Source: an uncultured Blautia sp. (GTDB taxonomy: Bacteria; Bacillota_A; Clostridia; Lachnospirales; Lachnospiraceae). From it: a stretch of DNA of 38,441 nucleotides. Shown in pieces: positions 1-38,441 of this stretch. The DNA lies in the NCBI GenBank assembly GCA_905209435.1, contig CAJLTE010000019.1, positions 1 through 38,441 on the forward strand, given 5' to 3'. Each line of letters starts with the position of its first letter. Position 1 is the stretch's first letter. The notes below the pieces were generated by a model. That model searched no databases, was not told where the DNA came from, and worked only from the letters and a program-made list of their open reading frames with translations. The position numbers and the translations under genes were made by a program.

Positions 1-278
1 GTGTTGACTTCATTGTAAGTGAAAAGATGCTGGCACTTGGCCACAAAGAAAATCTGGAAAGACTGCACCACGAACTGGTAAGCAAAGACTGGTTCATGAC
101 ACTGCTTGACTTCAACGATTATGTTGAGAAAAAAGATCAGGCACTGGCTGATTACGCAGACAGAAAAACATGGGCTAAGAAAATGCTGGTTAATATCGCA
201 AAGGCTGGATTCTTCTCATCCGACAGAACAATCGAACAGTACAACAACGATATCTGGCATCTGACACCTGCAAAATAA
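1..278 (+). CDS. glgP: Glycogen/starch phosphorylase, C-terminal fragment
   Basis: Only the last ~91 codons are in the window. The frame is open from base 3, before the first ATG at 27, so the gene starts upstream. Glycogen phosphorylase uses phosphate to release glucose-1-phosphate from alpha-1,4-glucan in the cytoplasm. The tail shows the family signature: an aromatic-rich stretch ([12 protein letters not shown]), then [10 protein letters not shown] and the closing [18 protein letters not shown], which matches the conserved end of GT35 phosphorylases. The PLP-binding lysine region lies outside the window. A hairpin with a T-run (344-383) follows. Identification rests on family memory of the C-terminal motif and is fairly secure; the length and start cannot be judged. 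Confidence 0.88.
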
Positions 279-293
279 CAGGTTATAAATAAT

Positions 294-323
294 TTGCTAC
301 AATAAACTCCGCTGTGTTATAAT
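294..323 (+). promoter_or_regulatory. Promoter of fn3 gene A, extended -10
   Basis: TTGCTA (294-299), 18 bp, then TATAAT (318-323) preceded by TG one base away, an extended -10. The segment just upstream of and including the -10 closely resembles the one at 6161-6183 in front of the paralogue: both read CTnCGCTnTGTTAnAAT. Transcription would start near 330, giving an ~80-nt leader that contains the hairpin at 344-378. Confidence 0.6.
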
Positions 324-343
324 CAGATTAATTTTAATGCTTG

Positions 344-383
344 CTCCGCAGGCAATATCTGATAAGCATATGCGGAGTTTTTT
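344..383 (+). terminator. Hairpin plus T-run between glgP and fn3 gene A
   Basis: CTCCGCA (344-350) pairs with TGCGGAG (371-377) around a 20-nt loop, followed by six T. The same 3' arm can also pair with CTCCGC at 307-312, upstream of the predicted start site. It can act as the glgP terminator, but it also lies inside the leader transcribed from the promoter at 294-323, so it may attenuate fn3 gene A. Confidence 0.55.
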
Positions 384-410
384 CACATTCACCCAGAAGG
401 AGGGCACATT

Positions 411-1409
411 ATGAAAATGAAAGGTTTTAAAAAACTACTCGTCAGCTTGGGACTCAGCGCTGTGCTGACACTTGGACTGCCGACAGCAGCATTCGCTTCC
501 ACTGTAACAGGTATACTCGCATCGGTCCCGGAAGAACGCGAGACATCTGACATTCCGGAACTTTCCACTGAACAGGTTGATAACGCAACGTATGTCGGAG
601 CCACTTCCAATATGGTCCAGACTGCAGCCACTACAACTTCTATTTCTGTGAAATGGAATCCTGTTTCCAATGCAACCAGATACACAGTAATGCTTAAACG
701 TTACGGTACCGCTAACTCTGCTTATAACACTCTCGGCACGATCACAGGCACTTCATGCATTATAACAAAACTTAAAGCCGGTACCGCCTATAACGTTGCA
801 GTTCTTGCTTCCAACTCAACAGAAACTGCTTCCTACTATCTCTCATTAGTCTGCACGACCCTGTACAAAACTGTAAGTGTCAAGAGTTCCTATGAGATTT
901 CCAATGGCTATACCTTCAACATGAAGTCCGTGAATCCTTATAATGCTATTGACGGCTACAAGGTAGTTTACACGAACTGTCAGAGCAGAAAATCCGTTTC
1001 CAAATATTATAACAACCGATATAGCTTTTCTCTTCCATTACGTAAGAATATTTTTTACAAGGTTCAGATATATCCTTATGTCACGCTCAATGGTAAGAAA
1101 TTCACTGGAACAACACCTACAACCAGATATGTTTCCAGAGGAATCGTTCCTAAAAAAGGAGGAAACACTTCCAACAGCATGACTATAAAATGGAACAAAG
1201 TCGCAGGTGCACAGAATTATTCTGTTTATATCAAATATCCCAAAAGCAGTTCCTATAAAAGAGTAACAACCACAGGTGCAACTTCCTATCGTGTAAATAA
1301 CATGAAGCTTGGTTCCCGTTACTATATCAAAATAGCAGCCAATAAAAAAGTTGGAAGTAAAACCTGGCAGTCAGATAAGTCTTCTACATATTATATTTAT
1401 CTGTACTGA
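411..1409 (+). CDS. Secreted fibronectin type III-like protein (copy A)
   Basis: A 332-residue exported protein. Residues 1-29 form a signal peptide (MKMKGFKKLL, a hydrophobic core, then TAAFAS). Residues ~50-140 and ~235-330 each carry the fn3-like pattern: a tryptophan in 'VKWNPVSNATRYTV' and 'IKWNKVAGAQNYSV', the turn 'KLKAGTAYNVAV', and 'LGSRYYIKI' near the end. A divergent beta-rich middle (~145-235) may be a third repeat. There is no LPXTG sorting signal, lipobox or membrane anchor, so it is probably secreted or non-covalently bound to the wall. AAGGAGG sits 7 bases before the ATG. A clear paralogue lies at 6286-7302 with the same architecture and a related promoter. The ligand is unknown; no enzymatic domain is visible. 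Confidence 0.8.
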   Translation: MKMKGFKKLLVSLGLSAVLTLGLPTAAFASTVTGILASVPEERETSDIPELSTEQVDNATYVGATSNMVQTAATTTSISVKWNPVSNATRYTVMLKRYGTANSAYNTLGTITGTSCIITKLKAGTAYNVAVLASNSTETASYYLSLVCTTLYKTVSVKSSYEISNGYTFNMKSVNPYNAIDGYKVVYTNCQSRKSVSKYYNNRYSFSLPLRKNIFYKVQIYPYVTLNGKKFTGTTPTTRYVSRGIVPKKGGNTSNSMTIKWNKVAGAQNYSVYIKYPKSSSYKRVTTTGATSYRVNNMKLGSRYYIKIAANKKVGSKTWQSDKSSTYYIYLY

Positions 1410-1510
1410 GAATCTTCTAATACTTCGCATAAACAGATCATAACCGTTCAGTAACAGTTGCAACAGATTTACATACTTTGTGATGGGCGGAGCTTATGCT
1501 GATCGCACAA

Positions 1511-1560
1511 AACAGCAGGCAATGTATATTTAATAATATATACATATGCCTGCTGTTTTT
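1511..1560. terminator. Bidirectional terminator
   Basis: AACAGCAGGCA (1511-1521) pairs with TGCCTGCTGTT (1547-1557), extended inside by GTATAT/ATATAC, with a T-run on the plus side and A residues on the other. It lies between the convergent fn3 gene A and the MBL-fold gene and can serve both. Confidence 0.85.
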
Positions 1561-1585
1561 ATATGGTTAAATGTTTCTTATGAGG

Positions 1586-2746
1586 TTAAATGTCCTTATA
1601 ATATGCCGGAGATATCACATCTGATTCCTTGCAGGAGCAGCCATTCTCATAACTGTCGCAGCAATCACAGTTTGAACAGTACATATGCGTATCCGGAATA
1701 TAGAACAATCCGCCATAAAGTGGTGATGTTCTTAATTCCTTTGACTCTTTTTTACTGTTCGCAAAATGGATTCCGTTGGAGATCAGCATATTCTCCGGTT
1801 CATACTGGGAGAAGTCAAAGTAATGTCCCTGAGTTCCATGATGCGGTACTTTGATACACCAGTAATGTTCATATAACGGCAGTTTTCCATCATAGTTCTC
1901 TGTAATCATCCTCATATGCTCTGGCTGAGCATCTCCCGTAAACAAAAGATTCAGTTCTCCGTCTTTTGCATTCTGGAACACAATACTTATCTTGTGTTTG
2001 AACTGTCTGAGATTTACTTTGTTTTCATTCAGATCGTTCAACAATTCTTTGAACGCCGGAATCGCTTTAATTCTTCTGAATTCCCTGTCATACACATATG
2101 CAAGAGAAATCTTCTCCTGTGCTTCTTCTACCTGGATTTTTCCTTCTTCTGTCATAGACCAGATAATCTTGCGCAGTTTCTCTGCAAAATCCAGCAGAAC
2201 GTCCATCACCTCATTAAATCTCTCGTCTCTGCTGAGCTGATCATATACCTCATCCGTTTCTTTCTGAATAATATCTACATCCGGCCACAATGTCTGATAT
2301 TTATTCTCGAAGATTTTCCCTCTGCTGAGAAGTTCAACATTCTGCCTATTCTCCAGAAGTGCATCCACCAGTGCAAACAAACTGACCTGACGGCTCGGAA
2401 GTCCGGATTCTTTCAACAGATCTGCAAGGAGCAATAATACCAGTGTTCTGCTCATTTCTTTTTTTGAAAAAACATCCGGCAGATAAATCTTTCCGAAATC
2501 AACGGAAATATCCTTCTTCTTCATCATATAGAGTAATCCTGATAAATGATCCATATGGAAATGTGTCAGGAGCAGATTTTTGCTGTTGATCGTGGATAAA
2601 TCTGAAATAATCAGATCGAAAATTTCTCTTCTTGGGCGTCCCTCTATTCTGCTGTTGTTGGTTCCGAAATCCACCAGCAGACTCTTCTTTCTGTCCCGGA
2701 GGCAGAAGCAGTCTCCGAAACCCACATTATACATTCGTACTTTCAT
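1586..2746 (-). CDS. MBL-fold (ComEC/Rec2-like) metallo-hydrolase
   Basis: A 386-residue cytoplasmic protein of the metallo-beta-lactamase fold. The metal signature T-H-F-H-M-D-H is at residues 61-67, an aspartate in 'FTGDAQ' at ~272, and 'KVPHHGTQGH' at ~299-307. This order is typical of the soluble ComEC-like MBL hydrolases, whose substrates (nucleotides, nucleic acids or others) are mostly unknown. A long helical insertion (~90-240) separates the metal motifs. The C-terminus is odd: six cysteines in 16 residues (C357, C360, C362, C363, C370, C372), which could bind a further metal. No signal peptide or membrane segment is seen. The start is supported by GAGGG ~9 bases upstream. A short repeat (2769-2800) sits in its promoter region. 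The superfamily is firm; the function is open. Confidence 0.8.
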   Translation of the reverse strand: MKVRMYNVGFGDCFCLRDRKKSLLVDFGTNNSRIEGRPRREIFDLIISDLSTINSKNLLLTHFHMDHLSGLLYMMKKKDISVDFGKIYLPDVFSKKEMSRTLVLLLLADLLKESGLPSRQVSLFALVDALLENRQNVELLSRGKIFENKYQTLWPDVDIIQKETDEVYDQLSRDERFNEVMDVLLDFAEKLRKIIWSMTEEGKIQVEEAQEKISLAYVYDREFRRIKAIPAFKELLNDLNENKVNLRQFKHKISIVFQNAKDGELNLLFTGDAQPEHMRMITENYDGKLPLYEHYWCIKVPHHGTQGHYFDFSQYEPENMLISNGIHFANSKKESKELRTSPLYGGLFYIPDTHMYCSNCDCCDSYENGCSCKESDVISPAYYKDI

Positions 2747-2768
2747 TCTTTTCCCTCTTATATGTTAA

Positions 2769-2800
2769 TGATCAAATGGATAAAATCATCCTCTTTGCAA
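2769..2800. repeat. 32-bp interspersed motif, copy 1
   Basis: This stretch matches 18641-18672 at 25 of 32 positions, with nearly all differences being transitions. The core common to both is GGATAAAATnATC followed by CTTTGCAA. The centre is palindrome-like (GGAT...ATCC here). It lies just upstream of the MBL-fold gene on the minus strand. Confidence 0.45.
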
Positions 2801-2875
2801 TGCGGCTCTACACTGAATGACCAATCTGAAATCTATTAGATTCAAATATATATAAATAGCTTCAATTTTTATGAT

Positions 2876-3547
2876 CTATTCTATATGATCTTTACTCAAA
2901 ATAAAGTGATTTTTCTTATAACTGATCATGCCGTCTTTCTGCATTTTTGACAATTCTGCTGATAATGCACTTCTGTCTACAGCAAGGTATTCTGCCAGTT
3001 GCTGTCTGTTAAATGGGACAATAATATCATTGCTGCCTTGTTGTCCGGCCTCGTTCGATAAATAAGCCAGCACTCTGCCCCGTATAGTCTTCTTACTGAT
3101 CTGATCGATTTTTCTGGTAAGTGTAAGGTTTTTCTTTGCCAGAATTCCTACCAGATTTTCTACCAGCCTGCGGTGGAAGTCACAGGCGGAGGTACAGGTC
3201 TGCAGGACTCTGTGAGCGTTCAGCATTAATACCTGTGTTTCTTCTACTGCTACGGCACTGACCAGAAGGGGCATTTTTTCCATGCACGCATATGCCTCGC
3301 CGAAAAGCTGACCTTTCTCAAATCCTGCAAGAATCTGGCGTTCGCCCCAGTAATCGTCACTGACGACCTGAACTTTTCCCTCCAGGATCATTCCGAAATG
3401 CTCAATCACTTCTCCTGCCTGAAAAATGTATTCTCCTTTACGGTATGTCTTAACAGCAGCATTCAGACACTCCAGCAGGCTCTTTATTTCTTCTTTTGTA
3501 AATCCCCGAAACAGACGGGATCTGCACAAAAAGTCTGTATCTATCAT
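2876..3547 (-). CDS. Crp/Fnr family transcriptional regulator
   Basis: A 223-residue regulator. Residues ~10-125 form a cyclic-nucleotide-binding-type beta roll ('YRKGEYIFQAGEVIEHFGMILEGKVQV', 'GQLFGEAYACMEK'). Residues ~150-220 form a winged helix with the recognition helix in 'FNRQQLAEYLAVDRSALSAELSKMQKDG'. This layout is typical of Firmicute Crp/Fnr regulators that respond to redox, nitrosative or metabolic cues. No four-cysteine Fnr cluster motif is visible at the N-terminus, so an iron-sulfur sensor is unlikely. I chose the ATG at 3547 over the upstream in-frame start because AAAGGAA lies 6-12 bases before it and the fold begins immediately after. It stands alone, divergent from nth. Its target is unknown; the palindrome at 3844-3865 is a candidate. 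Confidence 0.85.
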   Translation of the reverse strand: MIDTDFLCRSRLFRGFTKEEIKSLLECLNAAVKTYRKGEYIFQAGEVIEHFGMILEGKVQVVSDDYWGERQILAGFEKGQLFGEAYACMEKMPLLVSAVAVEETQVLMLNAHRVLQTCTSACDFHRRLVENLVGILAKKNLTLTRKIDQISKKTIRGRVLAYLSNEAGQQGSNDIIVPFNRQQLAEYLAVDRSALSAELSKMQKDGMISYKKNHFILSKDHIE

Positions 3548-3672
3548 AGAATTCCTTTCGGATGTTTTTTCTCGCTTTGTTGTAAATACAACGGCTGGTT
3601 TTATTTTAATATAGGAAAATAGGAAATGCAAGGGGGGATTGTTTGTGTTATGATATTGGGGAGAGATGGGAC

Positions 3673-3719
3673 GCACGAGAAGGGTAGAGGTGTCTGGGGC
3701 GCCTCTACCCTTCCCGTGC
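3673..3719. repeat. Strong GC-rich hairpin in the intergenic region
   Basis: GCACG (3673-3677) pairs with CGTGC (3715-3719), and AAGGGTAGAGG (3680-3690) pairs with CCTCTACCCTT (3702-3712), giving about 17 base pairs with one mismatch and an 11-nt loop. There is no T-run on either side, so it is not a usual terminator. It sits between the divergent Crp/Fnr gene and nth. It could be part of an untranslated leader, a small RNA or a mobile hairpin. Confidence 0.6.
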
Positions 3720-3843
3720 TGTTTATTGGCTTGATAACATATATCATGACTGCACGAATCATGCGGATATTCGCGATTAAAGCAGGGGATTTACTTGATT
3801 TGGTTACAATTGAATCATTCAATGAATTATATCATTACACTTT

Positions 3844-3865
3844 AGAGTGATTATATAATTACTCT
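3844..3865. promoter_or_regulatory. 22-bp near-perfect palindrome over the nth -10 box
   Basis: AGAGTnATTATATAATnACTCT, with only the two n positions breaking symmetry. It contains TATAAT (3854-3859), a plausible -10 for nth, 57 bases before its ATG. No good -35 is seen at 17 bp, which would suit an activated or repressed promoter. The regulator is not identified; the adjacent Crp/Fnr protein is a candidate. Confidence 0.5.
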
Positions 3866-3916
3866 GAAATATATAACTTTGAAAAAGGTATTATTAAGAA
3901 ATGGAGATATACACAT

Positions 3917-4555
3917 ATGACAAAACAGGAATTGGCTCTTGAGGTTATTGATCGGTTGAAGAGGGAGTATCCGGATGCGGATTGTACTTTGGATTATGAT
4001 AATGCGTGGAAGTTGCTGGTGAGTGTGCGGCTGGCGGCGCAGTGTACGGATGCACGGGTGAATGTGGTAGTGCAGGATCTGTATGCGAAGTTTCCTACTG
4101 TTGAGGCTCTTGCGAATGCAAATGTGGAGGATATTGAAGCGATTGTTCGGCCTTGCGGGCTGGGGAAGAGTAAAGCGCGGGATATCAGTGCCTGTATGAA
4201 AATTCTGCATGAACAGTATCACGATAATGTTCCCGAGGATTTTGACGCGCTTTTGAAGCTTCCGGGTGTGGGGAGAAAGAGTGCGAATCTGATCATGGGG
4301 GATGTGTTTGGCAAACCTGCGATCGTTACAGATACACATTGTATTCGTCTGTCTAATCGTATTGGTCTGGTGGATCATATAAAAGAGCCTAAGAAAGTGG
4401 AAATGGCTTTATGGAAGATCATTCCGCCGGAAGAAGGCAACGATCTCTGTCACCGTCTGGTTAATCATGGCCGTGATGTCTGTACTGCACGTACGAAACC
4501 ATACTGTGACAGATGCTGCCTGAATGATATCTGTGAGAAAAATGGTGTAGACTGA
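3917..4555 (+). CDS. nth: Endonuclease III (DNA glycosylase/AP lyase)
   Basis: A 212-residue base-excision repair enzyme that removes oxidised pyrimidines and cleaves the abasic site. The helix-hairpin-helix reads LPGVGRKSANL (115-125) with the catalytic lysine at 121, and the catalytic aspartate is D139 in 'VTDTHCIRLSNR'. The C-terminal iron-sulfur cysteines are C189, C197, C200 and C206. The spacing is x7-x2-x5, whereas the classic enzyme has x6-x2-x5, so there is one extra residue in the first loop. GGAG lies 10 bases before the ATG. It converges on the next gene with only one base between stop codons and no terminator. A second repair glycosylase (ogg-type) follows on the opposite strand. 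Confidence 0.95.
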   Translation: MTKQELALEVIDRLKREYPDADCTLDYDNAWKLLVSVRLAAQCTDARVNVVVQDLYAKFPTVEALANANVEDIEAIVRPCGLGKSKARDISACMKILHEQYHDNVPEDFDALLKLPGVGRKSANLIMGDVFGKPAIVTDTHCIRLSNRIGLVDHIKEPKKVEMALWKIIPPEEGNDLCHRLVNHGRDVCTARTKPYCDRCCLNDICEKNGVD

Positions 4556-4556
4556 T

Positions 4557-4844
4557 CTAATTCTGCTCCAGGCTGGCAAAGAAGAGTTCATAGAAATCGT
4601 CTTCTCCTGCCAGCTTCGGAGAATTTTCACCGCCACCATTTGTACTTCTGCGCATTGTTGCATAGAATTCTTCTCCTGCCGTGATCAGATCCATCTCGTA
4701 AATCTCAAATCCCAGTTCACGACATTTTGCACAAAAAGCAGCCAACGGCTGTTCTGCCTTTCTGGTATCCATCAGTTCCTGCCAGATGTTACGGTCTTTC
4801 AGTGCTTTTTCTCTTAATTCATCTAACATTGCTCCAATTTCCAT
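4557..4844 (-). CDS. Small Nif11-like protein of unknown function
   Basis: A 95-residue soluble protein. The layout resembles the Nif11/nitrile-hydratase-like leader family: a helical N-terminus ('MLDELREKALKDRNIWQELMDTR'), then 'LAAFCAKCRELGFEIYEMDLITAGEEF', followed by a glycine-rich stretch (TNGGGEN) and an acidic tail. Some Nif11 proteins are precursors of modified peptides, with a glycine motif marking the leader end; others are stand-alone proteins. No modification enzyme or peptidase-transporter is nearby. It starts 15 bases after the ogg stop, and its AAAGGAGG overlaps that stop region, so the two are co-transcribed and probably coupled. The gene is real, given its ribosome binding site and operon position. 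The Nif11 assignment is a resemblance only. Confidence 0.7.
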   Translation of the reverse strand: MEIGAMLDELREKALKDRNIWQELMDTRKAEQPLAAFCAKCRELGFEIYEMDLITAGEEFYATMRRSTNGGGENSPKLAGEDDFYELFFASLEQN

Positions 4845-4859
4845 AATAACATTCCTCCT

Positions 4860-5678
4860 TTATTTGCTGCTGTTCATCAGTTCATAATAAAATATATACT
4901 GCTGCATCACCCCTCTGAAGCCCTTATAACGCCTGTTAGGAAATCCACGTTTATAATGGGCATCCAATGCCTGGCGGATGTGAGTATCTACAGGAAATGC
5001 ATCCAGCTGGTGCAGTCCAAAAAGACAGATGCAGTCTGCTACCTTCTCTCCCACTCCATACAATTTCAGGAGTTCTTTTCGGGCAGCTTTATATTTCATA
5101 TCATACAGGCCGTCCAGCGAAATATCGCCAAAGTAAACCTTTCTAGCCGTATCCAGAACATATTTTGCTCTGTATCCAAGATTACATTCCCGTAACTGTT
5201 CTTCAGTGGCTGAAGCCAGAGCCTGTGCAGTTGGAAATGTATAATATTCCACTCCTGTACTGCTTACTTTCTTTTCTCCGAATTCCTGACTGATATTTTC
5301 AATGCATCTTTTAATTCTTGTAATGTTATTTTGCTGGGAAATCAGAAATGAAATGATCATCTCCCACAGATCCTGCTGCAGGATCCGAATCCCATTTCCC
5401 ATTTCACTTGCTGCTGTCAGATATTTATCTCTGGGATTAATTTTGTCTATGTATTCACCACAATAATCACAGTCCAGGTCAAAATACCGGATCCAGAAAA
5501 AGATAAAATCCTCTTCCGGGCAAAAGAAATTGACAATTCCTCTCTCCTGAGTCAGTTCCAGATATCTGTCTCCCGCAATTACCCGGTAACGGTTCTCACC
5601 AATCTGATCCATCCTGAAGCACTGTCCCGATCTGCAGATCTGTCCCAGGTCAAAATTGTCCATTTCTATTGTCAGCAT
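4860..5678 (-). CDS. ogg: 8-oxoguanine DNA glycosylase (OGG1 family)
   Basis: A 272-residue glycosylase/lyase that excises 8-oxoguanine paired with cytosine. The N-terminal OGG domain opens with 'FDLGQICRSGQCFRM' (9-23). The helix-hairpin-helix contains 'KLYGVGEKVADCICLFG' with the catalytic lysine at ~212, and the catalytic aspartate is D231 in 'FPVDTHIRQ'. The order matches eukaryotic-type OGG1 and its clostridial homologues rather than MutM. AAAGGAGAA precedes the ATG by 7 bases. It forms a two-gene operon with the Nif11-like protein and converges on nth, so two oxidative-damage glycosylases share this locus. No iron-sulfur cluster is expected or seen. Confidence 0.93.
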   Translation of the reverse strand: MLTIEMDNFDLGQICRSGQCFRMDQIGENRYRVIAGDRYLELTQERGIVNFFCPEEDFIFFWIRYFDLDCDYCGEYIDKINPRDKYLTAASEMGNGIRILQQDLWEMIISFLISQQNNITRIKRCIENISQEFGEKKVSSTGVEYYTFPTAQALASATEEQLRECNLGYRAKYVLDTARKVYFGDISLDGLYDMKYKAARKELLKLYGVGEKVADCICLFGLHQLDAFPVDTHIRQALDAHYKRGFPNRRYKGFRGVMQQYIFYYELMNSSK

Positions 5679-5748
5679 GCCCTATTCTCCTTTATATATT
5701 ACTTCGTTATCATCTTCCAGAACTTCCATTCCTGATAACTTTTTATCC

Positions 5749-5777
5749 TTGATGAATATATGAATGTATTATATACT
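5749..5777 (+). promoter_or_regulatory. Promoter of the HicB-like gene
   Basis: TTGATG (5749-5754), exactly 17 bp, then TATACT (5772-5777). The predicted start is near 5785, about 55 bases before the ATG at 5840. Confidence 0.65.
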
Positions 5778-5839
5778 ATTCTCAGTATAAACGTAAACTA
5801 AAATGCATAAAAACATTACAGAAGAAGGGAGTTTTTCCA

Positions 5840-6118
5840 ATGAAATTTATATATCCTGCGGTTTTCCGCAAAAATGAAGAAGGCAGATACAAGGCATTTT
5901 TTCCGGACCTTGAATGTTGTGAAGCTGAAGGCGACACTCTCGACGATGCAATTGATAACGCAAACGAGGCAGCCTACAACTGGATCTATGCAGAAGTAAT
6001 GGAAGATGAAATGGATCTCCCTGCAATCTCTGATGAATCCGATCTCGACCTGCAGGAAGGCGACATTGTGAGAAATATTCAGGTTAATATCCGCATGTAT
6101 GATGGCTGGGACGAATAA
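5840..6118 (+). CDS. Orphan HicB-like antitoxin-fold protein
   Basis: A 92-residue protein with the HicB N-terminal fold: 'MKFIYPAVFRKNEEGRYKAFFPDLECCEAEGDTLDDAIDNANEAA'. The pattern is beta strands, then 'FPDL..C.(A)EGDTL.DA..NA.EA'. HicB normally neutralises the HicA mRNA interferase, and many also carry a C-terminal DNA-binding domain. Here the C-terminus (60-92) is acidic, with no helix-turn-helix. No HicA (about 60 residues with a conserved histidine) exists in the 160 bases upstream or downstream, so this is a solitary copy. AAGGGAG lies before the ATG. The transcript ends at the hairpin at 6161-6206. Solitary HicB-like proteins are common in clostridia and their role is unclear. Confidence 0.75.
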   Translation: MKFIYPAVFRKNEEGRYKAFFPDLECCEAEGDTLDDAIDNANEAAYNWIYAEVMEDEMDLPAISDESDLDLQEGDIVRNIQVNIRMYDGWDE

Positions 6119-6160
6119 ATTCATTATCACATCATAATTAACAGAAAATTACAGAAATAC

Positions 6161-6206
6161 AGCTTCGCTATGTTACAATAACAGCAACATAAACGAAGCT
6201 TTTTTT
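6161..6206 (+). terminator. Terminator with a nested promoter
   Basis: AGCTTCG (6161-6167) pairs with CGAAGCT (6194-6200) and ATGTT (6170-6174) with AACAT (6186-6190), followed by seven T. It ends the HicB-like transcript. The loop and inner arm hold TGTTACAAT, an extended -10 (TACAAT 6174-6179) equivalent to the promoter of fn3 gene A. An RNA started there would lack the 5' arm and escape termination. Confidence 0.75.
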
Positions 6207-6220
6207 ATTTAAAGCTAAAC

Positions 6221-6263
6221 ACGCCGCGGCGTACTTTCTGCAAAATAAGACTCTGTTTTGCAG
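6221..6263 (+). promoter_or_regulatory. Palindrome and hairpin in the leader of fn3 gene B
   Basis: ACGCCGCGGCGT (6221-6232) is a perfect 12-bp palindrome. CTGCAAAA (6238-6245) then pairs with TTTTGCAG (6256-6263) around a 10-nt loop. The hairpin ends eight bases before AAGGAGG (6271-6277), so it could influence translation of fn3 gene B. The palindrome is far more GC-rich than its surroundings and may be a protein-binding site. Confidence 0.45.
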
Positions 6264-6285
6264 CTTCAAAAAGGAGGTTTTTACT

Positions 6286-7302
6286 ATGAAAGCAAAAAGT
6301 TTTAAAAAGTTCTTTGTAAGTATTGCTCTCAGTGCAGTTCTTACACTCTCAACCGCAGCAACGGCTTTTGCAGCAACGGCGCAGCTTATGCCGGCAGAGC
6401 AGACTGCTGAACTGTCTCAGGAAGATACAGATATCCCTTCTGTTGATACTTCGGAAGCACAGGCTGCAGGCGCCTCTTACCTTACCTCATCCTCAGGTAT
6501 CCGCCAGATTGCCGCTTCCGAAAGCTCCGTGACTGTCCAGTGGAATCCCGTTGCAAATGCAGCTAAGTATGCTGTCAATATCAGCAGTTTTAACACTTCA
6601 TCTTATCGTTTCCTTGGATATATCGGCAATACCCTCAACAGGGCAACTATTAACAAATTAAAAGCAGGTACTGCCTATAATATAAAAATTACAGCTTTAA
6701 CATCATCCGGAAAAGCAATTACATCCCGCATCGCCGGTTGCACAACCCTTTATGCAAGTGTAAAGATTAAATCTTCTTACGCTTCCACTACCGGCAACTA
6801 CACCTTTAACATGAGCACTGTAAATCCGGCTAACTCTATTTCAGGATATAAAGTTGTATATCAGAGTTCCGCTACACGCAAACTCATGACCAGATATTTT
6901 TCTACCAGATATTCCTTTACCCTGCCATTGAACAAGAACACATTCTATCAGGTAAAGATTTATCCATATATTATTTTAAATAATAAACGTTATGTAAGCA
7001 CCACTCCCACTACCAGATTTATTGCCCTCGGCATCGTTCTTCAAAAAGCAGGAAATACAAACAGCACAATGAGTGTAAAATGGAATAAAGTTGCAGGTGC
7101 AAATAACTATTCTGTTTATGTTAAGTATCCGGGAACCAACTCATATAAAAGGGTAAAAACAACAACTGCTACTTCCTTTACCCTCAGCAATATGAAAAAG
7201 AATGTCAAATATGGAATCAAAGTTATTGCAAATAAAAAAATAAAGGGAAAAACCTGGAAATCTGCATCAAACGCCTATAACATGTTTCTCACGGGACGTT
7301 AG
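6286..7302 (+). CDS. Secreted fibronectin type III-like protein (copy B)
   Basis: A 338-residue paralogue of the protein at 411-1409. It has the same signal peptide style (MKAKSFKKFFVSIALSAVL..., cleavage near 'TAFAA') and matching fn3 signatures: 'VQWNPVANAAKYAV', 'KLKAGTAYNIKI', 'VKWNKVAGANNYSVYVKYP', 'SNMKKNVKYGIKV'. The middle block ('TTLYASVKIKSSY...TPTTRF') also aligns, so the whole length is duplicated. There is no anchor motif. AAGGAGG precedes the ATG by 8 bases. It is monocistronic between two strong terminators. The long conserved body points to an extracellular adhesive or ligand-binding role, but no ligand can be named. Confidence 0.8.
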   Translation: MKAKSFKKFFVSIALSAVLTLSTAATAFAATAQLMPAEQTAELSQEDTDIPSVDTSEAQAAGASYLTSSSGIRQIAASESSVTVQWNPVANAAKYAVNISSFNTSSYRFLGYIGNTLNRATINKLKAGTAYNIKITALTSSGKAITSRIAGCTTLYASVKIKSSYASTTGNYTFNMSTVNPANSISGYKVVYQSSATRKLMTRYFSTRYSFTLPLNKNTFYQVKIYPYIILNNKRYVSTTPTTRFIALGIVLQKAGNTNSTMSVKWNKVAGANNYSVYVKYPGTNSYKRVKTTTATSFTLSNMKKNVKYGIKVIANKKIKGKTWKSASNAYNMFLTGR

Positions 7303-7304
7303 TG

Positions 7305-7342
7305 AAAAAGGCAGTCGGGAATTTAAACCGACTGCCTTTTTC
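7305..7342. terminator. Bidirectional terminator
   Basis: AAAAAGGCAGTCGG (7305-7318) pairs perfectly with CCGACTGCCTTTTT (7328-7341) around a 9-nt loop. It serves both fn3 gene B and the convergent polyol operon ending at 7381. Confidence 0.92.
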
Positions 7343-7380
7343 TTCTCTGTAATTTAGATTTCACTGCGTAACTACGCATC

Positions 7381-8373
7381 TTAATTTTTTCCTTTGCTTC
7401 TGCGTTTTCTCTGAATTTTTTCCTGAATTGCAGGATTATCTTTTACTGCGTCAATGAGTACAGCAATCAGTACAACTGCACCTGTAACGATTGTCTGCCA
7501 GTAGGAAGAGATTCTCAGCAATGTAATACATGTACTGATAACACTGCTTAAGAGACCACCAAAGATAGTTCCAACAACTGTTCCGATACCACCTGCCATG
7601 GAAGTACCACCAAGTACTGCTGCTGTGATGGAATCCATCTGCCAGCTTTCACCGATACTTGCCTGGAAAGATGCAAGCTTACATGCCATCATAACACCTG
7701 CAAATGCAGCGAGAAGACCACTCAGGCAGTATACTAACATTTCTACTTTTTCTGTCGGGATACCTACGATCTTTGCACATTTACGGTTACCGCCAAGTGC
7801 ATAGATATGACGTCCAAATTTTGTTCTGTTGAGCATAACTGTAAGAATCACACAGATCAGAATCATCATAACAACGATTTTAGGAAGCACACCACCGATA
7901 ATTCCATTAGCGAGGTTCTGTGCATTTTCCGGCATACCTGTGATCGGCATACCTTTTGTGATAACATATACAATACCTTTGTAAATCTGCATGGTTGCCA
8001 GAGTTACGATAAATGGTGTCATTTTAAAATAAGCAATAAAGAAACCGTTTACTGCACCAAGAGCAATACCCATAAGGCTGGCAATGATAATTGCAAGATA
8101 TGGATTCATTCCATAATTTACCATAAAGATTGCACTTGCCATACCACAGACCTGACCAACAGTTGCTACAGAAAGGTCGATTCCGCCTGTGAGAAGTACA
8201 ATTGTCTGTCCGAAGCCAACGATAATGGCAAAGGAAGCAGCTCTTGAAAGTGTACTGATGTTATAAGATGTAAAGAAGTTTCCTGTTGCTATATGTACTG
8301 CAATTCCAACAAGAACGGTTACAATAAATACCATTCCTGCTGTGGATTTTATAAATTTCTTTAAACTGTTCAT
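7381..8373 (-). CDS. Sugar ABC transporter permease (RbsC family)
   Basis: A 330-residue integral membrane protein with about nine hydrophobic segments, for example 'MVFIVTVLVGIAVHIATGNFF' and 'AIIVGFGQTIVLLTGGIDLSVATVGQVCGMASAIF'. The latter carries the signature 'LTGGIDLSVGS'-like motif of BPD_transp_2 monosaccharide permeases, and a second family block is 'AVLGGTSMAGGIGTVVGTIFGGLL'. It forms the channel for the binding protein and ATPase encoded immediately upstream and is the last gene of the operon. It starts 17 bases after the ATPase stop, preceded by GGGGGAT. The permease alone does not indicate the sugar; the operon suggests a pentitol-like polyol or ketose. Confidence 0.92.
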   Translation of the reverse strand: MNSLKKFIKSTAGMVFIVTVLVGIAVHIATGNFFTSYNISTLSRAASFAIIVGFGQTIVLLTGGIDLSVATVGQVCGMASAIFMVNYGMNPYLAIIIASLMGIALGAVNGFFIAYFKMTPFIVTLATMQIYKGIVYVITKGMPITGMPENAQNLANGIIGGVLPKIVVMMILICVILTVMLNRTKFGRHIYALGGNRKCAKIVGIPTEKVEMLVYCLSGLLAAFAGVMMACKLASFQASIGESWQMDSITAAVLGGTSMAGGIGTVVGTIFGGLLSSVISTCITLLRISSYWQTIVTGAVVLIAVLIDAVKDNPAIQEKIQRKRRSKGKN

Positions 8374-8390
8374 GATAAGAGATCCCCCTG

Positions 8391-9890
8391 TTATTGAAAT
8401 GCCACCTTCAGGACATCTTCCTGTGAAGTTGTTTCCACCTGGTCAATGAATCCGCTGACTCTTCCTGCATGAATGACCATGATACGGTCTGCAAGTGCCA
8501 GAACCTCTTCCATTTCTGAAGAGATTACAACTACTGCTACACCGTTGTCTGCAAGTGTACGGATAAGGTCATAAATCTCACCCTTTGCATTTACGTCAAT
8601 ACCTCGTGTCGGCTCATCCAGGATCAGCATTTTTACATTCTTTGCCATCCATCTGGCTACGATAACTTTCTGCTGGTTACCACCGGAAAGATTTTTGATC
8701 AGTGTTTCTCTTGATGCGGTCTTAATAGACATAGAATCAATATACTGGTCAACGATTTCCGTAACCTTTTTATAATCGATCAGTCCATTCTTTGTCATCT
8801 GTCCATAAGATGGAAGGATCATATTTTCTTTTACTGACATTCCAGGAGTAATTCCATCATGACGTCTTTCCTCTGAAACATATCCCATTCCATATTTGAT
8901 CGCTTCAATCGGGGATTTGATATTTACTTCTTTTCCTTCGATAAAAGTCTGTCCGCCCGGTTCTTTTTCTGTGATTCCAAATACGCATTTGAAGATTTCT
9001 GTACGTCCGGCACCTACAAGTCCGGCTACACAGAGGATCTCGCCTTTTTTCACGTCAAAGCTTACGTTCTCAAATTCACCTGTTCTGGTAAGATTTTTAG
9101 CTTCAAAGAACTTCTCATTTGAATAGGTACGTTTGATATGTTTGGCCACATTGACCTTTTTGCCGGCCATTTTTGTGATCATTTCTTCTTTTGTGATCTC
9201 TGAAGTCGGAACTTCTTCTACTAGTTGTCCATCCTTCATAATGGTAATTCTGTCTGTTTCTTCCATAACTTCATCAAGATGATGGGTAATAAATACCATA
9301 GCAGTTCCTTGTTCTTTTAAACGATGCATGGAATTAAACAGATTCTGTGCCTCTATGTTTGTCAGTACAGCTGTCGGCTCATCCAGGATCAGAACCTTTG
9401 GTGTATAGGTAAGAGCATGTGCAATGGATACCATCTGCTGATAAGCTGCGGATAATTTCTTAACCGGCTGTGTCACATCGATATCTACATTTAATACTTT
9501 CAGAAGTTCTTTTGCTTTTTCATGAGATTTTTTCCAGTCGATCATACCTTTGGCGCAAAATTCATTTCCCAGAAAAATATTCTCAGTTACACTGGCTTCA
9601 GGAATCAGATTCAGTTCCTGTGGCACTAATACGATATTCTTTTTTAAAGCGTCCTGTGGAGAAGAGAGCCTTAACGGCTCTCCTTCCATAAAGACTTCCC
9701 CGCCATCTTTTGTAAGCTGTCCGGTAAGGATATTCATAAGAGTACTTTTTCCGGCTCCGTTCTCTCCTACCAGTGCATGAATTTCACCTTTTCTAAGTTT
9801 CAGGCTTACATGATCCAGAGCTCTGGTGCCTGGGAAAAATTTACTGATATCCTTCATTTCGATGATAAAATTATCATTCTTATTCTGCAT
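8391..9890 (-). CDS. Sugar ABC transporter ATP-binding protein (RbsA family)
   Basis: A 499-residue protein with two fused ABC ATPase domains, as in RbsA/MglA. Domain 1 has Walker A 'GENGAGKST' and Walker B 'VLILDEPTA'. Domain 2 has a degenerate P-loop 'GLVGAGRTE', the signature 'LSGGNQQKV' and Walker B 'MLILDEPTRGID'. I chose the ATG at 9890 (MQNKNDNFIIEMKDISK) over three upstream in-frame starts. It gives the normal length, and GGAGAGG, lying inside the last codons of the binding-protein gene, precedes it by 12 bases. The start overlaps the upstream stop by 11 bases, so translation is probably coupled. It powers the transporter with the flanking permease and binding protein. Confidence 0.92.
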   Translation of the reverse strand: MQNKNDNFIIEMKDISKFFPGTRALDHVSLKLRKGEIHALVGENGAGKSTLMNILTGQLTKDGGEVFMEGEPLRLSSPQDALKKNIVLVPQELNLIPEASVTENIFLGNEFCAKGMIDWKKSHEKAKELLKVLNVDIDVTQPVKKLSAAYQQMVSIAHALTYTPKVLILDEPTAVLTNIEAQNLFNSMHRLKEQGTAMVFITHHLDEVMEETDRITIMKDGQLVEEVPTSEITKEEMITKMAGKKVNVAKHIKRTYSNEKFFEAKNLTRTGEFENVSFDVKKGEILCVAGLVGAGRTEIFKCVFGITEKEPGGQTFIEGKEVNIKSPIEAIKYGMGYVSEERRHDGITPGMSVKENMILPSYGQMTKNGLIDYKKVTEIVDQYIDSMSIKTASRETLIKNLSGGNQQKVIVARWMAKNVKMLILDEPTRGIDVNAKGEIYDLIRTLADNGVAVVVISSEMEEVLALADRIMVIHAGRVSGFIDQVETTSQEDVLKVAFQ

Positions 9891-10935
9891 CTGTATCTGC
9901 ATCCTCTCCATAAAGCATGGTAATATAATTGTCTGCGTCATCAGCGTATACGGATGTTGATCCAACGTCTGTAACTTCGTCTACTGTTTCGCCGTCGATA
10001 GTCTTAACAGCGTTCCAGATTAATTTGTAACCCATATCATAGCAGTTCTGAACCTGAGCTACATATAATGTGCCATCTTTCAGATAGTTCAGAGAACGAA
10101 GGTCATGATCCATACCACCAATGATAATGTCGCCTGCTTTACCTGCATCTGTTACAGCCTGGCATGCACCAACCGGGTTGGACATGTTATTGCAGAGGAT
10201 ACCGCCCAGATCCGGATATGCCTGTAACCAGGATTCTGTTAAGCTGATTGCTTTTTCTACAGAGTCATCATCTCTCTGCTCATCTACTACTTCGATGTCC
10301 GGATATGTAGCAATAACATCTTTGAATGCCTGAAGTCTCTGCTCATGAGATTCTGCACCCATTGTACCGCCGAGGAGTGCGATCTGGCCTTTTCCGCCCA
10401 TCTTCTCGCATACTGCTTTTGCAAGTGCTTCTCCATCACCGTACGGATCATCATTTCCTACAAAGAAGCTTCTCTTGCAGTTCGGTACGTCAACAGTTCC
10501 GAATGTTGCAACTTTAACGCCTGCATCTACTGCTGTATCAATTGCTTTTGCAGTAGTATCTGCCTGGTTAACGTCTACAGCGATCAGGTCATATCCCTGT
10601 CCTACTGCTGTTTCAATTGAGTTTACCTGGTCAACTGCATCCGGCTGTGCCGGTCCATACCATTCATAGTCAATTGTAACACCTTTATCTTTGAGGTCCG
10701 CTACGGCTGCATCTACACCAGTTTTGATCGCATCATACCAGCTGTGGATGTTTTTGTATGTGCAATAGATCTTATATTCATCTTTCTGTGGCTGATAGTC
10801 TGTATCAAAGTCTGCATCTGCCAGAGATGTTTTTCCTGCTACACTGCCGCCGTCTGTTGCTGCAAATACTGTAGATCCCATCATGGATGTTGCCATTAAT
10901 GCTGCAAATGTGATTGCCATAAGTCTTTTTTTCAT
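9880..10935 (-). CDS. Periplasmic-type sugar-binding protein without lipobox
   Basis: A 351-residue solute-binding protein of the RbsB/Peripla_BP_4 type. After a signal peptide (MKKRLMAITFAALMATSMMGSTVFAA), it shows the two-lobe pattern 'CTYKNIHSWYDAIKTGVDAAVADLK', 'GYDLIAVDVNQADTT', 'GGKGQIALLGGTMGAESHEQRLQAF', 'GGILCNNMSNPVGACQAV' and 'IIIGGMDHDLRSLNYLKDG'. Gram-positive members are normally lipoproteins with a cysteine at the cleavage site. Here the region reads MMGSTVFAATDGG with no cysteine, so signal peptidase I cleavage without a lipid anchor is predicted. How it stays near the permease is unclear. AAGGAGG is 8 bases before the ATG. Acidic C-terminus. Confidence 0.9.
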   Translation of the reverse strand: MKKRLMAITFAALMATSMMGSTVFAATDGGSVAGKTSLADADFDTDYQPQKDEYKIYCTYKNIHSWYDAIKTGVDAAVADLKDKGVTIDYEWYGPAQPDAVDQVNSIETAVGQGYDLIAVDVNQADTTAKAIDTAVDAGVKVATFGTVDVPNCKRSFFVGNDDPYGDGEALAKAVCEKMGGKGQIALLGGTMGAESHEQRLQAFKDVIATYPDIEVVDEQRDDDSVEKAISLTESWLQAYPDLGGILCNNMSNPVGACQAVTDAGKAGDIIIGGMDHDLRSLNYLKDGTLYVAQVQNCYDMGYKLIWNAVKTIDGETVDEVTDVGSTSVYADDADNYITMLYGEDADTDAE

Positions 10936-11010
10936 TTTCGTTTCCTCCTTGGATTTAAAATAATGTTTTTTATTTGCTTTTATTTAATTTTATTTTCTGA
11001 TTCAGTAACC

Positions 11011-12054
11011 TTAAAATTTAATTACGCCCTTGATTACTTCATCTTTATGATCATTGCTGTATTCAATCGCATGAATGCAATCTTTAAAATCAAATACATG
11101 AGAAACAATTTTCTTTAACGGAATCAGTCCGCCAGATACTGCTTTGATTGCCTTTGGATACAGGTTTCTGTATCTGTATACGGAATAGATGGTTCCTTCC
11201 ATTGCATTTAATGTGGCGATATCCAGTTCAAGTACAGGTTCAGGAGAAACACCTGTCAAAGTAACTTTTCCTGCACGTTTGATCAGTCTGCAGGTCTGTA
11301 ATGTTGTGATTCTGTTTCCTGCGCATTCATAAACCTGATCTGCTCCGCCACCCGGGAGTGTTTTGGCAAATTCTTCAATACTCTCTTTTGTACTGTTAAA
11401 TACTCTTGTTGCACCTACTTCCAGTGCCATTTCCAGACGTTTATCAAGTACATCTGCTGCATAGATTTCTGTTACACCTCTTGCTTTCAGGCTCATGATA
11501 GTGCAGAGTCCAATGCATCCACATCCAAGTACAATTGCAGTCTCACCAATTTTAGCATCTGAAAGTTCTGTTCCATGCATACCTACTGTTAACGGTTCCA
11601 GAAGTCCGCCTTCCATAGTGTCCATATTTTCAGGAAGTTTGAAACACATGGTTGCATCATGTGTACAGTATTCTGCAAAAACCCCGTCTCTCTCATGAGG
11701 AATTGCCAACATTTTTACATCAGGACAAAGATTGTAATGACCAGTTCTGCAGGCTTCACATTTGCCGCATGGTACTGCTGGTTCAATGGCAACTTTGTCA
11801 CCGATTTCGAATCCTGTTACACCTTCACCAATTGCTGTAACAACTCCGCCCGGCTCGTGACCAAGAGCAAGAGGTCCGTCCAGTTCCCAATTTGCCAGTC
11901 TTCCCTGATCATAGAAATGAAGATCAGATCCACAGATTCCTACATACTCCAGTTTGATCTGAAGTTCCCCTGCTGCCGGCTGCGGAATTTCTCTCTCTGT
12001 CCACTCAAGCTGTCTCTGTCCTGTCAGTACACAGACTTTCATTGTTCCTTCCAT
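11011..12054 (-). CDS. Zinc-dependent polyol (sorbitol/xylitol-type) dehydrogenase
   Basis: A 347-residue medium-chain dehydrogenase expected to oxidise a secondary alcohol of a polyol with NAD. Catalytic zinc ligands lie in 'GICGSDLHFY' and 'LALGHEPGG'. The structural zinc lobe has four cysteines in 'PCGKCEACRTGHYNLCPD'. The Rossmann motif is 'VLGCGCIG', followed by 'AADVLDKRL', whose aspartate favours NAD over NADP. AGGAGG precedes the first ATG (12054) by nine bases; a second in-frame ATG four codons on is possible. It is fourth in the kinase-transketolase-transporter operon, so it likely makes the ketose that the kinase phosphorylates. Sorbitol, xylitol, arabitol, ribitol or a branched polyol cannot be distinguished from sequence alone. 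Confidence 0.88.
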   Translation of the reverse strand: MEGTMKVCVLTGQRQLEWTEREIPQPAAGELQIKLEYVGICGSDLHFYDQGRLANWELDGPLALGHEPGGVVTAIGEGVTGFEIGDKVAIEPAVPCGKCEACRTGHYNLCPDVKMLAIPHERDGVFAEYCTHDATMCFKLPENMDTMEGGLLEPLTVGMHGTELSDAKIGETAIVLGCGCIGLCTIMSLKARGVTEIYAADVLDKRLEMALEVGATRVFNSTKESIEEFAKTLPGGGADQVYECAGNRITTLQTCRLIKRAGKVTLTGVSPEPVLELDIATLNAMEGTIYSVYRYRNLYPKAIKAVSGGLIPLKKIVSHVFDFKDCIHAIEYSNDHKDEVIKGVIKF

Positions 12055-12098
12055 TGTTTTCTTCCTCCTACATTACATTGTTTTATATGATGTTATTA

Positions 12099-13043
12099 TT
12101 ACTTACTTTTTTTGCTTATCAGAATTTTTACTCTGTCTTTGATTCCCTGTACATCCATCTTATAGTACTTGAATACTTCCTGATCTGTACCGTTCGGCAC
12201 GTCCTCATCAGGAATTCCGCAGATATCTAACGGCACCATTTCTGTCTGTGCTGCAACTTCTGCAACTGCACCTCCAAGTCCGCCGTAGATACTGTGTTCT
12301 TCCAGTGTAAGGATACATCCGCATTCTTTTGCTACTGTTTTAATCATTTCTGTATCCAGTGGTTTGATAGTAAACATATCTACTACAGAAACGTTAATTC
12401 CCTCTTCTTTCAGTTCCTCTGCTGCCTGAAGTGCTGTTGCAACAAGCTGTCCGCATACAATGATTGCTACATCTTTACCATCTGTCAGGCGATTGGCTTT
12501 TCCAATCTTAAATTCTGTATTTTTATCATAGATTACCGGAACTCCGCTTCTTGCAATTCTGATATAAGTAGGTCTCGGAGATTCCAGAAGTTCTTTTGTG
12601 ATCTTTCTCATCTGTACTGCATCAGACGGAATCATTACTGTCAGTCCCGGGATTGCACGCATCAGGGAAATATCCTGAAGTGAATGGTGTGTTGCACCAA
12701 GAGCACCGTAGCTGATTCCTCCGCTGATTCCGATAACTGTTACATTATTATGGGAATAAGCAACATCTACTTTTACCTGTTCTGCAGAACGCATACTATA
12801 AAAGCTTGCCGGGCCAATGGTAAATACTTTCTTTCCCATATAAGCCATACCTGCGGAAACTGTAACGCTATTTTGTTCTGCGATTCCCATTTCTACGAAC
12901 TGCTCCGGAACTTCATCCGGATAAGCTCCAAGTTTTGCTGAGCCTCTTGAGTCCGTACATACTACTACAATATCTTTATCTTTCTTAGCTTCTTCCAGGA
13001 TCATCTCAGAAAAAGCACTGCTCAAAGCTTCTTTTCCCATCAT
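12099..13043 (-). CDS. Transketolase, C-terminal subunit
   Basis: A 314-residue protein comprising the pyrimidine-binding and C-terminal domains of transketolase, encoded as a separate polypeptide. The thiamine-activating glutamate is in 'FVEMGIAEQNSVTVSAGMA'. Other family blocks are 'GPASFYSMRSAEQVKVDVAYSHNNVTVIGISGG', 'ATHHSLQDISLMRAIPG' and a C-terminal 'LTLEEHSIYGGLGGAVAEV'. It overlaps the N-terminal subunit by four bases (ATGA), so the two are translated together and should form one enzyme. Transketolase transfers a two-carbon unit from a ketose phosphate to an aldose phosphate. Its placement in a sugar operon, rather than with the housekeeping pentose phosphate genes, suggests a role dedicated to this substrate. 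Confidence 0.93.
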   Translation of the reverse strand: MMGKEALSSAFSEMILEEAKKDKDIVVVCTDSRGSAKLGAYPDEVPEQFVEMGIAEQNSVTVSAGMAYMGKKVFTIGPASFYSMRSAEQVKVDVAYSHNNVTVIGISGGISYGALGATHHSLQDISLMRAIPGLTVMIPSDAVQMRKITKELLESPRPTYIRIARSGVPVIYDKNTEFKIGKANRLTDGKDVAIIVCGQLVATALQAAEELKEEGINVSVVDMFTIKPLDTEMIKTVAKECGCILTLEEHSIYGGLGGAVAEVAAQTEMVPLDICGIPDEDVPNGTDQEVFKYYKMDVQGIKDRVKILISKKSK

Positions 13044-13867
13044 GCCAGTTCCTTTCTGTATTCAGCCATATCTTCTTTTAACTGTTCCACCTGTTCAAGA
13101 CTTGGAGTCTTGTGATGCCATCCTGCCTGGTTTTCCGCACATGCAAGTCCTTTTCCTTTAATCGTATTTGCAATGACACACACCGGCTTTCCTTCTTCTC
13201 TGGCATCCAGCGCATCTGATATCTCATCATAATCATGACCATTGATCTCGATTGTCTTGAATCCAAAAGATTCTGCCTTTTCTTTCAGGTTCTCGATTGG
13301 CATTACGTCTTCTGTATTTCCACTGATCTGTAAATGGTTTCTGTCTACAATCCATGTAAGATTATCCAGTTTATATTTTGCTGCTGACATTAATGCTTCC
13401 CAGTTACTTCCTTCTGCAAGTTCACCGTCACCGGTAATAACATAAACATGATTATCTTTTTCATTCTTCTTCAGCGCAATGGCAATACCTGTTGCAAATC
13501 CAAGTCCATGTCCAAGAGATCCTGTGTTTGCTTCTACTCCGTTTACTTTCTTGTTCGGATGTCCTCCAAGAAGTGCACCAAAGCTTCCAAATTCATCCAT
13601 TTCTTTCTGTCCGATATATCCATATCTGTTCAAGAGAGAATAATAAGTTTCTGCTGAATGTCCTTTGCTGAGAATAAAGTAATCTCTGTCTTCCCATTTC
13701 GGGTTCTTCGGATCATGTTTCATCTTGTCAAACAGAACAACCATCACGTCTGTCTCTGATAAGTCTCCTCCGATGTGTCCGCCGCCGCCGTGATAGATCA
13801 GTTCCACTGTTTTTTCTCTAATTTCAGAAGCCTGTATCATCAGCTTCTTTTTTTTCTCTGCATCCAT
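13040..13867 (-). CDS. Transketolase, N-terminal subunit
   Basis: A 275-residue thiamine-diphosphate-binding half of a split transketolase. The cofactor motif is 'VITGDGELAEGSNWEALMSAAKYKLDNL', beginning GDG and followed by 'WIVDRNHLQISG'. Upstream are the substrate histidine blocks 'GGGGHIGGDLS' and 'DYFILSKGHSAETYY', and 'GSLGHGLGFATGIAIA'. The C-terminal 'WHHKTPSLEQ' is typical. It pairs with the adjacent C-terminal subunit. Split transketolases are frequent in Firmicutes sugar operons, including some for pentitols and branched pentoses. The start is preceded by GGAGG. It lies 17 bases after the kinase stop. Confidence 0.93.
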   Translation of the reverse strand: MDAEKKKKLMIQASEIREKTVELIYHGGGGHIGGDLSETDVMVVLFDKMKHDPKNPKWEDRDYFILSKGHSAETYYSLLNRYGYIGQKEMDEFGSFGALLGGHPNKKVNGVEANTGSLGHGLGFATGIAIALKKNEKDNHVYVITGDGELAEGSNWEALMSAAKYKLDNLTWIVDRNHLQISGNTEDVMPIENLKEKAESFGFKTIEINGHDYDEISDALDAREEGKPVCVIANTIKGKGLACAENQAGWHHKTPSLEQVEQLKEDMAEYRKELA

Positions 13868-13884
13868 TTTTTCATACCTCCTGT

Positions 13885-15372
13885 TTACTTTTTCAGAAGC
13901 ATCTCTACTGCTTCATTCCATCCATGGACTTTTTCACATCTTTCCTGCTTCTGCATTTTTGTTTCAAAGAAGTTATAGGTAATTGCCTTATAAATATCGT
14001 CCGGGTCATAATATCCTGCTGATTCTCCTGCCAGATATCCGGCACCGATCACTGAAAGTTCTTCTGCATCCGGAATCTTTACCTCTGTCTGAGAGATATC
14101 GCTCTGGAACTGCATCAGATATTTATTTCTGGTAGGGCCTCCATCTACACACATCTGTGAGATATCAATCTTTGAATCTTTTCTCATTGCATCAATTACA
14201 TCATTGATCTGATAAGCGATACACTCACATCCTGCTTTTACGATTTCTTCTCTTCCGGTTGTTCTGCTCATTCCTGAGATACTTGCGTAAATATCATCTC
14301 TCCACCATGGAGCTCCCAGTCCTGAGAAAGCAGGTACAATATACGTATGATCATTCGGATCGGCTTTTCTTGCCAGTTCTTCTGTTTCTCCCGGTGAGGA
14401 GATCATGTGAAGATTATCTTTCAACCAGGAAATAACGGCTCCTGTGTAATTGATATTTCCTTCTAATACATAAGAAGCTTTTCCGTTAATTCTCCATGCA
14501 AGGGAAGTGGATAAACCATGTTCACTGAAAAATGGTGTCTCACCTGTGTTCATCATTACGGAAGATCCTGTTCCGTAAGTAGTTTTAATCCCGCCCGCCT
14601 GTCTACAGTTATGTCCGTAAAGGGCTCCATGGGAATCGCCAAGGATTCCGCAGATTGGAATTTCTTTATCCAGGTATCCTTCCAGGTCTGTACATCCAAA
14701 TGTGGAATCTGAATCACAGATCTGAGGAAGTGCATTCATTGGAATTCCGAACAGTTCACACATTTCTTTGTCCCATACCAGATCCTTTATATTCAGAAGC
14801 TGTGTTCTGCTGGCATTGGAGTAATCTGTCCTGAATTCCTTTCCTCCAGTCAGCTTATATACCAGCCAGCTGTCCATTGTTCCAAGAGCAAGTTCTCCGT
14901 TCTCTGCAAGTTTCCTTGCTCCGGAAATGTTCTCAAGGAACCATGCCATCTTGCCTGCCGGATAATACGGAGAAAGCTTCAGACCGGTCCGTCTGTAGAC
15001 CTTTTCGCCGGAAACACCATCTTCGCCAATCCGTCTGCAGATATCTTTTGCCCTGCTGCACTGCCATACGATTGCATCTGCAACAGGTTTTCCTGTTTTT
15101 CGGTTCCACGCTGCTGTTGTTTCTCTCTGGTTGTCAATTCCGATACAGACGATCTGTTTTTTATCTATTCCAGCCTTCTCTACCACATGTCTGGAAGCTT
15201 TGATCACATTTGCATAAATTTCTTCCAGATCATGTGATACCCAATTCTGGTCATTTACGATCTGCTTATGTGCCGCATCTGCTCTGGCAATGATCTTTCC
15301 ATCTTTGTCAAAAAGAACGGCTTTTGTTCCCTGCGTGCTCTGGTCAATTCCCAGAATGTAGAATGAACTCAT
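13885..15372 (-). CDS. FGGY carbohydrate kinase, glycerol-kinase-like
   Basis: A 495-residue two-domain FGGY kinase that phosphorylates a sugar, ketose or polyol with ATP. The N-terminal phosphate loop is 'LGIDQSTQGTKAVLFD'. The glycerol-kinase-like block is 'IGIDNQRETTAAWNRKTGKPVADAIVWQCSR'. The catalytic-base region is 'GILGDSHGALYGH', and the C-terminal domain has 'YIVPAFSGLGAPWW' and 'CVDGGPTRNKYLMQFQSDI'. Similarity looks closest to glycerol kinase, but the dehydrogenase and transketolase point to a ketose such as a ketopentose. It is the first gene of the seven-gene operon, with a consensus promoter at 15479-15507 and AAGGATGAGGAT before the ATG. Glycerol itself is less likely, because transketolase would have no role. 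Confidence 0.9.
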   Translation of the reverse strand: MSSFYILGIDQSTQGTKAVLFDKDGKIIARADAAHKQIVNDQNWVSHDLEEIYANVIKASRHVVEKAGIDKKQIVCIGIDNQRETTAAWNRKTGKPVADAIVWQCSRAKDICRRIGEDGVSGEKVYRRTGLKLSPYYPAGKMAWFLENISGARKLAENGELALGTMDSWLVYKLTGGKEFRTDYSNASRTQLLNIKDLVWDKEMCELFGIPMNALPQICDSDSTFGCTDLEGYLDKEIPICGILGDSHGALYGHNCRQAGGIKTTYGTGSSVMMNTGETPFFSEHGLSTSLAWRINGKASYVLEGNINYTGAVISWLKDNLHMISSPGETEELARKADPNDHTYIVPAFSGLGAPWWRDDIYASISGMSRTTGREEIVKAGCECIAYQINDVIDAMRKDSKIDISQMCVDGGPTRNKYLMQFQSDISQTEVKIPDAEELSVIGAGYLAGESAGYYDPDDIYKAITYNFFETKMQKQERCEKVHGWNEAVEMLLKK

Positions 15373-15402
15373 ATCCTCATCCTTCCCCTTACCTATGTCA
15401 TT

Positions 15403-15460
15403 TTCGTTTTATGTTTTATTTTGTTCGTTTACTTATGTTTTTTGTTTATTTCTTATGTTT
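15403..15460. promoter_or_regulatory. Repeated operator-like motifs downstream of the kinase promoter
   Basis: TTCGTTT occurs at 15403-15409 and 15424-15430, exactly 21 bp apart (two helical turns). TTATGTTT occurs at 15409-15416, 15433-15440 and 15453-15460. DeoR-family operators often contain TTCG or GAAC half-sites, so this is the likely binding region for the divergent DeoR regulator, placed where it would block elongation or initiation of the operon. Confidence 0.5.
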
Positions 15461-15478
15461 TTCCTGTTCTTTAATGCG

Positions 15479-15507
15479 ATTATATAGCACATTTTCTAAG
15501 TTGTCAA
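15479..15507 (-). promoter_or_regulatory. Consensus sigma-A promoter of the polyol operon
   Basis: Read on the minus strand: TTGACA (15507-15502), 17 bp, TATAAT (15484-15479). Both hexamers are perfect. Transcription would start near 15472, leaving a ~100-nt leader with the TTATGTTT/TTCGTTT repeats. A perfect promoter implies tight control by a repressor. Confidence 0.85.
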
Positions 15508-15525
15508 TATCTTTTTTATCTTTTT

Positions 15526-15543
15526 CGAACATTTTATTGTTCG
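15526..15543. promoter_or_regulatory. Inverted repeat, candidate DeoR operator
   Basis: CGAAC (15526-15530), 8 bp, GTTCG (15539-15543), followed by TTTTG so that a further TTCGTTT half-site is formed. It lies between the two divergent promoters, 19 bases upstream of the kinase -35 and 39 upstream of the deoR -35, so it could control both. Confidence 0.5.
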
Positions 15544-15581
15544 TTTTGAAACATTTTTATATTAAAAAGCACATTTCCACA

Positions 15582-15610
15582 TTGCAATATGTACTTCTTT
15601 CTGTTATATT
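15582..15610 (+). promoter_or_regulatory. Promoter of the DeoR regulator
   Basis: TTGCAA (15582-15587), 17 bp, TATATT (15605-15610), with an upstream TG making an extended -10. The ATG of the regulator is 52 bases downstream. Confidence 0.75.
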
Positions 15611-15661
15611 ATTACTATAGTAAACATGCCTAAACGGCTTTTAGAAAGTAGGTACTTATTA

Positions 15662-16474
15662 ATGAGAAAAGAACGGCACGCTCGAATAATCGAAATTATG
15701 CAAAATCACAACATTATTACTATTAAAGATCTTGCACAACAATTAAACTGTACAGAAATGACCGTTCGCCGCAATCTTGATGAACTTCAGGATATGAACT
15801 TTGTAAAGAGAGAACGGGGATACGCCGTTTTACTTCAGTCAGCAAAAGATACTGACTATTATGTAGAAAGCGGAGAACACGAACACGAGAAACGGGCTAT
15901 TGCATCTGTTGCACTGCAGTATATCCGTCCATCCCAGAGTATCTGTATGGATTCCGGAACTACGATCCAGCAGCTTATTACAATGCTCCCTATGACCATG
16001 CCATTATCAATCATCACACCCAGTCTTGTAGGTGCACTGGCATTATCAGACAATACGAATATACAAGTTCTGATTCCAAGCGGAGTAATGCATCATTCCA
16101 ACCGTTCCATACTGATTTCTGATCCTGAATGGCTCTCTCAGTACCGTGCAGATATTGCCTTTATGTCCTGCCGTTCTTTTCGTGTTCCTGGCGGAGCATT
16201 TGAACATTCTCAGGCGCTTACTTCTACTAAACGGGCACTGGCATCTATTGCCCAGAAGAGGATTCTCCTTCTGGATTACTCCAAGTGGAATGTAAATTCA
16301 CTGTGTAACTCGCTGAAATTATCAGACTTAAACATTCTTATTACAGATAATAAAGCTCCTCTGGAATTAGCAACCAAAGCAGCTGAAAAAGGAATCGAAA
16401 TTATTATCGTAAACCCTGATAATAATGTTATTCAGGAGCATTTTAATCCTTCAGAAGACAGCCCTGTGAAATAA
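15662..16474 (+). CDS. DeoR family transcriptional regulator of the polyol operon
   Basis: A 270-residue regulator. Residues ~1-55 form the DeoR helix-turn-helix ('RHARIIEIMQNHNIITIKDLAQQLNCTEMTVRRNLDEL'). The rest is the sugar-phosphate sensor fold with the ligand loop 'ICMDSGTTIQQL' and 'RILLLDYSKWN' near the C-terminus. Members are usually repressors released by a phosphorylated intermediate. I chose the ATG at 15662 over the in-frame one at 15626: AAGTAGG lies 9 bases before it and MRKERHARI is the normal family start. It is divergent from the kinase, with motif repeats and an inverted repeat between the two, so it very likely regulates that operon and itself. Confidence 0.9.
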   Translation: MRKERHARIIEIMQNHNIITIKDLAQQLNCTEMTVRRNLDELQDMNFVKRERGYAVLLQSAKDTDYYVESGEHEHEKRAIASVALQYIRPSQSICMDSGTTIQQLITMLPMTMPLSIITPSLVGALALSDNTNIQVLIPSGVMHHSNRSILISDPEWLSQYRADIAFMSCRSFRVPGGAFEHSQALTSTKRALASIAQKRILLLDYSKWNVNSLCNSLKLSDLNILITDNKAPLELATKAAEKGIEIIIVNPDNNVIQEHFNPSEDSPVK

Positions 16475-16546
16475 AAAACTGGGTCTGTTTGTTATCACTA
16501 AGCCAAAATAAATACATAAAACAAAATGAAAACTTATTTGTGCATA

Positions 16547-16575
16547 TTGACTTTCTCACATCAGAGTGTTACAAT
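16547..16575 (+). promoter_or_regulatory. Promoter of the thiC transcript
   Basis: TTGACT (16547-16552), 17 bp, TACAAT (16570-16575), with TG one base upstream (extended -10). The predicted start is near 16582, just before the TPP aptamer. Confidence 0.8.
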
Positions 16576-16590
16576 GTGAACAATTAAGAC

Positions 16591-16677
16591 AAGGGGAGCT
16601 TGTGTAAACAGGCTGAGAGTAAGCTGTATTGCTTTAACCCATAACCTGATTTGGATAATGCCAACGTAGGGAAAGTT
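16591..16677 (+). ncRNA. TPP riboswitch (THI element)
   Basis: The conserved thiamin pyrophosphate aptamer is readable in order: GGGGAGC (16593-16599), GGCTGAGAGT (16611-16620), AACCC (16636-16640), then ACCTGAT and TTGGATAATGCCAACGTAGG (16651-16670), ending in GAAAG. The CTGAGA, ACCTGAT and GGATAATGCCA blocks are diagnostic. An intrinsic terminator follows within 20 bases, so TPP binding should stop transcription before thiC. Confidence 0.97.
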
Positions 16678-16690
16678 ATAGTTCTTCCGG

Positions 16691-16725
16691 ACTGCAATAT
16701 GCTTGTTGGCGTATTGCAGTTTTTC
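16691..16725 (+). terminator. Expression-platform terminator of the TPP riboswitch
   Basis: ACTGCAATA (16691-16699) pairs with TATTGCAGT (16712-16720), followed by T-rich sequence. It is positioned as the riboswitch's regulated terminator. Confidence 0.85.
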
Positions 16726-17127
16726 CTTTTTTATCCGAAAATATCAGAATATATCTCAGATATTTTTCCAGATTTAAGAAGTTTTATCCCTCTTGATTTG
16801 ATCTGTTTTTCTCTGGTCCTGGAATTTTGTATATCCTTTGAAATTCTGATATTGTAAATATCTTTTCGGATAGTTTCACTTTCATCTGTCGTTATCCGAC
16901 GCTCCCATTCTTAACTATCATCAGACAATAAAACTCATTATTTCTCATCTTGAAAATTACTTTTCAGGCAATCAAAATATTGTTTCTATTGTCATAACAG
17001 ACCGGGGGCACCACTCTCTGTTAACCAAGTAGTTTACTCAAAAACTTACGAATATGCGCAGGTGCAAGTCCCTGCTATATGCAGGAGGCGCAGTTCATTT
17101 AGCAGCCCGCAGTGCAGGGCAAGGAGG
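16726..17127 (+). promoter_or_regulatory. Long thiC leader with a second structured segment
   Basis: About 400 bases separate the riboswitch terminator from thiC. Bases 16726-16980 are AT-rich and I see no gene there. Bases 17056-17120 are GC-rich and can fold in competing ways: CCTGC (17071-17075) can pair with GCAGG at 17058-17062 or at 17081-17085, and GCCC (17105-17108) pairs with GGGC (17117-17120), touching AAGGAGG (17121-17127). This looks like a translational control element. It contains GGTGCAAGTCC, which recalls part of cobalamin riboswitches, but the other conserved blocks of that class are missing. Confidence 0.45.
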
Positions 17128-17132
17128 AAAAA

Positions 17133-18443
17133 ATGACACATTATACAACACAGATGGACGCAGCACGTCAAGGAATCATCACACCGCAGATGGAAATCGT
17201 AGCAGAAAAAGAACATTTTGATGTGGAAGAATTAAGAGAACTGATCGCAAAAGGGCAGGTTATCATTCCCTGTAATAAGAACCATAAATGCATCAGTCCC
17301 AGTGGTGTCGGTGCAAAGCTGACAACAAAGATCAATGTAAACTTAGGTGTTTCCAGAGACTGGAAAGACGTTGATATGGAATATGAGAAGGTACATTCTG
17401 CAGTAGAAATGGGCGCAGAAGCAATCATGGATCTCAGTTCTTACGGTGATACCAGAAGCTTCCGCCGCAAACTTACTTCTGAATGTCCGGCAATGATCGG
17501 TACTGTTCCGATCTATGATGCAGTAGTATATTATCACAAGGCGCTTGGCAAGATCACTTCTGAAGAATGGATTGATATTGTTCGTATGCATGCAGAAGAT
17601 GGTGTTGATTTCATGACAATTCACTGCGGAATGAACCGTGCAACCGCAGCACGTTTCAAGCAGAATAAACGCCTTATGAACATTGTTTCCAGGGGTGGCT
17701 CCATTATGTTTGCATGGATGGAAATGACAGGAAAAGAAAATCCTTTTTACGAACATTTCGATGAGATTCTGGATATCTGCAGAGAGTATGATATTACTTT
17801 AAGTCTGGGTGATGCATGCCGTCCGGGATGTCTTGCAGATGCTACAGATACCGCACAGATTGAAGAACTGATCACTCTTGGAGAGCTCACTAAACGTGCA
17901 TGGGAAAAAGATGTTCAGGTTATGATCGAAGGACCTGGACATATGCCGATAAACCAGATAGCAGCTAATATGGAGATTCAAAAAACACTGTGTCACGGTG
18001 CACCATTTTATGTACTTGGACCGCTTGTAACTGATGTTGCTCCGGGATATGACCACATCACTTCTGCGATTGGAGGTGCAATCGCTGCATACTCAGGCGC
18101 TGCATTTTTGTGCTATGTAACCCCTGCTGAACATCTCCGTCTGCCAAATGCTGCAGATGTCAAAGAGGGAATTATTGCCGCAAAGATTGCTGCTCATGCT
18201 GCTGATATTGCCAAGGGAATTCCTGGTGCAGCTGACTGGGATTATAAGATGAGTGAAGCAAGAAAGCGCCTTGACTGGGAAGAAATGTTCAAGCTCAGTA
18301 TGGACCCGGAGAAAGCAAGACGCTACCGTGCCGAGGCAAAGCCAGAGAAAGAAGATACCTGCAGTATGTGTGGTAACTTCTGCGCTGTTAAGAATACAAA
18401 CCGTATTCTGGATGGGGAGATTGTTACTATTTTTGACGAATGA
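17133..18443 (+). CDS. thiC: Phosphomethylpyrimidine synthase ThiC
   Basis: A 436-residue radical SAM enzyme that rearranges aminoimidazole ribotide into hydroxymethylpyrimidine phosphate for thiamin synthesis. Blocks include '[11 protein letters not shown]', '[12 protein letters not shown]', 'GTVPIYDAV', '[11 protein letters not shown]', '[10 protein letters not shown]', 'MIEGPGHMP', '[21 protein letters not shown]' and '[12 protein letters not shown]'. The cluster-binding cysteines near the C-terminus are C410, C413 and C417 (CSMCGNFC), the short clostridial spacing. It lacks the ~150-residue N-terminal extension of proteobacterial ThiC, as expected. I placed the start at the ATG at 17133, just after AAGGAGG, rather than at a GTG at 17112. 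It is controlled by the TPP riboswitch. No other thiamin gene is in the window. Confidence 0.97.
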
Positions 18444-18609
18444 TTTCCTAAATAATTCTGATATTTTTTATATTTAAGAGATTATCAGTAATAATACTTT
18501 CTGCTGTAAATATAGCAAACACAATACAGTATTACATATAACATACCATATATTCGATTTGCTTTTATAAAGATAATTTTGCCATAGTTTTTATCTCTCT
18601 GAAAGCATA

Positions 18610-18703
18610 AAAAATCCATAGTTTAACCCTTTATTTCAACTGACCAGGCGGATAAAATTATCTGCTTTGCAACTTGTTTAATCTGGTTAAACTATGGATT
18701 TTT
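18610..18703. terminator. 19-bp inverted repeat / bidirectional terminator with a repeat in its loop
   Basis: AAAAATCCATAGTTTAACC (18610-18628) is perfectly complementary to 18685-18703. The 56-nt loop holds a second small stem (GCGGATAA/TTATCTGC) inside a 32-bp motif (18641-18672) also found at 2769-2800. T-runs flank both ends, so it can terminate thiC and the convergent minus-strand operon. The size and layout also resemble a miniature inverted-repeat element. Bases 18444-18609 between thiC and this element show nothing else. Confidence 0.7.
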
Positions 18704-18733
18704 ATTTTCAATTTTATGCTATATCTGGAGTCT

Positions 18734-20554
18734 CTACATTCTTAATTTCTTATGAAATTCCCGCAGTGTATCCTTCTGACAGAAAATAAATAATGCTGCC
18801 AACGTCAGGAAACTGATGCCTGTACATACGACAGACGGGTACACAAATTTCACGATTCCAACCCAGATAAGTATCATCGGAATCAGTCCTGCAACGCCTG
18901 CCTGTACAAGATAAAACAGATATTCTTCTCTCTCCAGGCGGTTCACTTTTGCGATCACTGGAATTGAAAACTGTACTGCCAAAGCACCAAATGGAAGAAC
19001 AAACTCTACAGACCAGCCTCGCCAGCCAATGAACCGATCCCACAGGATCGCGATCACAGATATGATCAATAACTGCCACATTTCGTTCTTCAGTATATTT
19101 CTGCGTTTGAAATACGCTACCATAACTACCAGCCATGCACAGGCACATCCTGCACTTGCAAACCAGAACCAGTCTAATGTTCCTGCCGTCATGAAATTGA
19201 TCATTCCACAGATCACAGCGACCGCAAGGCACAGAAAACTGAATGTCTGTACAACTCTCTGGTTCTCTTTCTTCTCCAGTTTCTGCCTCTCTCCATATGC
19301 CGGAAAATCATTCTTCAACTCTCTGTGGGAAACTTTCTCCTCGCTGAGCATCCGCTGGAAGTTTCTCTGAATGCTATCATCCGGTATCTTGGAAGTAAAT
19401 CCCAGTACCATCTCGTCTCCGTAAGAGCAGGAACACATCTGCAGAGAATTCGTACTTGCAAAAATACCAAAATGCTGAATATATTCCCTGTACTCCTCCG
19501 GCAGGCGGATAATGCCAATGTTGGAATAAACTGCCGTAATACTCCTGCTGCCCAGATTGGCTCCGATCATCAGAAAATACTTCTTAATTTCCAGCGGAAC
19601 AACACGAACAAACAGGTTCTTCTCAATGCGCACATATCCGCTCATGTGCATGGCAATCTTCTCTTTTACAAGTTCCTGTTCAAACTGCTGCTTCATTGAC
19701 TCCAGAACCTTTTCGAAAGTTGTGGTATCCGAAAATTTATATCCAACTTCAATCCATCCAAAGAAGTTTGCCATAGACTGAGACGGAAAATAATTTCTCA
19801 GATTTACCGGAATCATCAGTGTCACAGGACGTTTCTGTTGATTCTTAGGAATTTCCTCACGGATAGAACACAGCATCATTGCAGTCAGCAGTACTGTAAT
19901 AGAGACCCCATAAGACCGCGCCTTCTGATGAATATCTTTTACAGAAAAAGCTACTTCTGTAATGTGCATGTCTGAATGAACCAGTTTTTCTCCCTTAAGC
20001 TTTACAGCCGTCTCTTTCTTCTCTTTATCCTTTGGTGTATCCGAAGAATAATATTGGGAGAAACTATCCTCTTCTTTATCCCCGTGAGTGATTTCTTCTG
20101 TGCTCTCTATATGTGGCAGATTCTCCTGTGGATGTGCCAGGATCAGATAATTCTGCACCAGTTCCTGCAGGAAATGCATGGCCCCGGTACCATCTGTCAA
20201 TGCATGAAATACCTCAAAATTAATCCTGTTTTTGTCATAAGTTACCTGAAATAAAAGGGATTTCTTATCTGGAATATACAGACGACTGCATGGTGGTTCT
20301 GTCTCCGGCTTTACAACTGCTCTGATATCTCTGTGCTCAAGATAAAACCAGAACAGTCCTTTTCTCAGAACCGCCTGAAACAGAGGATATTTCTCCATTG
20401 TCTGATCAAGCGCTGCCTGAAGGATTTCCCCGTTGACCTCTTCTTTTAACTGACAGTAGAAACGAAACACTCTGGTGTCATTCTTTCCTGTTACCAGTGG
20501 AAATGCCAGTGCTGCATTATCCAGTTTTCTCCATTTTGAGTATCCTGTATCCAT
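18734..20554 (-). CDS. Condensation-fold acyltransferase with a C-terminal membrane domain
   Basis: A 606-residue protein. Residues ~1-400 resemble the chloramphenicol-acetyltransferase/condensation superfamily: 'LDNAALAFPLV', 'LDQTMEKYPLFQAVLRKGLFW' and the catalytic H-x-x-x-D-G in 'FEVFHALTDGTGAMHFLQEL' (H117, D121, G122). A later 'PVTLMIPVNLRNYFPSQSMANFFGWIEV' matches alcohol acyltransferase-like proteins. Residues ~430-600 contain about six membrane segments, a domain family I recall as DUF6320. It may attach an acyl group to a lipid, polyketide or peptide at the membrane; the substrate is unknown. It follows the esterase-type hydrolase by 69 bases on the same strand, suggesting a functional pair. 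AGGAAAATT precedes the ATG. Confidence 0.7.
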   Translation of the reverse strand: MDTGYSKWRKLDNAALAFPLVTGKNDTRVFRFYCQLKEEVNGEILQAALDQTMEKYPLFQAVLRKGLFWFYLEHRDIRAVVKPETEPPCSRLYIPDKKSLLFQVTYDKNRINFEVFHALTDGTGAMHFLQELVQNYLILAHPQENLPHIESTEEITHGDKEEDSFSQYYSSDTPKDKEKKETAVKLKGEKLVHSDMHITEVAFSVKDIHQKARSYGVSITVLLTAMMLCSIREEIPKNQQKRPVTLMIPVNLRNYFPSQSMANFFGWIEVGYKFSDTTTFEKVLESMKQQFEQELVKEKIAMHMSGYVRIEKNLFVRVVPLEIKKYFLMIGANLGSRSITAVYSNIGIIRLPEEYREYIQHFGIFASTNSLQMCSCSYGDEMVLGFTSKIPDDSIQRNFQRMLSEEKVSHRELKNDFPAYGERQKLEKKENQRVVQTFSFLCLAVAVICGMINFMTAGTLDWFWFASAGCACAWLVVMVAYFKRRNILKNEMWQLLIISVIAILWDRFIGWRGWSVEFVLPFGALAVQFSIPVIAKVNRLEREEYLFYLVQAGVAGLIPMILIWVGIVKFVYPSVVCTGISFLTLAALFIFCQKDTLREFHKKLRM

Positions 20555-20623
20555 AATTTTCCTGCCTTCTTTTTCGTTTCTGCTTACTTTTCTTTTGTCC
20601 TATAGCAATCCACGTGAGAACCA

Positions 20624-21574
20624 CTATATGATTTTCTCATAACTCTTATTCAGAAACTGATTAATATATTTAAAACTCTCCTGCACATGCAGAAATTTGA
20701 TTCCCAGTGCAAAGAATCCATGAAATGCCCCATAAATCCTGTGCACTTTTACATGATTTCCTGCTGCCTGAAGTTTCCTGCCATACACTTCTCCCTCATC
20801 ACGCAAAGGGTCATATTCTGCTGTAAGAATTAATGTTTCAGGCAAATTTCTCAGATCTTTCTCCAGTATCGGAGCAAAATAAGGATTCTGTCTGTCTTTT
20901 ACCGAACTCTGATAAAGATTCAGATAATCTTCCATTTTTACTGACGTAAGAAGATAATCACTGCCATTCTCCTGTACAGATCTGTACGGAGATTCCTCTG
21001 TATAACAATTTCCAAGTGCCGGATAGATCAAAATCTGACGTCGTGGTGTAAACTCACCTTTGTCTCTTGCCATCAGACATACTGCTGCTGTCAGATTTCC
21101 TCCTGCACTGTCCCCGATGATCGTGATTTTCTCCGGATCAGTATTTAAGATCAGCTGATTGGTATAAAGTGCTTTCGCCGCTGCATAACAATCCTCCAGA
21201 GGAATCGGAAACTTATGTTCCGGTGCCAGTCTGTATTCAACAGAGACTACAATATGCGCAGTTGCCTGTGCCATTCTGGCACATACACGGTCATAATTCT
21301 CCACGCTCTCAGTTACCCAGCCACCTCCATGGAAAAACAAGAGAATCGGGAACGTATTTCCCTCTACGATTCCCGCCTGCATTGCCTCTTCTGTTGGAAA
21401 ATACATCCTGAGTGGCACCTCATGTTCTCCATTATAAACTCTGGCATCCAGCTTTTTTGCAAAAATCCGCATAGCATCCAGTTGCTTCAGATCTGCCATT
21501 CTTCTGGAGGATTCCAGCTCGATATTTCCATATGACAGCGCATGCAGAATTGCTTTCATTGTCTTTGATATCAA
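20624..21574 (-). CDS. Alpha/beta hydrolase (hormone-sensitive-lipase-like esterase)
   Basis: A 316-residue serine esterase. The oxyanion motif is FFHGGGW (81-86 region), the nucleophile serine is S156 in GDSAGG, the acid is near D255 ('AEYDPLRDEG') and the histidine near H285 ('YGAFHGFF'). No signal peptide is seen, so it acts in the cytoplasm, probably on short acyl esters. The likely start is TTG at 21574: AAAGGAA lies about 10 bases upstream, while the next in-frame ATG (21559) is too far from it. It lies directly before the condensation-fold membrane protein, hinting that one adds and the other removes an acyl group. The substrate is not deducible. Confidence 0.88.
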   Translation of the reverse strand: MISKTMKAILHALSYGNIELESSRRMADLKQLDAMRIFAKKLDARVYNGEHEVPLRMYFPTEEAMQAGIVEGNTFPILLFFHGGGWVTESVENYDRVCARMAQATAHIVVSVEYRLAPEHKFPIPLEDCYAAAKALYTNQLILNTDPEKITIIGDSAGGNLTAAVCLMARDKGEFTPRRQILIYPALGNCYTEESPYRSVQENGSDYLLTSVKMEDYLNLYQSSVKDRQNPYFAPILEKDLRNLPETLILTAEYDPLRDEGEVYGRKLQAAGNHVKVHRIYGAFHGFFALGIKFLHVQESFKYINQFLNKSYEKII

Positions 21575-21669
21575 TATTCTATATTTCCTTTCAGTTCTGT
21601 CGTTCTATCCTCACCTGCTGCTTATTACTTTTCGCAATTGAAACATGGGTACTTACCCAATCCGGTTAG

Positions 21670-22401
21670 TTAATCGTGGCGCTCATCCTTATTACTGTAC
21701 ATTTCGCAGAATCTTGCTGCAAATGCAGGCGGTTCCTCATGCACATATAAATGGGAAATATCACCAAATGCACTGATACGAAAACTTGCGATTCCCTCTC
21801 TTCTCTCCTCTGTGTTGACAGTTGTCACGGAGCTCGGTGCTGCGCAAAATCCATGCCACAGTACCATCGGAGAAGCACCGATCAGATGAGCAAGAAGCAC
21901 ACATTCCAGACCAAAATGGCAGAAGAAGACCAGTGTATCTTCATTTGGTTTCTCTACTCTGTAATAATGTCCTTCTCGCACATATCCATGCTCTGCCAGG
22001 AGTTTATCAAACTTTCCTGTTACATAGTCATAATAACCCTTTGCATCTGATTTCTGTAATCTTTCATTTTCATACCAGTGATCGTACTGATAGAAACGTT
22101 CATCCTGTGTCCAGTCCTGCGGCAGCCAGTCCCATACTCTTTTCTGTCTGTCAGAAACGTCCGGACGGTTGATCAGAACATCAAATTCCTGGAGCCAGTC
22201 ACATTCTACTGCTGTACGGTTCATCTTCTTTAATGTAAGGGATGCCGTGTCCTTTGCTCTTCCAAGAGGTGAAACATAAAAATCTTTGACGTCAAGTTTT
22301 GACAGTCTTTCTGACAGATATTCTACTTCCTTCCATCCCTTCTCAGTAAGCGAATCAATAGAATAATCCGGGTCTCCATGTCGTACGATCAATAATCTCA
22401 T
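21670..22401 (-). CDS. Histidine phosphatase family protein
   Basis: A 243-residue phosphatase of the phosphoglycerate-mutase-like superfamily. The catalytic R-H-G is at residues 7-9 ('LLIVRHGDPDYS'), with the supporting arginine in 'FYVSPLGRAKDTASLTL' and the second histidine in 'LVFFCHFGLECVLLAHLIG'. The insert 'DWLQEFDVLINRPDVSDRQKRVWDWLPQDW' fits larger Lachnospiraceae members rather than metabolic PGM. It is presumed to dephosphorylate a small molecule; the substrate is unknown. It begins 22 bases after the M19 dipeptidase stop and so is co-transcribed with it. GGAAAGGAAATAATAC precedes the ATG. Confidence 0.88.
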   Translation of the reverse strand: MRLLIVRHGDPDYSIDSLTEKGWKEVEYLSERLSKLDVKDFYVSPLGRAKDTASLTLKKMNRTAVECDWLQEFDVLINRPDVSDRQKRVWDWLPQDWTQDERFYQYDHWYENERLQKSDAKGYYDYVTGKFDKLLAEHGYVREGHYYRVEKPNEDTLVFFCHFGLECVLLAHLIGASPMVLWHGFCAAPSSVTTVNTEERREGIASFRISAFGDISHLYVHEEPPAFAARFCEMYSNKDERHD

Positions 22402-22423
22402 TTGTATTATTTCCTTTCCAATT

Positions 22424-23353
22424 TTATTTCACATTTTCCATCACAAATCTGTGTGCATTTCCATAGAAAATCTTCTCTGTCAGTTCTTCTGTAAAGCCAT
22501 GTTTCAGAAGTTCTTCTCTCAGAAACGGAATAGACTGAACCCCTTCTATTCCTGCCGGGAAAAGTCCGTCGCATCCATCAAAGTCACTTCCAATAGCAAG
22601 GCAGTCCTCTCCGCCCATCTCCAATACTGTATCCATATGCTTCATAAGATCAGAAATCTGTGGTTTCTCTCCTACAAATGGGGCAAAGAAATTCATTCCT
22701 ATGATTCCTTTTCTGCGGATCAGTTCTTTCAAGTGTTCTTTTTGCAGATTTCTCGGTGCATTCCATACTTCTCTGATATCAGAGTGAGAAGCCATTACCG
22801 ATCTGTCTGTCAGTTGAAACAGATCTTCTACTCCCTGATCTGACAGGTGGGAAATATCCATGACAATTTCCTGATCCGTCAGGGTTTTTACCATTTTTTT
22901 GCCTCTGGATGTCAGCCCTTTTGTCTGATCTGCGGTTGCTCCGCAGGCATATTCATTTTCATAATTCCAGGTCAGCATTGCAAAACGAAATCCCATCTCA
23001 CGGATCTTCTCCACATACTTACCCATGATAGATATATCCTCAATCGACAAAAATGCCGCTGCTTTTCTCTGTCTGCAGGCTTTCTCCATTTCCTCTCCGC
23101 TCAGACAAAGGGCAATCTTACGATTTTCTTCTGCAAGATAAGCCATGGCAAGGTTATAAATCCGCAGGAAATCTTTGTCAGGATTTTCTTTGTCCAGCTT
23201 AACTGCATCCTTCCATATTGCAAAAATCTGTGTATAATTTTCTACAAAATCTCCAATTCTCTTCAGGTCCAGATCACAGGAATTCTCTTCCAGTGTATCT
23301 CCTGGTTTTACAATTTCAGTCAGTGTATCTACATGACAGTCAAAATAATTCAT
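22424..23353 (-). CDS. Membrane/renal-type dipeptidase (M19 family)
   Basis: A 309-residue zinc metallopeptidase of the amidohydrolase-like fold. The first metal motif is H-x-D in 'YFDCHVDTLTEI'. The bridging glutamate lies in 'AAFLSIEDISIMG'. Later metal ligands are the histidines in 'VMDISHLSD' and 'VMASHSDIREV', with 'AIGSDFDG' near the C-terminus. Such enzymes hydrolyse dipeptides, often with D-residues. I chose the internal ATG at 23353 (MNYFDCHVDT) with AGGCGG just upstream. The in-frame extension to 23464 would add 37 residues unlike the family. The gap of 113 bases to the hydantoinase stop contains no obvious promoter. Confidence 0.88.
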   Translation of the reverse strand: MNYFDCHVDTLTEIVKPGDTLEENSCDLDLKRIGDFVENYTQIFAIWKDAVKLDKENPDKDFLRIYNLAMAYLAEENRKIALCLSGEEMEKACRQRKAAAFLSIEDISIMGKYVEKIREMGFRFAMLTWNYENEYACGATADQTKGLTSRGKKMVKTLTDQEIVMDISHLSDQGVEDLFQLTDRSVMASHSDIREVWNAPRNLQKEHLKELIRRKGIIGMNFFAPFVGEKPQISDLMKHMDTVLEMGGEDCLAIGSDFDGCDGLFPAGIEGVQSIPFLREELLKHGFTEELTEKIFYGNAHRFVMENVK

Positions 23354-23466
23354 TTTATCCGCCTGTTCCTTTCTCTTATCTTTTGTCTGCTTATAATCCC
23401 TGTCAGGAACACAATAGTTGTTACTGTTTACCTCAGTAATACGCTTCGCGATGCACAGAATCAATA

Positions 23467-24837
23467 TTATCCAAGATATTTCCCGGAACCTTTTTCTGCA
23501 TTCAGCTTACCATTCTTATATACTGTTTGTCCAGACTTGATTACCATCTGAATTTTTCCTTCCAGCTGTTTCCCTTCATAAATGGTATAATCCAGATTAC
23601 TTTTTCTGTTTTCCACATGAATTTCCGTATTTTCTCTTTCTGTGATCAGTACAAGATCTGCATCGCTTCCCGGCTGGATGCATCCCTTCTGCGGAAATCT
23701 GTGATAAAATCTGGCCGCATTTTCCGATGTAAGTTCTACAAATCTCTTCATAGACAGTCCTCTTTTCTTCACACCTTCTGAGAAAAGATACAGCATCCTT
23801 GTCTGAATTCCATCTACACCGCAGGGCACTGTCTCATAGGTTTTTCCATATTTGTCATATTTTGAATACGGGCAATGATCTGTAGAAAAAATATCTATCT
23901 TTCCATTCAGGATTCCTCTCCACAATTGTTCCACATCCTGCTGTTTTCGCAAAGGAGGAGTCATTGTATACAATGCCCCCTGTTTTCCTTCCAGTTTCTC
24001 ATCTGTAAATTCCAGATAATGGGGACAGGTTTCCAGAAGAAATCCTTCCGTATGTTTACCGGCTGTTCTCTGCTCTGACTGCAAGGCAACGGTTGCTCCG
24101 GCAGATGTATGGGCGATGCAAAGATTTACACCTGTATTCTCTGCAATTTTCTGCAATTGTTCTACTGCTTTTCTTTCAGAAATATCCGGTCTGGTAAACG
24201 CCAGCATGGACATATCTGAAGGATTTTTTACCTGTTTCTTCTGCTTCTCTATAATATCTTTTTCTTCTGCATGTACCAGAAAAGTGATTTTGTTTTTATC
24301 CGGAATCTTCCCGTATAGTTCTTTTATCGCATACTCTATTTCCTTCATGGTAAGGTCTGTATTGTCATATACTGTGAACAGTTTGAAATCTGTGATCCCG
24401 TAATCCAGGATTTTCTGTAATTCTTCTAACTGTCTTTCATAGTCCCTGGTGATCACAAAATGAAACGCATAGTCCACTGCCGAAGCTTTAGCTTCCTGCA
24501 TTCTTTTTTCTATGCAATGTGACGGTGATTCACCTTTCTCTGATTCGCAGAAATCAATAACTGTAGTTGTTCCTCCTGCAAGTGCCCCAAGAGAACCCGT
24601 ATAAAAATCGTCTTCTATCAGGATTTCTCCAAATCCTCCCAAATGTACATGCGCGTCAAACCCTCCCGGAACTACCCAGGACTCTTCGGCGTCCGTGACA
24701 TTTTCCTGTGGAAAATCTGACGGCAGTTCTTTCTGTACTGCTTTAATTTTTCCAGTATGATCATCATAAATAACACAGCCCCGGAATATTTCATCCGGGG
24801 TTACGATCTTTGCATTTATAATTGCCTGTTCTGACAT
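23467..24837 (-). CDS. Hydantoinase / dihydropyrimidinase-type amidohydrolase
   Basis: A 456-residue cyclic amidohydrolase that opens hydantoin, dihydropyrimidine or allantoin-like rings. The first metal motif is 'GGFDAHVHLGG'. The lysine expected to be carboxylated lies in 'GITDFKLFTVYD'. Further histidines are in 'FLVHAEE' and 'LCIAHTSAG', and the catalytic aspartate is in 'DIFSTDHCPYSK'. The domain is complete and the length normal. AAGGAAG precedes the ATG at 24837; the in-frame upstream extension is out-of-frame xanthine-dehydrogenase sequence and is not coding. The start overlaps the upstream molybdenum-subunit stop by 22 bases. Hydantoinases accompany xanthine dehydrogenases in anaerobic purine-degradation clusters, which matches the remnants upstream. 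Confidence 0.9.
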   Translation of the reverse strand: MSEQAIINAKIVTPDEIFRGCVIYDDHTGKIKAVQKELPSDFPQENVTDAEESWVVPGGFDAHVHLGGFGEILIEDDFYTGSLGALAGGTTTVIDFCESEKGESPSHCIEKRMQEAKASAVDYAFHFVITRDYERQLEELQKILDYGITDFKLFTVYDNTDLTMKEIEYAIKELYGKIPDKNKITFLVHAEEKDIIEKQKKQVKNPSDMSMLAFTRPDISERKAVEQLQKIAENTGVNLCIAHTSAGATVALQSEQRTAGKHTEGFLLETCPHYLEFTDEKLEGKQGALYTMTPPLRKQQDVEQLWRGILNGKIDIFSTDHCPYSKYDKYGKTYETVPCGVDGIQTRMLYLFSEGVKKRGLSMKRFVELTSENAARFYHRFPQKGCIQPGSDADLVLITERENTEIHVENRKSNLDYTIYEGKQLEGKIQMVIKSGQTVYKNGKLNAEKGSGKYLG

Positions 24838-25961
24838 AAAATATCTTCCTTTCTTATCGGCAGTTTGTGAAAATATATTCCTGTAGCATTGCTTACTGCA
24901 TTGCACACAGCTGCTGCACTTGGAACTGTGGCACATTCTCCCACACTCTTGGCTCCACAGGTATCCGGCATGATTCCAAAAAGGCTGCTTCCGTGAGGAG
25001 CTGCTGCCATCCCCACACCGATCCGGTATCTTCCGTTTTCTTTTGCTGATCTTTTCTGTTCCTGCACAGCTTCTTCCCATTCAAACAGGCGTTTTCCTTC
25101 TTCCACACAGTCTTTGATCCGCAGATTTCCAAGCTTTTCTCCATTCTGATCGCAGGTCTTTGGATCATGCATATTCATCTTTTCAAATGTACAGAAATCC
25201 ATTCCAAGTCTATTGGCAATCTGGTTAAACTGGTTATTTAACGCAAAAAAGAGCTGTGGAGATCCGAACCCTCTCATAGCTCCCGCAATGGAACGATTGG
25301 TGTAAACAGGAATTGCATGATAATGCATATTCGGGATAGAAAATATCTTGAAAAATTTTCCACCCGCCGCCCAGGCAACGCTCATGGTAGCTCCTGTCTG
25401 TGCCCCTGCACTGAGATAAACTTTATAATCGCAGGCTGTAATATGTCCGTCTTTTTTTACTCCTGTCCGGACATAAATCCTTTCTGCATGTCGGGTAGTT
25501 CCTGACTGGATATCCTCTCTTCTGGTATAAACGATCTTCACGGGATGTCCGGTTTTCATAGCAAGGAGCGCGCATACCGGCTCTGTCACCAGGTCAATCT
25601 TTCCGCCAAATCCACCTCCCATTGCAGGACTTAATACCCGTACCTTATTCATTGGCATATGAAAAATCTTTGCCAGATTTTTTCTCTGTCCAAATACATC
25701 CTGAGATGGTGTATAGACAGTAAGTTTTCCGTCCATATCATAATCACATAAAGATACATGTGGTTCCATAGGCGCATGATGAATTGCCGGAACTTCAAAT
25801 ACATCTTCATAAATTTCATCTGCCTGTGCAAATCCTTCTTCCAGATTTCCACAGCTTAAGTCTACTTCTTCCAGGATATTTCCATGTTCATGAATGGGAC
25901 AGGCCTCTTCTTTCGCCGCTTCTTCCGGATCCAGATAAAAAGGCAGTTCTTCATCCTGCTG
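24816..25961 (-). pseudogene. Xanthine-dehydrogenase-type molybdenum subunit, truncated and internally deleted
   Basis: About 381 codons of a protein normally around 750 residues. Recognisable parts are 'EEVDLSCGNLEEGFAQADEIYEDVFEVPAIHHAPMEPH', 'SPAMGGGFGGKID', 'YTRREDIQSGTTRHA' and 'AMRGFGSPQLFFALN'. The first ~120 residues, including the start, are missing; the homology begins at ~25961, fused to permease sequence. A second break lies near 24970: 'GIMPDTCG' jumps directly to 'AKSVGECATVPSAAAV', which in family members lies ~250 residues later, so the central cofactor-binding part is gone although the frame is kept. The molybdenum domain cannot function. The tail overlaps the hydantoinase start. 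Confidence 0.85.
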
Positions 25962-26667
25962 ACAGACCATCCATAATCTTATGCTGTACACCAAGAACTT
26001 CCATGCTTCCTGCAAGTCCTCCAAGGCCACCGGACACAAGCATTGCCACCATAACCATTTTTTTCACCGGCATTCCTGCATATGCTGCAACAGCGATCAG
26101 GATTCCAATGGTAAGCTGTGTCTTTGGAACCAGAAGTGGAAGCTGTGCACTTTCCAGAATGTTTTCGCTCTGTGGATAAGTACCTTTCTCTTCTTTGATC
26201 GGACCATTTACCATGTACTGTACAATATAGATTGCGATGTAGTTCATCATAACGGTTGTGATCATCTCACTGGCCTTAAATCTGTTCTTGAGCCATCCTA
26301 CGATCCCACCCCAGAATGCTCCGCCGATAAATCCTGCTGCCAGACAGACCAGAATGTGAAGTGCCATAGGAAGTTTCAGATAAATACCGGCTATGGCGCT
26401 GAACAGTCCGCCCATATAAAGCTGACCTTCAATTCCAATATTGATCAGCCCGCACTTATAAGCAAATCCATAACTCAGACCTACAAAAATCATGGTTGTC
26501 GTTTTCACAAAAGTTCCTGCTGTCGCATTTTTGCTTCCAAATGCTCCAAGCAGCATAGATTTGTAAACGCTCAGCGGATTCTCTCCTACCAATGCGATCA
26601 CGACTGCCCCAAGCACCAGAGCAAGCACAATCGACAATACAGGTTTCAAAATTTTCTTGATGTTCAT
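25951..26667 (-). pseudogene. BMP-type nucleoside ABC permease, internally deleted and truncated
   Basis: The 238 codons begin normally: GAGGAGG before ATG 26667, then MNIKKILKPVLSIVLALVLGA, 'GFAYKCGLINIGIEGQLYMGG' and 'FKASEMITTVMMNYIAIYIVQYM', all typical of guanosine/nucleoside permeases (NupB/YufP type). At ~26090, 'LLIAVAAY' passes straight into 'AGMPVKKMVMVAMLVSGGLGGLAG', where relatives have about 35-40 further residues, so a segment seems lost in frame. After 'HKIMDGLSAG' the gene ends in a TGA (25953-25951) created at the junction with the xanthine-dehydrogenase fragment. Relatives continue for ~100 residues and are followed by a second permease. A junction within CAGCAGGAT fits deletion at short homology. 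Confidence 0.8.
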
Positions 26668-26720
26668 TGTTCTTCCTCCTCGATATCTTTGCTTTTCTTC
26701 AGATTCCCGGCAAACTCTGT
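26664..26720 (-). pseudogene. Possible 3' remnant of an ABC ATPase gene
   Basis: Upstream of the permease, one frame reads ...TEFAGNLKKSKDIEEEEQ and stops with a TGA that overlaps the permease ATG. An acidic tail ending at a translationally coupled permease start is what the ATPase gene of a BMP-type transporter would leave. It abuts the leader terminator at 26726 with no room for the binding-protein gene or the rest of the ATPase, so both seem deleted. No ATPase motif is left, hence low certainty. Confidence 0.35.
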
Positions 26721-26725
26721 GCAAA

Positions 26726-26773
26726 AAAAGAAGGGCGTTTTGATATTCATTTCTATCAAAACGCCCTTCTTTT
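26726..26773 (-). terminator. Perfect 20-bp terminator hairpin in the leader
   Basis: The arms 26726-26745 and 26754-26773 are perfectly complementary, with an 8-nt loop. On the minus strand seven T follow. It stands between the promoter at 26940-26968 and all downstream genes of the operon, as in a riboswitch-controlled or attenuated leader. Confidence 0.9.
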
Positions 26774-26781
26774 AATCAAAA

Positions 26782-26866
26782 ATTGTACAAAAAAAGCACA
26801 TGCCATATTCTATGTGAATTCTGACACACCGGTGTCACTCCCTTCACGCAGGACAGGATGTACAAT
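26782..26866 (-). ncRNA. Candidate structured leader RNA of unknown class
   Basis: TGTACAAT/ATTGTACA (26859-26866 with 26782-26789) form an 8-bp closing stem. Inside it, GTGAA/TTCAC (26843-26847 with 26814-26818) and TGACAC/GTGTCA (26832-26837 with 26822-26827) form a two-part arm separated by a GGGAG/GAA internal loop and capped by four bases. On the minus strand it lies ~75 bases after the predicted start site and ends 9 bases before the terminator. The organisation is that of a metabolite riboswitch. I do not recognise the class: the guanine aptamer and ykkC motifs are absent. Confidence 0.55.
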
Positions 26867-26939
26867 CAATTTATTCCAATTTATAAATTAATCACGGAGA
26901 CCTTAAATATTTGCCGTATTCAATTTTTTTATTGATGAT

Positions 26940-26968
26940 AAATTATCACAAGTGTTTTTTATTGTCAA
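26940..26968 (-). promoter_or_regulatory. Promoter of the purine-type operon leader
   Basis: Read on the minus strand: TTGACA (26968-26963), 17 bp, TAATTT (26945-26940). The -35 is perfect and the -10 is moderate. The region from here to 27061 is very AT-rich, with no gene. Confidence 0.6.
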
Positions 26969-27061
26969 GCACTTTTTTATAATTTTATCATTATTTTGTT
27001 ATTTCTTATAAACATCTTATATTCTTTAATAATATACTTTTTTACTTATTATTTACTGATT

Positions 27062-27718
27062 TTACTCTTCACTCTCATCTTCAGAATGTTCTGTATCTAT
27101 GCCAAAACGGATAGTTACATACTGCTTGATCAGCTCTACACAACGCTCCCATCCAATTCTGTCACTGTTTAATGTAAAGTCATAATTGATTGGATTTCTC
27201 CAGTCCCCACCTGCATAGCATTTATAATATTCATACCTGTATTTATCTGTTTTTTTGATCAGTTCTTCTGCTCGTTTCGGAGTTACATTCAGTCTTTTAC
27301 AAATTCTGTCCACACAGGCATGACGTGGTGCTTCAATGTAAACACTGATCACATTATTGAAATTTCTCAGGACATGATCCGCACATTTTCCAACAATTAT
27401 GCAGGATTGTGTCATGGCAAGATCACGGATAATTTCTGCCTGAATCTGAAACAGATGAAGATCTGATACAAACTCTGATTCCATCGGAACTGCATTTTTC
27501 AGTATCGGAACTTTCTCCAGCCAATTGGAAACGTAAGTTCCTCTCAGCTTCTCATCTACCTGCATAAATTCATCCTTATCAATTCCACTATAGTCCGATG
27601 CCATCTCCAGAATCTGATTCTCATAACATGGAATCCCCAGTTCTTTCGAGAGCATTTTCCCAATTTCTTTACCACCACTGCCGAATCCGCGCGCAATCGT
27701 GATCACGTAATTCTCCAT
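27062..27718 (-). CDS. Cytidylate kinase-like family protein
   Basis: A 218-residue P-loop protein. The nucleotide-binding loop is 'ITIARGFGSGGKEIGKMLSKELGIPCYE', which matches the cytidylate-kinase-like family frequent in clostridia. Further blocks are 'CIIVGKCADHVLRN', 'VYIEAPRHACVDRICKRLNVTPKRAEELIKKTDKYRYEYYKCY' and 'YDFTLNSDRIG'. The lid and substrate region differ from true CMP kinase, so the substrate is uncertain. I chose ATG 27718, preceded by GAAAGG; the upstream in-frame codons lie in the leader. Its promoter (27797-27824) is followed immediately by a terminator-like hairpin, so expression may be attenuated. It has an acidic C-terminal tail. Confidence 0.85.
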   Translation of the reverse strand: MENYVITIARGFGSGGKEIGKMLSKELGIPCYENQILEMASDYSGIDKDEFMQVDEKLRGTYVSNWLEKVPILKNAVPMESEFVSDLHLFQIQAEIIRDLAMTQSCIIVGKCADHVLRNFNNVISVYIEAPRHACVDRICKRLNVTPKRAEELIKKTDKYRYEYYKCYAGGDWRNPINYDFTLNSDRIGWERCVELIKQYVTIRFGIDTEHSEDESEE

Positions 27719-27748
27719 AGACCTTTCTCCCTTCCTGAAAATGGAAAC

Positions 27749-27780
27749 AAAAAAGAGCCATTGCATAACTGCAATGACTC
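27749..27780 (-). terminator. Leader terminator (attenuator) before the cytidylate-kinase-like gene
   Basis: CATTGCA (27759-27765) pairs with TGCAATG (27770-27776), closed by GAG/CTC, and six T follow on the minus strand. It begins about ten bases after the predicted start of transcription and ends 31 bases before the ATG, leaving no room for another promoter. It may also end transcripts from the hexosaminidase gene. Confidence 0.7.
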
Positions 27781-27796
27781 CGTTGTCGTTGAATGT

Positions 27797-27824
27797 ATTA
27801 TAACATCATTTTTTGTTTTTTCAA
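27797..27824 (-). promoter_or_regulatory. Promoter of the cytidylate-kinase-like gene
   Basis: On the minus strand: TTGAAA (27824-27819), 16 bp, TATAAT (27802-27797) with TG one base upstream. Predicted start near 27790. Confidence 0.75.
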
Positions 27825-27923
27825 TACCCTTTTTTCTTAAAATATCAGGTGAAATTTTTCCTTCTGTCACTTGTGATACCACTCTTTGTTCTCCCACGCT
27901 GCAAACATAATCCGCTGTTTTTC

Positions 27924-29837
27924 TCAAATTGTATCCGTAAAATCTGCCCCACTGACCGCTCTCTGCCAGTGATTTTCAATAGCAGGTTCCCCTTCTGCAA
28001 AATACGGAAACCTCTTTGTTTCCAGTTCTTCCAATCTGGAAATCTTACCTTCCACATATTTGTGAAGTCTGCGTTTTGTGCTGTCCAGACGGGTGATCAC
28101 ACCGCCCATTCTCAGGTCAATCAGTTCATATCCGAACGGTTTTGCATCTGCCATCCACAGGTCTTCTCTGAGTTCTTTTAATTTCCACAGTTCCTCTGTG
28201 AGACGTGGAATGATTTTCTCATAAAGCTGTCTCTGTGTGGATAAATCCTGTGTATCGTATGCTGTTTTTATCTTCAAACCAAGGTCTGCTTTCTGCACGA
28301 GAACCTCTGCCAGACAATGATAATATTCAAAAAATCTTGCATGATTTTTACATATTTCTACACTGTTTTTCAGTTCTTCTTCCAGCTTTTTATAATATGC
28401 TGAAGCTTCTGCATCCTTCAGATGATAATCAAAAATTCCCAGTAATGCATCCTGATACAGTAAATATTTGGATGGATTTTCGGACTTCATATTCGCCTGA
28501 TCTCCCAGAAACAGCCGGTCAAATTTGTCGAGTTTCAGAAACTCGTTCAGGCTGCTTCCCACAGCGTCCTGAAACTCTTCTTCCACCGCTGCTTCGTCAA
28601 ATTCTTTGTGGAATCCCAGATGTGCAAATAATGCTGCTCCCGGCAGAATTGCATCCACAGGTGTCTCCGCACCGTTATCCAGCCATGCTGTACAGAACAC
28701 CTCCTGAACCTCAAATTTCTTACAGGTGGCAAGTGCTGCCTTCGTACAGGCAAAGCTTCTGGAATAATTCGGTGCAATTCCGTTCCAGATCCAGCATCCT
28801 CCCGCAAATATAATCTTGTCCGAAAGCTGTTTATGTACGTTCAGCATTTTTTCATAAACCTTTGCATCCGCATTATAATAATCCCAATATACCAGACCAA
28901 GTCCCGAATCCGGTTTCTTCCATTCACTGCAGTCTGCATCTTCCGGTACTTCGTAATAACTTTTTCCGGTATTGGAAGTGATATACATATCACTCCAGAT
29001 CATAGGCTCCAAACCCAGTTTCCTGCAGATTTTCAGAACCCTTGTGCAATGTTCTTTAATCAGCTCAGAACTGTTTTTATAACCATTTTCCTTCAGATAA
29101 TTTCCCAGTCCAAGTTGCACCGCTTCATCCATTCCCAGATGGATTTTTCTTGTATGGAAGCTATCTTTTACTGCTGTCAGAAGCTCCTCAATGAATACAT
29201 ATGTCCCTTCTTTTCCTACCTGCAGAATGTCCGGTGTATCTACGATTTTTTCTGCTGCCGGCCACTTCAGCGCATTATGAAGATGTGCAAGTGTCTGAAT
29301 ACATGGAATCAGTTCTATTCCAAATATCTGCGCATATTCATCAATTTCTCTGATTTCTTCCCTGCTGTATCTTCCTCTGTAAATACCAAAATACGGAAGT
29401 TCCGGCACCTCATAAGTATCCTCTGTGTAAAGCAACAGCCTGTTCAGCCCAAGCTTTGCCAGAATGTGGATCATCTCTTTTACTTTTTCTACAGTAAACA
29501 CCGCATTTCGGGAACAGTCCAACATTAGTCCATTTCCTGTGAAATATGCAGTTTCATTCTTCTCAGATTTGCCTTCTGTATCTTTCAAATGCTTCTGAAC
29601 CCAATTCAATGCTCTGAAAAAATGCGCCGGTTCATGGCAGCAAATTTCCACACCTTTGTTCTCGCATTTTACTTTCAGTTCCATTCCTTCATGGAATCTC
29701 ACATTTATCTTAATCTCAGAAAAAATATCCCCTTTTTCCTGGCTTTCAGCATTCCATTCTTCCTGCAGAATTTTCGTTCCCTTCTCAATTCTGATGATAT
29801 CCTCTTCTGCACCCTGCAGTATAAAATTCACACCCAT
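27924..29837 (-). CDS. Beta-N-acetylhexosaminidase (GH20 type)
   Basis: A 637-residue glycosidase. The N-terminal ~100 residues form a non-catalytic beta domain. The catalytic barrel contains 'GLMLDCSRNAVFTVEKVKEMIHILAKLGLNRLLLYTEDTYE' and the catalytic pair D237-E238 in 'RKIHLGMDEAVQLGLG', the GH20 Asp-Glu position. There is no signal peptide, so it acts inside the cell, probably on imported short amino-sugar oligosaccharides. AAGGAG precedes ATG 29837 by ~8 bases; the longer frame to 29969 overlaps the promoter and is rejected. It is divergent from the ROK kinase, and with nagA, nagB and nanE downstream it likely feeds the amino-sugar pathway. The exact linkage cut is unknown. Confidence 0.83.
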   Translation of the reverse strand: MGVNFILQGAEEDIIRIEKGTKILQEEWNAESQEKGDIFSEIKINVRFHEGMELKVKCENKGVEICCHEPAHFFRALNWVQKHLKDTEGKSEKNETAYFTGNGLMLDCSRNAVFTVEKVKEMIHILAKLGLNRLLLYTEDTYEVPELPYFGIYRGRYSREEIREIDEYAQIFGIELIPCIQTLAHLHNALKWPAAEKIVDTPDILQVGKEGTYVFIEELLTAVKDSFHTRKIHLGMDEAVQLGLGNYLKENGYKNSSELIKEHCTRVLKICRKLGLEPMIWSDMYITSNTGKSYYEVPEDADCSEWKKPDSGLGLVYWDYYNADAKVYEKMLNVHKQLSDKIIFAGGCWIWNGIAPNYSRSFACTKAALATCKKFEVQEVFCTAWLDNGAETPVDAILPGAALFAHLGFHKEFDEAAVEEEFQDAVGSSLNEFLKLDKFDRLFLGDQANMKSENPSKYLLYQDALLGIFDYHLKDAEASAYYKKLEEELKNSVEICKNHARFFEYYHCLAEVLVQKADLGLKIKTAYDTQDLSTQRQLYEKIIPRLTEELWKLKELREDLWMADAKPFGYELIDLRMGGVITRLDSTKRRLHKYVEGKISRLEELETKRFPYFAEGEPAIENHWQRAVSGADFTDTI

Positions 29838-29892
29838 TTTCTTCTCCTTTTTTCCGTAATTTTTTATGTTTTGAAATAATACTTTTGTTTTT

Positions 29893-29921
29893 ATTATATA
29901 CCCCCGGTATCTACATTCCAA
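29893..29921 (-). promoter_or_regulatory. Promoter of the hexosaminidase gene
   Basis: On the minus strand: TTGGAA (29921-29916), 17 bp, TATAAT (29898-29893). Start near 29886, giving a ~50-base leader. Bases 29922-30090 between the divergent genes hold no gene that I can support. Confidence 0.75.
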
Positions 29922-30091
29922 TATCCCAGATTGGCTATTCTTTGCAAAAACTTGGCATATACATGGCAAAATATCTCGCTTAATAATAGATTGTGAATAG
30001 TAACAGAGATACTCTCTACAGCAACATAAATTTGCATCTGATTATCTATCAGGAGTTTTATTTGTTGTAAATTTTAATTATTATTGCGTTG

Positions 30092-30142
30092 TGAAATTTT
30101 TTTTCATTTTATAATGATTTTACCATTCTCGTGTGCTATACT
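30092..30142 (+). promoter_or_regulatory. Operator-like inverted repeat and promoter of the ROK kinase
   Basis: TGAAA (30092-30096), five T, TTTCA (30102-30106) form an inverted repeat like those near the two rpiR genes. An extended -10, TGCTATACT (30134-30142), follows 28 bases later. No good -35 is seen. The ATG is at 30205. Confidence 0.5.
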
Positions 30143-30204
30143 GACTTTAATAACAAATATTTAACTATATCACAGGCTTAACATTAAAAGGAAAGGAGCC
30201 ACTT

Positions 30205-31110
30205 ATGAAAATTTTAGTCTTTGACATTGGTGGAACCGCAATTAAATACGGAATCTGCCAGGACGGACAGCTCGAAGAAACCAAAGAATGCCCAACCGAA
30301 GCCTTCAAAGGCGGTCCACACATTCTGAATACTATCTGTTGCCTTGCAGATCAATATCTTCCTTTTGATGCCATCGGCATCAGCACTGCTGGTCAGGTCA
30401 ATCCAGAAGAAGGTTCTATCATTTACGCCAACAGCAACATCCCTGATTACGCAGGCACACAATTTCGAAAAATCCTTCAGAAACGCTTCCATGTTCCTGT
30501 CGCAGTAGAAAACGATGTCAACAGCGCCGCCCTTGGAGAAGCCGTCTTTGGTGCCGGAAAAGGCAGGAAATCTTTTCTTTGCCTCACTTACGGAACCGGT
30601 GTCGGCGGCGCTATTATAGAAAGCGGACAGGTTTACCATGGTTCTTCTTTCTCTGCCGGAGAATTTGGAGCAGTTATCACACATGCAGAAGAAAAGCTTT
30701 CCGGTACAGATCCTTTTGACGGATGTTATGAGCGCTATGCTTCTGCTACTGCATTAGTAAAAATGGTTTCCGAGATTGATCCTTCCCTTACCAATGGACG
30801 GCAGATTTTTGCAAATCTTGAGCGTCCGGAGATCAAAGCAGTTGTGAATAAATGGATTGATGAGATCGTTCTTGGACTTACTACCCTGATCCACATCTTT
30901 AACCCTTCCTGCATTGTTCTTGGCGGCGGTATTATGGTTCAGCCATATATTCTGGAACAGATTAATACACGCATTCCCCAAATGGTTATGGCCAGTTTTT
31001 CTCACGTACAGATTTCCAGTGCGAAGCTTGGAAATTCCGCCGGCCTTTTGGGTGCTTATTATCTCGCGGCTCAGAAGTTTGAAATGTCTGATCTTTCAGA
31101 TAAAAAATAA
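30205..31110 (+). CDS. ROK family sugar kinase (likely N-acetylmannosamine or glucose kinase)
   Basis: A 301-residue ROK protein. The ATP loop is 'LVFDIGGTAIKYG', the sugar-contact block 'VAVENDVNSAALGEAVFGAGKG', then 'YGTGVGGAIIESGQVYHGSSFSAGEFG' and 'VLGGGIMVQ'. The usual zinc motif CxCGxxGCxE is reduced to 'DPFDGCYERYAS', keeping only the final G-C-x-E. Zinc-less ROK kinases include some amino-sugar kinases. No N-terminal helix-turn-helix is present, so it is a kinase rather than a repressor. Neighbouring nanE, nagA and nagB favour N-acetylmannosamine as substrate; glucose or N-acetylglucosamine remain possible. AAAGGAG precedes the ATG. It converges on yhcH with a terminator between them. 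Confidence 0.85.
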   Translation: MKILVFDIGGTAIKYGICQDGQLEETKECPTEAFKGGPHILNTICCLADQYLPFDAIGISTAGQVNPEEGSIIYANSNIPDYAGTQFRKILQKRFHVPVAVENDVNSAALGEAVFGAGKGRKSFLCLTYGTGVGGAIIESGQVYHGSSFSAGEFGAVITHAEEKLSGTDPFDGCYERYASATALVKMVSEIDPSLTNGRQIFANLERPEIKAVVNKWIDEIVLGLTTLIHIFNPSCIVLGGGIMVQPYILEQINTRIPQMVMASFSHVQISSAKLGNSAGLLGAYYLAAQKFEMSDLSDKK

Positions 31111-31151
31111 TTTCCGTCATTCTACTTAATGCTATTCACACTTATATATAA

Positions 31152-31196
31152 GAAACCGGATTCTGTGAAACCTTACGGCTTCAGAATCCGGTTTTC
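31152..31196. terminator. Bidirectional terminator
   Basis: GAAACCGGATTCTG (31152-31165) pairs with the arm at 31182-31196 (CAGAATCCGGTTTTC). It lies between the convergent ROK kinase and yhcH genes. Confidence 0.88.
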
Positions 31197-31229
31197 TTTC
31201 TACCAGTTTTATGCAGAATTTATTGTCTG

Positions 31230-31682
31230 CTATTTTACAAGAACTTTCCCTACTGCTTTTCTTACATGTTCCGCGCTATCTGCCATAATTTTTACCTTAT
31301 GAGCATCTTCAGGAAATACGATCAGTGCTGCTCCAGGTTTTAATGTAACATAATTCTCTATCGGACCATTCCCCAATACATAATCAGCTTCTTTGTCCTC
31401 TTTAGTGATTGTCAGTAAAGAGACATCACTGACTCCCATTTTTTCTTCGCCGGAGATCATCATATGAATATCTGCATATTTCTCATGAGCCTCGAATATG
31501 GTTTCTTCTTCAGGCAGAGTTTCATATTCAAAACAATTGATGTATGCGAAATCTCCATCTACCTCATTGCGTCCGTCACTCAGTTCTTCCAGGGAATGAC
31601 TGGTCAGATAGTCGATCAGTTTATCCATGTGTTCACCCAGTCCTTTATATCGGGTTATATGTTTAATTTCAGTATAGATCAT
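31230..31682 (-). CDS. YhcH/YjgK/YiaL family protein (NanQ-like)
   Basis: A 150-residue cupin-fold protein. Family signatures are 'EVDGDFAYINCFEYETLPEEETIFEAHEKYADIHMMISGEEKMG' with a likely metal histidine-x-histidine area (E-A-H...D-I-H), and 'PGAALIVFPEDAHKVKI' near the C-terminus. Members cluster with sialic acid or N-acetylmannosamine genes; NanQ is thought to help anomerise N-acetylneuraminate or related sugars. Its presence beside nanE and a ROK kinase strengthens an amino-sugar role for this region. AGGAGG precedes the ATG. It is divergent from rpiR with inverted repeats between, so co-regulation is likely. Confidence 0.88.
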   Translation of the reverse strand: MIYTEIKHITRYKGLGEHMDKLIDYLTSHSLEELSDGRNEVDGDFAYINCFEYETLPEEETIFEAHEKYADIHMMISGEEKMGVSDVSLLTITKEDKEADYVLGNGPIENYVTLKPGAALIVFPEDAHKVKIMADSAEHVRKAVGKVLVK

Positions 31683-31742
31683 TTCTATTTCCTCCTTCTG
31701 GCATTGTCAAACGGATATTTGCAATCCGCAACAACGAAATAT

Positions 31743-31777
31743 ATTTTCACTTTGAAAATTTATAATAATTATTTTCA
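31743..31777. promoter_or_regulatory. RpiR-type operator candidates between yhcH and rpiR
   Basis: ATTTTCA (31743-31749), 3 bp, TGAAAAT (31753-31759) is a perfect inverted repeat. A further ATTTTCA half-site at 31771-31777 forms a wider repeat with it and lies seven bases before the rpiR -35. The 11-base word ATTTTCACTTT occurs twice, 28 bases apart. Confidence 0.55.
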
Positions 31778-31783
31778 CTTTAC

Positions 31784-31812
31784 TTGCATCACGTTACATC
31801 TTGTTTTATAAT
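31784..31812 (+). promoter_or_regulatory. Promoter of the first rpiR gene
   Basis: TTGCAT (31784-31789), 17 bp, TATAAT (31807-31812). The ~100-nt leader holds the hairpin element at 31825-31861 and a second hairpin (GGATTGC 31865-31871 with GCAATCC 31881-31887). Confidence 0.8.
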
Positions 31813-31824
31813 ATTTGTAAGGGT

Positions 31825-31861
31825 GTCAGGGTCAAAAATATTTTGCCCCTGACTTGATATC
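31825..31861 (+). repeat. Leader hairpin element, copy 1 (rpiR)
   Basis: GTCAGGG (31825-31831) pairs with CCCTGAC (31847-31853), and CAAAA with TTTTG inside, with a three-base loop; TTGATATC follows. Nearly the same sequence occurs in the nagB leader on the minus strand (35598-35635). The GATATC word recurs at 31889-31894, after the next hairpin. Confidence 0.7.
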
Positions 31862-31920
31862 CACGGATTGCTACGCTCCCGCAATCCTGATATCTAACAG
31901 ATTCTAACGGAGGTTTATTT

Positions 31921-32778
31921 ATGGCAGATAATATTCTTGATTCTATCACAGAACAATATCATTCCCTTACCAAATCCGGAAAGAAACTGGCAGATTATGT
32001 ATTTTCCCATACAGCAGAGACTCAATACCTGTCAATCACATCCCTTGCCGAAAACTGCGATGTATCCGAAGCTACTATCACCCGTTTCTGCCGAGGCCTT
32101 GGCCTTTCCGGTTATAATGCGTTCAAACTTGCATTAGCACAGGCAGACCGCACCACTGACTTAGGAGATTCCGGCAACTCTGCTGAACCTGTATCTTCCG
32201 AAGATTCCATTGCAACAATCGGTGCAAAGGTACACGCCGCCAACATTCTTTCTCTCAATGAAAGTTATGAACTCTTTGATGAAGAAAGTATGACAAGAGC
32301 AGTTTCTATTCTTTCCAAAGCCCGCCGGGTATACTGTTTTGGTCAAGGCGGGAGCATGGTTATGGCAATGGAAGCATGGGCACGTTTTTCAACTGCTGCC
32401 CCTAATTTCATACATATCAGCGATTCACATATGCAGGCCAGCGCAATTTCTCTGGCAGATTCAGAGGACGCGATCCTTTTCTTCTCATATTCCGGATCTA
32501 CAAAAGATATGTGTGACACTTTAAATATTGCTTCCCAGCGTAATGTATCTGTAATTCTGATCACACATTTTCCAAAATCTGCTGGTGCTGAATTCGCAAC
32601 AGTTGTCCTGCAGTGTGGATGTAATGAAAGTCCTCTGCAGTCCGGATCAGTTGCTGCAAAAGTAGGTCAGCTTTTTCTGGTTGACTGTCTGTTCTATGGA
32701 TTCTGCTGTCAGAAACCGGAACTCAGATCCGCAGCACGTTCCGCAACAGCTCAGGCTATCACCAATAAACTTTTATAA
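31921..32778 (+). CDS. RpiR/MurR family regulator of the amino-sugar genes
   Basis: A 285-residue regulator. Residues ~1-77 are the RpiR helix-turn-helix ('LTKSGKKLADYVFSHTAETQYLSITSLAENCDVSEATITRFCRGLGLSGYNAFKLAL'). Residues ~120-260 are the SIS sugar-phosphate domain ('KARRVYCFGQGGSMVMAMEAWARFS', 'ILFFSYSGSTKDMCDTLNIASQRNVSVILITHFP'). It probably senses an amino-sugar phosphate such as GlcNAc-6-P or ManNAc-6-P. AACGGAGG precedes the ATG. It lies between yhcH (divergent) and the convergent nagB-nagA-nanE operon and ends at a strong terminator. Activator or repressor action cannot be told from sequence. Confidence 0.9.
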   Translation: MADNILDSITEQYHSLTKSGKKLADYVFSHTAETQYLSITSLAENCDVSEATITRFCRGLGLSGYNAFKLALAQADRTTDLGDSGNSAEPVSSEDSIATIGAKVHAANILSLNESYELFDEESMTRAVSILSKARRVYCFGQGGSMVMAMEAWARFSTAAPNFIHISDSHMQASAISLADSEDAILFFSYSGSTKDMCDTLNIASQRNVSVILITHFPKSAGAEFATVVLQCGCNESPLQSGSVAAKVGQLFLVDCLFYGFCCQKPELRSAARSATAQAITNKLL

Positions 32779-32784
32779 TTTTTT

Positions 32785-32822
32785 GAAAAGGGGATGTAAC
32801 CACTATGATACATCCCCTTTTC
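32785..32822. terminator. Bidirectional terminator
   Basis: GAAAAGGGGATGTA (32785-32798) pairs perfectly with TACATCCCCTTTTC (32809-32822). It separates the convergent rpiR and nanE genes. Confidence 0.9.
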
Positions 32823-32880
32823 TTTTATGCCTTCTTCCGATATCCGTTATCTGATTCGTTTCCGCTTCACTGTTCCTGTC

Positions 32881-33582
32881 TTATTTACTTGCTTCAATCG
32901 CATTCTGGAATCTCTGCGCGATTTCCAGAGGACGTGTGATCGCTCCGCCTACTACGATTGCCCATGCACCTGTCTGTAAAGCTTTTACAGCCTGATCCGG
33001 ATAGTGGATCTTACCTTCGCCAATAACCGGAATGTCTGTATCTTTTGCCAGTCTTTCCATCAGTTCATAATCCGGCTCATCTTTCTTGGATGTGTAAGCT
33101 GTATATCCACTCATAGTGGTTCCTACAATGTCCACACCACATTTCCATGCATTAATACCCTCTTCATAATTAGAAATATCCGCCATCAGGATAATATCCG
33201 GATATTTTTCTTTAATCTGTGCGATAAATTCATTAATAGTTGTACCATCGCCACGTTTGCGAAGCGTACAGTCCAGAGCTACTACATCAGATCCCGCAGC
33301 AACCAGATCGTCTACTTCTTTCATAGTAGGAGTGATATATGCTTCGTATCCAGGATACTGGATTTTTACAAGTCCGATTACCGGAAGTCCGGTCTCTTCT
33401 TTAATCGCAACTACATCACGAATGCTGCTGGTACGGATTGCAGGTGTACCTGCCTGTTTTGCAGCCCGGGCCATAAGATACATAATGGATTTCTCTTCTA
33501 CATATAAAGGCTCACCTTCTACAGCCTGACAGGAAATAATCATTTTTCCATGAATTGCATCTAAAATCTCTTTTTTAGTCAT
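32881..33582 (-). CDS. nanE: N-acetylmannosamine-6-phosphate 2-epimerase
   Basis: A 233-residue TIM-barrel epimerase that converts ManNAc-6-P to GlcNAc-6-P. Signature blocks are 'IISCQAVEGEPLY', 'GTPAIRTSSIRDVVAIKEETGLPVIGLVKIQYPG', 'VVALDCTLRKRGDGTTINEFI' with the catalytic lysine/aspartate area, 'VDIVGTTMSGYTAYT' and 'IPVIGEGKIHYPDQAVKALQTGAWAIVVGGAITRP'. It is the last gene of the nagB-nagA-nanE operon, 17 bases after nagA, with GAGGAGA before the ATG. It implies ManNAc or sialic acid use; the lyase nanA and a sialic acid transporter are not in the window. Confidence 0.95.
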   Translation of the reverse strand: MTKKEILDAIHGKMIISCQAVEGEPLYVEEKSIMYLMARAAKQAGTPAIRTSSIRDVVAIKEETGLPVIGLVKIQYPGYEAYITPTMKEVDDLVAAGSDVVALDCTLRKRGDGTTINEFIAQIKEKYPDIILMADISNYEEGINAWKCGVDIVGTTMSGYTAYTSKKDEPDYELMERLAKDTDIPVIGEGKIHYPDQAVKALQTGAWAIVVGGAITRPLEIAQRFQNAIEASK

Positions 33583-33599
33583 ATTCTATCTCCTCAAAA

Positions 33600-34703
33600 T
33601 CACAATACTTTTACAATATTCAGTTCTTCATCTGTGAGAACAACATCAGCGCATTTTCCAGGGGCAAGAGAACCAACTTCATCATAAATCCCAATACTTT
33701 TTGCAGGGTTTGCTGTTGCTGCGAGAATAGCTTCTCTCTCCGGTACTCCCATGGAAATAACAGTTCTCATGCAGTCGAAAAGGCAAGTCGCAGAACCGGC
33801 AATAGTTCCATCTGCCAGTGTTGCTTTTCTGTCTTTCATGGTTACTTGCTGGCCACCCAGTTCATACATTCCGTTCTCCATACCAGTTGCCATCATAGAA
33901 TCACTGATAAGAATCACTCTGCTGTCTCCAAACAGCCGGAACGTATTGCGCACAGTTACCGGATGAATATGTATACCATCTCCGATCATTTCTACCATGC
34001 AGTCCTGATTATCTGCTGCAGCGCCGATCACCCCCGGTTCTCTGTGTCCCATAGGATTCATTGCATTATAAAGATGAGTTACATGAAGTGCTCCCTCTTT
34101 CATAGCTTCTGCCGCACAGTCATAGCCTGCTGCAGTATGTCCGATAGAAATAACTACTTCATTATGTAACTCCCTGATAAACTCCTCTGCCCCTTCCATG
34201 TTCGGCGCAAGAGTTACCAGTTTAATTAATCCGCCTGCTGCTTCATTGCATGCACGGAAAAATTCAACATCCGGTTTACGGATATATTCCTCTACATGTG
34301 CTCCCTTTTTCGCAGGATCGAGAAATGGCCCTTCCATATTAATGCCAACGATGCGGGCACAGGTTTCGTCCTGTTCTACATCCTTTGCTGTCTGAAAAAT
34401 CTTAAGTAATTCCTCTTTCGGAAGAGTCATAGATGTTGGACAATAGGATGTGATTCCCTGAGATTTTTCGTACTGAAGAATTGTTCTTAATCCTTCAACA
34501 TCTGCATCTGAGAAATCATGTCTGACTGCACCGTGGCTGTGAATATCTACCAGACCAGGTAAAACCTTCAACCCTGATGCATCCAGTTCTGTTTTATCTG
34601 TCACCTCTTCTGCGGAAGCCACAATTCTGCCTCTTTCTATATATAGATCTGTTACTTTATAACTGCCATCTTCCTGAAAAACTTTTCCATTCTTTATAAT
34701 CAT
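33600..34703 (-). CDS. nagA: N-acetylglucosamine-6-phosphate deacetylase
   Basis: A 367-residue amidohydrolase that removes the acetyl group from GlcNAc-6-P. The metal and substrate motifs are 'LVDIHSHGAVRHDFSDAD', the metal glutamate in 'GINMEGPFLDPAKKGAH', 'VVISIGHTAAGY' and 'VTHLYNAMNPMGHREPG', and the catalytic aspartate in 'ILISDSMMATG'. It is full length. AGAGG precedes the ATG. It lies 104 bases after nagB on the same strand with no terminator, so it is read from the nagB promoter, possibly with a weak internal promoter. Its product is the substrate of NagB. Confidence 0.95.
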   Translation of the reverse strand: MIIKNGKVFQEDGSYKVTDLYIERGRIVASAEEVTDKTELDASGLKVLPGLVDIHSHGAVRHDFSDADVEGLRTILQYEKSQGITSYCPTSMTLPKEELLKIFQTAKDVEQDETCARIVGINMEGPFLDPAKKGAHVEEYIRKPDVEFFRACNEAAGGLIKLVTLAPNMEGAEEFIRELHNEVVISIGHTAAGYDCAAEAMKEGALHVTHLYNAMNPMGHREPGVIGAAADNQDCMVEMIGDGIHIHPVTVRNTFRLFGDSRVILISDSMMATGMENGMYELGGQQVTMKDRKATLADGTIAGSATCLFDCMRTVISMGVPEREAILAATANPAKSIGIYDEVGSLAPGKCADVVLTDEELNIVKVL

Positions 34704-34807
34704 TTAATTCTGCCTCTTTTCTCCCTGAATTCAAGTATGTTCTGACTTATGGCAATTCCTGTCAGACAGTTCAACTGTATACTATCATTATCACACAGGA
34801 GCAGGTA

Positions 34808-35551
34808 TTACAAAAGTCCCTTTTCTTTGATAATACTTAATGCTTCTTCGTCTGCTACCACTGTTACATCCTGATGGAGCTGGAGGATAGATGCCGGTAC
34901 GTTTGGTGTAATCGGTCCGTACAGGGATTTATACAGGGCATCTGCTTTGGCACTTCCTGTTGCTACAAGAAGGATCTTCTTTGCTGCCATGATGTTCTTA
35001 ATTCCCATGGTGTATGCCTGTTTCGGAACTTCGTCCATGCTTTCAAAGAATCTGGCATTTGCTTTAATAGTGCTCTCTGTAAGGTCCACACAATGGGTCT
35101 CTTTCTCAAAAGCTTCACCAGGCTCATTAAATCCGATATGTCCGTTTCCGCCAATTCCGAGAAGCTGGATATCGATTCCGCCTACGCTGCGAATGATCTC
35201 ATTGTAATCTGCACATGCTTTGTCACTGTCTTCTTCCAGACCGTTTGGTACATAGGTTCTGGTTTTGTCAATGTTTACATGATCGAACAGGTTTGTATTC
35301 ATGAAATAGCGGTAGCTTTGGTCATTGTCACCGGACAGCCCTTTATATTCATCCAGATTCACAGATGTAATCTGTGAGAAATCAAGGTCACCTTTGTTGT
35401 ACCATTCAATCAGCTGTTTATACAATCCGACCGGTGTGGATCCTGTTGCCAGTCCGAGAACTGCGTTTGGTTTCATAATAATCTGGGCAGACATGATATT
35501 TGCTGCCTTTCTGCTTACATCCTGATAATCTTTGCCTACATAAATGATCAT
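34808..35551 (-). CDS. nagB: Glucosamine-6-phosphate deaminase
   Basis: A 247-residue isomerase/deaminase that converts glucosamine-6-P to fructose-6-P and ammonia, linking amino sugars to glycolysis. Key residues are the general base D67 in 'SVNLDEYKG' and H138 with E143 in 'GIGGNGHIGFNEPG'. Also present are the phosphate-binding 'GLATGSTPVGLY' and the lid 'YTMGIKNIMAAKKILLVATG'. It is the shorter form without the long allosteric tail of the E. coli enzyme. GGAGAAGGAGAA precedes the ATG. First gene of the operon; its leader carries the hairpin element shared with rpiR. Confidence 0.95.
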   Translation of the reverse strand: MIIYVGKDYQDVSRKAANIMSAQIIMKPNAVLGLATGSTPVGLYKQLIEWYNKGDLDFSQITSVNLDEYKGLSGDNDQSYRYFMNTNLFDHVNIDKTRTYVPNGLEEDSDKACADYNEIIRSVGGIDIQLLGIGGNGHIGFNEPGEAFEKETHCVDLTESTIKANARFFESMDEVPKQAYTMGIKNIMAAKKILLVATGSAKADALYKSLYGPITPNVPASILQLHQDVTVVADEEALSIIKEKGLL

Positions 35552-35597
35552 AGTTATTCTCCTTCTCCTGGGGGTTATCTGACGCTTTCAATTCGCA

Positions 35598-35635
35598 GAT
35601 ATCAAGTTAGGGGCAAAATACCTTTTGGCCCTTAG
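35598..35635 (-). repeat. Leader hairpin element, copy 2 (nagB)
   Basis: On the minus strand AAGGGCCAAAAGG is followed by TATTTTGCCCCT and then AACTTGATATC, almost the same as 31828-31861 in the rpiR leader. CAAAA/TTTTG and AGGG/CCCT pair, but the outer base pairs of copy 1 are not all kept. It lies early in the nagB leader, ~45-85 bases before the ATG. Confidence 0.7.
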
Positions 35636-35645
35636 TTGTGAATTT

Positions 35646-35674
35646 ATTATAATTCTCCTTGGTTCTATTTTCAA
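35646..35674 (-). promoter_or_regulatory. Promoter of nagB-nagA-nanE
   Basis: On the minus strand: TTGAAA (35674-35669), 17 bp, TATAAT (35651-35646). The sequence TTGAAAAT at the -35 also contains a TGAAAA half-site like the RpiR operator candidates. Confidence 0.8.
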
Positions 35675-35775
35675 CGAATGTATAGTCTTTAGAATCTTCT
35701 TTCATATTTTGTTATTTTCTTCTTCTTTGGAATTAATTTTAATCGCCATGTTGAAATTACTTTCTTCATTTATGT

Positions 35776-35830
35776 TTTTCATGAAAATATTTACATTTTT
35801 CTTGAGAAATTATTTTTGTGATGATATAGT
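35776..35830 (+). promoter_or_regulatory. Operator-like palindrome and promoter of the second rpiR gene
   Basis: TTTTCATGAAAA (35776-35787) is a perfect palindrome made of the same half-site as at 31743-31759. The promoter TTGAGA (35802-35807), 17 bp, TATAGT (35825-35830) follows 14 bases later. The ~130-base leader to the ATG at 35964 shows no further clear structure. Confidence 0.6.
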
Positions 35831-35963
35831 AATCTTAGAATTATTATTACTTTTTTCTGGCAGACATTTCGGCCGGACTTTTTATACAAATATAATTTTA
35901 ATCAGATAGATATCTGCCAAATACCAGCTCAGACTTTTAGCCTGATTAAAGAAAGGATTTTAT

Positions 35964-36791
35964 ATGTCACTGAACAAGCATAAGATCATTCCATTGATCG
36001 AATCTTATTATCATACATTTACTCCTCTGGAGAGAACGATTGCTGATTTCTTTATTCACAATACAGAAGAACAGGATTTTTCTTCCAAAAACATTTCCAG
36101 CCTTCTGTATGTATCAGAGGCTTCGCTCTCACGTTTTGCTCAGAAGTGCGGATTTCATGGATACCGGGAATTTATTTATGAATATAAACAGAGTCTGACT
36201 CCAGGTCCTGAGGAAAATATTCCGAATTTTGAGGTGTCAGAATTTAATACTTACCAGGAACTTCTGAATAAATCTAATGCACTGCTGGACAAGGCACAGA
36301 TCGCGCGGATCACAAATCTGCTGGTTTCCAAACCTCGCGTTTATGTTTATGGCAGAGGCAGTTCCGGACTTGTAGCGCAGGAAATGAAGCTTCGCTTCAT
36401 GCGTATCGGATTGAATATCGAAGCAGTTACAGACAGCCATATTATGAAGGTAAATTCTGTTATTCTGGATGAGAGTTGTCTGGTCATTGGAATCAGTGTC
36501 AGCGGACAGACAGATGATATTATTTCTTCTCTGAAAGCTGCTCACCAGCGTGGAGCCTATACTCTTCTTATGACTGCCAGACAGGATAAATCCTATCAGG
36601 AGTTCTGTGACGAGACACTGATCTTTGCGAGTATGGAACATCTGGAATATGGAAATATTATTTCCCCTCAGTTCCCGATTCTGTTGGTACTGGATGTGCT
36701 TTATGCACATTATCTGCAGATCGACAGAAGTAAGAAAGAAGCACTGCATGAATATACCATCCAGACACTTCAGCCTTATCTGATCAAATAA
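35964..36791 (+). CDS. RpiR/MurR family regulator (second)
   Basis: A 275-residue regulator with an RpiR helix-turn-helix ('LERTIADFFIHNTEEQDFSSKNISSLLYVSEASLSRFAQKCGFHGYREFIYEYK') and a SIS domain ('KPRVYVYGRGSSGLVAQEMKLRFMRIGLNIEAVTDSHIM', 'CLVIGISVSGQTDDIISSLKAAHQRGAYTLLMTA'). It is clearly different from the regulator at 31921, so it is not a recent duplicate. It is divergent from nagB. Its promoter has a TTTTCATGAAAA palindrome, suggesting autoregulation and control of nagB. AAAGGATTTTAT precedes the ATG. Likely ligand: a hexosamine phosphate. Confidence 0.9.
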   Translation: MSLNKHKIIPLIESYYHTFTPLERTIADFFIHNTEEQDFSSKNISSLLYVSEASLSRFAQKCGFHGYREFIYEYKQSLTPGPEENIPNFEVSEFNTYQELLNKSNALLDKAQIARITNLLVSKPRVYVYGRGSSGLVAQEMKLRFMRIGLNIEAVTDSHIMKVNSVILDESCLVIGISVSGQTDDIISSLKAAHQRGAYTLLMTARQDKSYQEFCDETLIFASMEHLEYGNIISPQFPILLVLDVLYAHYLQIDRSKKEALHEYTIQTLQPYLIK

Positions 36792-36853
36792 TTGACAGTC
36801 CTGTCTCGCACAGCCAGGATAACAGTTTACAATACATTGAATAAAAAATTACC

Positions 36854-36895
36854 AAAAAAGGATCTCTTGAGTTTTGTAACTCTGAGATCCTTTTT
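36854..36895. terminator. Bidirectional terminator
   Basis: AAAAAAGGATCTC (36854-36866) pairs with GAGATCCTTTTT (36884-36895), with an inner GAGTT/AACTC extension. It lies between the convergent rpiR and arabinofuranosidase genes. Confidence 0.9.
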
Positions 36896-36900
36896 GTGTT

Positions 36901-38439
<1,539 letters not shown>

Positions 38440-38441
38440 TC

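Follow-up and report, generated by a model that had tools for sequence, protein, structure and literature searches.

A probable remnant of a uricolysis-like operon behind a conserved leader RNA in an uncultured Blautia sp.

The window, a 38,441-nt stretch of DNA from an uncultured Blautia sp., carries on its minus strand, in the order of transcription, a hexosaminidase-like gene (so named by guess), a cytidylate-kinase-like gene, a leader RNA with a terminator-like hairpin, a permease remnant, a remnant of an XdhA-type molybdenum subunit, a hydantoinase, an M19 gene and a histidine phosphatase gene, HisPhos (Table 1). The hydantoinase frame is intact, as the earlier note had described it, and its start overlaps the stop of the XdhA remnant by 22 nt. 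Neither SsnA, nor a YgfK or UacX reductase, nor YgeY was found at the window locus. The locus had been described as an operon for purine-type transport and oxidation that separate deletions had reduced, and this description holds, as three deletions are seen against the operon on contig 156 (L116) of an uncultured Mediterraneibacter sp. (G001) and against the XdhA protein P0247. The label 'purine-type' is suggested by the gene content.

Table 1. Features of the locus in the window and their coordinates.
Feature	Coordinates	Strand	Remarks
Cytidylate-kinase-like gene (PF13189)	27062..27766	-	upstream of the leader in the window; after M19 in G001
Promoter-like TTGACA-N15-GATAAT	26942..26968	-	script pattern match
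Leader RNA	26790..26907	-	conserved with L116 591-706
Terminator-like hairpin with U run, after the leader	26726..26773	-	hairpin also in L116, bases changed
Permease 1 remnant, BPD_transp_2	25951..26667	-	28 internal codons and the final ~70 missing
Junction A, within permease 1	26091..26093	-	84 bp (28 codons) deleted relative to L116, in frame
Junction B, permease 1 to last XdhA-type gene	25954..25961	-	~16.4 kb deleted relative to L116
XdhA-type molybdenum-subunit remnant	24816..25970	-	lacks the first ~129 and 244 internal residues; ATG at 25970
Junction C, within the XdhA gene	24955..24971	-	732 bp (244 codons) deleted relative to P0247, in frame; ~730 bp relative to L116
Hydantoinase/dihydropyrimidinase-like gene	23467..24837	-	intact frame, 456 aa
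12-bp direct repeat CTGGAAGGAAAA, copy 1	23983..23994	-	deletion start of P0007
12-bp direct repeat CTGGAAGGAAAA, copy 2	23554..23565	-	deletion end of P0007
M19 dipeptidase-family gene	22424..23353	-	3′ of the hydantoinase here and in G001, L001, L003 and L008

A contig search with the single hydantoinase as query gave no confirmed relative, and a second scan of genome contigs revealed an intact operon behind the same leader in G001. The end of a 23S rRNA gene, together with a tRNA gene, forms the beginning of L116, and the operon on this contig runs leader, permease 1, permease 2, BMP-type binding protein, ATPase, aminohydrolase, XdhA-like, FeS, FAD, SsnA-like, DHO_dh plus ferredoxin (DHODH-ferredoxin), YgeY, XdhA-like, flavodoxin-like, FeS, XdhA-like and the start of the hydantoinase. 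The remaining hydantoinase, M19 and a kinase-like gene lie on contig 341 (L117) of G001, and we infer that L116 and L117 adjoin. The intact operon is uricolysis-like and spans ~20 kb, with a BMP-type ABC transporter, three XdhA-like subunits, the SsnA-like protein, DHODH-ferredoxin, YgeY and the hydantoinase. What the window has kept is the leader, parts of permease 1 and of the last XdhA-like gene, the hydantoinase and M19. The proteins of G001 are only 61-75% identical to those of the window (75% for the piece of permease 1 and 73% for the last XdhA-like gene). The comparison with close strains envisaged in the earlier note thus yielded an intact operon in this relative, but no intact allele of the window's own species was seen.

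The anaerobic uricolytic gene cluster of gut bacteria is represented by ygf/yge in E. coli and by a cluster with UacX and UacY in C. difficile (PMC12507026, in excerpt). As outlined in that excerpt, the cluster has XdhA/XdhD-type subunits, SsnA-like and HyuA-like amidohydrolases and YgeY in common with L116, whose DHO_dh plus Fer4 (ferredoxin) protein is UacX-like, as in that cluster. The XdhD/XdhA subunit is full length in L116 and only a remnant in the window. Beyond these shared components, the operon of G001 contains extra XdhA-like subunits, a BMP-type ABC transporter, M19 and kinase-like genes. The SsnA-like protein of L116 scored 238.6 bits, under the NCBIfam cut-off of 444, and its YgeY scored 492.7 bits on NF009555 (above the cut-off of 321) and 250.2 on TIGR03526 (below that of 321.5); the window hydantoinase scored 332.4 bits on TIGR02033 (dihydropyrimidinase), under the curated cut-off of 393.25. 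Another contig of G001 carries a separate cluster, in which SsnA, YgfK and a hydantoinase exceed the cut-offs and which also holds a xanthine-permease-like gene, YqeB/YqeC and a partial YgeX. Given the scores below cut-off and this separate, canonically scoring cluster, the operon behind the leader is a second, divergent uricolysis-like cluster.

Four deletion junctions had been claimed for the window. Three of them (within the permease, from the permease to XdhA and within XdhA) were borne out by the comparison with L116 and P0247, and the internal segments missing from the window are present in permease 1 of L116 and in the XdhA of P0247. The fourth, a jump from the leader terminator to an ATPase tail at ~26720, was not, because permease 1 of L116 stands first, directly behind the same leader, and the ATPase fourth. 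The spacer between leader and permease is similar in the window and L116 (local score 30, reached by 10/1000 dinucleotide shuffles); we rejected the 'ATPase tail', as it corresponds to this spacer.

At junction A, the alignment to each of the nine permeases matched in the genus of G001 breaks off at query residues 213-218, and these matches lie in frames of 343-371 aa. At junction B, window position 25961 pairs with L116 1599 and 25954 with L116 17994; the frame is not kept, and the permease stop follows at 25951-25953. The 9-bp repeat proposed for this join reads CAGCAGGAT in the window, but the 3′ flank in L116 is GTGGAATATGAAG, which leaves the repeat unproven, and no long shared repeat is visible at this 16.4-kb junction when L116 serves as proxy for the parent. 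At junction C, the stretch of P0247 that is missing from the window has codons for Cys-Gly at either end. Junctions A and C keep the reading frame relative to L116 and P0247 and junction B does not, in agreement with the two in-frame junctions of the earlier note. By arithmetic, chance accounts for two in-frame deletions out of three with P = 7/27 (0.26), and for three out of four with a probability of 0.11 when the deletion in P0007 (below) is counted. The in-frame counts therefore do not exceed chance, a result still compatible with weak selection on frame.

The XdhA remnant contains no stop and no frameshift. Counted over 351 sites that are conserved between two outgroups, five changes are specific to the window and five to the sister, and two of the five window-specific changes are the joint itself; with four outgroups, the counts are 4 versus 4 at 260 sites. 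As judged from these alignments, the remnant shows, apart from the deletions, no evidence of decay, nor of acceleration.

For the hydantoinase, comparison with three sisters over 362 sites gives 8 versus 5, 6 versus 6 and 9 versus 15 changes (window versus sister). H63, H65, K152, H189, H243 and D320, which we take to be the metal-site residues of dihydropyrimidinase, are invariant in 15/15 alignment rows including the window. The intact protein falls into a cluster of 110 members (P0001). A broken form, P0007, represents a cluster of 46 and is a near-identical hydantoinase without 143 codons, in frame. A pair of 12-bp direct repeats is perfect in the window and lies exactly at both ends of the P0007 deletion. 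This pair affords the clearest view of the deletion mechanism, and the variant argues against strict selection for the hydantoinase.

Among 64 congeneric genomes, 39 have a match to the hydantoinase at E ≤ 1e-40; as the best of the listed matches is 36% identical, no ortholog was found in the genus. We also read the corresponding site in five genomes of the genus of G322, whose HisPhos is 78-98% identical to that of the window, and in G808 (71%). At 0/6 of these sites is a hydantoinase present next to HisPhos. The block from M19 to the kinase is absent from G791, G827, G748 and G782, and the hexosaminidase-like gene is also missing from the site in G827 and G748. In G799, M19 stands alone between the hexosaminidase-like gene and HisPhos, and G808 has a different M19 next to HisPhos. 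An M19 tree of 10 rows joined the window with G799 (99/99) and placed the M19 of G808 on another branch, which speaks against every M19 at this site being a remnant of the operon. By HisPhos, the four genomes lacking M19 are 80-98% identical to the window and G799 is 78% identical. The M19 tree and the HisPhos identities conflict, and the block was either ancestral in the genus and lost many times or acquired later.

We consider it likely, with a probability of roughly 0.85, that this stretch represents what is left of a ~20-kb uricolysis-like operon in the course of stepwise deletion, and that the process is ordinary and young. The earlier note had regarded repeated clean deletions that keep a downstream enzyme expressed as unusual, but clean deletions are a usual route of bacterial gene loss. 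Superfluous bacterial genes and pseudogenes are lost by deletion, as described in the excerpts of two studies (PMC2916853, PMC5447742); the loss here is of the same kind but is caught midway, accompanied by a further-deleted variant and emptier congeneric sites. The deletions may have arisen by misalignment between short direct repeats, as the perfect 12-bp pair of P0007 suggests; for the window's own junctions, short homology can at most be presumed. They would be young, because the XdhA piece has neither stop nor frameshift and its protein has not changed faster. The old leader may still serve expression of the hydantoinase, whose translation may be coupled through its overlap with the XdhA piece. 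With the transporter, the oxidoreductases and the SsnA-like step gone, the hydantoinase cannot run the old pathway from this locus and is probably on its way out; the genes missing here could sit elsewhere in the source genome. The intact relative, the partly deleted window, the P0007 variant and the congeners with M19 or nothing may represent stages by which a purine-type catabolic operon vanishes. Should the operon act on urate or on purines related to it, losses of this kind would alter the set of community members able to do so.

The block may also have been acquired in an already reduced state, which would fit the lack of a hydantoinase ortholog among the matches listed for the genus. Selection for hydantoinase expression had been proposed in the earlier note, and in an extended form of this idea selection would have shortened the operon to place the hydantoinase and M19, put to a new use, under the old leader and promoter. 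The intactness of leader, hydantoinase and M19, the retained metal-site residues, the larger size of the intact cluster, the two in-frame deletions and the preserved overlap of XdhA and hydantoinase are all in line with such trimming, but we regard it as improbable: the common P0007 variant is broken, the six congeneric sites and, by the listed matches, the 64 congeners are devoid of the hydantoinase or its ortholog, and in-frame deletions are no more frequent than chance allows.

Far less probable is that these permease and XdhA proteins form a naturally short subfamily in which nothing was deleted. The frames are open and free of stops, as such a subfamily would have them, but P0247 (cluster of 93), which is 93% identical to the window remnant over 341 residues, has the full length of 751 aa, and the gap is internal. 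In a Pfam search, the remnant retained the first molybdopterin-binding domain only, whereas the XdhA of L116 has in addition the second and the hammerhead domain. Full-length XdhA occurs in other close relatives as well (P0249, 88% identical; P0248, 85%). The lengths of the longest contigs agree between P0249 and P0005 (16711) and between P0248 and P0006 (54921), suggesting that the full-length XdhA and the hydantoinase share one contig. An intact allele of the window's own species at ~93% identity could be hidden inside the P0247 cluster, where it would be indistinguishable.

The earlier note's other proposal, a mis-assembled contig, is the least credible, for although the gene order is odd and no second assembly carrying junction A was found, junctions B and C recur on other contigs and so do not stem from a single assembly error: P0121 (391 aa, cluster of 55) starts in out-of-frame permease codons and continues across the XdhA junction, thus carrying both, and P0122 (cluster of 6, from another source, ena) spans junction C. 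P0121 and P0122 are each listed with one contig and neither covers junction A; for B and C, a chimera is largely refuted unless those assemblies share one read set.

Unexpected in this otherwise reduced operon is that a conserved leader, matching no known RNA family in the searches, still heads it. The leader consists of an AT-rich hairpin, a long helix P1, an inner helix, an internal loop of GGGAG/GAA and a terminal hairpin. Its mean column identity between the window and L116 is 88%, compared with 71% identical permease codons, whose synonymous differences are near saturation (pS 0.72). Of 33 leader pairs, eight vary and all eight still pair, three of them by two-sided changes. When the partners were slid, 32 to 46% paired, and the observed counts were reached by 67/500 shuffles; two sequences therefore cannot prove covariation. 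Folding was markedly more stable than shuffles for the L116 leader (z -4.7, 0/200) and slightly so for that of the window (z -1.3, 26/200).

Searches of the window and L116 leaders against Rfam 15 yielded no family at the gathering score; under relaxed settings, none appeared at E up to 10 over 26780-26920, and the matches otherwise were sub-threshold ones to unrelated families. The window and L116 are the only two members found. A model of the leader identified G001 alone (1/392) among genomes of the order under stricter filters; in 32 loci it recovered both founder sequences plus a weak match in antisense orientation on L116, and in 11 congeneric or G001 loci it matched nothing. A leader pattern matched in 7 of 397 family genomes versus 2 control matches, and the leader was present in G001 alone; the contexts of the other six looked coding or unrelated by eye, a lone viral match was likewise unrelated, and Rfam reported nothing relevant on these eight loci.

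The leader differs in secondary structure from the purine-class riboswitch, as we take the structure of the latter to be. The two resemble each other in being structured leaders with a terminator-like hairpin before purine-type genes, as far as guanine riboswitches and their variants are covered in the excerpt of PMC9295807. Tentatively, the leader might be an undescribed cis-regulatory RNA, riboswitch-like and placed before a terminator, which would respond to a purine or a breakdown product, control the second, divergent uricolysis-like operon in gut Lachnospiraceae and outlive its genes; we hold this possible rather than probable. The leader and the divergent second cluster of G001 offer concrete targets for work on ligand and substrate.

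The promoter, leader and terminator upstream had been described as intact. This applies to the leader; the promoter and the terminator are discernible as sequence but were not listed by the respective scans. The consensus scan gave no sigma-70-like site immediately ahead of the leader on the minus strand; it allows a spacing of 16-18 nt, and TTGACA-N15 falls outside this range. The leader terminator was not among the hits of the terminator scan. A promoter-like match is also present in L116 at 538-564, with TTGACA and GATATT separated by 15 nt.

The leader RNA is conserved between the window and the intact operon of an uncultured Mediterraneibacter sp. (G001), the only two organisms in which it was found, and neither copy matched Rfam at threshold. 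The position of the cytidylate-kinase-like gene is rearranged: in the window it precedes the leader, and in G001 it lies downstream of the M19 dipeptidase-family gene. The M19 gene adjoins the hydantoinase in both and in three other compared loci (L001, L003 and L008); it was not found in the L006 and L007 clusters. Its product might replace YgeW/UacY in ureido cleavage, although this is a guess.

Besides the divergent second cluster, G001 carries a canonical-looking uricolytic cluster. Elsewhere in the window, a TPP riboswitch precedes an ORF which we take to be thiC.

Coordinates of the features
Feature	Location	Coordinates	Strand	Content
Leader RNA	window	26790-26907		
Leader RNA	G001 contig 156 (L116)	591-706		
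Cytidylate-kinase-like gene	window	27062-27766		
Cytidylate-kinase-like gene	G001 contig 341 (L117)	2340-2969		
M19 gene	window	22424-23353		
TPP riboswitch	window	16582-16690	+	
ORF behind riboswitch	window	17112-18443		
Uricolytic cluster	G001 contig 139 (L178)	1-10783		SsnA, YgfK, hydantoinase, xanthine permease-like, YqeB/YqeC, partial YgeX
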